Of a DNA stretch of 64,000 bases, positions 1-64,000 are shown in pieces (positions within the stretch are counted from its first letter, which is position 1; each line of letters begins with the position of its first letter). The notes beneath the pieces are model-generated. The model had not been told where the DNA came from. It worked only from the letters and a program-made list of their open reading frames with translations, and made no database searches. The position numbers and the translations under genes are program-made. The DNA lies in contig NZ_JAVKGN010000001.1 in the NCBI RefSeq assembly GCF_031432215.1, forward strand, positions 1,054,001-1,118,000, written 5' to 3'. The DNA comes from Halodesulfurarchaeum sp. HSR-GB. GTDB lineage: Archaea; Halobacteriota; Halobacteria; Halobacteriales; Halobacteriaceae.

Positions 1-1
1 G

Positions 2-1609
2 ACCGCGATCGAACCGACCGGAACTGGGATCGGCGTCGAGACACTCGACGTGCAGGGCCTCTCGATCAGCGAGAACGAGATCACGGGGGCGGGGACGGGC
101 GTGGACCTCCGGCTTGAGCGGAACGTCCGCTCGCTCGTCCTCGCGAGCAACGACATCGTTTCGGGCGACCAGGGGGTGGCCATCGAGCACGACCCGCGAA
201 TGGACCGGTTCTACGGCTTTGCGTTCACCTTCGACGGGAACACGGTCACCGACCACACTGACAACGGCCTGAGCCTCCACTCGAAACTCTTTGCCGACTC
301 GTCGATCGCCGTCCGGAACAATACCGCCAGTGACAACGGCGGGCACGGGATCGGCCTCTTCGTCGGCGCGTTCCAGGACGCGTCCGTCTCCGGGAACGAA
401 CTTCGCAAAAACGGGGCCAGCGGCCTCTCGATGACGGCTCGACACGTCCGGAATACCCAGGTCGAAGACAATCTCGCTCGGGCGAACGGCGAGTCGGGGC
501 TGTCGATCACGGCCCGCCAGGCGATGACGGGGCTCCGGGTGGCCGAGAACGAACTGCTGGACAACGCTCGGGAGGGGTTGGCGATCACGAACGGCGTTCG
601 GACGGACGGCAACTACACGATCGAGGAAAACCTCCTCGCGGCCAACGCCTACGGAATCGCGGCTTCGGGCCCGCAGCGGGCGACGATCGAAACCAACGAG
701 ATCGTCTTCAATACGGTGGCGTTCGGTGACCTCCAGCCCCGGACAGACGCCGACCCTGGTGTGGGCGTCCTGTTGACCGAGGGGGCCGCCGGGGTCGACC
801 TGCGGGCGAACGACATCTACGGCCATCGCGTCGCCCTCCTGACTGACGTGTCGGGAACGGTCCGGGCGGAAGCCAACTACTGGGGCGCGGCAAACGGCCC
901 GTACCACCGCTCGATCAATCCCGAGGGCGAGGGGAACGCCGTGGAGACCCGGAACGGGTGGGTGGACCTCCACGAGGTGAGCCCGGACCGACACGGCCCG
1001 GCTTACGCCCGCCCATCCGCCGAAATCGAGTTCGCGCCATCGGCCCCCGCCGTGGACGAATCGATCGAACTCTCGGCCGCGGGTTCGAGTGATTCTGACG
1101 GGGCGGTCCGGACCTACCGATACTCGGTGAACGAATCAGTGACGGTCACGACCGAGGCCAGCCTCGACACCGCCTTTGACGCGGCTGGCTCCTACCCGAT
1201 CACGCTCTGGGTCGAAGACGACATGGGCATCGAGAGTGCGACCCCGGCGACGGCGACGGTCACGGTCGAAGCCGCACCGACGCCGACCACGACCGGTCAG
1301 ACCCAGCCACCCACGACTCACCCCGATCCGGGTTCGAGTGCCCCGCTGGGGCTCATCGGTGGGCTGCTCGGGGCTGGCCTGTACGGTATGGCCGTCCTGC
1401 TCGGGGCCCGTGGGCTGTATCAGACCCTCACCGAATCGTTGTTGACGGTCAGGGGGCGCCGGCTTCACGTTCTGGCCGGGGCCGGCATCCTGACCTGGGG
1501 GCTCGCGTCCATTCCGGGACCGTCGATTCTCCGCCCGGTCGCCGTGGCCGCCTTCCTGGTCTGGGTGGGTCTGACCGGGGTAGCGTACCTCGTGGTTCGG
1601 CTCCGCTGA
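2..1609 (+). CDS. Surface right-handed beta-helix protein with PKD domain (5' partial)
   Basis: The reading frame is open from base 2, so the gene starts left of the window; a GTG at 50 is only an internal codon. Residues up to about 300 carry repeated N-E-I/N-D-I turns such as SENEITG, ASNDIVSG and RANDIYG, typical of parallel beta-helix (NosD-like/PbH1) repeats. A PKD-like Ig domain follows (FAPSAPAVDESIELSAAGSS and later AGSYPITLWVEDD). A Thr/Pro linker then leads to about three hydrophobic C-terminal helices. This suggests a membrane-anchored extracellular protein binding sugar or another surface ligand. The catalytic or ligand function cannot be read from the visible part. It ends about 175 bases before the formate dehydrogenase gene and need not belong to that operon. 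Confidence 0.8.
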   Translation, partial: TAIEPTGTGIGVETLDVQGLSISENEITGAGTGVDLRLERNVRSLVLASNDIVSGDQGVAIEHDPRMDRFYGFAFTFDGNTVTDHTDNGLSLHSKLFADSSIAVRNNTASDNGGHGIGLFVGAFQDASVSGNELRKNGASGLSMTARHVRNTQVEDNLARANGESGLSITARQAMTGLRVAENELLDNAREGLAITNGVRTDGNYTIEENLLAANAYGIAASGPQRATIETNEIVFNTVAFGDLQPRTDADPGVGVLLTEGAAGVDLRANDIYGHRVALLTDVSGTVRAEANYWGAANGPYHRSINPEGEGNAVETRNGWVDLHEVSPDRHGPAYARPSAEIEFAPSAPAVDESIELSAAGSSDSDGAVRTYRYSVNESVTVTTEASLDTAFDAAGSYPITLWVEDDMGIESATPATATVTVEAAPTPTTTGQTQPPTTHPDPGSSAPLGLIGGLLGAGLYGMAVLLGARGLYQTLTESLLTVRGRRLHVLAGAGILTWGLASIPGPSILRPVAVAAFLVWVGLTGVAYLVVRLR

Positions 1610-1704
1610 GTCCGACTGAACCCCTCATTTTGAGAATCCTACCTTTGTTCGCAGAGTCTTGGATGGCGTCTGGGAACGGGCTGTCGGGAATGTTTCGCGG
1701 GCCT

Positions 1705-1744
1705 CCCAATACTTCACTATGTAAATAGCCCTCCGTATATTGGG
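1705..1744. promoter_or_regulatory. Inverted repeat CCCAATA...TATTGGG upstream of formate dehydrogenase
   Basis: A 7-base inverted repeat (CCCAATA at 1705-1711, TATTGGG at 1738-1744) flanks an AT-rich stretch that includes TATGTAAATAG, which could hold the TATA element of the fdh operon. The same CCAATA/TATTGG core forms a compact palindrome upstream of the second respiratory operon (56256-56269). Function as an operator is inferred from position and recurrence only. Confidence 0.35.
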
Positions 1745-1784
1745 ACGTGTACTACCCCCATGGGAACCCACTATCTGTATGTTA

Positions 1785-4730
1785 ATGTCCAGCATAAGTT
1801 TCGAGCGACGGGACTTCCTCAAGGCCGCGGGCGGGACCGCCCTCGCCACGGCCGCCGGGAGTTCTCGAGTCCTCGCACAATCGACCGAGGAAGACGGGGC
1901 CGCCGGTGATAGCTCCACCGAGACGGTAAAGACCATCTGCACTCACTGTGCCGTGGGCTGTGGGCTGGAGATGGAGGTCGAGAACGACGCCGTGGTGGGC
2001 TTACAGCGGTGGGAGGAGAACCCGATCAACCAGGGTGGGCTCTGTTCGAAGGGGGCCAGCCTGACTGACACGGTCAACTCCGAGACCCGTCTGAAGGAGC
2101 CGATGAAGAAAGTCGACGGCGAGTGGCAGGCGATCTCCTGGGACGAGGCGATGAGCGAGATCGCCGACGAACTCGACCGGATCCGGACGGAGTACAGTCC
2201 GGACTCGGTCATGTGGATGGGGTCGGCGAAGGTCAACAACGAGGAGGCCTACATGTTCCGGAAGCTCGCGGCCTTCTATGGGACCAACAACGTCGATCAC
2301 CAGGCCCGGATCTGTCACTCGACGACGGTCTCCGGCCTGGCGAACACGTGGGGCTTTGGGGCCCAGACAAACCCCATCAACGACTATCGCAACCAGGACG
2401 CGAACCTCATCATCGGGCACAACCCCTCAGAGTCCCACCCCGTGATGATGCAGTACCCCCAGAAGATGCAGGACAACGGGGGCACCATCATCGTCGCGGA
2501 GCCGCGATTCTCCAAGACCGCCGCAATGGCCGACAAGGTCGTCCGGTTCCGACCGGGCACGGACACGGCCTTCATCAACGGCCTGCTCTATCACATCGTC
2601 TTCAACCTCGAGGCCCACGACGAACAGTTCATTCGCGATCGGGTCTACGGCTGGGACGAGGTCCGGGAGAACCTGCGGGACTACGACCTGGAGACCGTCT
2701 CGGACATCACCTGGGTCGACGTCGAGGAACTCAAGGAAGTCGCCGAGATTCTCGCCGACGCCGAGGTCTCGACTGTCGACTGGGCGATGGGCGCGACCCA
2801 GCACAACAACGGCACCCAGAACATCCGCTCTTTTGCGACCCTGAACCTCGCGCTGGGACATGCCGCCCAGCCTGGCGGCGGCCTGAACGTCGTTCGTGGC
2901 CACGACAACGTCCAGGGGGCGACCGACCTGGGTGTGCTCTCGAACACCCTGCCCGGCTACTACGGCCTGGGTGAAGGGGCCTGGCGACACTGGGCCCAGG
3001 TCTGGGACCAGACCCCCTCGACCAGCGGGTCGACGTCCTACGACGAACTGTTCGATCGGTTCCACTCCAAGGAGATCATGGAGAAAAACGGCCTCACCGT
3101 CTCCCGCTGGTACGAGGCCGCCCATCCCGAGAACACCGTCGGCGAGGACTTCCACCAGCCCCATCCCCTCAAGGCCGTGATGATCTGGGGCCACTCGCTG
3201 AACTCCGTCTCCGAGATGAAGCGGATGCAGGCGGCCATGGAGGAACTGGATCTCATCGTCGGGATCGACCCCTACCCGGCCCTGACCTCCTCGCTCCCGG
3301 ACCGGGATGACGGCATCATCCTGCTCCCGGCCGCGACCCAGCTAGAGACCAAAGGCAGCGTCACCAACACCCACCGTTCGATCCAGTGGCGCAGCCAGGT
3401 CGTCGAACCCAGGCACAACTCCCGCCCGGACTTCGACATCATGCAGGATCTGGCCGAGCGACTCGGCTTCGGCGATCACTTCGACTACGAGACGGTGGAG
3501 GACGTGACCCGGGAGTGGAACCTCGGCATGCGCACGATCGGCATGATCGGGCAGACCCCCGAGCGGCTGAAGGCCCACCAGGAGAACGCCGGGATGTTCA
3601 GCCCGGTCGATCTCAAGGCCGAGGTCACTGACGACCACGACCTCGCCGGGGACTACTACGGGATGCCCTGGCCGTCCTGGCACGACGAACACCCGGGCAC
3701 TCCCATCCTCTACGACGCCGGCAAACACCCGGCTGCAGGCGGAGCCGACTTCCGGACCCGCTGGGACACCGAGGGCCCGGACGGCGAGACGCTCCTCCGG
3801 AACGACTACGAACCCGACTGGTGGGACGGCACGCTCGAGGGTGTCCCGCAGTACCCGATGTGGCACACCGCCCTGCCGGACCCCGAGGAACCCGCCGCGA
3901 AGACCATCCCGATCGAGTACGCCGAACGGGAGGATACGTCGGTCTACGACGCCGCCCAGGCGCTTTCGGAGGCGGGCTATGACGTCGATCCGAGCGAGTA
4001 CAGCGACTTCGATCACGCACAGCCGGACCCACCGACGGGTCGGGGACGAGCGCGCGCGTCGGCCTGGAACCTCTACGATGCGGTGCCGACCCACCGCGAG
4101 CCGATCGAGACGCCCCGACCGGACATCGCCGAGGAGTTCCCGACCTACGAGGACATGGAGGACGTCTTCCGGGTCAACCTTCGTGACCGCTCGAAACAGG
4201 AGAGTCGGGCGGACCTCAAGGACTCCCACCCGATGATCATGACCACCGGTCGGCAGGTCGAGCACACCGGTGGTGGGGCCGAGACCCGGAACAACCCCTA
4301 CACGGCCGAGCGAGCGCCGTTCATGTACGCCGAACTCAACCGAAAAGTCGCCAACGAGATCGGTGTCGACACCGGCGAGTGGGTCAAGGTCGGGACCAAG
4401 CGAGGCACTATGCTGGTCCAGGCCCGGGTGACCGAACGGGTCAACCAGGAGGAGATCTTCCTCCCCTTCCACTGGGGCGGGATCTTCGAGGGCGAATCGC
4501 TCGTCGATCGGTACCCCGACGGACTCGAACCGCTCACGATCGGGGATTCGGCGAACATCGGCACTTCGGACGGGTACGATCCGCACACGATGATGCAAGA
4601 GACGAAAGCCAACCTCGCGCTCGTCGAGAAGGCCGCTCCGGAGGAGATCCCGGACCTGCCGGAGAAGCAACTGGCCTACCAGGAGGAGAAAGGGATCATT
4701 CGCCGCCCGCTCGGGGGTGATGAAGAATGA
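1785..4730 (+). CDS. fdhA: Formate dehydrogenase catalytic (molybdopterin) subunit, Cys type
   Basis: Oxidises formate to CO2 at a Mo/W bis-pyranopterin site and passes electrons to the Fe-S subunit encoded next. From the ATG at 1785 the protein has 981 residues and starts with a Tat signal (ERRDFLKAAGG), so the enzyme should act outside the membrane; an ATG at 1779 is also possible and the frame is open upstream to a TTG at 1740. An N-terminal [4Fe-4S] motif CxxCxxxC begins at residue 52, with a fourth Cys in GGLCSKG. The family hallmark ARICHSTTV puts Cys177-His178 where selenocysteine sits in many formate dehydrogenases. RGHDNVQGATDLG and EPRFSKTAAMADKVVRFRPG are also formate-dehydrogenase-like. 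A molydopterin dinucleotide-binding domain forms the C-terminus. The stop overlaps the next start (ATGA). Confidence 0.88.
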   Translation: MSSISFERRDFLKAAGGTALATAAGSSRVLAQSTEEDGAAGDSSTETVKTICTHCAVGCGLEMEVENDAVVGLQRWEENPINQGGLCSKGASLTDTVNSETRLKEPMKKVDGEWQAISWDEAMSEIADELDRIRTEYSPDSVMWMGSAKVNNEEAYMFRKLAAFYGTNNVDHQARICHSTTVSGLANTWGFGAQTNPINDYRNQDANLIIGHNPSESHPVMMQYPQKMQDNGGTIIVAEPRFSKTAAMADKVVRFRPGTDTAFINGLLYHIVFNLEAHDEQFIRDRVYGWDEVRENLRDYDLETVSDITWVDVEELKEVAEILADAEVSTVDWAMGATQHNNGTQNIRSFATLNLALGHAAQPGGGLNVVRGHDNVQGATDLGVLSNTLPGYYGLGEGAWRHWAQVWDQTPSTSGSTSYDELFDRFHSKEIMEKNGLTVSRWYEAAHPENTVGEDFHQPHPLKAVMIWGHSLNSVSEMKRMQAAMEELDLIVGIDPYPALTSSLPDRDDGIILLPAATQLETKGSVTNTHRSIQWRSQVVEPRHNSRPDFDIMQDLAERLGFGDHFDYETVEDVTREWNLGMRTIGMIGQTPERLKAHQENAGMFSPVDLKAEVTDDHDLAGDYYGMPWPSWHDEHPGTPILYDAGKHPAAGGADFRTRWDTEGPDGETLLRNDYEPDWWDGTLEGVPQYPMWHTALPDPEEPAAKTIPIEYAEREDTSVYDAAQALSEAGYDVDPSEYSDFDHAQPDPPTGRGRARASAWNLYDAVPTHREPIETPRPDIAEEFPTYEDMEDVFRVNLRDRSKQESRADLKDSHPMIMTTGRQVEHTGGGAETRNNPYTAERAPFMYAELNRKVANEIGVDTGEWVKVGTKRGTMLVQARVTERVNQEEIFLPFHWGGIFEGESLVDRYPDGLEPLTIGDSANIGTSDGYDPHTMMQETKANLALVEKAAPEEIPDLPEKQLAYQEEKGIIRRPLGGDEE

Positions 4731-5281
4731 CCCAACGCGTCGTGCCCGACACCGACCGCTGTATCGACTGTGGCGGCTGTGAGGTCGCCTGCAAGGTCGA
4801 GTGGGACATCGGCCACACCGAGGAGCGTATCGAGGTCGTGACACACAACGAGGGTCGGGAAGGCACCCGGTACTCCGGCGGGGAGTCACACACGCCCATG
4901 CAGTGTTACAACTGCGCGGAGGCCCCCTGTATCGACGTCTGTCCCACGGACGCGTTACACCGGGACGAACACGACCTGGTGCAGGTGGACAAGGACCTCT
5001 GTATCGGCTGTTCGTACTGCTCCTGGGCGTGTCCCTTCGGGGCGCCACAGTACCCCAGCGAGGAGGAGACGGCCGGCGGTTCGGGGATCATGGACAAGTG
5101 TACCACCTGTGTCGACCGCCTGGAGGAGGGCAAGGATCCGGCCTGCGTGGAGACTTGCCCGACCGACGCGCTTGTCTTTGGGACTCCGAGTGAGATCTCC
5201 GACGAGATGCGTCGCCGCGGGAGCGACACGATGTTCACCGAGAGCGAGGCAGCCATCGTGTTCGGAACGGGAAGTGACTAA
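4727..5281 (+). CDS. fdhB: Formate dehydrogenase Fe-S (beta) subunit, four [4Fe-4S] clusters
   Basis: A 184-residue ferredoxin-like subunit with four cysteine groups: CIDCGGCEVACK, CYNCAEAPCIDVCP, CIGCSYCSWACP and CTTC followed by CVETCP. This is the DmsB/FdnH/PsrB layout that wires the catalytic subunit to the membrane cytochrome. It has no signal peptide and probably travels through Tat bound to the catalytic subunit. Its start overlaps the catalytic gene stop by four bases, which implies translational coupling. There is no C-terminal membrane anchor of the FdnH kind, so the membrane contact must come from the two following genes. Confidence 0.88.
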   Translation: MTQRVVPDTDRCIDCGGCEVACKVEWDIGHTEERIEVVTHNEGREGTRYSGGESHTPMQCYNCAEAPCIDVCPTDALHRDEHDLVQVDKDLCIGCSYCSWACPFGAPQYPSEEETAGGSGIMDKCTTCVDRLEEGKDPACVETCPTDALVFGTPSEISDEMRRRGSDTMFTESEAAIVFGTGSD

Positions 5282-5295
5282 CCCGTAATCGATCG

Positions 5296-5583
5296 ATGAA
5301 CGCAGATTACGTCCGTCACGCTGTCGCCGCAGTCGCCGCGGTCCTGATCGCCGCCGGGGTACTGGCCTGGCTGAACGGCCTGTCGCCGGGGCTCACGACC
5401 GGCGTCTGGATGCGCGACACGCTGGCGCTCGTTGGTGAAGGGGTCTCCCAGTACGAGTCCATGTCGGGCAACTGGGTGTTGCTCCGTGGCCTGCTCGGCG
5501 TGTACCTCACCGGGCTCGTCGCGACCGTCTCGGTCCTGCTGCTGCTCTCGCTGCGCACCCACCCAGGAGGTGTCGATCGATGA
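5296..5583 (+). CDS. Small two-helix membrane protein of the formate dehydrogenase operon
   Basis: A 95-residue protein with two strongly hydrophobic segments, about residues 8-28 (AVAAVAAVLIAAGVLAWL) and 62-86 (LLRGLLGVYLTGLVATVSVL), joined by an outward or inward loop of about 35 residues. No family was recognised. It lies 14 bases after the Fe-S subunit gene and its stop overlaps the start of the cytochrome b gene (ATGA), so it is very likely made together with them. It probably helps anchor the Fe-S subunit or assemble the membrane part of the complex; that role is inferred from position. Confidence 0.75.
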   Translation: MNADYVRHAVAAVAAVLIAAGVLAWLNGLSPGLTTGVWMRDTLALVGEGVSQYESMSGNWVLLRGLLGVYLTGLVATVSVLLLLSLRTHPGGVDR

Positions 5584-6503
5584 GTGGTTCCGAGGAGATC
5601 TCCCGGTTCTCGGCCGTCCAGGTGTACGTCCACTTCCTGATGGCCGCGGCCATCCTGGTCCTCTTCCTGACCGGGGTCGCGATCACCTTCGGCGGCCAGG
5701 TCGGATGGATCGTGTCCCTGCTGGGCAACGAGTCCATCATCCTGATCCACATCATCGCCGGTGTGGCCCTGTTCGTCACGCTGCTCTACTATCTCATCTT
5801 TGCGCTCACCGGCCTCGCGACGGGGGATTTCCCGACCAAGTGGCTTCCCGGCCCGAGTACGATCCGGGAGCTGATCACGTATGTAAACTACCACATCCTT
5901 GGTCGCGGCCCAGAGCCACGCCCCGGGAAGTACACCTGGATCCAGAAGTCCGAGGTCCTGATCATCGCCGTGGAACTCACCGTCCTCACGGCGACGGGAC
6001 TCGTACTCATGTTCCCGGGGCTGTTGCTCCGCTATCGCCCCGCCTTCCTGGTCGCGAGTGACCTCCACGTGGTCTTTGCCTTCACGCTCCTGATGGGCGT
6101 GACCTTCCACCTCTATGACACTCATCTCCTCCAGTTCCCGCTCGACACCTCGATCTTCACCGGTCGAGTTTCCCTCGACCGGGCCCGAGAGGAGTGGGCC
6201 GGCTGGGTGGATGCCGGCCAGACCCGCTCGGACGGCGGCAGCGGCGACCGGTTCATCCAGGTCCTCGGTGTGTTCGCGGTGCTGTTCGTGTTCGCCGTCG
6301 TCTACTCGGGGGTCCTGATCGACCGGATCCTGGCTCCCATTCCGGGGACCCAGGAGACTCTCTATCTCCTGGAGCGTCCCGAGACGATCCTCGAGGGGCC
6401 GGCCGGGATATTCTGGACCGTCGGGTTCAACCTGGTGGTCATCGTGATTCTGGTCGGACTGGTGGCCCTGCTCTACGGCATCACGCTCCGATTCGGGGAC
6501 TGA
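5580..6503 (+). CDS. Formate dehydrogenase cytochrome b (gamma) subunit
   Basis: A 307-residue integral membrane protein with at least four hydrophobic helices and histidines placed as in the prokaryotic cytochrome b561/FdnI group: YVHFLMAAAILVLFLTG in the first helix, ILIHIIAGVALFVTLLYY in the second, and DLHVVFAFTLLMGVTFHLYD in a later one. These would bind two b hemes and carry electrons from the Fe-S subunit to quinone. A further helix near the C-terminus (FWTVGFNLVVIVILVG) is an addition compared with short FdnI proteins. Its start overlaps the preceding small gene, and it is followed 39 bases later by the chaperone gene. Confidence 0.82.
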   Translation: MSGSEEISRFSAVQVYVHFLMAAAILVLFLTGVAITFGGQVGWIVSLLGNESIILIHIIAGVALFVTLLYYLIFALTGLATGDFPTKWLPGPSTIRELITYVNYHILGRGPEPRPGKYTWIQKSEVLIIAVELTVLTATGLVLMFPGLLLRYRPAFLVASDLHVVFAFTLLMGVTFHLYDTHLLQFPLDTSIFTGRVSLDRAREEWAGWVDAGQTRSDGGSGDRFIQVLGVFAVLFVFAVVYSGVLIDRILAPIPGTQETLYLLERPETILEGPAGIFWTVGFNLVVIVILVGLVALLYGITLRFGD

Positions 6504-6542
6504 TAGGCGAACTTTTCACTTTCAAATGCGAACTTCAAGACA

Positions 6543-7136
6543 ATGAGTACGGAGGACACCGACGACGCAACGATGGCACAGCTCTATGACCTGCTTGCGG
6601 GTGTGTTCGCGGATCCACCGGACGAGGCGACTGTCGCCGCCCTCGCCTCGGGGCCGCTGCCCGATCCCGGGGTCGCTCCGAACGATCGGCTGGCAGCCGG
6701 CCTCGAGGGCCTCGATGCCTGGGGCGAGACCGTCGAGGATCCGGCCGCGGAGGCCGACCGGCTCGCGTCGGAGTTCACCCGACTCTTCATCGGCCCACGC
6801 CCCAAGCTACAGATCCACGAGTCCTACTACGCCGGGGACTACCTCGGCGAACCGCTCGCGGCCGTCAAAGAGACCTACCGAAGCCTCGGGATCGCTTCCG
6901 CTCCGGATCGCAAGGAGGAGGCCGACCACGCGGCCGTGGAACTCGCGGTGCTGCGGGAGCTAACCGCGACCGACGGGGAGCGGACGGCCCCCTTTCTCCG
7001 CGAGCACGGGGACTGGTTCGATGACCTCGCCGGGGACATCCACGAGCAGACGGATGAACCGTTCTACGAGGCGATCGCGGACCTCGTCGCGGGGGTCGTT
7101 GCCTTCGACGCCAGCCGGCAGGGGGTCCGTCAATGA
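6543..7136 (+). CDS. TorD/DmsD-family molybdoenzyme chaperone
   Basis: A 197-residue, mainly helical acidic protein matching the TorD/NarJ chaperones: an N-terminal YDLLAGVFADPPDE segment, the LASEFTRLFIGPRPKLQIHESYY region and a C-terminal EQTDEPFYEAIADLVAG helix. These chaperones bind the Tat signal of molybdoenzymes and hold the apoenzyme until the cofactor is inserted. The partner here should be the formate dehydrogenase catalytic subunit encoded upstream. It overlaps the next gene by four bases. It is a different sequence from the second TorD protein at 62051-62716, so each molybdoenzyme in the window has a dedicated chaperone. Confidence 0.85.
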   Translation: MSTEDTDDATMAQLYDLLAGVFADPPDEATVAALASGPLPDPGVAPNDRLAAGLEGLDAWGETVEDPAAEADRLASEFTRLFIGPRPKLQIHESYYAGDYLGEPLAAVKETYRSLGIASAPDRKEEADHAAVELAVLRELTATDGERTAPFLREHGDWFDDLAGDIHEQTDEPFYEAIADLVAGVVAFDASRQGVRQ

Positions 7137-9109
7137 CTGTCGCCGTCATCAGTGATTGTCGCGGGACGGCCGACATCGACCGAAACGCCGTCGCCCAGGC
7201 CATCGACGTGGAGGAAGCGATCCTCACGAGCGCGGTCGCGGACCATCGCGAGGCCATCGCCGAGCGGATCGAGGAGGCCGACACGGACGCGGTCCTCTTC
7301 GTCGCCGGCGACGGGCCGGTCGTCACCGAACTCCTGGAGGCCCTCGAGGAAGCCGGCTACCGAACCGACCGCGTGAGCCCCTTCATCGGTGCGTCCGTCG
7401 ACTCGGCGGTTGGGACGGCCGTGGTGGCTGGCGCCGCGAACGCGGCCGTCCGACAGCTCGCGATCCGGCCGGAGATCGATCTCGATCCCGCCCCGTCGGG
7501 CGAGCACGTGGTCGTCGTCGGAGACCCGCTGGTCGCCCGGGACCTGGCCGGAAACGTCGACGTGACGCTGATCGCCGATCACCAGGACCTGGCGGGCACG
7601 TCACTTCCCGATTCGGTGACTGTGCGGCGCGGGACTGCAACCGCCCTGGAGCGTGTGGGTGGCGGCTACGAAGTGCAACTCGAAACCTGGGTGACCGAGG
7701 ACTGTACGGGGTGTGGCCGCTGTCTTCGGCGCTATCCCGAGGCGACGACTGACGTGCCGGTCCAGGTCACCGACGACACCGTGGAGCCGGCGGTCTGTCC
7801 GGCCGACGCGATCCGGCCGGCCGATGAGCCACTCGTCGAGCAGTTGGGGGCAAGCCAGGTCGTCTGGCCGAATCACCAGGGGCCCCTGGCCGCGGACCGC
7901 TGGGTGCACACGATTCGAACTGGCGTCGCCGGCGCCGTGAACCGGGCGGCCTGGATGCGAGCCAGGCCGGAGGTAACAGTCGATCACAGCACCTGTGCAG
8001 TTGGTACGGCCGGGAATGAGGGCTGCTCGGACTGCGAGGAGGCGTGCCCGAACGACGCCATCTCGATCTCGCTCGCCCACGACGGGGGCGTCAGCGTCGA
8101 ACCCGACCGGTGTGTCGCGTGTGGGACCTGCGTCTCGGTCTGTCCGACCGCGTCCATCGAGCCCACCCGGGCTCACGACGTGGCGACGACGGCGGCATTC
8201 GTCGAGGCGGCGATCGGTCCGGTGGCCGACGCGACCGCCGGGTCCAGTCTGCCGTGGGGTGGTGGTGCCACACCGTTCGGCGTGGTCTTCGTGAGCGAGG
8301 CGATCGAACCGGCCGTGCGGACCACTCTCAGTTCTCGGTCGGTGCCGCCGGTTATCCCCATCGTGCTCCCGAACGTGCTCTCGGTCTCGGACGCGGCGGC
8401 GATCTATGCGGTGGCGCTGGGGGCCGACGGCGTCTTGCTGGCGAGTGACCCCGACCGGGCGACCGAACCCGTCGAGGATGCGGTCCGGCAGGCGAACCTG
8501 GCGCTCGGCGATCTGGGCCTCGGGGAGCGGGTGGCGGTGGCAAACACTGCTGACCCCGACGCGCTCGCACGGGCGATGGACGGTCTCGTTGCCGACCCAC
8601 TCGATGCCGTCGAGACTAGTTCCGTGCGGACCGATTCCCGTCACACCCTCGGTCTCGACGCGAGTGTGGCCCTCGCGGCTGGACACGGCAGCAATGCGAG
8701 CATGGTCGCGGCGCCAGGCTCGGGGACTGTCACGGTCGAGGAGTCGGGCTGTACGCTCTGTACTACCTGTCACGACGTGTGCCCGACCGGGGCGCTCGAA
8801 CAGACCGAGGGACAACTGCACTTCGATCCCGAGGCCTGTGTCGGCTGTGGCCATTGCGAGACGGCCTGTCCGGAGGACGTGATCGAGGTCACATCCCGCG
8901 TGCCGGTGGAGAACGGCGCGGTTCGGGCGCGGGAAACCGTCGTCGAAAAGGAGATGGTCGAGTGCCGGGTGTGTGGCGAGCCGTTTGCCTCCCGGTCGGG
9001 AATCGAAGAGATGGAGGCCCAACTCGACGAGGCGGCTCTCGAGGCCCTCGATCTGGAGGTCTGTCCGGACTGTCGCTCCCAGCGGGCGGCGGAGACGGAG
9101 TTCCTGTAG
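7133..9109 (+). CDS. HdrA/MvhD-like multi-[4Fe-4S] protein, flavin and [2Fe-2S] motifs lost
   Basis: A 658-residue soluble protein. Residues 1-110 resemble the N-terminal domain of HdrA. A short Rossmann-like stretch (HVVVVGDPLVARDLAG) leads to CTGCGRC, as in HdrA, but no convincing flavin motif is left. Further cluster motifs are CSDCEEACP with an upstream Cys, CVACGTCVSVCP, CTLCTTCHDVCP and CVGCGHCETACP, so up to five [4Fe-4S] clusters. Residues about 375-495 align by eye with the MvhD fold (GVVFVSEAI, ALGADGVLLASDPD), yet the MvhD cysteines are replaced. A CxxC...CxxC zinc-ribbon-like tail ends the protein. It overlaps the TorD gene (ATGA) and closes the formate dehydrogenase operon. It is likely a cytoplasmic electron carrier or maturation factor for the enzyme. 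Confidence 0.7.
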   Translation: MTVAVISDCRGTADIDRNAVAQAIDVEEAILTSAVADHREAIAERIEEADTDAVLFVAGDGPVVTELLEALEEAGYRTDRVSPFIGASVDSAVGTAVVAGAANAAVRQLAIRPEIDLDPAPSGEHVVVVGDPLVARDLAGNVDVTLIADHQDLAGTSLPDSVTVRRGTATALERVGGGYEVQLETWVTEDCTGCGRCLRRYPEATTDVPVQVTDDTVEPAVCPADAIRPADEPLVEQLGASQVVWPNHQGPLAADRWVHTIRTGVAGAVNRAAWMRARPEVTVDHSTCAVGTAGNEGCSDCEEACPNDAISISLAHDGGVSVEPDRCVACGTCVSVCPTASIEPTRAHDVATTAAFVEAAIGPVADATAGSSLPWGGGATPFGVVFVSEAIEPAVRTTLSSRSVPPVIPIVLPNVLSVSDAAAIYAVALGADGVLLASDPDRATEPVEDAVRQANLALGDLGLGERVAVANTADPDALARAMDGLVADPLDAVETSSVRTDSRHTLGLDASVALAAGHGSNASMVAAPGSGTVTVEESGCTLCTTCHDVCPTGALEQTEGQLHFDPEACVGCGHCETACPEDVIEVTSRVPVENGAVRARETVVEKEMVECRVCGEPFASRSGIEEMEAQLDEAALEALDLEVCPDCRSQRAAETEFL

Positions 9110-9247
9110 CTACCGCATCTCTTCGAGGGCAACGAAATCCTCGCCCGTTGCCGAAACCCACTCCGAGAGAAGCCGCTGGGCGCTCTCGGGAACCGGCGAT
9201 ATCGTGCAGATCCACTCTCCATTGGCGTCCCTGGTGACGTTCGCCAT
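9110..9247 (-). CDS. Small hypothetical protein (45 aa)
   Basis: A short frame reading MANVTRDANGEWICTISPVP and ending FVALEEMR, convergent with the formate dehydrogenase operon and ending directly at its last base. The ATG at 9247 is chosen; the frame is open to an ATG at 9313, but the extra 22 residues are Pro/Arg-rich and unlike a haloarchaeal acidic protein. The composition of the short form is plausible for a haloarchaeal mini-protein. No family was recognised. Confidence 0.45.
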   Translation of the reverse strand: MANVTRDANGEWICTISPVPESAQRLLSEWVSATGEDFVALEEMR

Positions 9248-9402
9248 AAATGGTTCTCCACGTTCGCTCGTGAGTGGCCCCGGCGGGTTCCTGTCCCGTG
9301 GTGCGGTGTCCATAGTGATTCCTTGCTCGGTAGTTCATGCTACGGGACCCTCTCACATAGCTATTGGTTACGATTCCAAGATATTGGGGCCGGCGGAGCC
9401 GG

Positions 9403-10629
9403 TCAGTCCTCGGCCTCGAGCATCCACCCGAAACGCTTCTCCCAGAACTCCTCGGAGCGTGGTTTCTTGGACTTCCCGTAGGTCTTCTTGTCCCGGATCT
9501 GGCGTTCGAGGACGTCACGGGCCTCGTTGATGGCGTGACTGGCGCCGTAGCCTTCGCCGGAGGCGATGTACAGGCCCTGGTCGGTGTACAGACGGATCCG
9601 GGCGAGCAGCAGCGGGGTGCCCCGCAACTTCTCGTCGTGTTTGTGGAGGTGCACCTTCGCGTCGAGGACCGACATCCCGTGATCGCGGTCGTCGAACTTG
9701 TCGATCATGGCGACGATGTCCTCGTAGGTGATGTCATCGACCAGATCGCTCCCGTAGACCTGAACGGCCCGGTTCCCCCCGGCTTCCCAGGTCAGGGAGT
9801 CGAGGATGTCAGTCTTCGTGAGGATGCCGTGTGGGTGGCCTCCCTCCTCCGCGACCACCAGGGAGGATCCCGTGTCCTCGAACAGTTTTTCGACGGCGAC
9901 GTCGAGGGTTTCGGCCGGGTCGATCGTTCTAACCGGGCTGTTCATGATGTTCCGCACCGGCAGGTCGAGCATTCGAGCGAGCTCGCCCTCTCGGGCGCCG
10001 AACCCGCCCCGTCCAGACCGGCCCGTGCTGGCCGAGACGTCACCGCCGTGGGGATCAGTACCGGAGGCGTCGCCGCCCTGGCTGCGGTCCACGGAGCGAA
10101 CAGTCATGTTGGTGACGTCATAGAGGCTCACCACCCCGACAGCGGAGTCGCCTTCCACAACTGGCAGGTGGGTAATGCGGTTCTCGCGGAAGACGTGTAA
10201 CGCGTCGCCGAAGGTCGATTCGGGATCGAGGGTCACCAGATCCGTCGTCGCGGCTTCCTGGACCGTCGCCGCGTCGAGGTACGGCTGGACCTTCCGCAGG
10301 ATGTCCTTTGCGGTCACGACTCCGATGAGGGACTCGCCCTCGAAGACGGGGAGCAACTGCGAGTCGGCGTCGATCATGAGCTGGGCGACCTTCCGGATGT
10401 CCTCGTCCGGGGTGAGCTGCGGGACGTGCCAGACGAGCGAGTTGAGTTTCTCGTTTGGCTGGTGCTGGGAGCTCGCGAGCTGGCGTCGGGTGACGATCCC
10501 CTCGAAGGTATCGCCCGCGACGATGACTCCCGGGACCGATGGGTCTTCAAAGGTTCCGACCAGTTCCGAGACGGTGGTGTCCGGTGAGCGAGTGACGTAA
10601 TCTTCCGAGACGATGTCTGCGATGTCCAT
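9403..10629 (-). CDS. Four-CBS-domain protein fused to an HPF/RaiA-like ribosome-binding domain
   Basis: A 408-residue protein. Four CBS repeats are visible at about residues 1-55, 62-118, 122-178 and 218-280, separated by a Gly/Ser/Asp linker at 183-212. Each has the GxxT/S...D pattern of nucleotide-binding CBS pairs (for example GVVTAKDIL and GILTKTDIL). Residues about 288-385 have the alternating pattern of the hibernation promoting factor fold: a VQVYGSDL strand, a helix, and ARIRLYTDQGLYIASGEGYG followed by a final amphipathic helix. This suggests a ribosome hibernation or dimerisation factor that senses adenine nucleotides. It is a single-gene unit with a 289-base upstream region shared with the divergent gene at 10919. 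Confidence 0.75.
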   Translation of the reverse strand: MDIADIVSEDYVTRSPDTTVSELVGTFEDPSVPGVIVAGDTFEGIVTRRQLASSQHQPNEKLNSLVWHVPQLTPDEDIRKVAQLMIDADSQLLPVFEGESLIGVVTAKDILRKVQPYLDAATVQEAATTDLVTLDPESTFGDALHVFRENRITHLPVVEGDSAVGVVSLYDVTNMTVRSVDRSQGGDASGTDPHGGDVSASTGRSGRGGFGAREGELARMLDLPVRNIMNSPVRTIDPAETLDVAVEKLFEDTGSSLVVAEEGGHPHGILTKTDILDSLTWEAGGNRAVQVYGSDLVDDITYEDIVAMIDKFDDRDHGMSVLDAKVHLHKHDEKLRGTPLLLARIRLYTDQGLYIASGEGYGASHAINEARDVLERQIRDKKTYGKSKKPRSEEFWEKRFGWMLEAED

Positions 10630-10918
10630 GGTTGGTATTGGTTCGCACGTAACCTAATGGTTCCCCCGGGCGGCTCGATACTGTCAACATGTACCAGTTG
10701 GCGTGGACGAACCAAGTTCCCGGTGGCCTTTCTCAGGAATTGGTAACCAGTCCAACTAATAGTTCCTCGCCATGAGGGCCCTTGCGTGCTATTGACAAGG
10801 CGCATACGAAGGGGTCCGGAACCAGGCATATTCTGAACGGCGGATACCTCTCCGAGATCCTAAATATCCATAGATCTAAATATTTGAGTATCCTAATATT
10901 AACTGGAGGAGAAAACCG

Positions 10919-11488
10919 ATGCCACCACCGAACCAACCCCAATCGGCCGGACGAGCGGTACAGTTCCGCGGGCAGACCCGGAGCCGAGACGACGTTTCGA
11001 CGGTGGATACAGAAGTCGTTCTCACCGGGGAGACCGTCTCCGTGAGCCCCCTGTCGGGCGTCGAGAGCGACTCGGCACTCGACTTCTCGGTTCCGCTCGC
11101 GGATATCACGGCGCTGCGGTGTGAGGGGATGCTCTGTCGGGCCATCACCCTCGAAACGGACACGGCGGAGTACCGGATTCCGACCGCGGACCTGGACGAG
11201 ACCGCGTTCCGCAACGCGATCCTCCAGGCGACGGATCTGGAGAACTCGTGTACGCGGCTGAGTCTGGGCCAGTACGGGATCTGTCTCTGTGGACCGGGGA
11301 CGTACGCCGGCTGTCTGCTGACCGTCGCCGGGCTGGGGATGATCCTTTCGGTAGTCGGGGCCGCGCTCGGCGTGCTCGTGGCTGGTGCCGGTGTGTTGTT
11401 GCTGGCTGCCGTTTTCCTGGCCCGGACCGTCTCGAAGTGGCGTGGGGCAAACGTCTGGGAGCGCCCCCGGACGGGAGCTACAGCGTGA
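10919..11488 (+). CDS. Hypothetical membrane protein with N-terminal soluble domain
   Basis: A 189-residue protein. The first 125 residues are soluble and beta-rich (TEVVLTGETVSVSPLSG, DFSVPLADITALRCEG, LETDTAEYRIPTADLDETAF), resembling a PH/GRAM-like lipid- or membrane-facing domain. A cysteine cluster (YGICLCGPGTYAGCLL) precedes two adjacent hydrophobic helices, and the C-terminus is basic. A strong purine-rich ribosome-binding site (GGAGGAG) sits just upstream, below an unusually AT-rich leader at about 10858-10902 with several TATA-like runs. No named family was recognised. Confidence 0.65.
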   Translation: MPPPNQPQSAGRAVQFRGQTRSRDDVSTVDTEVVLTGETVSVSPLSGVESDSALDFSVPLADITALRCEGMLCRAITLETDTAEYRIPTADLDETAFRNAILQATDLENSCTRLSLGQYGICLCGPGTYAGCLLTVAGLGMILSVVGAALGVLVAGAGVLLLAAVFLARTVSKWRGANVWERPRTGATA

Positions 11489-11501
11489 TCGTCCGACCCC
11501 G

Positions 11502-11810
11502 TCACTCGTTCATTTGATCCCTGATTACGCCCTGGATGACTTCGATGCCGTCGACGATCCGCTCATCAGCGATCGAGTAGAAGTTTCGCACCCCTTCCCG
11601 TTCACGGGTGAGCATCCCCTGATCGCGCATCACTTTGAGATGCTGGGAGAGTGTCGACTGGGGGATGTCGGTTTTCTCTTCGATCGTCGAGACTGAGTAA
11701 GCCTCGCCGGATTTGAGCAGATCCAGGACCTTGAGTCGGTTCGCGTTCGCACAGATGCCACAGTACTCGGCGTGGGCCTCGTAGAACTCGTCGCTTTCGA
11801 GTTCAGTCAT
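11502..11810 (-). CDS. ArsR-family winged-helix regulator
   Basis: A 102-residue DNA-binding protein. The recognition region is IPQSTLSQHLKVMRDQGMLT, followed by the wing EREGVRNFYSIAD, which is the ArsR/SmtB pattern. The N-terminal YCGICANANRLKVLDLLKSG segment holds two cysteines in CGIC just before helix 1, which could sense a metal or thiol redox state as in several ArsR proteins. It converges with the membrane protein gene at 10919-11488 and is followed on the same strand by nothing in its immediate operon. Its target is not evident. Confidence 0.85.
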   Translation of the reverse strand: MTELESDEFYEAHAEYCGICANANRLKVLDLLKSGEAYSVSTIEEKTDIPQSTLSQHLKVMRDQGMLTREREGVRNFYSIADERIVDGIEVIQGVIRDQMNE

Positions 11811-11881
11811 AATTGTGCTAGGGCCGTTCGCTGTAAAGAAGATTCGCCGTTGGCATCGACTGCATCTCTGTCAGCACTGTC

Positions 11882-12070
11882 TCATCGCGAACGTGCCAGT
11901 GCCCATCCAAACATTCCCAGGGCGACGAAGTACAGCACGATTGCCGTCGTCACGGACGCGGTGACCAACGTCCCTGTCAGGAACCCGGTGCCAAGCAAGG
12001 TATGGAACCCCCCTAGTCCGATCCAGAAGTTCCGTCGAGAAATTCCGAGTCGCGCCTGGAGGACGGACAT
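11882..12070 (-). CDS. Small two-helix membrane protein
   Basis: A 62-residue protein with two predicted membrane helices (about residues 14-34, FWIGLGGFHTLLGTGFLTG, and 37-58, VTTAIVLYFVALGMFGWAL) and basic ends, which favours both termini in the cytoplasm. The length, hydrophobic pattern and position between a regulator and a tRNA-proximal non-coding region make it a believable gene. No function can be assigned. Confidence 0.55.
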   Translation of the reverse strand: MSVLQARLGISRRNFWIGLGGFHTLLGTGFLTGTLVTASVTTAIVLYFVALGMFGWALARSR

Positions 12071-12242
12071 CTGCCTGTACTCTTCTACTGACGGGTTAAC
12101 TTGTTTCGATTAGGTCACCAGGTCCGACTGGGCGGTGCAAATCCGGTCCTCGGAAAAGTGCGTAGATTTGTTTTGGTTTGATCCATATGCTCGCTTCGCT
12201 GCCTTGGATGGGCGCTTTACACTTCATTGATGCTGTTAGCAT

Positions 12243-12650
12243 ACCACGACGAGCGAAGCGAGTCGTGGTTTCACCGGGCGCGACCGCAGGGAGCGCCCGG
12301 CTCTTTTTGGTGTCCTCACCGAGCAAAGCTCGGTGGGATCTAGCAGGAGCTTTGCTCCTGTGCGACAGATTTTTCGAGTCGCGAGGGATCAAAGATCCCT
12401 CGGACCGCACGAACGGCGGCTGCGCCGCCGTGAGTGGAGAGTGGTGCGCGAAGCGCACCCGACGACGAAAAAGGTGCATGGACTCGCCGGGACTCCCGTG
12501 AGCGAAGCGAACGGGAGGTCGTCAGAGAAGTGAGCGCCATCGGCGCGAGCAAAGCTGACGGGATTTGAACCCGGAGGAAGACGGTCGCCTCACTTCGTTC
12601 GGCGCTGCGCCTTCCAGGGCTTCAAATCCACGCGTTCGCTCCGCGAACGC
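12243..12650. repeat. Array of short perfect hairpins, mostly with 3-base loops
   Basis: Within about 400 non-coding bases there are at least ten separate inverted repeats. Seven have arms of 7-9 bases and a loop of exactly three bases: 12317-12335 (CACCGAGC, loop AAA), 12344-12360 (CAGGAGC, TTT), 12382-12402 (CGAGGGATC, AAA), 12413-12431 (ACGGCGGC, TGC), 12443-12459 (GGTGCGC, GAA) and 12632-12650 (GCGTTCGC, TCC), plus 12534-12546 with 5-base arms. Three have larger loops: 12243-12269 and 12493-12517 both enclose GCGAAGCG, and 12274-12300 has 8-base arms. No open frame here has haloarchaeal protein composition. The tract runs up to the 3' side of tRNA-Ala. Confidence 0.8.
12559..12629. repeat. 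Inverted repeat whose arms copy the tRNA T-arm
   Basis: The 16 bases at 12559-12574 (CGGGATTTGAACCCGG) are identical to the T-arm of the neighbouring tRNA-Ala at 12703-12718. The core GGATTTGAA reappears inverted as TTCAAATCC at 12621-12629, so the two copies face each other across about 50 bases. A structure of the same kind lies beside tRNA-Asp at 39281-39340. It may be the scar of an element that integrated at the tRNA 3' end. Confidence 0.6.
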
Positions 12651-12693
12651 TCGGCTCGTCCATTCGCTCACTCGCAAAACTCGTTCGCTCCGA

Positions 12694-12765
12694 TGGACTC
12701 GCCGGGATTTGAACCCGGGGCCTCTTCCTTGCGAAGGAAGCGATCTGCCACTGATCTACGAGCCC
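12694..12765 (-). tRNA. tRNA-Ala (anticodon CGC)
   Basis: Read on the minus strand, the acceptor stem GGGCTCG pairs with CGAGTCC and contains the G3-U70 pair that identifies alanine tRNA. The anticodon stem-loop is CTTCC-TTCGCAA-GGAAG, giving anticodon CGC (codon GCG). The T-arm is CCGGG-TTCAAAT-CCCGG and the discriminator base is A. There is no intron and the CCA end is not encoded. It lies upstream of rps10 and is transcribed in the same direction. Confidence 0.95.
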
Positions 12766-12855
12766 GCGCAATCGTTCATATCCACTGGGTTGCCTTGAGG
12801 ATTCTGCTTTAACGCCGAAACAGAATCGCGGCCAGCACGAGAGCGCGAATACCGG

Positions 12856-13164
12856 TTAGTCCTCGAGGACGATCTCGATGGAGACGTCGTTGGGGACCTG
12901 GATCCGCATGAGCTGGCGCAGTGCGCGTTCGTCGGCGTCGATGTCGATCAGCCGCTTGTGGACCCGCATCTCCCAGTGTTCCCAGGTGGCGGTCCCCTCG
13001 CCGTCGGGGGACTTCCGGGCCGGGACTTCCAGGGTCTTGGTGGGCAGCGGGACCGGACCGCTCATGCTGACGCCGGTCTTCTCGGCGATCTCCCGGACGT
13101 CGGTCGAGATGTCGTCGAGCGCATCCGGACTCACGCCGGCGAGACGCACGCGTGCTTGCTGCAT
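12856..13164 (-). CDS. rps10: Small subunit ribosomal protein uS10
   Basis: A 102-residue protein matching archaeal S10: [20 protein letters not shown] at the N-terminus, the loop [20 protein letters not shown], and [15 protein letters not shown] near the end. It belongs to the 30S head. Its ATG overlaps the stop of the elongation factor gene by one base (TAATG), the conserved EF-1 alpha/S10 pairing of archaea, so the two are translationally coupled. Length is normal. Confidence 0.96.
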
Positions 13165-14432
13165 TATTCGGACTCGGTGACGGAGAGGACCTTCCCGGCG
13201 GCGATGGTCTGACCCATGTCACGAACCGCGAAGGAGCCCAGTTCGGGGATTTCGCTGGACGGTTCGATGCTGAACGGCTTCTGCGGGCGGACGGTGACGA
13301 CCGCGGCGTCGCCGGACTGGATGAAGTCGGGGTTCTCCTCCTCGACCTCTCCCGAGGACGGGTTGATCTTCTTGTTGATCTCCTCGATGGTACAGGCGAC
13401 CTGGGCCGTGTGGGCGTGGAAGACCGGCGTGTAGCCGGCGGTGATGACACTCGGGTGCTGCATCACGACGATCTGGGCCGTGAAGGTTTCGGCGACCGTG
13501 GGCGGGTCGTCGGCGGGACCGAGGACGTCACCGCGGCGGATGTCGTCCTTGCCGATGCCACGGACGTTGAACCCGACGTTGTCACCGGGGCCGGCCATGT
13601 CGACTTCCTCGTGGTGCATCTCGATGGTCTTGACCTCCCCACCGACGTCGGAGGGCTGGAAGGAGACCATGTCACCGGGGTGCATGGTACCGGTCTCGAC
13701 GCGGCCGACCGGGACCGTTCCGATGCCGGAGATGGTGTAGACGTCCTGGATCGGCAGGCGGAGCGGCGCGTCCGTCGGCGGCGCGGGCTCGGGCAGGCTG
13801 TTGAGTGCCTCGAGGATGGTCTCGCCGTCGTACCACGGCGTGTTCTCCGAGTGCTCGGCGATGTTGTCGCCCTCGAAGGCCGAGATCGGGATGAAACTCG
13901 CGTTGTCCGAGTCGAACTGGACCTGCTTGAGCAGTCCCTTGACTTCCTCGACGGTCTCGTCGTAGGTGTTCTGCTCGTAGTCGACGAGGTCCATCTTGTT
14001 GACGCCGATGATGAGTTCCTCGATACCGAGGGTGCGAGCCAGGAAGACGTGCTCCTGGGTTTGTGGCTGGACGCCGTCGTCCGCGGCGACGACGAGAACG
14101 GCGTTGTCAGCCTGGGAGGCCCCCGTGATCATGTTCTTCACGAAGTCACGGTGACCCGGCGTGTCGACGATGGTGTAGTTGTATGTGTCCGTCTCGAACT
14201 CCTGGTGGGCGATGTCGATGGTGACCCCGCGCTCACGCTCCTCGGCGAGGTTGTCCATGACGTAGGCGAACTCGAATCCGCCCTTGCCCTTCTCTTCGGC
14301 TTCTTCGCGGTGCTGTTCGATGACGTGCTCGGGAACGCTCCCCGTTTCGAAGAGGAGTCGGCCCACGAGCGTACTCTTCCCGTGGTCCACGTGGCCGATG
14401 ATGGCCAAGTTCTGGTGTGGTTTGTCGCTCAT
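13164..14432 (-). CDS. tef1a: Translation elongation factor 1-alpha (aEF1A)
   Basis: A 422-residue GTPase that delivers aminoacyl-tRNA to the ribosome. The G1 motif GHVDHGKST is at about residues 14-22, followed by the DTPGHRDF G3 motif, NKMD as G4, and the two C-terminal beta-barrel domains ([28 protein letters not shown]). Length is standard for haloarchaea. It is encoded directly upstream of rps10 and away from the str-like block at 49.4-52.9 kb that holds rps12, rps7 and EF-2. The region just upstream (14433-14574) contains GCGCTTTATACGCGC, a likely TATA element for this gene. Confidence 0.97.
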
Positions 14433-14574
14433 GATCGTATTCGCGCTTTATACGCGCTCTGTGGAATCCCTTCGACAGTTCGGATTAAAACCATTTCGAA
14501 AGCGTCTGACACCCATCCCGGCGCCGTCGGGTGGTTTGTCTTTTGGGCACGTTCGCGGCGGCCCGGATGAGCCC

Positions 14575-15552
14575 CTATCTGGAGCCGGTTCGAACGCTCG
14601 AAGTCGTATCACAGCTCAATCGATCGACGTCCGCGAGGACCGCGGAGGCGGTTTCCGGGCCGCCCGCGCCGCGACCGCTGATGTTCAACTGGCCCGCGTG
14701 CTGGGTGTCGAACTGCAGGATGTTCATGGTGCCCGTCACCGCGAGCGTGGAGTTCTCCGGCACCAGCCGCGGTCCGACCCGGATGCGATCGGCGGTGGCC
14801 TCCGCGATCAGGCGGACGGTCATCCCATCGTCGGCGGCGACGTCCAGGGCGTTTGCCGGCAGGTCTTTGATGCCCTCGATGCGGGCGTCGGCGAGCGTGT
14901 GACCGCCGCCGTCGAGGACGTTCGCCAGGATAACTCCCTTGAGTGCGGCGTCGGTCCCCTCCACATCGAAACTGGGATCGGTTTCGGCGACGCCCAGGTC
15001 CTGGGCCTCCGCCAGGACGTGTTCGTAGGCCAGTCCCTCGGCCTGCATGCGAGAGAGGATGAAATTCGCCGTTCCGTTCAACACCCCGCGTGCGGCCGTG
15101 ACGTGCTCGGGGCCGAGGCCCTCGGCGGTCGCGATCGCGGGGATCGCCCCGCCCACGGTGGCCTCAAACCGAACCGCTCCCTCGCTGTCGGCGGCAACTG
15201 CGGCGAGGTCGTCGTACCGCTGGGCGACCGGGCCCTTGTTCGCGAGGACGACATCCCGGTCCTGCTCCAGGGCTGCGGTCACGTGACCGAATCCGGGTTC
15301 GGCGTCGCCCAGCGTGGTCGGGGTCGCTTCGATCAGCACGTCGTATTCGGCTCCGAGAACGCCCTCGGGATCGTTCGAGCCGACCGCACCCGACTCGCGT
15401 TTGCGTGTGAGTGCCTCCGTGACATCGACGCCGTTCGCGTCCCAGACGGCACTGCTCGAATCGGCGATGGCCGTGACAGTGTGTCCGTACTCCCCGGCGA
15501 GGCGGGCGACGGACTGCCCCACGTCCCCAGCGCCCATGACGGCGAGTTTCAT
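14575..15552 (-). CDS. hom: Homoserine dehydrogenase
   Basis: A 325-residue NAD(P)H enzyme reducing aspartate semialdehyde to homoserine on the way to threonine and methionine. The Rossmann motif VMGAGDVGQSVARL is at the N-terminus; ANKGPVA and the catalytic-domain signature GVLNGTANFILSRM followed by the EAQDLGVAETDPSFDVEGTDA stretch are diagnostic. It lacks the C-terminal ACT domain of bacterial enzymes; a separate ACT protein is encoded immediately upstream and overlaps it by four bases, and probably supplies allosteric control. Confidence 0.93.
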   Translation of the reverse strand: MKLAVMGAGDVGQSVARLAGEYGHTVTAIADSSSAVWDANGVDVTEALTRKRESGAVGSNDPEGVLGAEYDVLIEATPTTLGDAEPGFGHVTAALEQDRDVVLANKGPVAQRYDDLAAVAADSEGAVRFEATVGGAIPAIATAEGLGPEHVTAARGVLNGTANFILSRMQAEGLAYEHVLAEAQDLGVAETDPSFDVEGTDAALKGVILANVLDGGGHTLADARIEGIKDLPANALDVAADDGMTVRLIAEATADRIRVGPRLVPENSTLAVTGTMNILQFDTQHAGQLNISGRGAGGPETASAVLADVDRLSCDTTSSVRTGSR

Positions 15553-16079
15553 CGTGATCCCTCCACGAGCGGGGCGACGAACCGCAGGTCCATATCCGTG
15601 GCCACTTGCCGGACAGCGTCGAGTGCCGCATCGGCCGCGCCGGCTTCGAGTGCTAGCCGGAACCGCCCGCTCGAAACGGCTTCCGTGTCGGTCGCTCCCG
15701 AGAGCGAGAGGTCGATAACCGAAGCGGGGGTCTCGGATTCGATTCGCTCGATGGTCGCCGAGAGGTCCTCCTCCAGGCGGGCGCCGATCAGGAGCACCAG
15801 CACCTCCTCACCGTACTTCTCGGTTCCGGCCTGGATGACGTTGATCCCGCGATCCCTGAGCGCCGCGGTGATCTGTTCGAGCTGTTCGGGCGCACACTCC
15901 AGATCAATCTCGACGGGGATCCGTCCCCGGGGGGTGACCGAGCCCCGCTCGTGAAAGATACTGAGCAGGTTGCCGCCGTTCTCGGCGATCGGTTCCAGCG
16001 CCCGCAGAAGTTCGCCCGGCTCGTCGACCAGTTCGAGCCGAACCGTGTGGGCGCGGGTACTCCCGTGTTCGTCGCTCAT
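15549..16079 (-). CDS. ACT-domain amino-acid-binding regulatory protein
   Basis: A 176-residue protein beginning MSDEHGSTRAHTVRLELVDE at the ATG at 16079; the upstream frame extension is rich in Arg/Trp/Cys and is rejected. The first half is an ACT domain (RLELVDEPGELLRALEPIAENGGN, then IFHERGSVTPRGRIPVEID). The second half (about residues 95-170) is a further regulatory domain. It overlaps the homoserine dehydrogenase start by four bases. The pairing with a regulatory-domain-free homoserine dehydrogenase suggests it provides feedback control by threonine or a related amino acid; that part is inference. Confidence 0.85.
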   Translation of the reverse strand: MSDEHGSTRAHTVRLELVDEPGELLRALEPIAENGGNLLSIFHERGSVTPRGRIPVEIDLECAPEQLEQITAALRDRGINVIQAGTEKYGEEVLVLLIGARLEEDLSATIERIESETPASVIDLSLSGATDTEAVSSGRFRLALEAGAADAALDAVRQVATDMDLRFVAPLVEGSR

Positions 16080-16315
16080 ACGTGCTGTCGACGGCCCGGT
16101 CGGTATAAGCCTTCGGCGATTGTCGACCCCGAGTGGATTCTCAACCCGCCGATACGTACCCGGTGGCTTTTTTATACCCCTCCACCAAAGGCAGATATCG
16201 AGATGGCACTGACCCGCAGGCCGGTTTCGGAGACGTCGGGTATCGCAGTTTCGGCTGGTCGCACTGCGAACGGGCCAGGAAGACACGTGGAACGTGGCCG
16301 CGGGGACAAACACAC

Positions 16316-16873
16316 ATGAGTGAAGCTACGCCGACCGTCATGATCGTCGACGACGAGGTGAACATCACCGAACTCTTCGGCGTCTGGCTAGAGGCAGATT
16401 ACGACGTGCGGATGGCGAACAGCGGCGAGGAGGCGCTTGCGGAACTCGACGAGTCCGTCGACGTGGTGCTCCTCGACCGTCGCATGCCGGGGCTGTCCGG
16501 TGATGAGGTCCTCGAGGAGATCCGGGACCGGGGCTATGATTGCCGGGTCGCGATGGTTACGGCCGTCGACCCGGACTTCGACGTTATCGAGATGGGCTTT
16601 GACGACTATCTCACAAAGCCCATCGACCGGGAGGGCCTGGAGTCGGCTATCGAGTCCCTGCTCGACCGGAAGGAGTACGACGACGCGATGCAGGAGTACT
16701 ACGCGCTGACCTCGAAGAAGGCCGCGCTGGAGTCCTCGAAACCGGCCTCGGAACTGGAGGCCAGCGAGGAGTACGCCGAGTTGAAGGCCGAGATCGAGAC
16801 GCTCGAAGGGGACCTGGAAGGGGCCCTCGAGACCGAATCGGACTTCGAGTCCGCGTTCCGTGATCTTGACTGA
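16316..16873 (+). CDS. HalX-type response regulator
   Basis: A 185-residue protein with an N-terminal receiver domain (TVMIVDDEVNITELFGVWLE, the phosphoacceptor Asp in VVLLDRRMPGLSGDEVL, and the Lys of DYLTKPID). It is followed by a HalX domain with the typical KEYDDAMQEYYALTSKKAAL sequence and a C-terminal coiled coil. HalX regulators are common in haloarchaea and lack a classical DNA-binding domain. The ATG at 16316 is chosen, since the frame upstream encodes non-haloarchaeal composition. It is divergent from the ACT/homoserine dehydrogenase pair; a T-rich TATA-like stretch lies at about 16167-16177. Confidence 0.9.
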   Translation: MSEATPTVMIVDDEVNITELFGVWLEADYDVRMANSGEEALAELDESVDVVLLDRRMPGLSGDEVLEEIRDRGYDCRVAMVTAVDPDFDVIEMGFDDYLTKPIDREGLESAIESLLDRKEYDDAMQEYYALTSKKAALESSKPASELEASEEYAELKAEIETLEGDLEGALETESDFESAFRDLD

Positions 16874-16942
16874 CCACTGCCGGCTTAATAGCCTCCATTA
16901 TTAATCCGAACCCGAAAGCCGGGGGCTCGCGTTCCGTTGCAC

Positions 16943-17806
16943 ATGGCGGAGCAACAGCGTTCCGACGCCGACAGACAACCGACCCCGGACGGTGAACACC
17001 TCAATCGAAGAAACCTCTTGGCCGCGCTCGGCAGCGCCGGCCTGCTCTCGACGGCTGGCTGTCTTGGTATCCTGGGGGACGACGAGACCGGGCCACGCGC
17101 GGACGATCCCACCCCCGTACCAACCACCGAGGGTGGCGAGGGAACGACCACTGGGAGCGTCGAGACCTTCGACATCGAGTGGACTGTCCAGGGGGCGACG
17201 ACCGCGGTCGCCAGCAACGAGGTCCTGCTCGACGTGGCCCTCGACGACGGGCTCGACGTCCCATACCAGTGCGAGCAAGGGATCTGTGGGGTCTGTACCT
17301 CAAAGGTACCCGGCGACGGGACTGACTACGTCGAGCACTCCGGCGCCGACTATCTGAGCGACGAGCAGATCACCGGCGGGTTCGTGCTTCCCTGTGTCGC
17401 CTCTCCGAAACAGGATTTTTCCATCGAGACCGGCCAGCAGGACGCGGCGGACGCCTACTCGCCCGACGGCGAGGATATCGAGGAGACGACTACCGCGGCC
17501 GACGTGGAGTCCTTCTCGATCGACTGGACCGTTCAGGGTGCCACGACCGATGTGGCGGCCACCCAGACCCTGCTCGACTCGGCCCTGGATAACGACCTGG
17601 ACGTGCCATACGAGTGTGAGCATGGCGTCTGTGGGGAGTGTACCTCGGAGGTTCCGGGTGCCGGCACCGAGTACGTCGAACACGACGGCAACCAGTATCT
17701 CAGCGACGAACAGGTCGAAGCGGGCTATGTCCTCACCTGTGTGGGTTCGCCCAAACAGGACTTCGAGATTACGACTGGCGTGAAAGACGACGCGGACGCA
17801 GTCTAG
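16943..17806 (+). CDS. Exported lipoprotein with two plant-type [2Fe-2S] ferredoxin domains
   Basis: A 287-residue protein. A Tat motif (NRRNLLAALG, residues 21-30) runs into a lipobox STAGC with Cys40, so it should be a lipid-anchored protein outside the cell. Two ferredoxin domains follow. Domain 1 has Cys110, Cys115, Cys118 and Cys151; domain 2 has Cys225, Cys230, Cys233 and Cys266. Both show the CxxxxCxxC...C spacing and both begin with the same IDWTVQGATT-like strand, so they arose by duplication. Soluble [2Fe-2S] ferredoxins of haloarchaea are normally cytoplasmic and single-domain. It lies upstream of NrfD and Fe-S genes and probably passes electrons on the outer face of the membrane. 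The ATG at 16943 is preferred over an upstream TTG. Confidence 0.85.
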   Translation: MAEQQRSDADRQPTPDGEHLNRRNLLAALGSAGLLSTAGCLGILGDDETGPRADDPTPVPTTEGGEGTTTGSVETFDIEWTVQGATTAVASNEVLLDVALDDGLDVPYQCEQGICGVCTSKVPGDGTDYVEHSGADYLSDEQITGGFVLPCVASPKQDFSIETGQQDAADAYSPDGEDIEETTTAADVESFSIDWTVQGATTDVAATQTLLDSALDNDLDVPYECEHGVCGECTSEVPGAGTEYVEHDGNQYLSDEQVEAGYVLTCVGSPKQDFEITTGVKDDADAV

Positions 17807-17858
17807 GGTTCGAATCCGGGCTCGGCCGCCAGATTGCCGTGTTACCGTGTCTCGCCCG

Positions 17859-17868
17859 TATAAAAAAC
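17859..17868 (+). promoter_or_regulatory. TATA box for the NrfD/Fe-S operon
   Basis: GTATAAAAAA at about 17859-17868 is a strong archaeal TATA-like element in the 190-base gap after the ferredoxin lipoprotein gene. It would start transcription near 17890, about 105 bases ahead of the NrfD start. A 36-codon frame begins at 17894 and its stop overlaps the NrfD start, so a leader peptide is possible but unsupported. Confidence 0.55.
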
Positions 17869-17996
17869 TCTGCAAAATTAACGACCACCCCTATGCCCGA
17901 ACGCAAACTACCAGTGGATATGGATTCGACCGTCTCGTTCCCACACACGAGGACCGCACATCCCGGTTGTCCCCGGGCGTACGCGGAGGGATATCC

Positions 17997-18992
17997 ATGG
18001 TAAATCCGCTCCTGCCCGCCGAGTTCTGGGGGCTCTCGATCGGGATCTACCTGTTCCTGGGCGGCCTGGCCGGCGGGGCGTACGTCGCCGGGGCCGTCGC
18101 CGACCTCCTCAGCACCAGACAGCCAGAGCGACAGGACTCCTACTTCGCCACGGCCCGCTGGAGTATGGTGATCGCGGTCGGTGCGATCGCCGTCGGTGGG
18201 CTCCTGCTGGTCTCACACCTCGGCGAACCGCTGAACGTGCTGCAGTTCTGGTTGTTCACGAACTCCCAGTCCTGGATGACGATCGGGATCTGGGTCATCG
18301 TCCTGTTCACGCTCCTCGCGATGGTGCAGGCCCTCTGGCTGGGCTTCGGTCGCGAGAACGGGTTTGCCGTGAGCATCGGCCCGATCGACACCCTCGCCAG
18401 AATAACTCGTCCCTCCGAGCGTGTTCGGCGGGGAATCACCGCCTTCGGAATCGCCGTCGGCGTGCTGCTGGCGGTCTACACGGCGCTTCTGATCAGCGCA
18501 ACCGGGGACGTCGTCCCGCTGTGGGACCCGACCTGGCTCCCACTGCTGTTCCTGACCAGTAGCCTCTCGATCGGCATCGCGGCCGTCTTCGGGCTGACAA
18601 CCCTGACACAGGGGGTCATCGAAACCGGCGTGGAGAAGTTCAGCCTCGCCGACGACGTGATCATCCTCGCCGAGATGGGCGTGCTCGCGATCCTTCTGGT
18701 GACACTGCAGAACGGCAACTCGACCGCCGTCGAAACCGTCCAGTACATCATGCAGGACGGCTGGCTCCTGTTCTGGGGCGGCGTGGTCGGTGTCGGACTG
18801 GTGGCGCCACTGGTCCTCTCGGCGGCCCTGATCCTCGTCGAACGGCGGGTCGACCTCCACGGGAACGCGAAGACGCTGCGCCGGGTCCGTGGGGCCTACG
18901 TCCTCAAGTTCGGCCTCGTGGTCGTCGGTGGCCTCCTGCTTCGGCTCACGATCATCTTCGGCGCGCTGAACGTGCCGATCATCGGTGCGTGA
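17997..18992 (+). CDS. NrfD/PsrC-family quinone-interacting membrane subunit
   Basis: A 331-residue polytopic membrane protein with eight or more hydrophobic helices. The start ATG at 17997 follows a good ribosome-binding site (GGAGGG). The FWGLSIGIYLFLGGLAGGAY opening and the LLVSHLGEPLNVLQFWL segment match the NrfD/PsrC/DsrP family, which exchanges electrons with menaquinone on behalf of an attached Fe-S subunit. The next gene encodes such a subunit. No molybdopterin catalytic subunit follows, unlike the NrfD operon at 56.4-62.7 kb. Confidence 0.85.
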   Translation: MVNPLLPAEFWGLSIGIYLFLGGLAGGAYVAGAVADLLSTRQPERQDSYFATARWSMVIAVGAIAVGGLLLVSHLGEPLNVLQFWLFTNSQSWMTIGIWVIVLFTLLAMVQALWLGFGRENGFAVSIGPIDTLARITRPSERVRRGITAFGIAVGVLLAVYTALLISATGDVVPLWDPTWLPLLFLTSSLSIGIAAVFGLTTLTQGVIETGVEKFSLADDVIILAEMGVLAILLVTLQNGNSTAVETVQYIMQDGWLLFWGGVVGVGLVAPLVLSAALILVERRVDLHGNAKTLRRVRGAYVLKFGLVVVGGLLLRLTIIFGALNVPIIGA

Positions 18993-18998
18993 TAACTC

Positions 18999-20090
18999 AT
19001 GACTGATACGATAGACACAGACGACATCGACGACGTGGTCGGGGACATCCTCGCGGATGTCGACGCAGACGAGACACTCGGGAAACAGATGGCCACGGAC
19101 GCCCGCCGGGTCTCGAAGGGTGAACTCTCCCGGGCCGAATTCGAGGACCGATACGCCGAGGACGTGGCCGAGGAGTTCGGCACGGACCTCACCGGCGGCA
19201 CGGCCGGCGCTTCGATGCCGGGTACCCCCTCGGTCATGGACCAGGCCTCGCGGCGATCCGTGCTGAAAGCCGCCGGTGTGGCCGCTGTTGGAGCCGCGGC
19301 CGTGGGCGCGGGTGTGTCCTCGAACAACGCCGCCGCTCAGTCCGAGGCGGACAGTTCCGTCCAGCGTGGGATGGTGCTGGACACGGAAACCTGCATCAAG
19401 TGTCTCTCCTGTGTGGAGGCCTGCAAGGAGGAGAACCACACGCCGGAGGGCCACTTCTGGATGGAGGTCCACCGCTACCAGCGCGCCGACGAGGAGTACG
19501 ACGGGCCCACGGACTGTGACTCCCTGCAGCGGCCCTGTCAGCACTGTGAGGACGCCCCGTGTATCGAGGTCTGTCCGAACAACTCCCGGTTCAAGACCGA
19601 GAACGGCCGGACGGTCTGTGATTACGATACCTGTCTGGGCTGCAAGTACTGTGAGGTCGCCTGCCCGTATCACGTGAACTCGTTTGTCGGGACCGGCGTC
19701 CCCGAGTACCTGGATGGCCCGTTCGAGGGCCAGCGCCGGGACGACGAGGGCCGTTGGCTTGCCGGTACGCCGCCGGAGGGTTCCTGCAGCAAGTGTACCT
19801 TCTGCATCCACCGTGAGTGGGACGACGAACTCCGCGGTACGACCGCCTGTGAGGAGGCCTGTCCGGTCGATGCGATCCACTTCGGGGACCTCAACGATCC
19901 CGAGAGCGCGCCGAACCAGTACCTCGAAGATTATGACGACTCAGAGACGTTCAAGGCCCGTTCGGAGGTCTCGGATCCGAACGTGATTTACGTCGGCGAC
20001 GAGCCCAAAGACGTCGAAGTCGAACCGGTTCCGGGCCCCACGAGCCACGAGGACCTCGGCCTGGAGGCGTCCGAACCGACGGGGCACTGA
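18999..20090 (+). CDS. Tat-exported four-cluster Fe-S protein (PsrB/DsrO-like) with N-terminal extension
   Basis: A 363-residue protein. An acidic N-terminal module (residues 1-80) precedes an internal Tat signal (SRRSVLKAAG, Arg85-Arg86, hydrophobic to about residue 107). The ferredoxin part has CIKCLSCVEACK, CQHCEDAPCIEVCP, CLGCKYCEVACP and CSKCTFC with a later CEEACP, giving four [4Fe-4S] clusters. It starts six bases after the NrfD gene. An exported Fe-S subunit with NrfD is the DsrO/DsrP arrangement. The N-terminal module shares the pattern DA(K/R)RVS(K/R)G.LS...F...Y with the Fe-S subunit at 56417, which has no Tat signal. Confidence 0.85.
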   Translation: MTDTIDTDDIDDVVGDILADVDADETLGKQMATDARRVSKGELSRAEFEDRYAEDVAEEFGTDLTGGTAGASMPGTPSVMDQASRRSVLKAAGVAAVGAAAVGAGVSSNNAAAQSEADSSVQRGMVLDTETCIKCLSCVEACKEENHTPEGHFWMEVHRYQRADEEYDGPTDCDSLQRPCQHCEDAPCIEVCPNNSRFKTENGRTVCDYDTCLGCKYCEVACPYHVNSFVGTGVPEYLDGPFEGQRRDDEGRWLAGTPPEGSCSKCTFCIHREWDDELRGTTACEEACPVDAIHFGDLNDPESAPNQYLEDYDDSETFKARSEVSDPNVIYVGDEPKDVEVEPVPGPTSHEDLGLEASEPTGH

Positions 20091-20294
20091 CCGCGGCTGC
20101 ACTCTTTTCTGGCACGCAAGCAGGTGAGTCCCGGGGTGGCCGGACCAATCCGAGAGTGTGACATGTAACTCGCCGCTCGAAATCGCTCGTTCGGTATTTC
20201 ACGCCTTCTATTGCCGAAATTTCTGACCCCTACTTAATGGCCTAAATTGTGCTCATGAACCCCTTTTGAAGTAGGGTTGGTAGGAGAAGTTGCA

Positions 20295-21278
20295 ATGGAA
20301 CCTGATAGAAACGCGCGCATCGGATCTAACCTCTCGCGTCGGAAGTTCGTCGCTGGAACGGCCGCCGGTTTCGCGACGGTCAGTCTCGCCGGCTGTACGG
20401 ACGGCAACGGCGAACCGACCACCACTGCGGAACCCGAGCCGGAAGACTACGTCGTCACCGACGACGTCATCGTGAGTTCCTCGTACGTCCCGGCAAACGC
20501 CGGCTTCGCGCAGGCGTGTTCGCCGTCGCGGATGTTCGCCCCGGAAATGCACCCGGTCTTCAAGATCGGTGTTTACGACCCCGAGACGGGCGAGCAGCTG
20601 GGTAACGATACGCTCGACTCCGTATCGGTCAACATCGACGGCTACGAGACTGTCGACCTCGCCTGGGGCGGTGACGCCGAAGAGAACCCCTCCGAGGAGT
20701 GGAGTGGGAGCTGGGCCATCCCCGAAGACGCCGAACCCGGTGCGATTTCTTACACCGTCGAGATCACCAACGACGACGCCAACTTCCACAACGTGGGGAT
20801 CCTGGAGAGTTCGATTACCATCATCGAGTTCTCACAGGACTACCTCATCACCGACGACCTGTACGCAGGGTCCGCCGGAATGAGCGACTACGAGGACAAC
20901 GAGTTCATTTCCGGCTGTGCGCCCTCGCGCCAGTTCGCACCCGGTATGATGGTCGGCTTCGACATCGGCGTCTACGAGAGCTCCACCGGCAATCCGGTCG
21001 GTCCCGCCGACGGCGACCAGGAAAACGTCGTCGCGGGCATCGAATCCGCCACGCTCACGATCGAAGACTTCGACGAGACCGTCGAACTGGGCTGGTCCGG
21101 TATGTCCGAGGGTGAGGCCACCGAGGACCTCAACTGGAACGCTACCTGGACCATCCCGAGCGACGCCGAAGCAGGCAGCTACAACTTCACCGTGGAGGTC
21201 GTGGCGGCTGATGACAACATTGGCTCCAAAAACGTCGGGGCCACGGCCCACGTCACGAACTCCTTCTCGATCGTCTAA
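20295..21278 (+). CDS. Tat lipoprotein with two Cys-containing tandem repeats, unknown family
   Basis: A 327-residue protein. The ATG at 20295 follows AGGAG. The Tat motif SRRKFVAGTA leads to lipobox LAGC (Cys34), then a Thr/Glu/Pro spacer. Two beta-rich repeats follow, about residues 52-178 and 182-327. Each begins DD.(I/L)...S, carries a Cys-x-Pro-Ser-Arg-x-Phe-Ala-Pro motif (CSPSRMFAP with Cys75; CAPSRQFAP with Cys208) followed by F.IGVY...TG, and ends with W...W.IP.DAE.G...(Y/F)TVE. Apart from the lipobox these are the only cysteines, which is notable outside a cell. No named family was recognised. It lies 204 bases after the Fe-S gene and may work with that exported electron-transfer cluster. 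Confidence 0.8.
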   Translation: MEPDRNARIGSNLSRRKFVAGTAAGFATVSLAGCTDGNGEPTTTAEPEPEDYVVTDDVIVSSSYVPANAGFAQACSPSRMFAPEMHPVFKIGVYDPETGEQLGNDTLDSVSVNIDGYETVDLAWGGDAEENPSEEWSGSWAIPEDAEPGAISYTVEITNDDANFHNVGILESSITIIEFSQDYLITDDLYAGSAGMSDYEDNEFISGCAPSRQFAPGMMVGFDIGVYESSTGNPVGPADGDQENVVAGIESATLTIEDFDETVELGWSGMSEGEATEDLNWNATWTIPSDAEAGSYNFTVEVVAADDNIGSKNVGATAHVTNSFSIV

Positions 21279-21294
21279 GGCGAACTGAGCGGAT

Positions 21295-21777
21295 TCAGTT
21301 CGGCTCGACTCGGTCTTTGACGTTCGCGAAGTACCGATCGACGTCTCCCTCGATGAACTTCTTCAGGAGCCGGGCACCGAGACTGGCAACACCGCCGGTG
21401 TAGAACAGTTCGGCCGAGTAGGAGAGATCGACCTCGCCGGTTTCGGTTTCCTGCATCTCCATCGCCGCGAGCACGTCGAAGGTACTGCCGGTCGTGGAGT
21501 CAAAGGCCTCTCCCTCCGCGATGATCCAGTCCGGTTCGTCCATCTCGACGAGTTCGAACTCCCCGTCCAGCGAGACCGAGACGTGCCCGATCCCCCGTTC
21601 GATTTCGACGGAGTAGCGCCGTTCGGTATGTCTGGTGACTTCCTGGGCTCCCGGAACCACGTCCGCGAGGTTCTGGGCATCGGAGATGAACTCCCAGAGG
21701 GTCTGTTTGTCCGTGTCGGCTCGAACGGTGTCCGTGAATTCGAGACTCGATCGATCGTCGTCTGTGTCAGGTGTCAT
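21295..21777 (-). CDS. SRPBCC/CoxG-family protein
   Basis: A 160-residue protein with the START/SRPBCC pattern of the CoxG group: TVRADTDKQTLWEFISDAQN at the N-terminus, VVPGAQEVTRH, and the final GARLLKKFIEGDVDRYFANVKDRV helix. CoxG-like proteins bind hydrophobic ligands or membranes and often accompany molybdenum hydroxylases, but none is present in the window. Here it is the last gene of an ABC transporter cluster, 20 bases downstream of a permease gene, so a ligand or substrate link to the transporter is more likely. Confidence 0.8.
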   Translation of the reverse strand: MTPDTDDDRSSLEFTDTVRADTDKQTLWEFISDAQNLADVVPGAQEVTRHTERRYSVEIERGIGHVSVSLDGEFELVEMDEPDWIIAEGEAFDSTTGSTFDVLAAMEMQETETGEVDLSYSAELFYTGGVASLGARLLKKFIEGDVDRYFANVKDRVEPN

Positions 21778-21797
21778 GGGTGTGTTGGACCGTGTTG

Positions 21798-22565
21798 TTA
21801 TCGCTGCTGCCAGGGGGTGAGCCAGTCGCCGATCTCCTCCGGGCCGTGGACGAAGACCAGGCCGAGCACGTTGATCGAGAACAGGGCCACGTACAGCTCC
21901 AGGATCTTGAACTGCTGCCAGGAAGTCCAGATCACATAGCCCAGGCCGCTGTCCGCCGCGACCATCTCGATGATGACCAGGAGGACCACGGCGATGCCCA
22001 GCCCGAGGCTCAGTCCGCTCGCGACCTGTGGGAGGATGCTCGGCAGGACGACCTCCCGGTAGATGGCCAGGCGACCGGCCCCGTTGTCCCTCGCCGCGGC
22101 GATGTACTGGCCTTCGATCTGTGTCACGGCGTCCATGGTGTTGATCGTCACCAGGAGGAACACCGCGAGTGCCATCGTGAGGATCCGGGCCGTCTCGCTG
22201 ACGCCGAAGATCGAGAACATCACCGGCAGGATGGCGATCTTCGGAAGCGGGTAGAGCACACTCAGATGCGGGTCGAGAATCGCCCGCACGCCGCCGTTCC
22301 GACCGGCGAGCAGTCCCATCGTCACTCCACTCGCCGTTCCCAGCAGTCCGCCGAGGAGGACCCGCCGGAGGCTCGCGAGGAGATGGGTCAGAAAGTCCCC
22401 GTGAACGTAGAGTTCGACGGCCAGCCCGAGAACGGCCGTGGGCGGTGGGAAGAAACGGGCGTCGATGAGCCCGCCACGCGCGGCGGCCTCCCAGCCGATC
22501 GCCAGCACCACAAACGGCCCCAGTAACAACAGGAGCCGGCTGCTAGAGCGTCGAGCGGCCGTCAT
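21798..22565 (-). CDS. ABC transporter permease (SsuC/TauC/NitT-like), distal
   Basis: A 255-residue permease starting MTAARRSSSRLLLLLG at the ATG at 22565, which overlaps the ATPase stop by four bases. It has about six hydrophobic helices and the EAA-loop signature IAAARDNGAGRLAIYREVVLPSI followed by LGLGIAVVLLVIIEMVAA. This matches the sulfonate/taurine/nitrate permease group. The frame extends upstream to 22802, but that extension is the antisense shadow of the ATPase gene. It should form a heterodimer or alternate with the second permease at 24728-25504. Confidence 0.87.
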   Translation of the reverse strand: MTAARRSSSRLLLLLGPFVVLAIGWEAAARGGLIDARFFPPPTAVLGLAVELYVHGDFLTHLLASLRRVLLGGLLGTASGVTMGLLAGRNGGVRAILDPHLSVLYPLPKIAILPVMFSIFGVSETARILTMALAVFLLVTINTMDAVTQIEGQYIAAARDNGAGRLAIYREVVLPSILPQVASGLSLGLGIAVVLLVIIEMVAADSGLGYVIWTSWQQFKILELYVALFSINVLGLVFVHGPEEIGDWLTPWQQR

Positions 22566-23404
22566 TCCTGGCCTGCCGTGTCGTTGACGACCGTATCGAG
22601 GATCGACCAGACCCGGTTCTGAAGCTCCTCGAACCGGGCGAAATCGAGGTTCTCCCTGGTCCGTGGCCGATCGAGGTCGATGTCGATCACCTCGGCGATC
22701 TGCCCCGGCCGGTCGGTCATGACCCCGAGCCGATCGCCCAGACGGACGGCCTCCTCGATGTCGTGGGTGACATACACCACTGTCTTCGGCCGTTCGCGCC
22801 ACAGCCGGATCAGCTCCGCCTGGAGCCCTCGTTTGGTCTGGGCGTCCAGATCGCCGAAGGGCTCGTCCATCAGCAGGACCTCCGGATCGTTGGCGAAGGC
22901 CCGGGCGATGTCCACCCGCTGTTTCATGCCGCCCGATAGCTGATGGGGGTAGGCGTCCTCGAACCCGTCGAGGTTCACCTTTCGAATGTACTCCCGGGCG
23001 ATCTCCCGGCGTTTCTGAGTCGGCACGTCCCGCATCTTGAGCCCGAAAGCCACGTTCTCGAGGACCGTCTTCCAGGGGAAGATCCCCTTCTCCTGAAAGA
23101 CGAGTCGGGACTTGGGGCGATCGGCTGCGGACTCCTCGATCTCGATCGTGCCGGCGTCGGGTTCGAGCAGTCCGCTGAGTCCCCTGAGAAACGTGGACTT
23201 CCCACAGCCCGAGGGCCCGAGCAGACAGAAGAACTCCCGGTCCCGGACCGAGAGGTCCATCCCGTCGAGGGCCTGGACGGTCGTGCCGTTGGACTGGTAG
23301 GCCATCGTCAGGCCCTCGACGCGAATCCGAACCTGTCCGGCCGGCTCCGGTTGCTCCGTGGCCGGGGTCGGTCCGTCGCTGTGGGCGCGCTCGGGTGGGA
23401 TCAT
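22562..23404 (-). CDS. ABC transporter ATPase (SsuB/TauB/NitT-like)
   Basis: A 280-residue ATPase from the ATG at 23404 (a TTG at 23419 would overlap the binding-protein gene). Walker A is LLGPSGCGKST, the Q-loop QEKGIFPW, the signature LSGGMKQR, Walker B VLLMDEPFGDLD, and the H-loop YVTHDIEEA. GIFPW and DIEEAVRLGDR are typical of the sulfonate/taurine/nitrate importers. It is the only ATPase of the cluster, so it must serve both permeases. It lies eight bases after the substrate-binding gene. Confidence 0.92.
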   Translation of the reverse strand: MIPPERAHSDGPTPATEQPEPAGQVRIRVEGLTMAYQSNGTTVQALDGMDLSVRDREFFCLLGPSGCGKSTFLRGLSGLLEPDAGTIEIEESAADRPKSRLVFQEKGIFPWKTVLENVAFGLKMRDVPTQKRREIAREYIRKVNLDGFEDAYPHQLSGGMKQRVDIARAFANDPEVLLMDEPFGDLDAQTKRGLQAELIRLWRERPKTVVYVTHDIEEAVRLGDRLGVMTDRPGQIAEVIDIDLDRPRTRENLDFARFEELQNRVWSILDTVVNDTAGQE

Positions 23405-23412
23405 CGGGCAGG

Positions 23413-24600
23413 TCAACAACTCGAATCGGTGGGGAATTCAGTCGGGGTTCGGCGCTCGCCCACGGGCGGATAGGGGGTCAGCGCGTTCTCGCCCCACTGT
23501 TCGATCGTTTCCACGTCCGGTCTGGCGGCCTCATCATCGAGTCGGCCGACCGTATCGAGGGCCGATTCCAGGAACGTCTCGTCGATCACGTCCCCGATGG
23601 GCACCGTCTCGTCGACGTTGCCCCGACAGGCGTAGAACGCCTGCTGGTTCTCGACGCTGTCGGCGTTGAGGTGACCGTTCTTGTGTGGGAGCGAGGGGAT
23701 CGAGGCCTGGATCGCCGCTTTGGGCAGATCGAAGGTGTCACTGACGATCGTCGCGACCTCCTCGCTGGGGAACCCGCCGAGTTCGTAGTACTCCCGAACG
23801 CCTTCGAGATACGCCTCGACCCAGCGAGTCGCCACCTCCGGGCGCTCCTCGGCAAACGGCCCGCCGAACAGGTAAGCCCCGATCTGCATCCGTGGGGCGA
23901 CCATGGAGGCATAGCCCAGTTGGGTCGCATCCGCCTGGTCGGCGACCTGCAGCCCGAGGGGGTCCGGAATCGAACAGGCGTCGATCTGTCCCTCGGCCAT
24001 CGTCACGGGCATGTTGTTGTAGAGGACCTCGGTGGTCGAAACGTCCTCCCAGGTCATGTCGTTCAGTTCGAGAATGCGGCCCCAGACATACGAGTCGACG
24101 TTGCCCGAGCCGTGCAGGCCGATCGTGAGGCCTTCTGGCAGGTCGTAGATCGAGTCGGTGTCCGGAACGGCCGCCGAGCGGGCCCAGATCCGGTTCGCCG
24201 AGGGCTGGCCCGGCCAGTACTGGGTCTGGTCCGCGACGACCCGGATGTCGATGTCCTGGGCCACGGAGTTGAAGAGACTGGCCCCGATCGAGCCGGTGGC
24301 GACGTCCAGGTCGCCGCTTGCGAGTTGTGGGGTCGCCTTCGGGGCACTCTGGATTCGCTTCACTTCGAGTTCGATATTCCGGTCCTCGAAGTAGCCGCGA
24401 TCGCGGGCGATCAGGATCTCCGCGACTGCGGGGATCGTTAGCGTGCCGAAGGTGACTGTATCGGGGCCGCCATCGACCGCTCCGAGACAGCCGCCGAGGG
24501 CTGTCGCGGTGGCCACACCGGCACTGGCGAGGTACGCCCGTCGCGAGAGCCCCCGGCTCCGCCGCGTGTCATCGACTGATTCCGATACGGGTCCGTCCAT
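23413..24600 (-). CDS. Tat lipoprotein substrate-binding protein of the ABC importer
   Basis: A 395-residue protein with a Tat motif (LSRRAYLASAG) and lipobox ALGGC at about residues 34-38, so it is lipid-anchored outside the cell. The mature part follows the NMT1/SsuA/TauA pattern: RDRGYFEDRNIELEVKRIQS, then QLASGDLDVATGSIGASLF, then QIDACSIPDPLG. The ligand class of these proteins covers sulfonates, nitrate, bicarbonate, taurine and pyrimidine precursors, and the sequence alone does not choose among them. It is separated by 127 bases from the upstream permease gene and may have its own promoter. Confidence 0.87.
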   Translation of the reverse strand: MDGPVSESVDDTRRSRGLSRRAYLASAGVATATALGGCLGAVDGGPDTVTFGTLTIPAVAEILIARDRGYFEDRNIELEVKRIQSAPKATPQLASGDLDVATGSIGASLFNSVAQDIDIRVVADQTQYWPGQPSANRIWARSAAVPDTDSIYDLPEGLTIGLHGSGNVDSYVWGRILELNDMTWEDVSTTEVLYNNMPVTMAEGQIDACSIPDPLGLQVADQADATQLGYASMVAPRMQIGAYLFGGPFAEERPEVATRWVEAYLEGVREYYELGGFPSEEVATIVSDTFDLPKAAIQASIPSLPHKNGHLNADSVENQQAFYACRGNVDETVPIGDVIDETFLESALDTVGRLDDEAARPDVETIEQWGENALTPYPPVGERRTPTEFPTDSSC

Positions 24601-24727
24601 GACATCGGGTAGTTTCCCTGTGACCGAAACAATCCACCTGCATTTTCCAGCCTTTTTTCCACTCCCCTACTTCAAGGACAGCCATTTGCTCGCCTCGCTT
24701 TAAGTACTCGGCCCGTGCCTGCCCCGG

Positions 24728-25504
24728 TCACGGTCCCAGCACGGGCTGGTCATCGAGGGTCTCCCACGGGATCAGCGACTGGCGAAGGCGAGCGAGGCCG
24801 TCGGTGACCGAGATGCCAACCAGGCCGATGACGACGAGGGTGGCATAGAGGTCCGGCAGCACCGAGGCCTGCCAGGAGATCCAGAGCACGTATCCCAGGC
24901 CGTCGTTTCCGGCGACGAACTCCACGGCCGTGACGATCAACAGGGACATGCTCAGGCCGAGTCTGAGCCCGACGAACACGAGCGGGAGGGCCCCGGGAAG
25001 CCACACTTCCCGGAGCTGGGCCAGTCGGGATCTGGCGCCGTTGTCCCTGGCTACTTCGACGTAGACCGGGTCGATGGCCTTCGCGCCGTTGCGTGCGTTC
25101 CAGACGATCAGGATAAAGGAGCCGACCGCGCCCGTAAACACCAGCGCGGCCTCCGTACTCCCCACGACGAGGATGAGAAGCGGGAAGAGCGCGATGACCG
25201 GGAGTGCGAAGATCGCGGAGATAACCGGCGAGAGGACGGCCCGAATCCGCTTGTTGGCGGCCATCGCGAACCCGATCGGGATGCCAAAGAGCGCGGAACT
25301 TCCGGCCGCCAGGCCCGTCCGCCTGAGGGTCGCAACGACGTGCCCCTGGAAGTTCGCCTCGGTGAGGAGGTGGAGTGTTCGCTGGCCGATTTCTACCGGT
25401 GGCGGGACGAAGGTCGGATCGAGGAGGCCGGCACTGACTGCCCCCTGCCAGAGAAGCACGGGGACCGCAAGCGAGAGCGCGCGAGTCAGTTTCGGCCCGA
25501 CCAT
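24728..25504 (-). CDS. ABC transporter permease (SsuC/TauC-like), proximal
   Basis: A 258-residue permease, second of the cluster. Six or so helices are visible, with the EAA-loop DPVYVEVARDNGARSRLAQL and VWLPGALPLVFVGLRLGLSM. It resembles the permease at 21798-22565 over its length (FVPPP versus FFPPP near the N-terminus, LGYVLWISWQ versus LGYVIWTSWQ near the C-terminus), so the two are paralogues that can pair in one transporter. It starts four bases after the Ig-like gene upstream. Confidence 0.87.
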   Translation of the reverse strand: MVGPKLTRALSLAVPVLLWQGAVSAGLLDPTFVPPPVEIGQRTLHLLTEANFQGHVVATLRRTGLAAGSSALFGIPIGFAMAANKRIRAVLSPVISAIFALPVIALFPLLILVVGSTEAALVFTGAVGSFILIVWNARNGAKAIDPVYVEVARDNGARSRLAQLREVWLPGALPLVFVGLRLGLSMSLLIVTAVEFVAGNDGLGYVLWISWQASVLPDLYATLVVIGLVGISVTDGLARLRQSLIPWETLDDQPVLGP

Positions 25505-25507
25505 CGG

Positions 25508-26941
25508 TTATTCGGTGATCTCGATTGTCATGTGCAGGCCCGGGAGCGGCCGGATGGGGTGGTTGTCGAGATAGGAGAGGTGTGGTGTCAACTCGAAGTT
25601 GGGTTCCTCGTCTTTCACGTCGAAGAAGCTGGGATAGACGTCGATGAAGTGATAGCCCGGCTGGCCGCTGGCGGTGATCTCGGTCTTTGCGGTCCGGGCC
25701 TCGAGCCCACAGACATAGCCGATGGGCTTGTTGTCATAGACGAAGTAGTAGGCGTTCTCGTAGGTCGGCCACCCGATACCGCTCAGTTCGATCTCGACGG
25801 TCTCGCCCTGCTCGGCGGTCTGTGGGCTCACCTCGAGGATGTCCGCCTGCATCATGAAGCCGGTCGTGGCGACGGACTCGCCATCGATTTTGGCGGCGAT
25901 CGGTCGGGTCGAGCCCTTGTCCTGTGGAATGGTGATCTCCTCCTGGAAGCGGCCGTCCTCGTCGGTGGTGACCGTGGGCAGGACCTCGGGGAGTGGGTCG
26001 GGCCGGATCGGGATGTCCTTGACCCGGTGCCCGGAGTGTGAGTGCCAGACGAGATCGACCTCGGTGTTCGCGGGGAAGTCCGTGCCCGTGATGACCGCGT
26101 CGGTCCCCGGCTGGCCGGACTGGGGCGTGATGTCGATCGTGGCGTCGTGTTCGACTTCGGGGTCGGGGACGTGGACCTGGAGTGGGGACTCGTCGAACAG
26201 TTCCTCGACCCAGTAGCCCCCGAGTTCGGAGTCCGGTTCGGTGACCTCGACGTCGAACTGGTACTGTCGCCCGGCGGCGACCTCGCCGAACGGCGACTGG
26301 GTGTTGTTCTGCATGAACGGCACGCCGCGATAGTTGCGCCAGACCTGGATCTGGTGGCTCCCCACGGGGCCGGCCGCACGGATGCGAGCCGTGGCCGTGC
26401 CGTGATTTTTCACGCCGGTGATGAACCCGACCATGCCGTTGTCCCAGGTGAGCTGGTAGTTGCTCTCGACGACGTTCGGGCCGATGCCGTAGCCCGTGAC
26501 GGTGAAAAAGCCGCCGAGGGGGACTTCAGTCTCCTGGACCTCGAAGTACGGGCGGATGCGAACGGCGGCCTTCGCGATCGTCTCGTCGTCGCCGTTCCGG
26601 ACCTCGATCTTGTGTTCCCCGCCGTAGTCCTTGGGGATCGTCCACTCCTCGGAGAACTTCCCCTGGTCGTCAGTCTGGGCCGTGAGCGCGTGGATGGTCC
26701 GGGGACGATACTGGGCCCCGGTGACCTCGTTGCCCTGCAACACGCCCCATTTCCCCTTGATGGTCCGCCAGAACACGTCGAGTTCCTCGTTTTCGGGCAG
26801 GTTGAGCCCACGAATCGTGAGCGTGTCGTGGACGTAGGCCTCCTCGTCGCTGAGGATGAGGGTGCCACTCGCGCCCTGGCTCTGTTGACGGCGCTCCGAA
26901 AGCCGGTCTGTAACCTCATTGGATAGTCCGTCGTCTCCCAT
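25508..26941 (-). CDS. Multi-domain Ig-like (IPT/TIG-type) protein of the ABC cluster
   Basis: A 477-residue acidic protein built from several beta-sandwich repeats. Each starts with a G-x-x-G or P-x-x-x-G strand pattern such as LILSDEEAYVHDTLTIRGLN, VPLGGFFTVTGYGIGP, ITPQSGQPGTDAVITGTDFP and VSPQTAEQGETVEIELSGIG, resembling IPT/TIG and big Ig-like domains of surface proteins. No signal peptide is visible at either possible start, so it would remain in the cytoplasm or be exported by an unrecognised route. It is the first gene of the transporter cluster, four bases before a permease. Its role is unknown. Confidence 0.7.
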   Translation of the reverse strand: MGDDGLSNEVTDRLSERRQQSQGASGTLILSDEEAYVHDTLTIRGLNLPENEELDVFWRTIKGKWGVLQGNEVTGAQYRPRTIHALTAQTDDQGKFSEEWTIPKDYGGEHKIEVRNGDDETIAKAAVRIRPYFEVQETEVPLGGFFTVTGYGIGPNVVESNYQLTWDNGMVGFITGVKNHGTATARIRAAGPVGSHQIQVWRNYRGVPFMQNNTQSPFGEVAAGRQYQFDVEVTEPDSELGGYWVEELFDESPLQVHVPDPEVEHDATIDITPQSGQPGTDAVITGTDFPANTEVDLVWHSHSGHRVKDIPIRPDPLPEVLPTVTTDEDGRFQEEITIPQDKGSTRPIAAKIDGESVATTGFMMQADILEVSPQTAEQGETVEIELSGIGWPTYENAYYFVYDNKPIGYVCGLEARTAKTEITASGQPGYHFIDVYPSFFDVKDEEPNFELTPHLSYLDNHPIRPLPGLHMTIEITE

Positions 26942-27036
26942 AGCTCGAAAGCCGGTTCCGCCGGCGAAAGGGATTCGTCTGAAATATGCAGGGTTTTAGG
27001 CAGTCCCGGGCCGCTAATAGCGGGATACAGGCGCAA

Positions 27037-27340
27037 AACCCACGACTTCAGTCGTGGGATACGCGCCGTAAGCTTGAGTGAGCAACCGGATGTAGCAGAT
27101 TCCGTGCGTGGAAAACTGGCAGTTGACTCGGTGTCTGCCACGGCGAGAGCCGCCACCAAACATGTGAGCCGAACACGCCGACCGACACAAAACAAGATAC
27201 CTCGAAGCCCCACACGGGGTACGAGTACCGGCTTCGTGGCGGAGCCAGTGCCGTCGGTCACAAAGCTTAGATTCCCACCCTTCAGGATTGACCTGCCCGG
27301 CCAACACCGGGTGGGAAGCCCTCGACGTTAGTCGTGGGCG
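27037..27340 (+). mobile_element. IS200/IS605-type relic (tnpB 3' end and end hairpins)
   Basis: The segment is bounded by two similar hairpins in the same orientation: CCCACGAC/GTCGTGGG (27039-27058, loop TTCA) and an imperfect copy at 27319-27338 (loop GTTA). The right one follows GGGTGGGAAGCC, the context seen at the right end of haloarchaeal IS1341/IS200-type elements. A short frame between them (27074-27331) ends in a low-complexity SPTRGTSTGFVAEP stretch like degenerate TnpB tails. No transposase remains, so it is a relic or a non-autonomous copy. Both the identification and the boundaries are moderately certain. Confidence 0.5.
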
Positions 27341-27344
27341 CACG

Positions 27345-27704
27345 TCACCTCCCTTTGTTGCTCGCGCCCAGTATCGCGGGGATGATCTTGGACTCAGCAG
27401 CCCGGAGCCGCTGGGAGACTGCCGACTTCGAGATTCCCAGTTCCTCGGCGATCTCCTCGAGGTGGCCACCGCGGGGTGACGTGTAGTGGCCCTTCTCGTG
27501 GGCGACCCGCAGGGCCTCCCACTGCTTTTTCGTCAGGTTGCCGACCTCGATCGAGAGGGGTTCGGAGTACTCGTTCTCGGGGTCGACGATCGTGATCGTT
27601 TCGACGTCCGGTCCCATTGATCCATACTGCTGGATGATTTTTCGCAGGGCCGCCCGATCCGCGATCCGGAAGGTCACGTAGAGGGGCGGATCGCTATCCG
27701 ACAT
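27345..27704 (-). CDS. HTH-10 (Bat-type) regulator, short form
   Basis: A 119-residue protein starting MSDSDPPLYVTFRIADRAAL. An N-terminal bacterio-opsin-activator-like beta/alpha domain is followed by the HTH-10 domain: LTKKQWEALRVAHEKGHYTS and LEEIAEELGISKSAVSQRLR, then the final helix AAESKII. It lacks the Cys-rich sensor part of the next two regulators. The frame extends to 27764 but the extra residues are Pro/Arg-rich. It ends just beside the IS200/IS605 relic. The DNA target is unknown. Confidence 0.85.
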   Translation of the reverse strand: MSDSDPPLYVTFRIADRAALRKIIQQYGSMGPDVETITIVDPENEYSEPLSIEVGNLTKKQWEALRVAHEKGHYTSPRGGHLEEIAEELGISKSAVSQRLRAAESKIIPAILGASNKGR

Positions 27705-27869
27705 GCAGACCACCGCGTCCGACGGTCGTCGGGTGGGCACGTCCGTTCCTGGTCGGTCCCCCACCCGCCCGACGCGTCCGGGCCGTCCACAGCTTCGGGC
27801 ACATACTCGATCGGACGGCCCACTGGCCCCTGTAGTTTAACCTGTACTTTCCTCCGCTTCAAAAAGTGA

Positions 27870-28547
27870 CTACCCCGATAGCTGGCCGACGAGTTTGCGG
27901 GCCAGCCGGGATTCGACGGCCTTGAGTCGCTGGGAGATCGCCGACTTCGAGACGTCCAGGCGGTCGGCCAGCACCTCCAGGTCGGCCTGGCGTGGGGAGT
28001 CATAGTAGCCAGTCTCCACGGCGACCTCCAGGGCTTCGAGTTGCTTCTCGGTGATCTCGGAGGTGTCGATCTGGATCGAGCCCCCCGAGTCGGGGGCGGA
28101 CTGGGTGATGCTGTTGACACTCACCGCGGAACCGGTGGTCCGCAGCCGACTGATGAGATCCCGAAGCGTCTCGCGGTCCGGAATCTGGACGGTGACGATG
28201 ACCTTCTGCCGGTTGGTCCGCTCGAAGGTCGGGATGCAGTCGACCTGGTGGAACTGGAGACAGAAACAGCCGGGGGTGATCGCCGCGCGCTTGAACTGGC
28301 TCTCACCCTCGCTCCCGTCCGCGGCCATCGCGGTGTTGCAGGTCCCGTGGTCGTGGGTGCCCTGGCAGGTGTTCTCCGAGCAGTCCGATTCGAAGGTGAG
28401 GTTCTGTTCGAGGGAGTCGACCTCCTCGGTCCCCTCGAATAGCGGGCACTCCATCTCCTGTTCGGGTTCGATGGCCAGGGTCGCGACGAGTGGCGGACCG
28501 GTCGACGATTCGCCGGGAACCGCGGTGTGGGTGTGTTGGGAGGACAT
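27870..28547 (-). CDS. HTH-10 regulator with Cys-rich N-terminal sensor (DmsR-like)
   Basis: A 225-residue protein. The first 105 residues hold seven cysteines in short pairs (SDCSENTC, PGCFCLQFHQVDC) that could bind a metal or an Fe-S cluster. The middle part (VIVTVQIPDRETLRDLISRL) is the bacterio-opsin-activator-like domain, and the C-terminus is HTH-10 (ITEKQLEALEVAVETGYYDS, DRLDVSKSAISQRLKAVESR). Regulators of this type control anaerobic respiration genes such as the DMSO reductase operon in Halobacterium, which makes the formate and sulfur-oxyanion operons of this window attractive targets. Confidence 0.85.
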   Translation of the reverse strand: MSSQHTHTAVPGESSTGPPLVATLAIEPEQEMECPLFEGTEEVDSLEQNLTFESDCSENTCQGTHDHGTCNTAMAADGSEGESQFKRAAITPGCFCLQFHQVDCIPTFERTNRQKVIVTVQIPDRETLRDLISRLRTTGSAVSVNSITQSAPDSGGSIQIDTSEITEKQLEALEVAVETGYYDSPRQADLEVLADRLDVSKSAISQRLKAVESRLARKLVGQLSG

Positions 28548-28647
28548 ATTTGCAGAGGGTTGTGAATACCGTGGGACCTGTCAGACGAGTCTACACTATC
28601 CAGTTATTTAAGTGGGTTTCCGATTTCTACGACCATGGAATTGGGGG

Positions 28648-29319
28648 TTATCGAGTCGCGGAAGCGCGGGAAAAGGCCCCGGTCACAAGCTTGGATTCGG
28701 CGGCTTTCAGCCGCTGGCTGAGTGCCGACTTCGAGATGTCCAGGCGGTCGGCCAGTTCGCCCAGCGAAACCTCGCGGGGGGTCTCGTAGTAGCCGGCCGC
28801 GACCGCCGCGGTGATCGCCTGGCGCTGTTTCTGGGTGAGTTCGTAGAGATCGAGGGTGACGAACTTCTGTCGGTCCCGCTCGTCCTGGGTGTCCACGCGC
28901 TTGAGCCGTCGGACCGAGACGCTCTCGACGGCCGCCCGGAGGTCCGCGATCAGGCCGCTCAGTCGCTCGCGATCGGTCAGATAGGTCTTCATGAGGACCG
29001 TCGAGCCGTCGCTCTCGGTGACCTGGGGGACACAGCCGTACTTGACGAAAACCGGGCAGGCACAGTCGGGTTCGATCTGCGTTTCGATGTGTTCGACCGT
29101 GGTGCACTCGTGGGGACACGAACAGTAGGAGTCGGTCATCTTCGCGTCCAGGTGACAGCGCTTTTGCCCGACCTGGTGGCGGATGTCGACGATGGACTCC
29201 TCGAACCGGCAGAGCGGACAGGGGTGTGTGTCGGCGAGTTCGACGTCGAGTTCGACGAAGAGCCGCTGGGTGCTGCGATCACCCTGGGCCCGGGTCGCTC
29301 CCGCGACGTCGTTTGCCAT
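28648..29319 (-). CDS. HTH-10 regulator with Cys-rich N-terminal sensor
   Basis: A 223-residue paralogue of the preceding regulator. Nine cysteines lie in the first 115 residues (HPCPLCRF, QKRCHLD, SYCSCPHEC, PDCACPVF, YGCVP), so a metal or Fe-S sensor domain is likely. The HTH-10 domain is LTQKQRQAITAAVAAGYYET with GELADRLDISKSALSQRLKA. The start is the ATG at 29319 rather than the GTG at 29322. It is separated from its neighbour by 100 bases with its own promoter space, so the two are probably transcribed independently. Confidence 0.85.
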   Translation of the reverse strand: MANDVAGATRAQGDRSTQRLFVELDVELADTHPCPLCRFEESIVDIRHQVGQKRCHLDAKMTDSYCSCPHECTTVEHIETQIEPDCACPVFVKYGCVPQVTESDGSTVLMKTYLTDRERLSGLIADLRAAVESVSVRRLKRVDTQDERDRQKFVTLDLYELTQKQRQAITAAVAAGYYETPREVSLGELADRLDISKSALSQRLKAAESKLVTGAFSRASATR

Positions 29320-29443
29320 CACCCAATCTTCATTTCCGTTTCCTTAATGTTCGATGGGTTTTCCCACAAACCTGGAACGACTGCAAGAGCGCGGTGTGGT
29401 GGGACCTGGGATGACACCGCGATTGTGCGCACCGACACCGCAC

Positions 29444-29932
29444 TCAGCCCTCACCGTAGCGCATTTCGAGTCGCGTGCTCAATCGGCCGTCAACGATCTC
29501 CCAGACGAGGCCGATCGGGTTCGTGTATTCGGGTTCGAAGGGGTAGTAAACGTAGTCCTCGTCAGGTGAGTCCCGCTCCTGGTAGTGGTCCAGGCCGTCG
29601 ACGTGGTCGTTTTCGTGACGATGCCACCCACAATCGAATCCCGAGCTATCGTGGTAGTGAATTCGATACCAGTATGCATCACTGTCGGGCTGGGGCCACC
29701 AGTTCAGCGTCACGGTGGCAGCAGCGACATCGAGGATTCCGTCCCCGTAGATGTTCGGATCCAGTTCACCCACGAGTTCTTCGTCGACACCGGTTGTGCT
29801 TGACTCGAATCGAACGTTCGTGGTCCCTGGGATCTTTCGCAGGTTGGTCGCCATCGCGGTCAGTGCCCGCTCGCGGGTCCCCCCGATTGGGTGGTCGAAG
29901 GGATTCCGGCCGGGTGTCGGTGGGGCCGGCAT
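29444..29932 (-). CDS. TumE/DUF6516-like protein, putative toxin
   Basis: A 162-residue protein starting MPAPPTPGRNPFDHP at the ATG at 29932, which overlaps the stop of the next-upstream HTH gene (TAATG). The C-terminal half reads AYWYRIHYHDSSGFDCGWHR then HENDHVDGLDHYQER, the His-rich pattern of the DUF6516/TumE-like family that is encoded next to small HTH proteins in haloarchaea. The assignment rests on that motif and the genetic arrangement. The N-terminal part is not conserved in the short family members. Confidence 0.55.
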   Translation of the reverse strand: MPAPPTPGRNPFDHPIGGTRERALTAMATNLRKIPGTTNVRFESSTTGVDEELVGELDPNIYGDGILDVAAATVTLNWWPQPDSDAYWYRIHYHDSSGFDCGWHRHENDHVDGLDHYQERDSPDEDYVYYPFEPEYTNPIGLVWEIVDGRLSTRLEMRYGEG

Positions 29933-30489
29933 TACGCTATCGCCCGTTCTCGGCTGAACTCGTCGTAGCGCTCCAGGGCCTCTTCGAGGACGTCGAGTCG
30001 GTGGACCAGGGTCTCCCACTCGGCGGCCGCTTGCTTGTACTCGCGGACCGTCTCACCGCTGGTGTCTGCCTCGGTTGCCCGCAGCCGCAGTTCGGCCGGC
30101 GTTTCGACCCCATAGCGGGTTTTGGTCGTCGCGATCTGGTCCTGGGTCGTCGCGATCCGATCCATGAGCGTGTCCCGATCGAACTGTTCGACGTACTGGG
30201 CGACCGCCGTGAACCGTCGGTATGCGCGATCGAGTTGGTACTTCGTGACGCCGCGGGCTTCAGTCGTCGCGACAACTCCCAGGGTGGTCAGGCTGGCGAG
30301 GTGGTCACGAGCGGTCTGTTCCGCGACGGCCGCTTCCTCGGCCACCCACGCCGCAGTTCGGGGCTGATCGAGCGTGAGTGCGATTTCGATCACACGATCG
30401 ATCGCCTTGGTCTGGGCCGTCCACTCCTCGCTGCCTGGCGGGGAACCAGATGTCTCGCGCGCGCCCGTGACTTCTTTCATGCTCACCAT
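29932..30489 (-). CDS. Winged-helix regulator paired with the TumE-like protein (putative antitoxin)
   Basis: A 185-residue protein. A winged-helix domain spans about residues 25-95 (AIDRVIEIALTLDQPRTAAW, VAEQTARDHLASLTTLGVV), followed by a long coiled-coil region (TTQDQIATTKTRYGVETPAE to LVHRLDVLEEALERYDEF). It is translationally coupled to the downstream TumE-like gene. The order regulator-then-toxin and the overlap fit a toxin-antitoxin module, but activity is not shown by sequence alone. The ATG at 30489 is used; a second ATG is at 30480. Confidence 0.65.
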   Translation of the reverse strand: MVSMKEVTGARETSGSPPGSEEWTAQTKAIDRVIEIALTLDQPRTAAWVAEEAAVAEQTARDHLASLTTLGVVATTEARGVTKYQLDRAYRRFTAVAQYVEQFDRDTLMDRIATTQDQIATTKTRYGVETPAELRLRATEADTSGETVREYKQAAAEWETLVHRLDVLEEALERYDEFSRERAIA

Positions 30490-30802
30490 GTCGGATCCGA
30501 TTTGATATTGGTCGCCCGAGACTAATTATCTTTGGATGGGAATGAAATAGTTGAGTTCCACGAGTCGGGGTTTCGAGTTGGGGTAACGAACTCGTTTTCC
30601 ATCACTCTCACCCGCCTGGCTCCAGACGCCCGCGACAGGCCCGCAGCGGTCCGTGTGAACCGTTGCCAGACCGAGACGGCCACACAAAGCATTTATAGCA
30701 GTCTTTCCTTTGTTCGACTACCCCTACCCACTCCCATAGCTGGCAGGGAGCCGTTCGCATGGAAACATGCAGACGGGAAATCAGTCAGCACGAACGATAA
30801 TC
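30490..30802 (+). promoter_or_regulatory. Promoter region of the S-layer gene
   Basis: This 313-base gap separates two divergent genes. A TATA element, TTTATA at 30692-30697, lies about 105 bases before the S-layer start, so a leader of roughly 80 bases is expected. TATTGG at about 30506-30511 repeats the core of the motif seen upstream of the respiratory operons. No further gene is supported here. Confidence 0.55.
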
Positions 30803-33667
30803 ATGACAAGCAATAACGGAAAACTCCGCGCCCTCTTCCTTGCGGCGCTGATGGTGCTCTCCATTACGGTGGGCAGTATCGCGTTTGCAGGTGGAGCGGC
30901 TGCGGCAGCCCAGAGCGTTTCGGAGACCTCAACAGGTCCCTATGCGCCTGGCGATTCTGTCGATTTCGATGTAGAGGCCGGTTCAAACACTAATACGATT
31001 ACTGTGTGGGTTGACGATGATGGAAACGGCCAGTATGATGACGAGCCCACGGTTGAGGTAACCCCATCTGAGGCCGGCGAAACTGTATCGGGTACCGTAG
31101 CAGTTGCATCAGATGCTAGCACTGCCCCGGACACGGCAACTCTTGCTGCTGTTGAGAGCGCAAGTGCCGATTTGACCTCTGGCACAACGTCGCCTGATGT
31201 AACAAGTGGAACGTTTGAGATTGACGCTACTGCTCCTTCGACATCCGATTCGGCAGTGGTTGACGCGAGTACTGTTACTGTCTCATTTGACGAGGAAGTC
31301 AACTCCTTGACGAATGGTGACGGCTTCAGTCTTGCCGACGATGACACCGATGCGGAAATTTCTGTCTCGTCCGTCAGTGGGAACGGGACCGACACACTGA
31401 CGCTATCGCTGGCAGAACCTCTCGCCGCTGACGATTCGCACACACCAACCATCGCGGGGGGCACTGTTGAAGACGTTCTCGGCAATACGGCCGATGGTAA
31501 GCTGACGGCGACGAGTGTCACCTACACGACGGGTGGCTTCGACCCGGCAGCAAACTACTGGCAGGGTGAGGAGTTCGACTACACCGGACTGGAAGCAGAC
31601 GCTCCCTACACCATTGAGCGTGTAATCGAAACTGCCCCTGATGGTTCGCCGACGGACACAGAATTTGTCCGCGAGCGCTACGCAGACAGTAGCGGAAAAA
31701 TCACGATTGACACGGAAGGCCTTCAGGGCAAGTTCGTCCTCCGTGGTGACGGTATCGAAACCACCGCACCGGGAGACGTCTGGCAGGTTGCTCCGCAGGA
31801 CCTCTCCATCGAAGCTGACGACGGAGAAGTTCAGCTGGACAACTCCGAAGAATTGACGATTGAGTCCGAGCGTGGCTCGTGGAGTATGGATGTTACCGCG
31901 AGCGGCCTCGACGACTCCGAACTTGAAAGCCTGTTTGAGGGTACGGACGGCTTTACCGTGGCCGACGCCTCGGTCACTGATGATGAAGACGGCATCACGC
32001 TGACTGACGTCCGCCCCACGACCTACGACCTGACGCCGGACACGGACAACATTGACACTGGCGAGTACAATCTGGAATTCGAAGTTCCGGACTCTGGTGT
32101 CGAAGAATCCCTTAACATCTCTGTCACTGAGGGTGGCGAGGGCTCTGTGAGCCTGGCTACCTCCTCGGTTGAGGTTGCACAGGGCGACGTTGCCGCGATC
32201 ACGGTTGAGCTCTCCGAGACCGACGAGGGCACGCTCCTGATCGGCAACCACGACGACGACGGCTACCAACTGAACATGACCGTAACCGATGACGGTGACG
32301 ATCAGGTTACGGTCTACTTCGACACGGACGCTGCTGGCCAGTCGAACGATGTGTGGGTGGACACTGCTGACGAGGATGACGAGTACACAGTGGAGTCCAG
32401 CACCAACGACTGGGACGAACTGACGTCTGTCCTGGACACTGGAAACTACGAGCTCGCGACGGTTGACGGCAACTACCAGGACGCCATGGATGAGCCGGAC
32501 GATGTCGGTACGCTCTACGTTTCCGAGCGCTCGACTGACTCACTGGCAACCTGGACAGCCTCGTCCAGTAATGCAGGCGACCTTGAATCGGTTAGTGACG
32601 TTTCCTCCGCGGTTGAGGACGGCACGCTGACCGAATCGAGTGAGTTCGCCATTGGCAGTACGAGTGACAAGATGGTCACTCAGATCTCCGCCACTGGCCT
32701 CGAAGGCCTCGTGATGGAGGACGAAGACTCCGTTGATGAAGACGGCGTCGTGACGAAGTCCGACTTCACTGCGGCCCTCGAAAGCTACTACGAAGGCGAC
32801 ACGTACGATAGCGCAAGCGGCTTCAGCCTCGCGCTGGAACAGCTGAACCCTGGCTCCAACCAGGACGCTAATACGTTCGACTTCGACAGCAACACAAACG
32901 CCATCGACAAAGTCTTCTACGACGGTGAAGGCAACTGGTACGTTGTTGTTGACATCGACACCGTTTCCTCCAACCTCGGTGGCAGCGGTGACGGTGAAAT
33001 GGTCGACGGCGACGAGTACGAACTGAGCTTCGATCTGCAGGACTCCCACCTGCTCGATGCTTCGGGCGACTGGGATGACGACGGCACTGATGTCTACGAG
33101 TCCCTGACAACCGAGTTCAGCGTCGCTGACGCTGATGCTGAATTCGATGTCTCGGAAGTCGACGGTGACGATTACGTCGTTGCCGAAGCTGCCGAAAACC
33201 AGACGGTCTCTGGCACAACCAACATCGCGCCGGGTACGGAAGTTCGCGTCCGCCTAACCGGTACTGGTGACGCGACCTTCGTGGAGTCGAACACTGAAGT
33301 CGTCGTCCAGGAGGACGGCACCTTCAGCACGACCTTCGACCTCAGCGAGCGTGCAGCCGGTGAGGAATTCGAGGCAACCGTTCGCGGTGGCCCGCTTCCG
33401 ACCGGTGACAACCTGGTGACTGCGGACGGTCTGATCCAGGAGGCTCAGCCGACGCAGACGACGACTGAGCAGACTACGGAACAGACCACGACGGAAACGA
33501 CGGAGACCACGACTGAGGAACCCGCCGACACGACCACGGAGGCTCCGGCCGACACGACGACCGAAGCCCCCACGGAAACCCCGACTGAGACGCCCGGCTT
33601 CACCATGGGCCTGGCCCTCGTCGCACTGCTCGGCGCTGCGCTCCTCGCACTCCGCCGTAGCAACTAA
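30803..33667 (+). CDS. csg: S-layer glycoprotein with PGF-CTERM anchor
   Basis: A 954-residue secreted protein forming the cell wall lattice. Start ATG at 30803 (MTSNNGKLRALFLAALMVLS) gives a Sec signal ending in AAAAAQ. An Ig-like domain (about residues 140-240; SAVVDASTVTVSFDEEVNSL) precedes the conserved haloarchaeal S-layer entry YWQGEEFDYTGLEADAPYTI. The mature part is very rich in Asp, Ser and Thr, with N-glycosylation sites such as NMT, NIS and NQT. A Thr-rich stalk (TTTETTETTTEEPADTTTEA) leads to the PGF-CTERM signal TPGFTMGLALVALLGAALL ending RRSN, cleaved by archaeosortase. The gene has lower GC and uses more A/T at third positions than neighbours, as often seen in surface genes. 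Confidence 0.93.
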   Translation: MTSNNGKLRALFLAALMVLSITVGSIAFAGGAAAAAQSVSETSTGPYAPGDSVDFDVEAGSNTNTITVWVDDDGNGQYDDEPTVEVTPSEAGETVSGTVAVASDASTAPDTATLAAVESASADLTSGTTSPDVTSGTFEIDATAPSTSDSAVVDASTVTVSFDEEVNSLTNGDGFSLADDDTDAEISVSSVSGNGTDTLTLSLAEPLAADDSHTPTIAGGTVEDVLGNTADGKLTATSVTYTTGGFDPAANYWQGEEFDYTGLEADAPYTIERVIETAPDGSPTDTEFVRERYADSSGKITIDTEGLQGKFVLRGDGIETTAPGDVWQVAPQDLSIEADDGEVQLDNSEELTIESERGSWSMDVTASGLDDSELESLFEGTDGFTVADASVTDDEDGITLTDVRPTTYDLTPDTDNIDTGEYNLEFEVPDSGVEESLNISVTEGGEGSVSLATSSVEVAQGDVAAITVELSETDEGTLLIGNHDDDGYQLNMTVTDDGDDQVTVYFDTDAAGQSNDVWVDTADEDDEYTVESSTNDWDELTSVLDTGNYELATVDGNYQDAMDEPDDVGTLYVSERSTDSLATWTASSSNAGDLESVSDVSSAVEDGTLTESSEFAIGSTSDKMVTQISATGLEGLVMEDEDSVDEDGVVTKSDFTAALESYYEGDTYDSASGFSLALEQLNPGSNQDANTFDFDSNTNAIDKVFYDGEGNWYVVVDIDTVSSNLGGSGDGEMVDGDEYELSFDLQDSHLLDASGDWDDDGTDVYESLTTEFSVADADAEFDVSEVDGDDYVVAEAAENQTVSGTTNIAPGTEVRVRLTGTGDATFVESNTEVVVQEDGTFSTTFDLSERAAGEEFEATVRGGPLPTGDNLVTADGLIQEAQPTQTTTEQTTEQTTTETTETTTEEPADTTTEAPADTTTEAPTETPTETPGFTMGLALVALLGAALLALRRSN

Positions 33668-33669
33668 CT

Positions 33670-33760
33670 AGCTAACTACGACTGACCGGCGTTACCGGTC
33701 ACTTCGACCTCCAACCCTGGGGGTCGATTTACCCCTACCCAACTTTTCATTTTTCACGCC
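33670..33760 (+). terminator. Terminator region of the S-layer gene
   Basis: Just after the stop there are a repeated CTAACTA motif, a hairpin GACCGG-CGTTA-CCGGTC near 33681-33697 and another (CGACC/GGTCG) near 33708-33727, then CTTTTCATTTTT at 33743-33754. T-runs are the usual archaeal termination signal, and the strong S-layer transcript would need an efficient one. Confidence 0.55.
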
Positions 33761-34334
33761 CGAAAGCGACAGCTGTGGCACCCGATGATTCGACTGCGTT
33801 CCTCGCTATCAACTCGGGCTGCTGGGCCAGCGCTACCCCGCGAGCGTCTGAGCTACTGATCACGAATACGAAGCAGTCGGTCAATTCCGAATGGGTAGCG
33901 CGATGAAACACAACCGGATCGCTCCGTGACGAATCGGTGGTGGGCTTTGCCTGCCGTCTCCATTGATCGCGAACCCCCATGAACAACCGGCTACCCCCCA
34001 GCACATTTCTTCTCGCCGTCCGGAGGCCTCGAAACCAAGCGATCGAATCACGAGACGTGCACCGTCGTCGTGAGTTTGGTGGGAGCTCTCTCTCGTGAAG
34101 CCAATCGAACTCCGAAGCCCCCAACAAAGACGGGCTACTTGAACCCACTTCTCCGGAGAGTTCGACCAGTGACCGACCACATTGGAGAGCGCTCGATCGA
34201 ACCCACAGCAACGAGGCCGCGGCTTGTAGACACGAACCCAACTCGTAATGGGACGGACTCGGCCATGCGATGCACGGATCTCGTGTCAATCCCGTCCGTC
34301 ACGAAAACCCACCAGCCGCGAACGCCCCAGGGAG
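33761..34334. other. Non-coding stretch between S-layer and RND exporter genes
   Basis: About 570 bases with no convincing gene. A 180-codon frame on the minus strand (33747-34289) is rich in Cys, Trp, Arg and Ser, unlike acidic haloarchaeal proteins. The sequence has lower GC than surrounding coding DNA and may be decayed coding sequence. No repeats, RNA gene or transposase remnant was recognised. Confidence 0.5.
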
Positions 34335-36779
34335 CTAGACCGCGTAGCCGTCCCAGCGGGCGTAGGCCTGCACGGCCGGCGGCAGGACGATCACCGAGGC
34401 CGCAAAGGAGTAGAACACGCTCAGGGCCATCAGGAAGCCGAAGTCACCCAGCACGGGCGAGATCGCGAACGCGAGTGCGCCCGTCCCGAGCGAGGTCGTC
34501 GCCATGCTCCCCGCGAGTGCGCCGCCGGTCCCGGTGAGCGTGGTCAGCAGTGCCTCCTGCGTGTCGGTTCCGTCGCCGACCTCGTCCACGTAGCGATGGA
34601 TCACGTGCACCGAATAGGCGATTCCGACCCCCATCGCGATCGAGAGGATCGTCGCGGTGACGGCGTTCAGCGCCATGTCCAGGGCCCGCATCGTGGCCAG
34701 CAACACCACGACGGCCACGACGATCGGGAAGACGTTGATGACCCCGAGCATCGGCCGCCCTTCGAGCAGCCAGTACACGACGATCAGGAAGGCCCCGGAG
34801 AGGACGATCGCCAGGATGAGACTCTGGATGGAGGACTCGAAGACGATGTCCGCGATCGCCCCGAAGACGATCGTGTCGCCGGTGGCCGTCGCCGAGAACC
34901 GGAAGTCATCGGCGAGTTTCGTCCCGTCCGTTTCGATCTCGTTCTGTGTCGCGTCGGCATCGACCGCATACGAGACGGTGGCTCCCCGCCGGTCCTCGGT
35001 CAGGTACTCCGACGCCCGATCGCTGTACGGCGAGTCCTCGAGTTCGTCGTAGATCCGTTCGAGGTTCCGATCCGGCACGCCGTTCCCGTCGATGTCGTTG
35101 CGGGCCACGAGTCTGGCAAACTCCGGATTTGCCTGGGCGTAGGACTGGATGACGGTCACGATGCTCCGGGTGTCTGCCTCCCCGTTGGGGCCGACCGCGA
35201 AGGCGTCGGGTGGGTCCGCGTTGGGTTCGACCAGCGCTTCGAGGGCGTGGTCCGCGTCGAACGGCCCTTCGACGTACACCATCACCGATTCGCTCTCCGC
35301 GGTCGCGAAGCGGTCCTCGATGAGGTTCGTGGTTTCGGTCATCGTGTACTCGCTGGGGGCGAGTCCGGCTGGAAGGTTCTCGACGTAGTCCGGCTGTTCT
35401 TCCGGCGGGAGGAAGTCCTCGGTCTCGAAGGTGTTGTCGACGCCAGCCCCGTACGCGGTGGCCCCGGCGGTCAAAAGCAGGATCACGAGGACCACCGCCA
35501 CCGGGGCCCGGTTGCTGATCCGTGCCGGGACGGCGAGAATACGCCCCAGCGCCGACTCGTCACTGCTGATGGGGGTGTTGTCGAACTCCGGGAAATCGAA
35601 TCGCTCCCGGAGCCGATCCGACTCGATCTTGGCGGCCGGGAGGAACACCCCGAAGATGAAGAAGGTGAACAGGATCCCGACGCCGGCCGCAAATCCCATC
35701 CGCTGGATCGGGACCAGGTCCGAGGACATGTTGGCCCCGAATCCGAAGAGGGTCGTCACGGCGACGATGACAAAGGCGACGAGGAGCTGTCCCAGTGCGA
35801 CCCGCATCGATGGAAGATGGTCCCGCCCGATCGCGGTTTCCTCGCGATAGCGGTTGATGATGTGGATGCCGAAATCCACTCCCACGGCGAGTAGCAGCAC
35901 CGGGACCGTGATCATCGTCAGGTCGAATGGCACGTCTGCGAACCCGAGGAAGCCAAACGTCCAGACGATGGTCATCCCGAGGGCGATCAACCCGAGTACC
36001 ATGTCGATCGGGTCGCGGTAGGCGACCGCGAGAAAGCCGAGGATGAGCAACACGACGATCGGCATCACGATCGCAAGCGAGTCGTTGATGACGTTGTTCA
36101 TCTCGTACTCGATCAGCCCGTCACCGATGACGAAGATCGTCGCGCTGCTGTCCTGGGCCATCGACTGGATCGACGTCTGAATGGACTGGATCTCGTCGGC
36201 CCGTTCGGGTGGCGTGTGAGTGACGACGGTTATCGCCGCGGAAGCGGTCCCCTCACGGGGGTTGAGATCCGTGCTCAGTGTTCGCTCGATGGTGGGCTGT
36301 TCGACGACCGCCTTGACGGCCTGTTCGTACTGTGTCTCGCTGGCTCGCTCGATGGCTCGTCGCTGCTCGGCGGGTGTCTCCGCGCTCGGATTGATCGCCT
36401 GGGCGATGGCGGTGGCGGGGCCCTGTGCAGCGTCCATGTACAGGTCCTCCCGTTGGTCGATCGTTTCCAGCAGGAGCAACATTTCCTGGGTGGAAGACCG
36501 CGAAAGGACGTTGTCCCCTTTCTGTACCAACTGGGTGGACTCCGAATCGGTCTCGAATGGCCCCTGGAACTCGGCCTCGATGCTATCGAGGGCCTCCTGT
36601 TCGGGTACCCCTTCGGTGAACGAGTCGAGTTGATCGGACCCGCCCATCGTCACCTGTCCCATCCCGAGACTGAAGACGGCGGTCACCAGCAGAAACCCGG
36701 CAATAACGGCTCCCGGTCGGTCGACGACGGTGTCGACGACCGTTTGCACCGCCGAGTCGATCCGCTCGCTGGCCGCCAT
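34335..36779 (-). CDS. RND/MMPL-superfamily exporter
   Basis: An 814-residue membrane protein. One N-terminal helix (AVIAGFLLVTAVFSLGMG) is followed by a large external domain, then a cluster of helices (LAIVMPIVVLLILGFLAVAY, MITVPVLLLAVGVDFGIHII) ending with the GVDFG motif of MMPL/HpnN-type proteins. The whole arrangement is then repeated with AMGVGIAYSVHVIHRYVDEV in the second half, so about 12 helices in two halves. Such transporters move lipids, hydrophobic compounds or drugs out of the membrane. It is four bases after the surface protein gene at 36783 and probably forms one operon with it under the TetR regulator. Confidence 0.87.
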   Translation of the reverse strand: MAASERIDSAVQTVVDTVVDRPGAVIAGFLLVTAVFSLGMGQVTMGGSDQLDSFTEGVPEQEALDSIEAEFQGPFETDSESTQLVQKGDNVLSRSSTQEMLLLLETIDQREDLYMDAAQGPATAIAQAINPSAETPAEQRRAIERASETQYEQAVKAVVEQPTIERTLSTDLNPREGTASAAITVVTHTPPERADEIQSIQTSIQSMAQDSSATIFVIGDGLIEYEMNNVINDSLAIVMPIVVLLILGFLAVAYRDPIDMVLGLIALGMTIVWTFGFLGFADVPFDLTMITVPVLLLAVGVDFGIHIINRYREETAIGRDHLPSMRVALGQLLVAFVIVAVTTLFGFGANMSSDLVPIQRMGFAAGVGILFTFFIFGVFLPAAKIESDRLRERFDFPEFDNTPISSDESALGRILAVPARISNRAPVAVVLVILLLTAGATAYGAGVDNTFETEDFLPPEEQPDYVENLPAGLAPSEYTMTETTNLIEDRFATAESESVMVYVEGPFDADHALEALVEPNADPPDAFAVGPNGEADTRSIVTVIQSYAQANPEFARLVARNDIDGNGVPDRNLERIYDELEDSPYSDRASEYLTEDRRGATVSYAVDADATQNEIETDGTKLADDFRFSATATGDTIVFGAIADIVFESSIQSLILAIVLSGAFLIVVYWLLEGRPMLGVINVFPIVVAVVVLLATMRALDMALNAVTATILSIAMGVGIAYSVHVIHRYVDEVGDGTDTQEALLTTLTGTGGALAGSMATTSLGTGALAFAISPVLGDFGFLMALSVFYSFAASVIVLPPAVQAYARWDGYAV

Positions 36780-36782
36780 CGG

Positions 36783-38402
36783 TCACCCCCTCCAGTACCA
36801 GAGGCCCCCGATCACGAGCACGAGGAGCAGGCCGACGAGAGCGATCTGCATCCACCCGATCCCCGTGTCCTCGGCCGTCGTGACAGTGATCGGGACGGTC
36901 ACGGTATTGGAGATCTTCGAGGTGCCGTCCGCATCCTCGTACTTGACGTGGAAGTCAGCCGGATGGACCTTCGGGACCGCCTCGCCCGTGGCACTCAATT
37001 CGAGGGTGACAGTGCGGGACGCTCCGGGCGAGAGCGAGCCGATGTATCCCTCGTCGTCTGCGCTATCGAGTGGATCGTCCACGAAGAGTTTCACGTCGAC
37101 GTTGCTGACTTCCTCGTCGAGTTGGTTGGTGATCGTCGCCTCGATGGTGCGATCTTCGCCGGCCTGGATGGTTTCGTCTTCGACCACCACCTCGAACTGG
37201 TCGCGGCGCTCATCGACCGCAGCCGCTGCGTTCACGTCCTTGTAAGCCCGTTTTTCGTTGTCCGCGTTGCGATACGTGACCGCGAGGTCCAGGGAGTGGG
37301 TGACCGCTTTCCCGCTCGTGGTGACCTCAAGGGGCAGGGCAAAGTCAGTAGAGGCCCCCGGTTCGAGATCGCCAACCGCAATTTTGGTCTCGACGGGGAC
37401 GATCGAGGCCGTCGACTCGTCGGCGTACTGGACGACGACATCCTGGACCGGTTCCGGACCCGTGTTGGTCACGGTTCCTCGAAGTTCGCCCTCCTCACCG
37501 ATCCGAAGTGTCGACTCGGTGGTTTCGACATCGAAGGTCTGTTCGGGGAGCGGTCTCACACCAACTGATAACCCCTCCTGGGCCCCGGGCAATCCGTCCG
37601 GGTCCGTGTACTGGACCGTTCCCGCGAGCGAGAACTCCCGGAGGCTCGCCCCCGGCGGCACGGTCACGTCGTACCCAAGAGTGGCGTTCTCGCCCGGTTC
37701 GAGTGTTTCAACTCGGCTCGTGTCGGCCTGGGCCTGTCCGAACAGGAACTTCCCACTTGCGGATTCCAGTGCCAGTCGGATGTCTTCGGCCGTCTGTGAT
37801 CCCGTGTTTGCAAGCGTCACGGCCATCGACCCCTGGTCGCCGATCCGAACGTCGGTGGTGGCGTTTTCGATCGAGAAGCGCGGCGCGTCGTCGACCTCGA
37901 CTTCGACAGTTCGGGTGACCTGCTCGGTGTCTTCGTCGACCCGTGTACTGCCGATCCAGAGAATATCAGTGTAGGAGTATTCGAGATCGACATCGATCTC
38001 GTAGGTTCCCGGCTCCGTTCCTTCGGGTACCTTGAGTGTCAGTGGCACGTCACGTGGTTCGTTCGTCGTTATCGTTCCAACGGCCATTTCACCGCCCTGC
38101 ACCTCGAGCGGTCCCTCGGCCTCCGTCTCGACTCGAACGTTCCGGGCAGATGTGACTATCTCGTGGTACTCCGCGGTTCCCCATTCCATCTCTCCATCGT
38201 TGGATATCTGGAGGTCGATCTGGGACCGCTCGCCGGGCATGACAGTGTCCTGGGGCAGGTGGACGTCGAGATCGGGTTCCCCTTGTGCGGTCCCGGCGGC
38301 CGTTGCTGTCTGAGCGGCGCCGATTCCGGCCACCGCGACTGTTCCCGAGGCGATCAGCAGGACCGTCAGTAGCAACGCGAGTCCCGACTGGCGGGAGATC
38401 AT
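36783..38402 (-). CDS. Secreted NEW3/CARDB-like repeat protein, RND partner
   Basis: A 539-residue protein with a signal peptide (MISRQSGLALLLTVLLIASG) and a single C-terminal helix (IGWMQIALVGLLLVLVIGGL) with a short basic tail, so it is anchored and faces outward. The rest is a string of about four beta-sandwich repeats marked by DLQISNDGEMEWG, TVTNTGPEPVQDVV, VTLANTGSQTAED and TITNQLDEEVSNV, the NEW3/CARDB pattern of archaeal COG1361-like proteins. Such proteins frequently accompany RND exporters in haloarchaea and may take the place of a periplasmic adaptor. Confidence 0.82.
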   Translation of the reverse strand: MISRQSGLALLLTVLLIASGTVAVAGIGAAQTATAAGTAQGEPDLDVHLPQDTVMPGERSQIDLQISNDGEMEWGTAEYHEIVTSARNVRVETEAEGPLEVQGGEMAVGTITTNEPRDVPLTLKVPEGTEPGTYEIDVDLEYSYTDILWIGSTRVDEDTEQVTRTVEVEVDDAPRFSIENATTDVRIGDQGSMAVTLANTGSQTAEDIRLALESASGKFLFGQAQADTSRVETLEPGENATLGYDVTVPPGASLREFSLAGTVQYTDPDGLPGAQEGLSVGVRPLPEQTFDVETTESTLRIGEEGELRGTVTNTGPEPVQDVVVQYADESTASIVPVETKIAVGDLEPGASTDFALPLEVTTSGKAVTHSLDLAVTYRNADNEKRAYKDVNAAAAVDERRDQFEVVVEDETIQAGEDRTIEATITNQLDEEVSNVDVKLFVDDPLDSADDEGYIGSLSPGASRTVTLELSATGEAVPKVHPADFHVKYEDADGTSKISNTVTVPITVTTAEDTGIGWMQIALVGLLLVLVIGGLWYWRG

Positions 38403-38521
38403 CGGCCTGGTGTCACCTCGATGGAGACGCCTGATCTGTCTCGATCCAACCGTCGCTGCGCTGTGGGGCGAGTGCGACTAGTCGTTTGCCGGTTCATGAC
38501 TCGAAATAGGAATCCAAAAAT

Positions 38522-38536
38522 ACAAAATGCTTTTGT
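38522..38536. promoter_or_regulatory. Palindrome ACAAAA-TGC-TTTTGT, possible TetR operator
   Basis: A perfect palindrome with 6-base arms around a 3-base centre sits in the 199-base gap between the divergent RND operon and the tetR gene. The size fits a TetR-type operator, and its position would let the regulator control both directions. The surrounding AT-rich sequence is where the core promoter elements are expected. Binding is inferred. Confidence 0.45.
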
Positions 38537-38601
38537 TCATAAGTTCGTAGCGAGCCCAGCATGACCGAAACACACGCGGAAATCACTCCGGTTGGACAGC
38601 G

Positions 38602-39225
38602 ATGAAGGGGTTCTCCGACGATGAGCGGGCGCAAATTCGCGCCGAACTCATCGAGGCGGGGAAAGAGTTGTTCACGGCGATTGGCCTCGAGCGAACCCGC
38701 GTCCGGGACTTGACCGACGAAGTCGGCATCGGGACCAGTACGTTCTATCAGTTCTTCGATTCGAAGGGGACCCTGTATCTCACCGTTCTGGACCACGAAG
38801 TCGAGCGGATCGCCCAGTCCTACGAGGGAAAACTCGACTCCGCCCCGGATATTCGGTCCGAGGTCCGGCTGGGCCTCGAGGCCCTGTTCGAGGAACTGGA
38901 GACCAATCCACTGTTCTATCGCGCGGTCGTCGAGAACGAGCGCCAACAGCTACTCCGGAACCTCCCGCCGGAGCAACAGCGGGGCAACTTCAAGGAGGGA
39001 CGGGATACGCTCGTTACCCTGGCCGAACGCTGGACGAGCAATCCGCAATTCCAGCTCGACGATCCGGTGGCCGTCGTCGATCTCTTGCGACTGCTCTCCC
39101 AGACGGTTCGTCTCCGCGAGCAGTTCGAGACGTTGAGTACCATCGAGGAGTACGAATCGGCTCGAAACGTGTTGATCGACTCGTTAGTCCACGGCCTGAC
39201 TGACCAGGAGCACACGGAAGATTAG
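38602..39225 (+). CDS. TetR-family regulator
   Basis: A 207-residue protein. The N-terminal HTH is clear: AELIEAGKELFTAIGLERTR, VRDLTDEVGIGTSTFYQFF and DSKGTLYLTVLDHEV. The C-terminal 140 residues form the helical ligand-binding domain. It is divergent from the surface protein/RND exporter pair, the usual arrangement for a TetR repressor that senses the exported compound. A 14-codon frame at 38561-38605 overlaps its ATG by ATGA and could be a leader, though nothing else supports it. Confidence 0.9.
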   Translation: MKGFSDDERAQIRAELIEAGKELFTAIGLERTRVRDLTDEVGIGTSTFYQFFDSKGTLYLTVLDHEVERIAQSYEGKLDSAPDIRSEVRLGLEALFEELETNPLFYRAVVENERQQLLRNLPPEQQRGNFKEGRDTLVTLAERWTSNPQFQLDDPVAVVDLLRLLSQTVRLREQFETLSTIEEYESARNVLIDSLVHGLTDQEHTED

Positions 39226-39280
39226 CGCGTGACTCACCCCCGAGACACTCGCTTTGCTCATCTGCAGAAAACGCCCGGAG

Positions 39281-39340
39281 CGGGATCTGAACCTAACGCA
39301 AACGCTCACTACCGTTCGCGTTTGCTTGATTCAAATCCCG
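39281..39340. repeat. Long inverted repeat with tRNA T-arm-like arms, 3' of tRNA-Asp
   Basis: CGGGATCTGAA (39281-39291) faces TTCAAATCCCG (39330-39340) with one mismatch. Inside, GCAAACGC (39298-39305) pairs perfectly with GCGTTTGC (39318-39325). Just left, 39273-39292 repeats the last 20 bases of tRNA-Asp (GCCCGGAGCGGGATCTGAAC) with one change. This is an att-like partial copy next to the complete tRNA gene. The layout parallels that beside tRNA-Ala at 12559-12629. A further triloop hairpin CAGC-AAA-GCTG is at 39378-39388. Confidence 0.65.
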
Positions 39341-39417
39341 CCGGTCGTTCACCACCGCGAATTCACGTCTCGCAACACAGCAAAGCTGGTTGCTCGACGG
39401 TGAATGTCGAAGAGAAG

Positions 39418-39490
39418 CGCCCGGAGCGGGATTTGAACCCGCGTCACGACCGTGACAGGGTCGTATGATGGGCCACTACACCATCCGGGC
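39418..39490 (-). tRNA. tRNA-Asp (anticodon GTC)
   Basis: On the minus strand the acceptor stem GCCCGGA pairs with TCCGGGC, the anticodon arm is CGACC-CTGTCAC-GGTCG (anticodon GTC), and the T-arm is GCGGG-TTCAAAT-CCCGC. The discriminator base is G, as expected for aspartate. No intron or encoded CCA. It lies upstream of the RNA polymerase operon on the opposite strand. Confidence 0.95.
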
Positions 39491-39670
39491 TTCACTCCTC
39501 GATAACTGGGTGATGTGTATAAGGCTTTCCAAAGGAAGGCTCTGTGGTTACAAGTACCAACTCGTGGTCCGAAATAGCAAGGCCGGTTGAGTTGACAAGA
39601 CTTATCCGTTCGCTTCCTTTAATAATCTGTAGTATCTCGTGAGCAGTTCTCCCCACAGCCAGGTGCATCC

Positions 39671-39898
39671 ATGGTAGATGTAAGCCAACACGAACTCGTA
39701 CCGGAGCATACCGTCCTCGACGATGCGGCCCTCGAGGGCGTTCTCGAAGAGTACGGGATCAAGCGGACCGACCTCCCCAAGATCAAAGCCAGCGATCCGG
39801 CCCTGCCGGAGACCGCCGAAGAGGGGGACGTCATTCAGATCACCCGCCAATCCCGAACGACTGACACGGCCACCGTGTATCGACTGGTAATCGAATAA
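39671..39898 (+). CDS. rpoH: RNA polymerase subunit H (Rpb5 C-terminal homologue)
   Basis: A 75-residue protein, [20 protein letters not shown] to [10 protein letters not shown], matching archaeal RpoH over its full length ([10 protein letters not shown] and [12 protein letters not shown] are conserved). It is the jaw-side assembly subunit of RNA polymerase. It heads the polymerase operon and its stop overlaps the rpoB'' start (TAATG). The gap behind tRNA-Asp (39491-39670) contains TTTAATAATC at about 39616-39625, a likely promoter element. Confidence 0.96.
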
Positions 39899-41460
39899 TG
39901 CAAACGGAACAACGACGCAAACTGTCCCGGTCGTACTTCTCGAAGGAACGACTCGCCGACCACCACTTCCGCTCCTTTAACGCGTTCCTCGAACGCGGCA
40001 TGCAGGAGGTCGTCACCGAGAAAGAACGCATCGAGACCGAAATCGGTGACAAGGAAGACGAAGAACCGGTCTGGGTCGAACTCGGCGACGTGCGCGTGGT
40101 CACGCCCCGCGTCCGCGAGGCCGACGGCTCCGAAGAACTCCTCTACCCCCAGGAGGCCCGCCTGCGCAACATCACCTACGCCGCGCCGGTCTTCATGGAG
40201 ATGACGATCAAGCGCGGCGGCGAGGAGGAACCCATCGAAGTGCTCGACACCACCGAAACCAAGGTCGGCCGCATGCCGATCATGGTCGGCTCCCAGAAGT
40301 GCAACATCGCCGGCTTCGACGACGAGGAACTCATCGAGATCGGCGAGGACCCCGCCGACCCCGGTGGGTACTTCATCATCAACGGCTCGGAGCGAGTCCT
40401 GATGACAAGCGAGGACCTCGCCCCGAACAAGATCCTCGCGGAGTACGACACCAAGTACGGCGACGAGATCCAGGTCGCAAAGACCTTCTCCCAGCGCCGC
40501 GGGTATCGGGCGCTGGTGCTCGTCGAGCGCAACCGCGAGGGCCTGCTCGAGGTCTCCTTCCCGAGCATCTCGGGCTCGATCGACTTCGTCACGCTGGTCC
40601 GGGCCCTCGGCCTGGAGTCCGACGAGGAGATCGTCCACCGCGTCTCCGACGACCCGGAGATCGTGAAGTTCATGCTGGAGAATTTGGAGGAAGCCAGCGT
40701 CCAGACTCAGGAGGAAGCCATCGAGGAACTGGGCAAGCGTGTGGCCTCCGGTCAGGGGAAGAACTACCAGCTCAAACGCGCGAACTACGTTATCGACCGC
40801 TACCTGCTCCCGCACCTCCACGAGGACGAGGTCGAGGAGGAGGACGTGCGGATCAACAAGGCCTACTATCTCTGCCGGATGGCCGAGGCGGCCTTCGAGC
40901 TGGCCTTGCACCGCCGGCAGTCCGACGACAAGGACCACTACGCCAACAAGCGCCTGAAGGTCTCGGGCGATCTGATGACCGACCTCTTCCGGACGGCGCT
41001 CAACAAGCTCGCTCGCGACGTGAAATACCAGCTCGAGCGGGCCAACATGCGCAATCGACAGCTCACGGTCACCACCGTGGTCCGATCCGACGTGCTCACC
41101 GAACGCCTCGAGCACCCGATCGCGACGGGGAACTGGGTCGGCGGCCGATCCGGCGTCTCACAGCTTGTCGACCGCACCGACTACATGGGAGTTCTCTCAC
41201 ACCTCCGCCGGCTCCGGAGCCCGCTCTCCCGGAGCCAGCCCCACTTCGAGGCCCGAGACCTGCACGCCACCCAGTGGGGGCGGATCTGCCCCTCCGAGAC
41301 CCCGGAGGGTCCGAACTGTGGACTCGTGAAGAACTTCGCCCAGGCGATGGAACTCTCCCAGCACGTCGAGGACGAACGGGAACTCAAGGCCGAACTCGCC
41401 TCGATGGGCGTCGAGGGCATCCCGGAGATCACTACCGAACACACACCGGCAGACGATTAA
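39898..41460 (+). CDS. rpoB2: RNA polymerase subunit B'' (N-terminal half of B)
   Basis: A 520-residue protein covering the lobe and protrusion of the second largest polymerase subunit. Family features include [20 protein letters not shown], the [20 protein letters not shown] region and the conserved end [20 protein letters not shown]. The B subunit is split in haloarchaea, and the second half is encoded directly after it with one base between stop and start. Length is normal. Confidence 0.97.
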
Positions 41461-41461
41461 T

Positions 41462-43288
41462 ATGAGTCAGGGACGAGACGCGAAAGTCTATGTCAACGGG
41501 AGCCTCGTGGGGACCCATCCGGACCCCGAAGGGCTCGCAGCACAGATTCGAGAGGCACGACGCCGCGGGGACGTAAGCGAGATGGTCAACGTCTCGGTTA
41601 GCGAACGGACCGACGAGGTCATCGTCAACGCCGACGCCGGGCGGGCCCGCCGCCCGCTTCTGGTCGTCGAGGGCGGCGACTCGCTGGTCACCGAAGCCGA
41701 CGTCGAGGCCGTGCAGAACGGGGACCTGGAGTTCGAGGACCTCGTCGAGGCCGGCAAGATCGAGTACATCGACGCCGAAGAGGAGGAGGACATCCTGGTG
41801 GCGGTCTCGGAGGACGAACTCACCGAGGATCACACCCACCTGGAACTGGACCCACAGCTCATCTTCGGCATCGGGGCCGGGATGGTTCCGTACCCCGAGC
41901 ACAACGCCTCGCCGCGCATTACGATGGGTGCGGGGATGATGAAACAGTCCCTGGGGCTGCCGGCGGCGAACTACCGGATCCGCCCGGACACCCGCCAGCA
42001 CCTCATGCACTACCCCCAGAAGGCGATGGTCAATACCCAGACCACCGAGCAGATCGGGTACGACGAACGGCCGGCCGGTCAGAACTTCGTCGTCGCGGTC
42101 ATGTCCTACGAGGGCTTCAACATCGAGGACGCCCTGGTCATGAACAAGGGCTCCGTCGAGCGCGGCCTCGCCCGCTCTCATTTCTTCCGCACCTACGAGG
42201 GCGAGGAACGACGCTACCCAGGTGGTCAGGAGGACCGCTTCGAGATCCCGGACACGGACGTCCGTGGCTCTCGCGGCGAGGACGCCTACACGCATCTGGA
42301 CGAGGACGGCCTCGTGAATCCAGAGACCGTCGTCGACGAGAGCTCCGTGCTGCTCGGAAAGACCTCGCCACCACGGTTCCTCGAAGAGCCGGACGACATG
42401 GGCGGGCTCAGCCCGCAGAAGCGCCGGGAGACCTCGGTCACCATGCGCTCCGGCGAGGACGGGGTCGTGGACACGGTCACGCTGATGGAGGGCGAGGACG
42501 GCTCGAAACTCGCGAAAGTCTCCGTGCGCGACGAGCGGATCCCCGAACTCGGGGACAAGTTCGCGTCGCGACACGGCCAGAAGGGCGTGGTGGGCCACCT
42601 CGCCCCCCAGGAGGACATGCCCTTCACCGAACAGGGCGTCGTTCCCGACCTGGTCCTGAACCCACACGCGCTGCCCTCCCGCATGACGGTCGGTCACGTG
42701 CTGGAGATGCTCGGCGGGAAAGCCGGGTCCCTCGAGGGCCGAAGTGTCGACGGAACGCCCTTTACGGGTGAGGACGAGGAGGAACTTCGCGACAGCCTGG
42801 TGGAACACGGATTCAAGTCCTCCGGCAAGGAGGTCATGTACTCCGGGGTCACCGGCGAGAAGATCGAGGCCGAGATCTTCGTCGGCACCATTTTCTATCA
42901 CAAACTCTACCACATGGTGTCGAACAAGATCCACGCCCGGTCGAAGGGACCGGTGCAGGTCTTGACTCGCCAGCCCACGGAGGGGCGTGCCCGCGAGGGT
43001 GGCCTCCGACTGGGCGAGATGGAGCGTGACACCGTCATCGGTCACGGCGCGGCCATGGTGCTCAAAGAGCGCCTGGTGGACTCCTCGGACAAGGAGTACA
43101 TCCACGTCTGTGGCAACTGTGGTATGACCGCAGTGGAGAACGCGAACGAACGACGGGTGTACTGCCCGAACTGTGGGGAGGAGACCGACGTCCACGAGAT
43201 CGAGATGAGCTACGCCTTCAAGCTCCTGCTCGACGAGATGAAGGCCCTTGGAATCGCTCCCCGACTCGAACTGGAGGACGCCGTATAA
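41462..43288 (+). CDS. rpoB1: RNA polymerase subunit B' (C-terminal half of B)
   Basis: A 608-residue protein with the conserved hybrid-binding and wall regions: [20 protein letters not shown], the [19 protein letters not shown] segment and [20 protein letters not shown]. It ends with the zinc ribbon CGNCG...YCPNCG near residues 545-570. The split from B'' falls at the normal haloarchaeal position. The stop abuts the rpoA' start without a gap. Confidence 0.97.
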
Positions 43289-46201
43289 ATGTCATCTGGA
43301 CAGAGCCCCAAGTCGATCGGGAAGATCAGCTTCGGGCTGATGAACCCCGAGGAGTATCGCGACATGAGCGCCACGAAGGTCATCACGGCCGACACCTACG
43401 ACGACGACGGGTTCCCCATCGACATGGGACTGATGGACCCGCGACTGGGCGTGATCGACCCCGGGCTGGAGTGTAAGACCTGCGGGCAGCGCTCGGGCTC
43501 CTGCAACGGCCACTTCGGTCACATCGAGCTTGCGGCCCCCGTGATCCACGTCGGGTTCGCAAAGCTCATTCGGCGGCTGCTGCGGGGGACCTGCCGGGAG
43601 TGTTCCCGCCTGCTCCTCGATGAGGAGTCCCGGGCCGAGTTCCAGGACGACCTCGACCGCGTGCGGAGCCTCGACCAGGACGTCTCCGACGTGCTAAAAT
43701 CGGCGATCCGGGAGGCCCGGAAGACCGACGTCTGTCCCCACTGCGGGGAGAAACAGTACGACATCAAACACGAGAAGCCCACGACCTATTATGAGGTTCA
43801 GGACGTCCTCGCGGAGGACTACTCCGAGCGGATGGCCCAGGCGATGCAGCCCGACCCCGAGGACGAGGACGCTGAACCGGTCGCCCCGCAGGACCTGGCC
43901 GACCAGACCGACATCGCCCTCGACCGGATCAACGAGATCCTCTCCGGGGAGTTCCGGCCGCGCAAGGAGGACCGAGAGGCCCTGGAACGTGCGCTCTCGA
44001 CGGATCTGACGACCGAGGACATGAACAAACTCATGCCCTCGGACATCCGGGACTGGTTCGAGGACATCCCCGACGAGGACCTGGAAGTGCTGGGGATCGA
44101 CCCCGAGCACTCCCGGCCCGAGTGGATGATCCTCACCGTCCTGCCGGTGCCGCCGGTAACGGCCAGGCCGTCGATCACCCTCGACAACGGCCAGCGCTCC
44201 GAGGACGATTTGACCCACAAGCTCGTGGACATCATCCGGATCAACCAGCGGTTCATGGAGAACCGCGAGGCCGGCGCGCCACAGCTGATCATCGAGGACC
44301 TCTGGGAACTGCTGCAGTACCACGTCACCACGTTCATGGACAACGAGATCAGCGGGACGCCGCCGGCCCGACACCGCTCGGGTCGTCCGCTGAAGACCCT
44401 CTCCCAGCGACTCAAGGGCAAGGAGGGACGGTTCCGTGGTTCCCTCTCCGGGAAGCGCGTGAACTTCTCCTCGCGGACGGTCATCAGTCCGGACCCGACC
44501 CTCTCGCTGAACGAGGTCGGGGTGCCCGACCGGGTCGCAAAGGAGATGACCCAGACGATGGTCGTCAACGAGAACAACCTCGAACGCGCCCGGAAGTACG
44601 TCTCCAACGGGCCCGACAGACATCCCGGCGCGAACTACGTCACTCGGCCGGACGGGCGACGGGTTCGGGTCACCGAGAAGGTTTCCGAGGAACTCGCCGA
44701 GCGAGTCGAGCCCGGCTGGGAGGTCCAGCGACACCTCGTCGACGGCGACATCGTGATCTTCAACCGGCAGCCCTCGCTGCACCGGATGTCGATCATGGCC
44801 CACGAGGTCGTGGTGATGCCCTACAAGACCTTCCGGCTGAACACCACGGTCTGTCCGCCGTACAACGCTGACTTCGACGGCGACGAGATGAACATGCACG
44901 CCCTGCAGAACGAGGAGGCCCGGGCCGAGGCCCGGGTCCTCATGCGCGTGCAAGAGCAGATGCTCAGCCCGCGGTTCGGGGAGAACATCGTCGGTTCCAT
45001 CCAGGACCACATCACGGGCACCTACCTGTTGACGAACTCCAACCCGACGTTCAACGAGACCCAGGCACTGGACCTGCTCCGCCAGACCAGCATCGACCAG
45101 TTGCCCGAGCCGGCAACCGAAGACGAGAGCGGCCAGCCCATGTGGACCGGCCGCCAGCTGTTCTCCGAACTGCTGCCCGAGGGGCTGAATCTGGAGTTCA
45201 CGAGTTCCGCCGGGGACACCGTTATCGTCGACGACGGCCAGCTCGTCGACGGAACGATCGACGAGGACGCAGTCGGTGCGTTCGGCGGCGAGGTCGTCGA
45301 CACCGTCGCCAAGCAGTACGGGAAGACCCGCGCACGCGAGCTGATCAACGAGATCTCCGCGCTCGCGGTCCGGTCGATCATGCACTTCGGGTTCTCCATC
45401 GGTATCGACGACGAGACGATTCCGCCGGCCGCCCAGGAGCAGATCGACGAGGCGATCGAGAACGCCTACGACCGCGTCCAGGAACTCATCGAGACCTACG
45501 AGCGTGGGGAACTCGAGAGCCTTCCGGGCCGGACCATCGACGAGACCCTGGAGATGAAAATCATGCAGACACTCGGCAAGGCCCGGGACTCCGCGGGTGA
45601 CATCGCCGAGGAGCACTTCTCCGATGTCAACCCGGCAGTCGTGATGGCCCGGTCCGGGGCCCGTGGGTCGATGCTCAACCTGACCCAGATGGCCGGCGCG
45701 GTCGGCCAGCAGGCGGTTCGGGGCGAGCGCATCAACCGCGGGTACGAGGACCGGACCCTCTCGCACTTCAAGCCGAATGACCTTTCCGCGGAAGCCCACG
45801 GGTTCGTGGAGAACTCCTACACGGGCGGGTTGACCCCCAAGGAGTTCTTCTTCCACGCCATGGGTGGCCGCGAGGGACTGGTGGACACGGCGGTCCGGAC
45901 CTCGAAGTCCGGGTACCTCCAGCGGCGACTCATCAACGCCCTCTCCGAACTGGAGACCCAGTACGACGGGACCGTGCGGGACACGAGTGACACGATCGTG
46001 CAGTTCGAGTTCGGCGAGGACGGCACCAGTCCGGTCGAGGTCTCCTCGTCGGTCGATCACGAGATCGACGTGGACGACATCGCCGATCAGGTGCTGGAAG
46101 CCGAGTTCGCCGACGAGGCCGAACGGGCGGCCTTCCTCGGCGAGCGCGACGAGACGACCAATCTCTCCGAACACGCCGAGAGCTGGGAGGTGACACAATG
46201 A
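43289..46201 (+). CDS. rpoA1: RNA polymerase subunit A' (N-terminal part of A)
   Basis: A 970-residue protein forming the clamp and catalytic centre. The zinc site [20 protein letters not shown] is near residue 60. The catalytic Mg2+-binding motif [13 protein letters not shown] is at about residues 527-539. [16 protein letters not shown] and the trigger-loop region with [13 protein letters not shown] are also present. An acidic insertion ([20 protein letters not shown]) reflects haloarchaeal adaptation. Its stop overlaps the rpoA'' start (ATGA). Confidence 0.97.
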
Positions 46202-48855
46202 CGACCATCACAGACGACATCGAGGCCCTCGTCGAGGACTCGGATCTCACGCGACGCCTCAAAGACGAGGTCTACGAGACGATCGAGGACCGCTCCGTCT
46301 CCACGGAGGAGGCCGCACAGATCGTTGATGCGGTCGAGGCCCAGTACATCGACACCCGGGTCGACCCGCTCGATCCGGTGGGCACCGTCTCCGCCCAGTC
46401 GATCGGGGAACCCGGAACCCAGATGAGTGTGCCCGCGGACGAGCGAGTCATCGTCCGCCGTAATGGGGAAACCGACCTGACTGAAATCGGTTCGCTCGTC
46501 GACGGGCTCATGACGGTTCGAGAATCTGGTCGCGTCGACGGCCACGAGGTAGCATCGGCACCGAGAGGGATGGAGGTCCTATCCCTTCGAGCCGATGAGC
46601 AAGTCGAGTGGAAACCCCTCGAACAGGTCAGCCGACACGAAGCGCCCGAGGAGTTGCTTCGGTTCGAACTCGAATCCGGACGAACGATTCGAGCCACGAA
46701 GGACCACTCGTTTGTTACCCGGTCGGAGAACGAAGTGGTGCCTGTAGCTGGCGACGATCTCGAAGCTGGAGACTGGTTGCCTGTCGTCCGTTCGTTCGAC
46801 GGTGGAAAGAAGGCGACTGTGGATCTTCGCGAACATCTTCCGGCTGGCGACTACTGGTATACGTCGGCCCTCACGGATGGTGGGACAACGACGCTCCCAG
46901 GCGGTGAAGACCAGATCCGGAACAAACGCCAAGCCCTCGAAGCGGGCGATCTCGACGAGCACGCAGTCTACCCGGTACAGGGAACTGTGGGGCTTCCAGA
47001 GCAATTCCCACTCGACGAGGAAACCGGGTTCTTCCTGGGTGCGTTCCTCGCTGAGGGGAACCTGACGGATCACTACGTCTCCATTTCGAACGTCGATACG
47101 ACGTTCCAGAATCGGGTCCGATCCTTCGCAGAGCGATTCGACCTCTCTGTCAACGAGTACGAAAACAACAGCGGGTTTGCCACTGGGTATGACATCCGAG
47201 TGAACGGGACAATCCTCGCTGATTTCCTCGGGGAAGTTGCCATCGAGAATGGGGAGAAGGCGGTTCCGGACTTCGCCTACGGTGCAAAGACGGCCTTCGT
47301 CCGTGGGTTACTCTCGGGATACTTCAGTGGCGACGGCAGTGTGGGGAAAAACTCCGTCCGGGCAAGTTCAACATCCGCCAACCTGATCGATGGAATCGGG
47401 CTCCTGCTGTCGAGATTTGACATTTATGCGACGTTCGGGTCGGTTGACGATTCGAAGACGCTCCGGGTGCCAAAGAAGTTTGTTCCAGGATTTGCCGACC
47501 GGATCGGGATGGTCGGGAGTCGTGGCGAGGAATTGGAGGCTCTTGCATGCGATGTCGACGCCGACGGCCCGGATACGACGGATCAGATTCCAAACTTCGG
47601 CGAGTCGCTGAAGAACCTGGCAACGGCCGCTGGCATCCCATCACGCCAGATCAACAGCGCCCACAAGCGCCAACGAATCGGTCGAAACCGGCTGGCTACA
47701 CTCCTCGACACCATCGAGGCTGGTCTGGATGACCGTCCTGCTGAGCTAGACTCGCTCGATCGAGCTGTGGACGGGGATGTTGTCTGGGAACGGATCGAAT
47801 CCATCGAGACTTTCGAACCGGACCACGACTACGTCTATGACTTCTCAGTGTCGGGTCTGGAGACGTTTACGACCGCCCAAGGTGTCATCACACACAACAC
47901 GATGAACACCTTCCACTACGCGGGCGTGGCTGAGATCGACGTCACGCAGGGCCTGCCACGACTCATCGAACTCGTGGACGCCCGGAAGACCCCGGACACG
48001 CCGATGATGACCGTCCATCTGGACGAGGAGTACGCGACCGAGCGGGACCGGGCCCACGAGGTCGTCTGGCAGATCGAGGCGACGAAGATCCTCGCGCTGG
48101 GGGACATCTCGACGAACGTCGCGGACATGATCGTCCGCATCGACCTGAACGAGGACACACTCGAAGAGCGCTGGCCCACGGTGCCGGACTCCGCCGAGGT
48201 CGCCGCCGAGATCGCAGACGTCATTCGGGGCGAACTGGGCGTCGAGGTCCGTCGCGACGGCATGATCCTGGAGTTCGGCCCCGAGCGACCGAGCTACCGC
48301 GAGCTCCTCCAGCTCGTCGAGCAGCTGCGGGACGTGGTGTTCAAGGGGATCGAGGAGGTCTCCCGGGTCGTCATCCGGAAGGAGGAGACAGAGAACAGCG
48401 AGGAGTTCGTCCTCTACACCGAGGGCTCGGCGTTCAAGGACGTCCTCGACATCGAGGGCGTCGATGCCTCCCGGACGACGTGTAACAACATCCACGAGAT
48501 CTACGAGGTCCTCGGGGTGGAGGCCGCCCGCGAGGCCATCATCGAGGAGACCCGGGACACCCTCGAGGAACAGGGCCTTGGCGACGTGAACATCCGCCAC
48601 CTCATGCTGGTCGCGGACATCATGACCAACGAGGGGACGATCGAGTCGATCGGCCGCCACGGTATCTCCGGCAACAAGAAGAGCGTGCTCGCCCGGGCCG
48701 CCTTCGAGGTGACGGTGAACCACCTCCTCGATGCGGCCATCCACGGCGAGGTCGACGATCTGGACGGCGTGATCGAGAACGTCATCGTCGGCAAACCGGT
48801 GAAACTCGGGACCGGCGACGTCGACCTGCGGATGCGGGCGAGTCGCTCGGACTGA
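46198..48855 (+). CDS. rpoA2: RNA polymerase subunit A'' with an intein
   Basis: An 885-residue precursor. Residues 1-76 and 568-885 make a 394-residue A'' subunit, the normal size, after an intein of 491 residues is removed. The insertion splits the highly conserved [17 protein letters not shown] sequence of the bridge-helix/jaw region, a known rpoA'' intein site in haloarchaea. The exteins contain [20 protein letters not shown] and [20 protein letters not shown], hallmarks of A''. The ATG overlaps rpoA'; the next gene starts two bases after the stop. Without splicing the polymerase subunit could not fold, so the intein must be active. Confidence 0.96.
46426..47898 (+). mobile_element. RpoA'' intein with LAGLIDADG homing endonuclease
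   Basis: The 491-residue intein starts with Ser1 ([12 protein letters not shown], block A), has TKDHSFVTR (block B, with the catalytic His), and ends [14 protein letters not shown]...VITHN with the final His-Asn and Thr as the +1 residue of the C-extein. The two endonuclease motifs are present: [10 protein letters not shown] and [11 protein letters not shown], each with its acidic residue, so the homing endonuclease could be active. It is less GC-biased and less acidic than the exteins, in keeping with horizontal movement. Confidence 0.93.
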
Positions 48856-48856
48856 G

Positions 48857-49282
48857 ATGCGTGTCAGCCTCTCCGATACGGCACGGCAGTACCTCGTCCT
48901 CTTCGAGGACGTGACCGGGGCGACGGCCGTCGATTGTGTGCTCGACGAGGCCCACGAGCAGGTGCTCTTCGTCGTGGCCGCCGGCGAGATGGGCCAGGCG
49001 ATCGGGCCGGACGGGAAACGGGTCAAACGGCTGGAGGCCCGTCTCGGGGAGGACGTGGAACTCATCGAGGACGCCCCGACGCCCGAGGGGTTCGTCGCGA
49101 ACGCGCTCGCGCCCGCGGCGGTGTACAACGTGACGATCTCGGAGAACGACGACCGGGTCGCGTACGCCGAGGTCGACCACGAGGACCACGGCATCGCGAT
49201 CGGTGAGAAGGGGCGCAATATCGAGGCCGCAAAGCGATTGGCAAAGCGCCACTTCGACGTGGACGACATTCAGTTGACCTGA
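48857..49282 (+). CDS. nusA: NusA-like KH-domain transcription factor
   Basis: A 141-residue protein made of two KH domains: VLFVVAAGEMGQAIGPDGKR (the GPDG loop) and EDHGIAIGEKGRNIEAAKRL (the GEKG loop). Archaeal NusA consists only of these RNA-binding domains. It is placed directly after rpoA'', its conserved haloarchaeal location, and before rps12. Length is normal. Confidence 0.93.
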   Translation: MRVSLSDTARQYLVLFEDVTGATAVDCVLDEAHEQVLFVVAAGEMGQAIGPDGKRVKRLEARLGEDVELIEDAPTPEGFVANALAPAAVYNVTISENDDRVAYAEVDHEDHGIAIGEKGRNIEAAKRLAKRHFDVDDIQLT

Positions 49283-49423
49283 TTTTTGGTCCAGCTTTTT
49301 GGCGGGCCTTAGGGCCCGCGAAAAAGGCGGGTGTGGCGGCTGCTCTCAATAAATCTCCTTCAGTTAGCGGTCTTTTTGGTCCAGCTTTTGGCGGGCCGTC
49401 AGGCCCGCAAAAAAGGTGGGTGT
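49283..49423 (+). repeat. Two 51-52-base direct repeats with hairpin and T-runs between nusA and rps12
   Basis: Copy 1 (49283-49334) and copy 2 (49373-49423) share TTTTTGGTCCAGCTTTT, a GGCGGGCC...GGCCCGC hairpin, and a closing AAAAAGG(C/T)GGGTGTG. They are separated by 38 bases, the later holding CAGTTAGCGG. Each copy could fold into a GC hairpin flanked by T-runs and A-runs, so transcription termination or attenuation before the ribosomal genes is likely. The duplication itself is unusual. Confidence 0.7.
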
Positions 49424-49464
49424 GAAAGGCCGAGTTTAAGTACATGGGTGGGTTAACCGAGCGT

Positions 49465-49893
49465 ATGTCGAACGGCAAGTACGCCGCCCGCAAACTCAAG
49501 AAGGACCGCCAGAACCACCGGTGGTCCGACTCCGATTACGCGCGGCGGGAGCGAGGCCTTCGCACCAAGTCCGACCCGCTGGAAGGTGCACCGCAGGCCC
49601 GTGGCATCGTCCTCGAAAAAGTCGGCATCGAAGCCAAGCAGCCCAACTCCGCGATCCGGAAGTGCGTGCGAGTCCAGCTGATCAAAAACGGCAAGCAGGT
49701 TACCGCCTTCGCCCCCGGCGACGGCGCGATCTCCTTCATCGACGAGCACGACGAGGTCACCATCGCCGGTATCGGCGGGGCCAAGGGTGGCTCGATGGGC
49801 GACCTCTCCGGTGTCAACTACAAGGTCGAGAAAGTCAACGGCGTCTCGCTCATCGAACTGGTGCGCGGGAACGCGGAGAAGCCGGTGCGATAA
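49465..49893 (+). CDS. rps12: Small subunit ribosomal protein uS12
   Basis: A 142-residue protein with the archaeal S12 sequence [40 protein letters not shown] (the conserved PNSA decoding loop) and [20 protein letters not shown]. The start at 49465 gives the standard length; an in-frame ATG at 49444 would add seven residues. It is followed by rps7 with one base between stop and start. Confidence 0.96.
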
Positions 49894-49894
49894 C

Positions 49895-50530
49895 ATGTCC
49901 GAGGAAGCAGATCCCGAGGCCGAGACCGAGGCCGAAACGGAAGAAGAACTCGCGGAGGAAGAAGAAGAGACCGTCTCCGCCGAGCTCTTCGGCAAGTGGG
50001 ACGTGACCGGTATCCAGTACACGGACCCGAGCACTCGCCGCTACATCAGCGTGACTCCCGTGGCCCACACCATGGGCCGACACGCGGCCAAGCAGTTCAA
50101 GAAGTCGGAGATCTCCGTGGTCGAGCGACTGGCCAACCGACTGATGCAGACCGAGGAGAACACCGGCAAGAAACAGAAGACCCTCAAGATCGTCGAGGAG
50201 GCCTTCGAGCTGATCGACGAGCGCACCGAGGAGAGCCCGGTGCAGGTTCTGGTCCGCGCCATCGAGAATGCGGCCCCGCGTGAGGAGACCGTCCGCCTGA
50301 AGTACGGTGGCATTTCGGTCCCCAAGGCCGTGGACACGGGTCCTCAGCGACGGGTCGACCAGGCACTGAAGTTCCTCGCCGAGGGCACCTACGGCGCGTC
50401 CTTCAAGACCCCGACCGACGTCGAGGAGGCACTCGCCCAGCAGCTCATCGGCGCGGCCGAGGGCGACGTGCAGACCTACGCGGTCAACCAGAAAGAAGAG
50501 AAAGAGCGCGTCGCGGCGGCGGCCCGCTAG
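49895..50530 (+). CDS. rps7: Small subunit ribosomal protein uS7
   Basis: A 211-residue protein. A very acidic N-terminal tail (residues 1-28, Glu/Ala/Asp-rich) is typical of haloarchaeal S7. The conserved core has [39 protein letters not shown] and VGG-type loop [20 protein letters not shown]. The ATG at 49895 is chosen because the upstream frame is antisense-like. The 150-base gap to EF-2 holds a T-rich terminator-like stretch and a promoter for the next gene. Confidence 0.96.
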
Positions 50531-50681
50531 ACTCTCTGTATTTTCTCTCTCCCGGCTGCAGAGCGGCAGCGCTGTGTTCTGTTCTGCTTTGTGAGTGGCT
50601 CACAATGCCATCTGTGCGGGAATCGCCACGCAATCGGAAACACTACCCTTTTGAACCTGCTCTTGATACTACGGATTAATA

Positions 50682-52868
50682 ATGGGCCGACGCAAGAAAA
50701 TCGTCGAACAGTGTGAGCGGCTCATGGACCAGCCGGAGCAGATCCGGAACATCGCCATTGCCGCTCACATCGACCACGGAAAGACCACGCTGACTGACAA
50801 CCTCCTCGCCGGGGCCGGGATGATCTCCGAGGACCTGGCCGGCGAACAACTCGCCATGGACACCGAGGAGGACGAGCAGGAGCGTGGCATCACCATCGAC
50901 GCGGCGAACGTGTCGATGACACACAACTACCAGGACAAGGACTACCTGATCAACCTCATCGACACGCCGGGCCACGTCGACTTCGGGGGCGACGTCACCC
51001 GTGCCATGCGCGCGGTCGACGGGGCGCTCGTGGTCGTCGACGCGGTCGAGGGCACCATGCCCCAGACCGAGACGGTCGTCCGCCAGGCCCTGCGGGAGAA
51101 CGTCAAGCCGGCACTCTTCATCAACAAGGTCGACCGCCTGATCAACGAGCTCCAGGAGGGGCCCGAGGAGATGCAGGAGCGCCTGCAGGAGGTCATCCGG
51201 GACGTCAACGAGCTCATTCGCGGGATGGCCGAGGAACGCTACGAGGAGGACAACTGGAAGGTCAGCGTCCAGGACGGCACCGTGGCCTTCGGCTCGGCGC
51301 TTTACAACTGGGCGATCAGCGCGCCGTCGATGGCCGAGACGGGCATCGACTTCGGGGACGTCATCGAGATGGAACGCAACGACAAGCGCACGGAGCTCCA
51401 CAAACAGTCCCCGCTTTCCGACGTCGTGCTCGACATGGTCGCCGAGCACTTCCCCAATCCGGTCGACGCTCAGCCCGACCGGATTCCAACTGTCTGGCGT
51501 GGAGACGACACCACCCAGCTGGCCAAGGACATGCAGATGGTCAACAAGGACGGCGAGGTCGTCTTCATGGTCACGGACATCTCGATGGACCCCCACGCGG
51601 GCGAGATCGCCACGGGGCGGGTCTTCTCCGGGACGCTCCGTGAGGGTCAGGAACTGTACGTCTCCGGGACGGCCGGCAAGAACCGGCTCCAGTCCGTCGG
51701 GGTCTTCATGGGCGGCGAACGCGAGGAAGTCGAGGCAGTCCCGGCCGGGAACGTCGCTTCGGTCACCGGCCTGAAGGACGCTATCGCCGGGTCGACGGTC
51801 TCCTCGGTGGAGATGACGCCGTTCGAGTCCATCGAGCACATCTCCGAGCCGGTCATCACGAAGTCCATCGAGGCCCAGAAGATGGACGACCTCCCGAAGC
51901 TGATCAAGGTCCTGCAGCAGGTCTCCAAGGAGGACCCGACCATCGGGGTCGAGATCAACGAGGACACCGGCGAGCACCTGATCTCCGGGCAGGGTGAACT
52001 CCACCTGGAGGTCATCACCCAGCGCATCGAGCGCAACCAGGGGATTCCGGTTCGCACGGGCGAACCGATCGTCGTCTACCGCGAGGCCCCGACCCAGGAG
52101 TCCGAAGAGGTCCAGGGCATCTCGCCGAACCGTCACAACCGGTTTTACGTCACGGTCGAGCCCCTCAGCGACGAGCTGATCGACACGATCAAGCTCGGCG
52201 AGGCCTCGATGGACATGCCCGAACAGGAGCGCCGTGAGGCCCTGCAGGAGGCGGGCATGGAGAAGGACACCTCCCAGAACGTCGAGGACATCGTCGGCAC
52301 CAACGTCTTCATCGACGACACGAAGGGGATCCAGCATCTCAACGAGACGATGGAGCTCATCATCGAGGGCCTGGAGGAGGCCCTCGAAGACGGCCCGCTC
52401 GCGGCCGAACCCGTCGAGGGCGCGCTGATCCGACTCCACGACGCGCGGCTCCACGAGGACGCCATTCACCGTGGTCCCGCCCAGGTCATTCCGGCCATGC
52501 GCGAGGCCGTCCACCGGGCGCTCATCGACGCCGAGATCCGCCTGCTCGAACCGATCCAGGACGTCCGGATCGACGTCCCCTCCGAGCACATGGGCGCGGC
52601 CTCCGGCGAGATTCAGGGTCGTCGGGGACGCGTTGATGACATGTACCAGGAAGGCGACCTGATGGTCGTCGAGGGCATCGCCCCGGTCGAGGAGATGATC
52701 GGCTTCTCCTCGGACATTCGCTCGGCCACCGAGGGCCGTGCCTCCTGGAACACCGAGAACGCCGGCTTCCGGGTACTGGTCGATAACCTCCAGCCCGAGA
52801 AGATCACCGAGATCCGCGAGCGCAAGGGCATGAAGACCGAACTGCCCGAGAGCATCAACTACTTCTAG
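50682..52868 (+). CDS. fusA: Translation elongation factor 2 (EF-2)
   Basis: A 728-residue GTPase catalysing translocation. G1 AHIDHGKTT is near residue 28; [16 protein letters not shown] and [11 protein letters not shown] are G3 and G4. Domain IV contains [15 protein letters not shown] with the histidine modified to diphthamide. It is normal length and lies after rps12-rps7 in the archaeal str-type order; EF-1 alpha and rps10, which follow in many archaea, are at 13-14 kb here. Confidence 0.97.
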
Positions 52869-52923
52869 GCTCCGGGTCCGGCAGGCCTTTACCCGCTCCG
52901 CGGTAACACCCGGGCGAACGAAC

Positions 52924-53652
52924 ATGCAGGGTCAACAGCAGCAGGCCTACGACCGTGGGATCACCATCTTCTCCCCGGACGGACGGCTCTACCAGGTCGA
53001 GTACGCACGTGAAGCGGTCAAACGAGGCACTCCCTCTGTCGGCGTTCGAACCGAGGAGGGCGTCGTCCTCGCGGTGGACAAACGCTCGCGTTCGGAGCTC
53101 ATGGAGCCCGATTCCATCGAGAAGCTTCACAAGGTCGCCGATCACGTCGGCATCGCCAGCGCCGGTCACGTGGCCGACGCACGCCGACTGATCGACTTCG
53201 CCCGTCGCCGTGCGCAGGTCGAGGAACTGCGCTACGAGGAGCCAGTCGGCGTCGAGGTCCTCACCAAAGCCGTGACCGACAACATCCAGCAGTACACCCA
53301 GATGGGCGGCGTGCGCCCGTTCGGGGCCGCTCTGCTGATCGGTGGGGTCTCCGACGGGGAACCCCACCTCTTCGAGACCGATCCCAGTGGCACGCCGAAC
53401 GAGTGGAAAGCCGTCGCCATCGGCGCGGATCGCTCGGACATCCAGGACTATCTGGAAGAGCACTGGACGGCCGAGCTCACCCTGGATGAGGGGATCGAAC
53501 TGGCCCTGGGCGCACTCTCCCACATCCGGGACGAACCGCTTTCGGCCGGTGAACTGGCCCTGGCCGCTATCGAGACGGAGACGGAGGCCTACCGTCGCCT
53601 CGCGGAGGCGGAGATCGCCGATCACCTGGAGGCCGTGGCGGAGGAAGAATGA
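52924..53652 (+). CDS. psmA: 20S proteasome alpha subunit
   Basis: A 242-residue protein with the alpha-type N-terminal helix QAYDRGITIFSPDGRLYQVE, required for ring assembly and gating, and no autocatalytic threonine. The RLYQVEYAREAVKRGTPSVG motif is typical. It assembles in heptameric outer rings that accept substrates from PAN-type ATPases. The next gene encodes the beta subunit and overlaps by four bases. In many haloarchaea the alpha and beta genes are located apart. Confidence 0.96.
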   Translation: MQGQQQQAYDRGITIFSPDGRLYQVEYAREAVKRGTPSVGVRTEEGVVLAVDKRSRSELMEPDSIEKLHKVADHVGIASAGHVADARRLIDFARRRAQVEELRYEEPVGVEVLTKAVTDNIQQYTQMGGVRPFGAALLIGGVSDGEPHLFETDPSGTPNEWKAVAIGADRSDIQDYLEEHWTAELTLDEGIELALGALSHIRDEPLSAGELALAAIETETEAYRRLAEAEIADHLEAVAEEE

Positions 53653-54335
53653 ACGTCGAGGACCCCTACGAGCCCGAACTGGGGTCGCTGCCCGAGTGGG
53701 AGTCGGCCGGTGCGGACACCAAACACACCGAGACCGGGACCACCTCGATCGGCGTCACTACCGCTGATTCGGTCGTGATCGCGACCGATCGGCGGGCAAG
53801 TCTCGGCGGCCGGGTCGTCTCGAACAAGAACGTGACCAAAGTCGAGCAGGTACACGACACTGCGGCGCTGACCATGGTCGGCTCCGTTGGGGGCGCCCAG
53901 TCGTTCATCCGCTCGATCCGCGCCGAGGCGAACCTCTATGAGGCACGCCGGGACAAGCCGATGAAGATCGACGCCCTGGCAACCCTCGCCTCGAATTTCC
54001 TCCGTGGTGGGCCCTTCTTCATGATCAACCCCATCCTCGGTGGCGTGGATGACACCGGGCCACACGTCTACAGTATCGACCCGGCTGGGGGGCTCAGCGA
54101 GGACGAGTACGTCGTGACCGGCAGCGGCATGCAGTTCGCGATGGGTGTGCTCGAACAGGAGTACCGCGAAGATCTCTCCCACGAGGAAGGAATCGAGATC
54201 GCGGCCCGTGCCGTCCAGAGCGCGAGCGAGCGGGATACGGCCAGCGGCAACGGTATCACCATCGCCGAGGTCACGACCGAGGGCGTGGAGATCCACGAAC
54301 ACGAGGATATCGACGACGTCCTCGGTGGGGCCTAA
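53649..54335 (+). CDS. psmB: 20S proteasome beta subunit
   Basis: A 228-residue precursor. The propeptide of 30 residues ends in KHTETG before catalytic Thr31 (TTSIGVTTADSVVIATDRRA), and the active-site Asp and Lys follow in DRRAS and VSNKNVTKVE. It forms the inner proteolytic rings. Translationally coupled to psmA (ATGA overlap). Its stop codon overlaps the stop of the convergent regulator gene by three bases. Confidence 0.96.
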   Translation: MNVEDPYEPELGSLPEWESAGADTKHTETGTTSIGVTTADSVVIATDRRASLGGRVVSNKNVTKVEQVHDTAALTMVGSVGGAQSFIRSIRAEANLYEARRDKPMKIDALATLASNFLRGGPFFMINPILGGVDDTGPHVYSIDPAGGLSEDEYVVTGSGMQFAMGVLEQEYREDLSHEEGIEIAARAVQSASERDTASGNGITIAEVTTEGVEIHEHEDIDDVLGGA

Positions 54336-56203
54336 CGGACCGGTTCGTCCCGCAAGAGGACTGCAAACACTTTCTTCTGGGCCGTTCGCAGATGCTGGAG
54401 GAAGGTTGATTGGGAGATCGCCATCGTCTCGGCGATCTCCTCGCCGGAGTTCTCCCGGGGCCAGTCGAAGAACCCAGCGATGAAAGCCGTATGCAACGCC
54501 TCCCGCTGTCGATCGGTCAGTGACTCTTCGATGGTCGTCCGGACTTCCTCGGCGGTTGGCGTCGGACGCTCGGTCTCGCGTCGGGCCCGGAGTTCGATCG
54601 ACGGATGATCGGTCTGGAGCCCCTCGATCACGGCCCGGACGTTCGCGTTCGGCGAGAGGTGGACTGTCAACCGGGCGCGACCGTCGGCGGCCTCGATGTG
54701 TCGGAGGTCGCCCCCCGCCTCACCGATCGGTCGTGCGAGGGTGGACTCCTGTACCTCGAAGCGAACCTGTAGCTCGGCATCGTCCTCGGTGAGGATGTCG
54801 ACGGTTTCCAGGCTGGGGGTCCCGGCTACGTATTCCCGTATCGATTCGGGTTGGAGTCCCGTGACCGTGAAGTACTGGACGAGCGTGTCGCCCGTTCCGG
54901 GGGTCATCCAGGTGAGTTCCATCGATCCCCCGTCCGCTGTCAGGGCTACCGGGAAGTACGATGGGTCGGTCACCTGGAACTCGATCTCGGTTACACTGTC
55001 CGTCAGGAGTGCCTCCTTGCTCTCGACGGCGTTGATCGCGTACCCGATCGTCTCGCCCAGTTCGGCGAAGACGGCCGTTTCGATGTCCTCGAAAGCGTCA
55101 CCCGCCTCGGTCCCGATACAGAGCACGCCGTACTGGCGGTCGCCGTAGGTGAGCGGGATGGCGACGGTCGCCCGGTATCCCCGATCGAGCCACGGGTCAC
55201 ACCAGTCGGCCTCGGGGTCCGCACAGGTGCTGATCTGGACGGTTCCGGTCCGGGCCGCCGTCCGAAGCGGGTCCGAGCCCTCGAGGTCGTTGATGGCCGC
55301 GATGAGGTCCTCCATGTCAGTGTCGTCGATTCCGGCTTTTGTCCGGGGACGGAGGATCTCGGCGTCGACGGCCTGATCGGAGAGACAGGCGAAGGCGTAC
55401 TGGTCCGAGTTGGCGAACTGCTCGACGACGGCGGTCTCGATGTCCGCCCGGCTATCGGCCTCTACCAGTTCGCGATTGATGTCCCTGAGGACCTCGTTCG
55501 TCCGGTTCAGCGTCGCCAGGCGCTCTTTCTGCTCGGTAATCTGCTCCTTGCGTTCCCGCCGGTCGGTGATGTCGGTGTCGACGGCCACGTATTTCTCCAC
55601 GGCCCCCGAGTCACCGACGATGGGTGCGATCGTCATATCGACCCAGACCTCCTCGCCGGATTTTCGCTCGTTGACGATCTGCCCCTCCCAGATCGAACCC
55701 GCCTCGATCGTCTCCCACATCCCCCGGTAGAAGGCTGGATCGTGGTATCCCGACTTCCACATCGAGGGGTCACGCCCGATGACCTCACCCCGCGTGTATC
55801 CGGTGACCGACTCGACGGCGCGGTTCGCGTAAGTGATCGTGCCGTCGGGTTCAGTGATGAAAATCGCGTGGCCCGCGTGTTCGATGGCCTTCTCGAAGGT
55901 CCGGAGGCGGTCGTTGGTCGCCTGGATCGTCTCCCTGATCGCTTGCTCCTGTTCGACGTACTCCGAGAGGTAGTAGACAGTCAGCACGGCGAGCACGCTG
56001 ACGACCAGCCCGGGCAGTTCGTCGATGCCGGAGGTTCCGGTCTGGTAGCTCAAGATCTGTCTTGATGCCATCAGGCCCAACATTAACGTGAAGAACCCGA
56101 ACCGTCGGTCCTCGACCTGATACAACAGGTAGACCGAGTACCCCAGTCCGATAAGCCGGAGTCCGATCGAGGTCAGGATGACGAGGCCGTCAAGCGGGAA
56201 CAC
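54332..56203 (-). CDS. Bat-type membrane sensor-regulator (PAS-GAF-HTH-10)
   Basis: A 623-residue protein. The first 80 residues hold two or three hydrophobic helices (TSIGLRLIGLGYSVYLLYQV, ELPGLVVSVLAVLTVYYLSE). A PAS domain follows at about 105-225 (HAGHAIFITEPDGTITYANR, with PAC-like VEKYVAVDTDITDRRERKEQ). A GAF domain is at about 250-405 (YRATVAIPLTYGDRQYGVLC), a bacterio-opsin-activator domain at about 415-545, and HTH-10 at the end (LTDRQREALHTAFIAGFFDW, AETMAISQSTFLQHLR). It senses a redox or light-related signal and acts directly on DNA. Its start faces the second respiratory operon, 213 bases away, so it is a candidate regulator of it. Confidence 0.88.
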   Translation of the reverse strand: MFPLDGLVILTSIGLRLIGLGYSVYLLYQVEDRRFGFFTLMLGLMASRQILSYQTGTSGIDELPGLVVSVLAVLTVYYLSEYVEQEQAIRETIQATNDRLRTFEKAIEHAGHAIFITEPDGTITYANRAVESVTGYTRGEVIGRDPSMWKSGYHDPAFYRGMWETIEAGSIWEGQIVNERKSGEEVWVDMTIAPIVGDSGAVEKYVAVDTDITDRRERKEQITEQKERLATLNRTNEVLRDINRELVEADSRADIETAVVEQFANSDQYAFACLSDQAVDAEILRPRTKAGIDDTDMEDLIAAINDLEGSDPLRTAARTGTVQISTCADPEADWCDPWLDRGYRATVAIPLTYGDRQYGVLCIGTEAGDAFEDIETAVFAELGETIGYAINAVESKEALLTDSVTEIEFQVTDPSYFPVALTADGGSMELTWMTPGTGDTLVQYFTVTGLQPESIREYVAGTPSLETVDILTEDDAELQVRFEVQESTLARPIGEAGGDLRHIEAADGRARLTVHLSPNANVRAVIEGLQTDHPSIELRARRETERPTPTAEEVRTTIEESLTDRQREALHTAFIAGFFDWPRENSGEEIAETMAISQSTFLQHLRTAQKKVFAVLLRDEPVR

Positions 56204-56255
56204 GTGTACTGCACGCGACTTGAGCCGCCGAGAGTATAGGCGCGTCGACTCCGGT

Positions 56256-56269
56256 CCAATATCTATTGG
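56256..56269. promoter_or_regulatory. Palindrome CCAATA-TC-TATTGG upstream of the second respiratory operon
   Basis: A perfect palindrome lies between two divergent genes, 53 bases from the regulator start and about 150 from the Fe-S gene start. A half-site TATATTGG recurs at about 56313-56321. The same core CCAATA/TATTGG flanks the promoter of the formate dehydrogenase operon (1705-1744). TTCTTTTTAAGG at about 56275-56286 is a possible TATA element. Regulatory function is inferred. Confidence 0.45.
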
Positions 56270-56416
56270 CCCGTTCTTTTTAAGGCAGCGAAACCCCTCA
56301 CGCTGAACCTATCTATATTGGTCGACCGCTCAGGGGCCTGGATCCCGATGATTACTCTGTATGCACTCACTGACTGACCCACGTCGAACCGACACGCGAC
56401 CGCCGGGAGGGTCGCG

Positions 56417-57418
56417 ATGAGCGTCGACGGCGCTCCGGGGGTACCCGACCTGGATCGGGCCCGGATGGACGAGATGGTAGAGGCCGAGCGGGCGGATCCC
56501 GAGGAGACGCTGGCCGAGGTCGAGTACTCGACGGAGCTTGGCCTGGCCATGGCCGAGGACGCCAAGCGAGTCTCCAGGGGGTCACTTTCGAGCGAGTCCT
56601 TCTGGGCGGCGTACGACGAGCAGGCCAGAGCCGTGTTCGGGGCGGAGTATACTGAGACCCCGAACCCGGCCGTGGACAAGGGTGGGAGTTGCCAGACCAT
56701 CGACGAGCCGGCGGCTGCCCAGCTCTCCTGTTCGGTGGACTCGATGGACGCCGTCGCTGAACAGATCGAGACTCCGGAAAACGGGGACGTTCGGTGGGGC
56801 ATGGTGATCGACCTGCAGAAGTGTGTCGGCTGTGACTCGTGTACGGTCGCCTGCAAGGCGGAGAACCGCACACCGCCCGGGGTCACCTACAACGTCGTCA
56901 TGGAGGAGGAGCACGGGGAGTTCCCCAACACGACCCGGACGAACATCCCCCGCCCCTGCATGCAGTGTGAGAAGCCCTCCTGTGTCCAGGTCTGCCCGGT
57001 CAGCGCGACATACAAGATGGAGAACGGGATCGTCAACATCGATTACGATCGCTGTATCGGCTGTCGGTACTGTATGATCGCGTGCCCGTATGGGGCCCGA
57101 TACCTCGACTTCGGCGGGAGTTACGACGACGAAGTCATGGGGGCCGGTGAAGTGACCAGTCCGGAGTACGGCGTCGATCGAGGGCCCCGCGAGGAGGGCG
57201 AATCGCCGATGGCCAACGCCCGGAAGTGTAGCTTCTGCTATCACCGGCTGGGGCGGGGCGAGGAACCCGCCTGCGTGGAGACATGCATCGGCGACGCCCG
57301 GAACTTCGGGGACCTGAACGATCCGGACAGCGAGGTCTCCCGGATGGCTGATTCCACCCGGGCAACACAGCTGAAAGAGCACACGGGCAACGACCCGAAC
57401 GTGTACTACCTCAAGTGA
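56417..57418 (+). CDS. Respiratory Fe-S subunit, four [4Fe-4S] clusters (PsrB/TtrB-like)
   Basis: A 333-residue protein starting at the ATG at 56417 after GGGAGG. Residues 1-125 are an acidic N-terminal module including MAEDAKRVSRGSLSSESFWA, shared in pattern with the Fe-S protein at 18999. The ferredoxin part has CVGCDSCTVACK, CMQCEKPSCVQVCP, CIGCRYCMIACP and CSFC with a later CVETCIGDAR. It carries electrons between NrfD and the catalytic subunit encoded next. It has no Tat signal of its own, so it would be co-exported with the large subunit. Confidence 0.88.
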   Translation: MSVDGAPGVPDLDRARMDEMVEAERADPEETLAEVEYSTELGLAMAEDAKRVSRGSLSSESFWAAYDEQARAVFGAEYTETPNPAVDKGGSCQTIDEPAAAQLSCSVDSMDAVAEQIETPENGDVRWGMVIDLQKCVGCDSCTVACKAENRTPPGVTYNVVMEEEHGEFPNTTRTNIPRPCMQCEKPSCVQVCPVSATYKMENGIVNIDYDRCIGCRYCMIACPYGARYLDFGGSYDDEVMGAGEVTSPEYGVDRGPREEGESPMANARKCSFCYHRLGRGEEPACVETCIGDARNFGDLNDPDSEVSRMADSTRATQLKEHTGNDPNVYYLK

Positions 57419-57420
57419 CA

Positions 57421-58692
57421 ATGGCGACTGCAAGCTCTCTTCCGAACTTCAATCCGGGTTTCGAAGACAACCGCATCCGGATCGCGTGGTACGGCCTGCT
57501 GGTCCTCACGCTCCTGGTCGGTGCATACGCGACCTACCAGCGCATCGTCGGGGGCATGGCGACCACGAATCTCACCTCGATCACCCCGTGGGGGGCCTGG
57601 GTGGCATTCTACATCTACTTCATCGGGCTCTCGGCGGGCGCCTTCCTCGTGAGCACCCTCGCGAACGTCTTCGAGATGGAGGGGATGGAGAAGATCGATC
57701 GCGACGCGCTGTTCGCGGCGATCATCGCCATGGTCGTCGCGATGTTGTTCGTCTGGATCGACCTCGGCCGGATGGAGCGGATGTACTTCCCCTTCATCTG
57801 GCGACAGCTCACCTCGGCACTGTCCTGGGAAGTGCACGCCTACGTGGCCTACATCGGCGTGTTGACTGCCGAACTGTACTTCTCGATGCGGGCTGATCTG
57901 GTCCGGGTCTCGAATCACGCGTCCGGACTGCGGGGACGAATCGCCGGACTGCTCACGCTGGGCCGCACCAGCCTGAGTGAGAGTGCCATCCAGACCGACC
58001 GCTCGTGGCTCAAACGCATCGGCATCCTCGGGATTCCCCTGGCCATCTTCTTCGTCCACGGCGGGACGGGGATCCTCTTCGCCGGCGTGAAAGCCCGGGC
58101 CTACTGGAACAGTGGCCTCTTCCCGGTCATCTTCGTCGTTTCGGCCCTGCTCTCCGGGACCGCACTGGTCATGGCCGTCTATGTGTTGCGCCGGAAGCTC
58201 TTCGAGGGAAAACCGGTCGATTTGGACCTCCTCGACCGGCTTGGTCAGTTGTTGCTCGGCTTCGTGCTGATCGATGCGGCCTTCACCGCAATCGAGGCCC
58301 TGATCGGCGTGATGTCGCTTGAAGGCGCGCACTTGAGCGCGTGGCTCACGATCGCCCTGGGCAAGATGGCCTGGTCGTTCTGGATCGTGATGGTCGGACT
58401 GGGGTGGGTGGTACCCCTCATCCTGACGAGCCGTCGGTCCTGGCGGCGCCGGCCGATGTTGATGGTGATCGCCGGACTCTCGGTCGTCATCGGGATCGTC
58501 GGTGTCCGGTTCAACATCGTCGTCCCACCGCTGGTGAACCCGGTCATGGAGGGACTCCCAGCCGGTGATTATCTGCCGTCGCTCACCGAGTGGGCCACGA
58601 GCTTCGGAATCGTCGCCGTCGGGCTCCTGATCTATACGCTCGGCGCTGAAGTACTGCCGTTGACCCCGCTAACTGAGGAGGATAACTCATGA
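57421..58692 (+). CDS. NrfD/PsrC-family membrane subunit
   Basis: A 425-residue polytopic membrane protein with about ten hydrophobic helices. ITPWGAWVAFYIYFIGLSAG matches the NrfD family start, and IPLAIFFVHGGTGILFAGVK is the conserved HGG region. It exchanges electrons with quinone and docks the Fe-S subunit. The gene starts two bases after the Fe-S gene and overlaps the catalytic gene by four bases, so all are made together. It is longer than the NrfD at 17997-18992 by almost 95 residues. Confidence 0.88.
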   Translation: MATASSLPNFNPGFEDNRIRIAWYGLLVLTLLVGAYATYQRIVGGMATTNLTSITPWGAWVAFYIYFIGLSAGAFLVSTLANVFEMEGMEKIDRDALFAAIIAMVVAMLFVWIDLGRMERMYFPFIWRQLTSALSWEVHAYVAYIGVLTAELYFSMRADLVRVSNHASGLRGRIAGLLTLGRTSLSESAIQTDRSWLKRIGILGIPLAIFFVHGGTGILFAGVKARAYWNSGLFPVIFVVSALLSGTALVMAVYVLRRKLFEGKPVDLDLLDRLGQLLLGFVLIDAAFTAIEALIGVMSLEGAHLSAWLTIALGKMAWSFWIVMVGLGWVVPLILTSRRSWRRRPMLMVIAGLSVVIGIVGVRFNIVVPPLVNPVMEGLPAGDYLPSLTEWATSFGIVAVGLLIYTLGAEVLPLTPLTEEDNS

Positions 58693-61600
58693 GCACAGAC
58701 GACCGACCCGATGACGAACCGAACGTGTCACGGCGCGAATTCGTGAAGGCGGCTGGCGGCTTCACCGCGCTGTCCGCCGGTGGCGCGGCCGGCGAACTGG
58801 ACTTCTCGTCGCTGTTCGAGGACGAGACCCAGCACTACGTGGGTACCGACTACGACGAGTACGACGCGAGTGACGTCATCCACACGACCTGTGGGCAGTG
58901 CAATACGTTCTGCCCGATCAAGGTCCGACTGGACGACGGCGGAGCCACGAACTCCACCTACACCTCGCTGGTCCGAAAGCTCGCTGGCAACCCCTACTCG
59001 TTTTTGAACACCCAGCCCTTCGCGCAGGTGCCCTACGACAGCGACTTCACCTCCGTCGCCACCGGCGACCTGGCGGGGACCGGCGACGTCTCGACGGACC
59101 GCTGGTCGCTCAACGCGGGTCGGATGTGCCTGAAGGGACAGGCTGGCATCCAGACGGCCTTCGATTCCTATCGGGTCCGGAAGCCGATGAAACGCGTCGG
59201 CGAACGGGGTAGTGACACCTGGAAGACCATCTCGTGGGACCAGGCGATCCAGGAGATCGTCCACGGCGACGAGGACCTCGGCCATCGCGGCCTCGCTGAG
59301 ATGTGGGACTACGTCCCCGAGGAGCAGGTCATGGCCGACAGGGAACAGCTCAGCGACGCCGAATTCGAGGCCAAGTACGAGGACAAACTGATCGATACGG
59401 ACATCCCGGAACTCGGACCTACGGCCAACCAGATCGTCGACGTCGGTGGGTTCCGACGGTTCTTGATCCGGGCGCGGATGTTCCAGGGCTCGTTGGGGAC
59501 GATCAACAGCCACCATCACGCCGGCGTCTGTGGCTTCTCCTCTGTCCTCGGGAACGTCAGGTCACACGCGAACACGAAAAAGCGCCAGTACCCGGACATC
59601 GAGAACACGGAGTACCTGCTGGTCTGGGGCACCAACCCGATGGTCTCGAACAAGGGCCCGACCTGGCTGGCCCCGAAACTCACGAACGCGATCGAATCCG
59701 GCATGCGCATGGACGTGGTCGATCCCCGGATGTCCAAGACCGCAGAGAAGGCAGACACCTGGGTCCCGGTCAAGCCGGGGGCTGACGGCGCGCTGGCGAT
59801 GGGGATGGTCCGGTGGATCCTCGAACACGAGCGGTACGACGAGGACTATCTGACCAATCCCGCCGACGGCCCCGCGGGAGCGGACGGCGAGACCACCTTC
59901 AGCGACGCCACCCACCTCGTGATCACCGACGGCGATCCGACCACCACTCCGAAGGCAAAGACCAAAGCGGCCGAGGCGCTGGGCGTCGAGGGCGATCGAG
60001 CCGTCCTGGACGCGAAGACCGGCGAGGCTGTCCCGGCTGGCGAGGCCGAGACGGGCACACTGGCGGTCGATACGACCATCGAGGGAACGTCGGTCAAGAG
60101 TGTCTTCACGCTCTACCGGGAGCGGGTCTTCGAACACAGCCTCGAGGAGTACGCCGAGATGGCCGGGGTCCCGGCATCCCAGATCGAGACCATCGCCGAC
60201 GAGTTCACGAGCCACGGCAAGCGGGCCGCGATCATGCAGTATCGCGGGCCGTCGATGCACACGAACGGCTTCTACAACACCCGGGCCATCGCGACGCTGC
60301 AGCACCTCATCGGCAACTTTGACTGGAAAGGCGGCCAGATCACGCCGTACGCGAGCTATGGCACCATGGGCGGCCGCTATCAGCTGGGGAACGTCCCGGA
60401 TGGCCGCACGCCCTGGGGGCTGCCGATCACCCGGGCGCTCCACAACGCCGAGGACTTCGAGGGCACCCGACTGTTCCCGGACGAGGACGGTGATCCCTAC
60501 CCCGCGGAACGTCCCTGGTTCCGCCTCGCCCCCCAGCATCAGGTTCAGGAGATCTACCACAGCGCCCAGGACGAGTATCCCTACTCCATCAACGCGCTGT
60601 TCCTGCGGACCTACTCCGAGAACCACGTCATGGCGGCGGCTGGTGGGGACAACATTACCGACGCGTTGCGGGACGAGGACGCCATCGAACTCCTGGTGGC
60701 CTTCGACACCGTCATCGGCGAGATGAGCGAGAACGCCGATTACATCCTCCCCGAGCCGACCTACCTGGAGCGGTGGGAGAACTTCGGCACCTACCCGAAC
60801 AAGCGCCTGGCGGACGACAAGATCAGCCACCCGGCCGTGAGGGTGTTGCCCGACACGAAGCTCTCCGAGCAGGTCCTCATCGACCTGCTGAAGGAGTTGG
60901 AGACGACGACTGGCGAATCCATGCCAGGTGTCGGCGAGGACGCGATCATCGACCAGAACGGGGACACCTGGCCACTTCACGATCCGGAGGACTTCTACCT
61001 CAAGATGACCGCGAACCTGGCCTTCCAGACCAAGACACTCGATCCGGATCGCGCCGCCCTCGAGCAGAGCAACTCACTCCCGCCGGGACTGGACCGCGAG
61101 AGTTTCCCCTACGAGGAAAGTCCCGTGCCGGACGCCGCCGACGACGAACTACAGGCCTTCCGGGAGGCCCACGAGACGGGCCTCGGCGAGTTCTTCGATT
61201 ACGAGGAGTGGAAGGGGAAGGTCAAACCCGAGGAGTGGCGGAAGGTCGTCACCGTTCTCAACCGTGGTGGCCGCTTCGAGGAGCCGATCCCGAACTACGC
61301 CGAGGCCTTCGAGAAGCACGGCTTCGATTACGATTATGCCGAGCGGTACGACCCCTCGAACGCCTACGTGGGGGACAAGATGCGGTACCGCCTCGACGGC
61401 GAGGTGACCTTCTTCAACGAGATCATGCCCGTGGGGAAAGACGCCTACGACGGGACCCACTTCGACCCGCTCCCGAAGGTTACCGACGTGACACACTTCA
61501 ACGGCGACGTCCTCACGCCAGTCACGAGTGACACCGAGCCAGAGCGTCCGCTTCATCTCATCAACTGGAAACCACGAACCCAGGGGATGACACGGACCCA

Positions 61601-62054
61601 GAACGCCCCCTGGCTCCGGGAGACACGCCCCGAAAATCCGGTCTGGATAAACCCCGACGACGCCGACCCCCGGGGCATCGAGAACGGCGATGCAATCGAA
61701 ATCGACGCCGGACGGAAGACAGTCGAGGGAATCGCGATGGTCACGGAGGGCATCCGGCCAGGCGTCGTCGGCACCATGTGGGGCTGGGGTCGACACGGCG
61801 ACGGCGCAATGGAACGAACCGTCGACGACGAAGCGATTGCCCCGGCCAACGACCGCTATGGCCACTCCCCTTACGAGTTCGACACGCCGATGAAGGAGGA
61901 GGCCGGGTACGCGAAGGGACGGGACGCCGGCTTCGCTGTCAACCACCTCGCGCCGGTCGACACGACAACCGGCGACGTTGGACCGTCTGACCCGATCGGT
62001 GGCGCACAGTCACAATATGACACCCACGTGGAGATCACCCGGCGTGAGCAATGA
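58689..62054 (+). CDS. Large Tat-exported molybdopterin oxidoreductase (TtrA/ArrA/Psr clade)
   Basis: A 1121-residue catalytic subunit. The Tat motif SRREFVKAAGG is at residues 14-24. The N-terminal [4Fe-4S] motif TTCGQCNTFCPI with CLKGQAG downstream, and the sequence CLKGQAGIQTAFDSYRVR followed by KPMKRVGERGS, are typical of the tetrathionate/arsenate/polysulfide reductase clade. HHHAGVCGFSSVLGN puts Cys281 as the probable molybdenum ligand. Length is above average for PsrA (about 750) and nearer to TtrA (about 1000), with insertions around 400-470 and 840-900. With an NrfD and a four-cluster subunit it forms a quinol-linked reductase; sulfur oxyanion or polysulfide reduction is likely, but the substrate cannot be read from the sequence. 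Confidence 0.83.
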   Translation: MSTDDRPDDEPNVSRREFVKAAGGFTALSAGGAAGELDFSSLFEDETQHYVGTDYDEYDASDVIHTTCGQCNTFCPIKVRLDDGGATNSTYTSLVRKLAGNPYSFLNTQPFAQVPYDSDFTSVATGDLAGTGDVSTDRWSLNAGRMCLKGQAGIQTAFDSYRVRKPMKRVGERGSDTWKTISWDQAIQEIVHGDEDLGHRGLAEMWDYVPEEQVMADREQLSDAEFEAKYEDKLIDTDIPELGPTANQIVDVGGFRRFLIRARMFQGSLGTINSHHHAGVCGFSSVLGNVRSHANTKKRQYPDIENTEYLLVWGTNPMVSNKGPTWLAPKLTNAIESGMRMDVVDPRMSKTAEKADTWVPVKPGADGALAMGMVRWILEHERYDEDYLTNPADGPAGADGETTFSDATHLVITDGDPTTTPKAKTKAAEALGVEGDRAVLDAKTGEAVPAGEAETGTLAVDTTIEGTSVKSVFTLYRERVFEHSLEEYAEMAGVPASQIETIADEFTSHGKRAAIMQYRGPSMHTNGFYNTRAIATLQHLIGNFDWKGGQITPYASYGTMGGRYQLGNVPDGRTPWGLPITRALHNAEDFEGTRLFPDEDGDPYPAERPWFRLAPQHQVQEIYHSAQDEYPYSINALFLRTYSENHVMAAAGGDNITDALRDEDAIELLVAFDTVIGEMSENADYILPEPTYLERWENFGTYPNKRLADDKISHPAVRVLPDTKLSEQVLIDLLKELETTTGESMPGVGEDAIIDQNGDTWPLHDPEDFYLKMTANLAFQTKTLDPDRAALEQSNSLPPGLDRESFPYEESPVPDAADDELQAFREAHETGLGEFFDYEEWKGKVKPEEWRKVVTVLNRGGRFEEPIPNYAEAFEKHGFDYDYAERYDPSNAYVGDKMRYRLDGEVTFFNEIMPVGKDAYDGTHFDPLPKVTDVTHFNGDVLTPVTSDTEPERPLHLINWKPRTQGMTRTQNAPWLRETRPENPVWINPDDADPRGIENGDAIEIDAGRKTVEGIAMVTEGIRPGVVGTMWGWGRHGDGAMERTVDDEAIAPANDRYGHSPYEFDTPMKEEAGYAKGRDAGFAVNHLAPVDTTTGDVGPSDPIGGAQSQYDTHVEITRREQ

Positions 62055-62716
62055 GCGAGGCGACTGTCGCCACCGAGTTCGCTCGGGCCCGCGCGGATCT
62101 CTACGATCTGCTCTCACGGGCCTTCGACGGGGACACCGAGGCGCTTGCGGAGGCCCTGGAGACCGGGGTCTTCGGGGATTTCGCCGCGGTCCTGCCGGGG
62201 GCCCCTGACACGGCGGCGCTGACGCGGACAGACCTCGACCAGGACGCCCTCCAGGTCGGCTACGATAACCTCTTTGTCGTGCCGGGTCCCTACTATGTGC
62301 CGCCCTTCGCCTCGGGCCACGCGACGGAGCCGAGTGAGGCCTACGACTCGGACGCGGCGTACCACGAGGTCGGGACCGCCGGGGAACTCTTCGGCGATCC
62401 GGCCGAGTCAGTCGCCACGCTCTACGACCGCGCGAACTTCACCCCAGAACGCGGTGAGGGGATCCCGGATCACGTCGCCGCGGAGTTCGAGTTCATGGCC
62501 CGCCTCGCTGCGCGGCAGGCTACCGGCGACCCCCAGGCGAGCGAGGAACTGCTCGCGGTTCAGGGGGAGATGATCGAACACCTCGCGTGGCTCGCGGACT
62601 TCTCCGAGGCGGTTGGCTCGGTCGACGACGCTGAAGGGGTGTACGCGGCAGTCTGCTCGTTCGCGAACGCCTTCGTCGCCTGGGATCGTGAACAGTTCGA
62701 CGCGACAGAATACTGA
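62051..62716 (+). CDS. TorD/DmsD-family chaperone of the reductase
   Basis: A 221-residue helical protein with the TorD-like ARADLYDLLSRAFDGDTEAL start, the VVPGPYYVPPFASGH segment and a C-terminal helical bundle (LAWLADFSEAVGSVDDAEGV). It overlaps the reductase gene by four bases and should mature that Tat-exported enzyme. It differs from the formate dehydrogenase chaperone at 6543-7136, which favours substrate-specific chaperones. Confidence 0.85.
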   Translation: MSEATVATEFARARADLYDLLSRAFDGDTEALAEALETGVFGDFAAVLPGAPDTAALTRTDLDQDALQVGYDNLFVVPGPYYVPPFASGHATEPSEAYDSDAAYHEVGTAGELFGDPAESVATLYDRANFTPERGEGIPDHVAAEFEFMARLAARQATGDPQASEELLAVQGEMIEHLAWLADFSEAVGSVDDAEGVYAAVCSFANAFVAWDREQFDATEY

Positions 62717-62749
62717 GGCGCTCGGGGCTAGACAGCGCGCGTCGCCGCG

Positions 62750-63640
62750 CTACTTTCTGTCCCGTGGATAGGGACGGAGCAGCGTGAGTTCCACGGTCGA
62801 GTCCGTGACGTCGATGGAGCCGCCCCACTGTTCGAGCAACGCGTGGACCGGGCCGAGTTCGAGGTCCGGCCGCTCAGCCTCGGTCGCCCGCCCGGTCAAC
62901 TGCTCGCTGACCGCTGCCGGGAGCGCCGGCCCGTTGTCGCTAATCTCGACGATCGCCCGTGGCCCCTCGGTCGCAACCTGAATCCGAATCTCGGGGTCGC
63001 TCGAATCGTTGTACAGGACGAGTTGTTTCAGAATCGTCTCGATGATGTCCACGAGGGTCGTCGCCTCCGCAAACACGGTCAGTTCGGGGACCGCCTCCCG
63101 GTCGACTTTCATCGCCGGATAGGTCACTTGCAGATTCCGCGCGGCCGTCTCGATGACTCTGGAGAGCGTCGCTGTCGTGCCTAGTGGCAGGCTAACAAAA
63201 GCCCAGGATGCGAGGCGACCGACTACCGGCAGGTGGAACGTCGCCGGCCGCAGCAGGGCGCCGTGTGTCGTGTCGGTATCTCGGTCCGTCGCGCCCGGAA
63301 TCGGGCCCGCGCCCAGTTCACGGGTCACGACGGCCTGTCGCTCTCGCTTGCGTCGTTCGACCTGGAGCCGCCGCCCCAGGACCCCCACCGCGAGCACCGC
63401 GAGCAGGTTCACACTCGTCTCGAAGACCTCGCCCAGGACGTTCCCGAGCGGGTCCGCCCCGGTGAGCAGCAGCCAGACCTCCGTCGCCTGGTGGGCGCCC
63501 ATGAGCCCAAACAAAAGCGAGGCGATCAGGAACCGCCGTTCCCGGACGATCGCGCCCCAGATTGTCAGGACGAACCCGCCCGCGAGCACCGTGAGGGGCA
63601 GGACGGTGAACGCGACCACGGCAAGTGGATCGGCGGCCAT
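62750..63640 (-). CDS. Membrane HATPase protein without a visible phosphoacceptor histidine
   Basis: A 296-residue protein with two to four N-terminal hydrophobic helices (VVAFTVLPLTVLAGGFVLTI, FLIASLLFGLMGAHQATEVW, TSVNLLAVLAVGVLG). The C-terminal 100 residues form a GHKL ATPase: ETILKQLVLYND (N box), VEISDNGPALP (G1), and GPVHALLEQWGGSIDVTDST. The part between has no H-E/H-D-x-R type H box, so it may not autophosphorylate. It converges with the TorD gene and lies between the respiratory operon and the partial gene. Confidence 0.7.
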   Translation of the reverse strand: MAADPLAVVAFTVLPLTVLAGGFVLTIWGAIVRERRFLIASLLFGLMGAHQATEVWLLLTGADPLGNVLGEVFETSVNLLAVLAVGVLGRRLQVERRKRERQAVVTRELGAGPIPGATDRDTDTTHGALLRPATFHLPVVGRLASWAFVSLPLGTTATLSRVIETAARNLQVTYPAMKVDREAVPELTVFAEATTLVDIIETILKQLVLYNDSSDPEIRIQVATEGPRAIVEISDNGPALPAAVSEQLTGRATEAERPDLELGPVHALLEQWGGSIDVTDSTVELTLLRPYPRDRK

Positions 63641-63683
63641 TACTGGCGGGTTGGCCGGCCGGCCTCAAAGGTGCGTGGATGTG

Positions 63684-64000
63684 TCAGACCCGCTCGATGG
63701 TCACGTGGTCCCGGGTGATCGCCGCAACTTCCCCGTCGATCGAGGCGTGCTGTGGGTTGCTGATGCCCTCCGGGGCCGGCTCGGCGATCAGGTCCCCCTG
63801 CTCGACCCGCTCGCCAGGGACCACGACAGGCCGACTCCGCGTGACCAGGCCCTCGAGGCGTTCGTTCGTGAGCAGGGGAATCCGGACGGTGTCGGGCTCG
63901 ATCCGCTCCGGCTCGGTCTCGAAGGTACGACTCTTCCAGGCCTGGGGGCCGAGAATGTTGATCCGGCCGCCGCCCAGCGTGTTCTCCGCGGCCAGGCTCT
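63684..64000 (-). CDS. C-terminal part of a PduS/RnfC-type electron-transfer protein (5' partial)
   Basis: The frame runs off the right end of the window. The visible 105 residues read SLAAENTLGGGRINILGPQA at the upstream side and end ITRDHVTIERV. RIPLLTNERLEGL followed by VVVPGERVEQGDLIAEPAP and NPQHASIDGEVAAITRDHV is the barrel-sandwich hybrid domain of RnfC/PduS, where HASIDG is a hallmark. In PduS this domain is C-terminal, as here, preceded by SLBB and [4Fe-4S] parts. The gene sits next to the reductase operon and suggests a flavin/NAD-linked entry point of electrons. The rest is needed to confirm. Confidence 0.65.
   Translation of the reverse strand, partial: SLAAENTLGGGRINILGPQAWKSRTFETEPERIEPDTVRIPLLTNERLEGLVTRSRPVVVPGERVEQGDLIAEPAPEGISNPQHASIDGEVAAITRDHVTIERV

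Follow-up and report, generated by a model that had tools for sequence, protein, structure and literature searches.

A haloarchaeal gene unit that appears to link the quinone pool to a surface iron-sulfur protein without the usual molybdenum enzyme

Here, we report a gene unit from Halodesulfurarchaeum sp. HSR-GB, a new arrangement of known parts, which appears to link the quinone pool to a surface iron-sulfur protein without the usual molybdenum enzyme. It was found in a window of 64,000 nucleotides (the whole stretch of DNA that was analyzed) and comprises a tandem [2Fe-2S] lipoprotein (Fer2x2), a membrane subunit (NrfD), an exported iron-sulfur protein (FeS), and a second lipoprotein (CysLP). 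The host genome represents a second Halodesulfurarchaeum species.

Locus and proteins

All four open reading frames were present on one strand at positions 16943 to 21278 of the window, in the order Fer2x2, NrfD, FeS, and CysLP, as four consecutive genes just as the initial annotation had placed them (Table 1). That annotation had also remarked that no molybdopterin subunit is encoded in this interval, which was confirmed; the nearest is Fdh (positions 1740 to 4730), 13.1 kb away. NrfD and FeS are separated by 6 bp. NrfD has its own TATA-like element in an intergenic region conserved in HSR6, and Halapricum NrfD homologues have a similar TATATAAA..CTGTAAAAT element upstream, which suggests that the four genes probably form about three transcription units, with Fer2x2 probably transcribed apart from NrfD-FeS. 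The conserved neighborhood runs on beyond position 21278 on the minus strand (21295 to 28547), with genes for a CoxG protein, an ABC transporter, an Ig-like protein, and two HTH_10 regulators.

TABLE 1 Features of the locus (positions in the 64,000-nucleotide window)
Feature	Position	Strand	Basis or role
Fer2x2, Tat/lipobox lipoprotein, two plant-type [2Fe-2S] ferredoxin domains	16943..17806	+	Pfam Fer2
TATA-like element CGTATAAAAAACTCTG	17857..17872	+	Putative promoter of NrfD-FeS, probably separate from Fer2x2
NrfD-type membrane subunit, 8 predicted TM segments	17997..18992	+	Pfam NrfD
FeS, NrfC/PsrB-like, N-terminal Ferredoxin_N domain, internal Tat signal	18999..20090	+	Pfam
CysLP, lipoprotein, two Ig-like repeats	20295..21278	+	Invariant columns, predicted structure
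CoxG-type SRPBCC protein	21295..21777	-	Pfam COXG (4.8e-20)
ABC permease 1	21798..22568	-	Homologues in conserved order
ABC ATPase	22562..23419	-	Homologues in conserved order
NMT1/SsuA-like substrate-binding lipoprotein	23413..24600	-	Pfam NMT1_2 (1.1e-11)
ABC permease 2	24728..25504	-	Homologues in conserved order
477-aa protein, several Ig/TIG-like domains, strongly conserved	25508..26941	-	Alignment, predicted structure
HTH_10 (Bat-type) regulator	27345..27764	-	Pfam (1.6e-18)
HTH_10 regulator with DmsR_N domain	27870..28547	-	Pfam HTH_10 (3.9e-18), DmsR_N (3e-8)

A 36-codon small open reading frame overlaps the NrfD start; it is retained in HSR6 and has no recognizable counterpart in Halapricum. 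Directly after the Fer2x2 stop, GGTTCGAATCCGGGCTCGGCCGCCA resembles a tRNA 3' end and was considered as a tRNA remnant; it occurs only once in the genome, draws no call from ARAGORN, and is altered in HSR6, and we take it as chance.

Fer2x2 (RR at residue 22, TAGC lipobox) was matched by Pfam Fer2 over two stretches (2.8e-25) and exceeded the cut-off of TIGR02008, the plant-type [2Fe-2S] ferredoxin model (113 versus 81.15 bits); its eight ligand cysteines (4+4) are all invariant across 15 homologues. NrfD matched PF03916 (7.4e-32, 111.7 bits; curated cut-off, 25.8), its eight hydrophobic segments correspond to the 8-helix NrfD/PsrC class, and a profile search of the PDB with it gave no meaningful match. 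Its quinone-site residues and a conserved Arg are intact (Y18, H74, S92, Y161, T162, and R316, aligning with Y21, H74, S92, Y162, T163, and R306 of Escherichia coli NrfD). FeS matched several Fer4 families and Ferredoxin_N (1.3e-18), has its Tat RR at residue 85, and carries ligands for four [4Fe-4S] clusters, with all 16 ligand cysteines invariant across homologues; against TIGR03149 (NrfC) it scored 124.5 bits, under the 377.6 cut-off. A heme c motif was absent from every protein of the locus. The Pfam matches and invariant ligands thus agree with the tandem [2Fe-2S] lipoprotein, NrfD, and Tat-exported Fe-S protein first proposed from the letters.

Distribution and phylogeny

Across 394 sampled haloarchaeal genomes, the four genes occur together in 10, belonging to four genera; two genera have them contiguous and the other two rearranged, and at least two of the four are known sulfur respirers. 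Fer2x2 was present in 10/10 genomes with this NrfD versus 3/384 others (Fisher by genus, p = 1.6e-5), and CysLP in 10/10 versus 14/384 (p = 3.4e-4). The initial proposal of an exported, molybdenum-free electron-transfer unit therefore withstood the co-occurrence check, and known sulfur respirers are among the lineages where the unit recurs. Three loci (L134, L135, and L136) hold units of only FeS, NrfD2, and Fer2x2, so by gene content Fer2x2, NrfD, and FeS are the minimal core; two others (L133 and L137) hold Fer2x2 copies with neither FeS nor NrfD in the flanks read.

All 18 molybdenum-free FeS proteins fell into one clade of the FeS tree (support, 100/99), and the Fer2x2 tree agreed with it in outline. 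In the NrfD tree, the A and B forms each had their own clade, and the two clades did not lie in the same part of the tree; the neighbors of this NrfD there were PsrC subunits from haloarchaeal Psr operons. On these trees, NrfD was exchanged between two lineages while FeS and Fer2x2 stayed together and share ancestry. Elsewhere in the haloarchaea, Fer2x2 is missing from the vicinity of most FeS relatives, so it is not required by the whole FeS family.

Search for a catalytic partner

The nearest molybdoenzyme gene lies at least 13 kb from this NrfD in 10/10 carrier genomes, compared with within 0.8 kb for 15/15 comparison NrfD genes; the catalytic subunit in the operon that marks CISM enzymes (Psr/Ttr/Phs) is thus missing in all 10. 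Within the host genome (G000), five of the six NrfD genes have a molybdenum partner. The view of the initial annotation, that almost every NrfD works for a molybdopterin subunit, is not borne out: E. coli NrfCD, MccACD, and DsrMKJOP are counterexamples (PMC8076601), and molybdenum-free FeS-NrfD pairs are common in haloarchaea.

It is improbable, in our judgment, that NrfD and FeS are spare subunits of a molybdoenzyme encoded elsewhere, such as the Psr-type enzyme at G000 C1:981669, with Fer2x2 unrelated. That enzyme has no adjoining NrfD gene, but its operon has its own PsrB and cytochrome b561-type anchor, and Fdh likewise has its own b561 anchor. By position, a similar-sized molybdenum gene without NrfD within 5 kb was found in 8/10 genomes, but two genomes (G032 and G141) carry the orphan NrfD and no such orphan molybdenum gene. 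The closest molybdenum-linked relatives of this NrfD are PsrC, from operons whose catalytic subunits are 65 to 70% identical to the 981669 enzyme, and a Psr operon without psrC was noted by its authors in the main text on AArc-Sl (PMC6176080); the FeS proteins of the orphan units, however, form a distinct clade with their own Tat signal, as expected where no Tat-borne catalytic subunit carries FeS. Three molybdenum loci of G000 without NrfD were examined as candidate unlinked partners and rejected, as each has other membrane partner genes. Besides the b561-type anchors of the 981669 enzyme and Fdh, a Rieske/cytochrome b pair adjoins the enzyme at 822670; the two molybdenum genes at 894633 and 900898 are taken as cytoplasmic FdhA, after literature on HTSR1. 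No unlinked catalytic subunit for the NrfD/FeS pair was found among these loci.

Comparison with known systems

The E. coli NrfC-NrfD pair of NrfABCD is likewise molybdenum free and combines an exported 4x[4Fe-4S] protein with an NrfD that shares the quinone-site residues at about 28% identity. It passes electrons to pentaheme NrfB and NrfA, whereas the unit here has a tandem [2Fe-2S] lipoprotein and no heme c motif; membership in NrfABCD was rejected, with NrfA cytochrome c552 (PF02335) in 0/10 carrier genomes (E. coli control positive). The PsrABC and haloarchaeal Psr-type CISM enzymes have a PsrC that adjoins this NrfD in the tree, but PsrA is missing here and FeS belongs to another clade. 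In QrcABCD and NhcABCD, too, an NrfD-family subunit trades electrons with an exported carrier (PMC8076601); there the partners are multiheme cytochromes c, and Qrc retains a molybdopterin-binding-like subunit. Other haloarchaeal FeS-NrfD2 pairs have an FeS about 40 to 50% identical followed by an NrfD-family gene, with no molybdenum gene nearby in most sampled loci, and differ in having an EB_dh-type lipoprotein or NUBPL/Mrp ATPase gene as neighbor instead of Fer2x2.

DsrMKJOP also sets an exported Fe-S protein (DsrO) beside an NrfD-family subunit (DsrP), and DsrO was the best NCBIfam match of FeS. This score (146 bits) falls short of the 200-bit cut-off and below the 192.7 bits of a molybdenum-linked Ttr FeS on the same model. 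DsrC was found in 0/10 carrier genomes (E. coli control positive), no heme c motif is present, and NrfD has 8 TM helices, not the 10 of DsrP (PMC8076601). Membership in DsrMKJOP was rejected on the DsrC and DsrO results, and it is extremely improbable that NrfD/FeS form the DsrOP-like half of such a complex, as the initial annotation had entertained.

CysLP and its neighbors

As initially described, CysLP has two cysteine-containing repeats of no recognized family: each has one invariant cysteine (C75 and C208), and no Pfam or NCBIfam match exceeded its curated cut-off. AlphaFold2 gave two beta-sandwiches (mean pLDDT, only 61.7) and Foldseek only Ig-like proteins at low TM-score (about 0.2), from which CysLP is predicted to be Ig-like. 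The 477-aa protein, with no Pfam match and no signal peptide seen, was similar (mean pLDDT, 71.9; Foldseek matches again Ig-like, with TM-scores near 0.2), and a paralogue of it matched TIG (1.1e-6). An enzyme role for either was rejected, as their profiles had no convincing PDB relative and Foldseek returned only these Ig-like matches. The substrate-binding lipoprotein scored 3.2e-14 against TIGR01728 (SsuA), under the model cut-off.

The CoxG gene adjoins CysLP in most loci, and in other haloarchaea CysLP travels with CoxG, ABC transporter, and Ig-like genes, often without any NrfD. Judged by gene neighborhood, these genes are an associated, separable module, which perhaps binds or imports a ligand. 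The earlier placement of CysLP within the electron path is accordingly left without support.

Proposed function

We favor reading Fer2x2, NrfD, and FeS as an NrfCD-type, molybdenum-free menaquinone oxidoreductase at the outer face of the membrane, with the [2Fe-2S] lipoprotein as outer partner, and consider this probable. The parts, ligands, quinone-site residues, lack of a nearby molybdenum subunit, common ancestry of FeS and Fer2x2, and conserved company are evident at the sequence level; complex formation, topology, and proton movement we infer. Close to the outer face, NrfD would bind menaquinone or menaquinol, and it may also move protons; the exported FeS would dock on NrfD and conduct electrons via its four clusters; and membrane-anchored Fer2x2, replacing the bacterial multiheme cytochromes (NrfB and DsrJ), would pass electrons to, or receive them from, something outside.

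Plant-type [2Fe-2S] proteins usually have potentials much lower than menaquinone. Flow from Fer2x2 to menaquinone would therefore be downhill, and outward flow to sulfur or polysulfide would need drive by the proton motive force or a raised potential. It is a real possibility, short of likely, that the oxidoreductase works inward only, as a dehydrogenase and not a reductase; Fer2x2 would then take up electrons of low potential, supplied by an external donor or an extracellular enzyme, and NrfD-FeS would reduce menaquinone. Bacterial Qrc runs inward with an NrfD-family subunit (PMC8076601), but the locus encodes no exported donor enzyme, and an outward path would also be sensible in Halodesulfurarchaeum and Halalkaliarchaeum, which respire sulfur compounds. 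An external sulfur acceptor is possible. More doubtful is a full cytochrome-c-free surface conduit from an NrfCD-type menaquinol oxidoreductase through the tandem [2Fe-2S] lipoprotein to sulfur, polysulfide, or another acceptor; in such a conduit, CysLP, the 477-aa protein, and the ABC transporter would handle the acceptor or the products formed from it.

NrfD/NrfC-type quinone modules are already known with molybdoenzymes, hydrogenases, and multiheme cytochromes; new here is that an exported protein with paired plant-type ferredoxin domains seems to serve as the outer partner, and that, on the trees, the quinone subunit can be swapped while the Fe-S protein keeps its [2Fe-2S] partner. In the main-text portions consulted, two papers on these sulfur respirers (PMC5437934 and PMC6176080) discuss molybdoenzymes and do not mention the unit, which may thus be an overlooked branch of the respiratory chain of sulfur respirers.

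The four-gene locus

Open reading frames and Pfam matches confirmed the four genes described in the initial annotation, which lie in a haloarchaeal genome of 2.25 Mb (coordinates are in the table). The tandem [2Fe-2S] lipoprotein (Fer2x2) had two Fer2 domains; none of the eight ligand cysteines varied across 15 aligned homologues. The Tat-exported [4Fe-4S] protein (FeS) had 16 ligand cysteines, all invariant in a homologue alignment and enough for four [4Fe-4S] clusters; its twin-arginine signal was internal, preceded by an N-terminal Ferredoxin_N domain (PF16947) that may have an assembly- or export-related role. Eight hydrophobic segments were found in the membrane subunit (NrfD). The two-repeat Cys lipoprotein (CysLP) had no family match above cut-off in Pfam and NCBIfam profile searches; its identity to the copy in Halodesulfurarchaeum formicicum HSR6, the only sampled congener of the source genome, was 77-78%, below that of the three neighbor proteins (95-96%), so CysLP evolves faster. 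A likeness to a tRNA 3' end after the Fer2x2 gene is probably chance (single genomic copy, altered in HSR6).

Coordinates of features in the window and at loci read in other haloarchaeal genomes (L numbers)
Feature	Location	Remark
Fer2x2	window 16943-17806 (+)	
tRNA 3'-end-like sequence	window 17807-17831	25 bases, directly after Fer2x2 stop codon
NrfD	window 17997-18992 (+)	
FeS	window 18999-20090 (+)	
Ferredoxin_N	window 18999-19200	ahead of FeS Tat signal
CysLP	window 20295-21278 (+)	
CysLP, HSR6 copy	L055:9531-10541	
477-aa Ig-like protein	window 25508-26941	
Tetrathionate-reductase-like set	window 56417-62054	complete (FeS, NrfD, molybdopterin subunit)
Small Ferredoxin_N-like ORF	L153:9091-9336	stand-alone, directly upstream of PsrA gene
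Small Ferredoxin_N-like ORF	L155:5476-5697	as L153
Protein with Cas12f1-like TNB domain	L057:8088-9419	adjoins molybdoenzyme-free locus of genome G319
Single-repeat CysLP paralogue	L066:8993-9700	shorter, beside CysLP; likewise L059, L062, L065, L067-L070, L072-L074
EB_dh-type lipoprotein	L163:9975-11606	exported, adjoins FeS-NrfD2
EB_dh-type lipoprotein	L164:9455-11119	as L163
EB_dh-type lipoprotein	L165:4030-5637	as L163
EB_dh-type lipoprotein	L160:6387-7955	as L163
EB_dh-type lipoprotein	L138:7308-9331	as L163
Psr-type molybdopterin gene	source genome 981669	no NrfD; own b561-type membrane subunit
Molybdopterin gene	source genome 822670	no NrfD; adjoins Rieske/cytochrome b pair
Molybdopterin gene pair	source genome 894633, 900898	

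Distribution and lineages

Among 394 genomes of the class, window-type NrfD without a molybdopterin partner occurred in 10, from 4 genera (51-64% identity outside the genus), and there the four genes were found together, the conserved co-occurrence expected of one system. Fer2x2 (E <= 1e-30, 13 genomes) was present in 10/10 of these versus 3/384 others, and CysLP (E <= 1e-20, 24 genomes) in 10/10 versus 14/384; because genomes are related, the by-genus associations are fairer than these counts (p = 1.6e-5 and 3.4e-4, respectively). The genes were contiguous and identically ordered in Halodesulfurarchaeum and Halapricum, and rearranged inside ~9 kb in genomes G319/G362 and G032/G141. G362, Halalkaliarchaeum desulfuricum AArc-Sl, is a sulfur reducer (PMC6176080); no published evidence of sulfur respiration was found for Halapricum hydrolyticum HArc-curdl7 (G259), and the link to this metabolism rests on Halodesulfurarchaeum and Halalkaliarchaeum.

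The 18 FeS proteins of molybdoenzyme-free units formed one clade (100/99), apart from 21 molybdoenzyme-linked ones. Their NrfD partners fell into two separate clades: type A, that of the window, adjoining PsrC of Psr operons, and type B (~450 aa), in the other half of the tree; G319/G362 loci had both. The Fer2x2 tree split into the same groups with moderate support (80/89, 87/96). The simplest reading of these trees is that FeS and Fer2x2 were co-inherited and that their membrane subunit was exchanged for another. Three loci (L134, L135, L136) had FeS, NrfD2, and Fer2x2 as the whole unit, close to HTH_10 regulator genes, which marks these three components as the minimal core.

FeS relatives (E <= 1e-45) occurred in 148/394 genomes. 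At 20 sampled loci, an NrfD2 gene lay directly downstream in 15 (BLAST) and a molybdopterin gene in the stretch read at one (L177, ~4 kb off); a NUBPL/Mrp-type ATPase gene then followed at 8 of 14 clustered loci. Given this wide occurrence, molybdoenzyme-free FeS-NrfD pairs are ordinary in haloarchaea, and the unusual part is the [2Fe-2S] lipoprotein partner. Related exported lipoproteins at 5/20 loci (three tested, all matching EB_dh, ethylbenzene dehydrogenase haem-subunit-like) are a possible alternative outer electron carrier.

Possible molybdoenzyme partners

The NrfD-FeS pair could instead serve an unlinked molybdoenzyme encoded elsewhere. The nearest molybdopterin gene was at least 13 kb away in all 10 genomes with window-type NrfD, and none was nearer than 10.8 kb in 16 distinct type A and B loci, whose flanks vary (several just 2.5-5 kb on one side); at comparison NrfD loci it lay within 0.8 kb in 15/15. 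The source genome had 10 molybdopterin genes and 6 NrfD genes, 5 of which adjoin a molybdopterin gene. The Fdh in the window, without NrfD, has its own b561-type membrane subunit, and with the partners at 981669 and 822670 every inspected exported molybdoenzyme is already provided for, which weakens this explanation. The remaining pair (894633 and 900898) resembles, and may correspond to, the cytoplasmic FdhA pair of HTSR1 (PMC5437934).

Proposed electron path and associated module

Six E. coli NrfD residues (MG1655 record; Tyr21, His74, Ser92, Tyr162, Thr163, and Arg306) that have been given roles in binding quinone and moving ions (PMC8076601) were all kept in the aligned window NrfD, which supports quinone chemistry at its outer side. 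Electrons would be handed to FeS and exchanged with Fer2x2, which we infer as next carrier from co-inheritance and shared export. Ordinary plant-type ferredoxins are far more reducing than menaquinone, which would favor flow toward quinone unless Fer2x2 has an elevated potential or the cell pays for the opposite direction with proton-motive force.

CysLP belongs to a module that also comprises CoxG, a 477-aa Ig/TIG-like protein, HTH_10 regulators, and an ABC transporter whose binding protein is NMT1/SsuA-like. The module surrounds the NrfD unit in Halodesulfurarchaeum, Halapricum, and G032/G141, and accompanies FeS, NrfD2, and Fer2x2 in a MAG (L150); in G319/G362, CoxG and the 477-aa gene are at a second CysLP locus (L056, L061). 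It occurs without NrfD in Halorubrum, Halosimplex, Haloferax, Halohasta, and Halonotius, where genes for a flavin reductase, DoxX, or UbiD may join it. Single-repeat CysLP paralogues, mostly divergently transcribed, were seen in genomes without window-type NrfD. Structure prediction gave Ig-like beta-sandwich folds, with modest confidence, for both CysLP and the 477-aa protein. The latter has many invariant residues near its C terminus (HLSYxxNHPxRPxPxxH) and, unusually for a protein of the cell surface, lacks a visible signal peptide. In other systems, CoxG proteins bind menaquinone or tether enzymes to membranes, and either role might link the module to the NrfD unit. This putative ligand-handling module is associated with the unit, yet separable.

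The interpretation in the initial annotation held in part: the unit is best read as a quinone module of the NrfCD type, partnered by a [2Fe-2S] lipoprotein, and the suggested DsrOP-like membership did not stand, DsrMKJOP and NrfABCD both being ruled against on the features tested. What is new is the probable [2Fe-2S] lipoprotein partner on an already known NrfCD-type quinone module.
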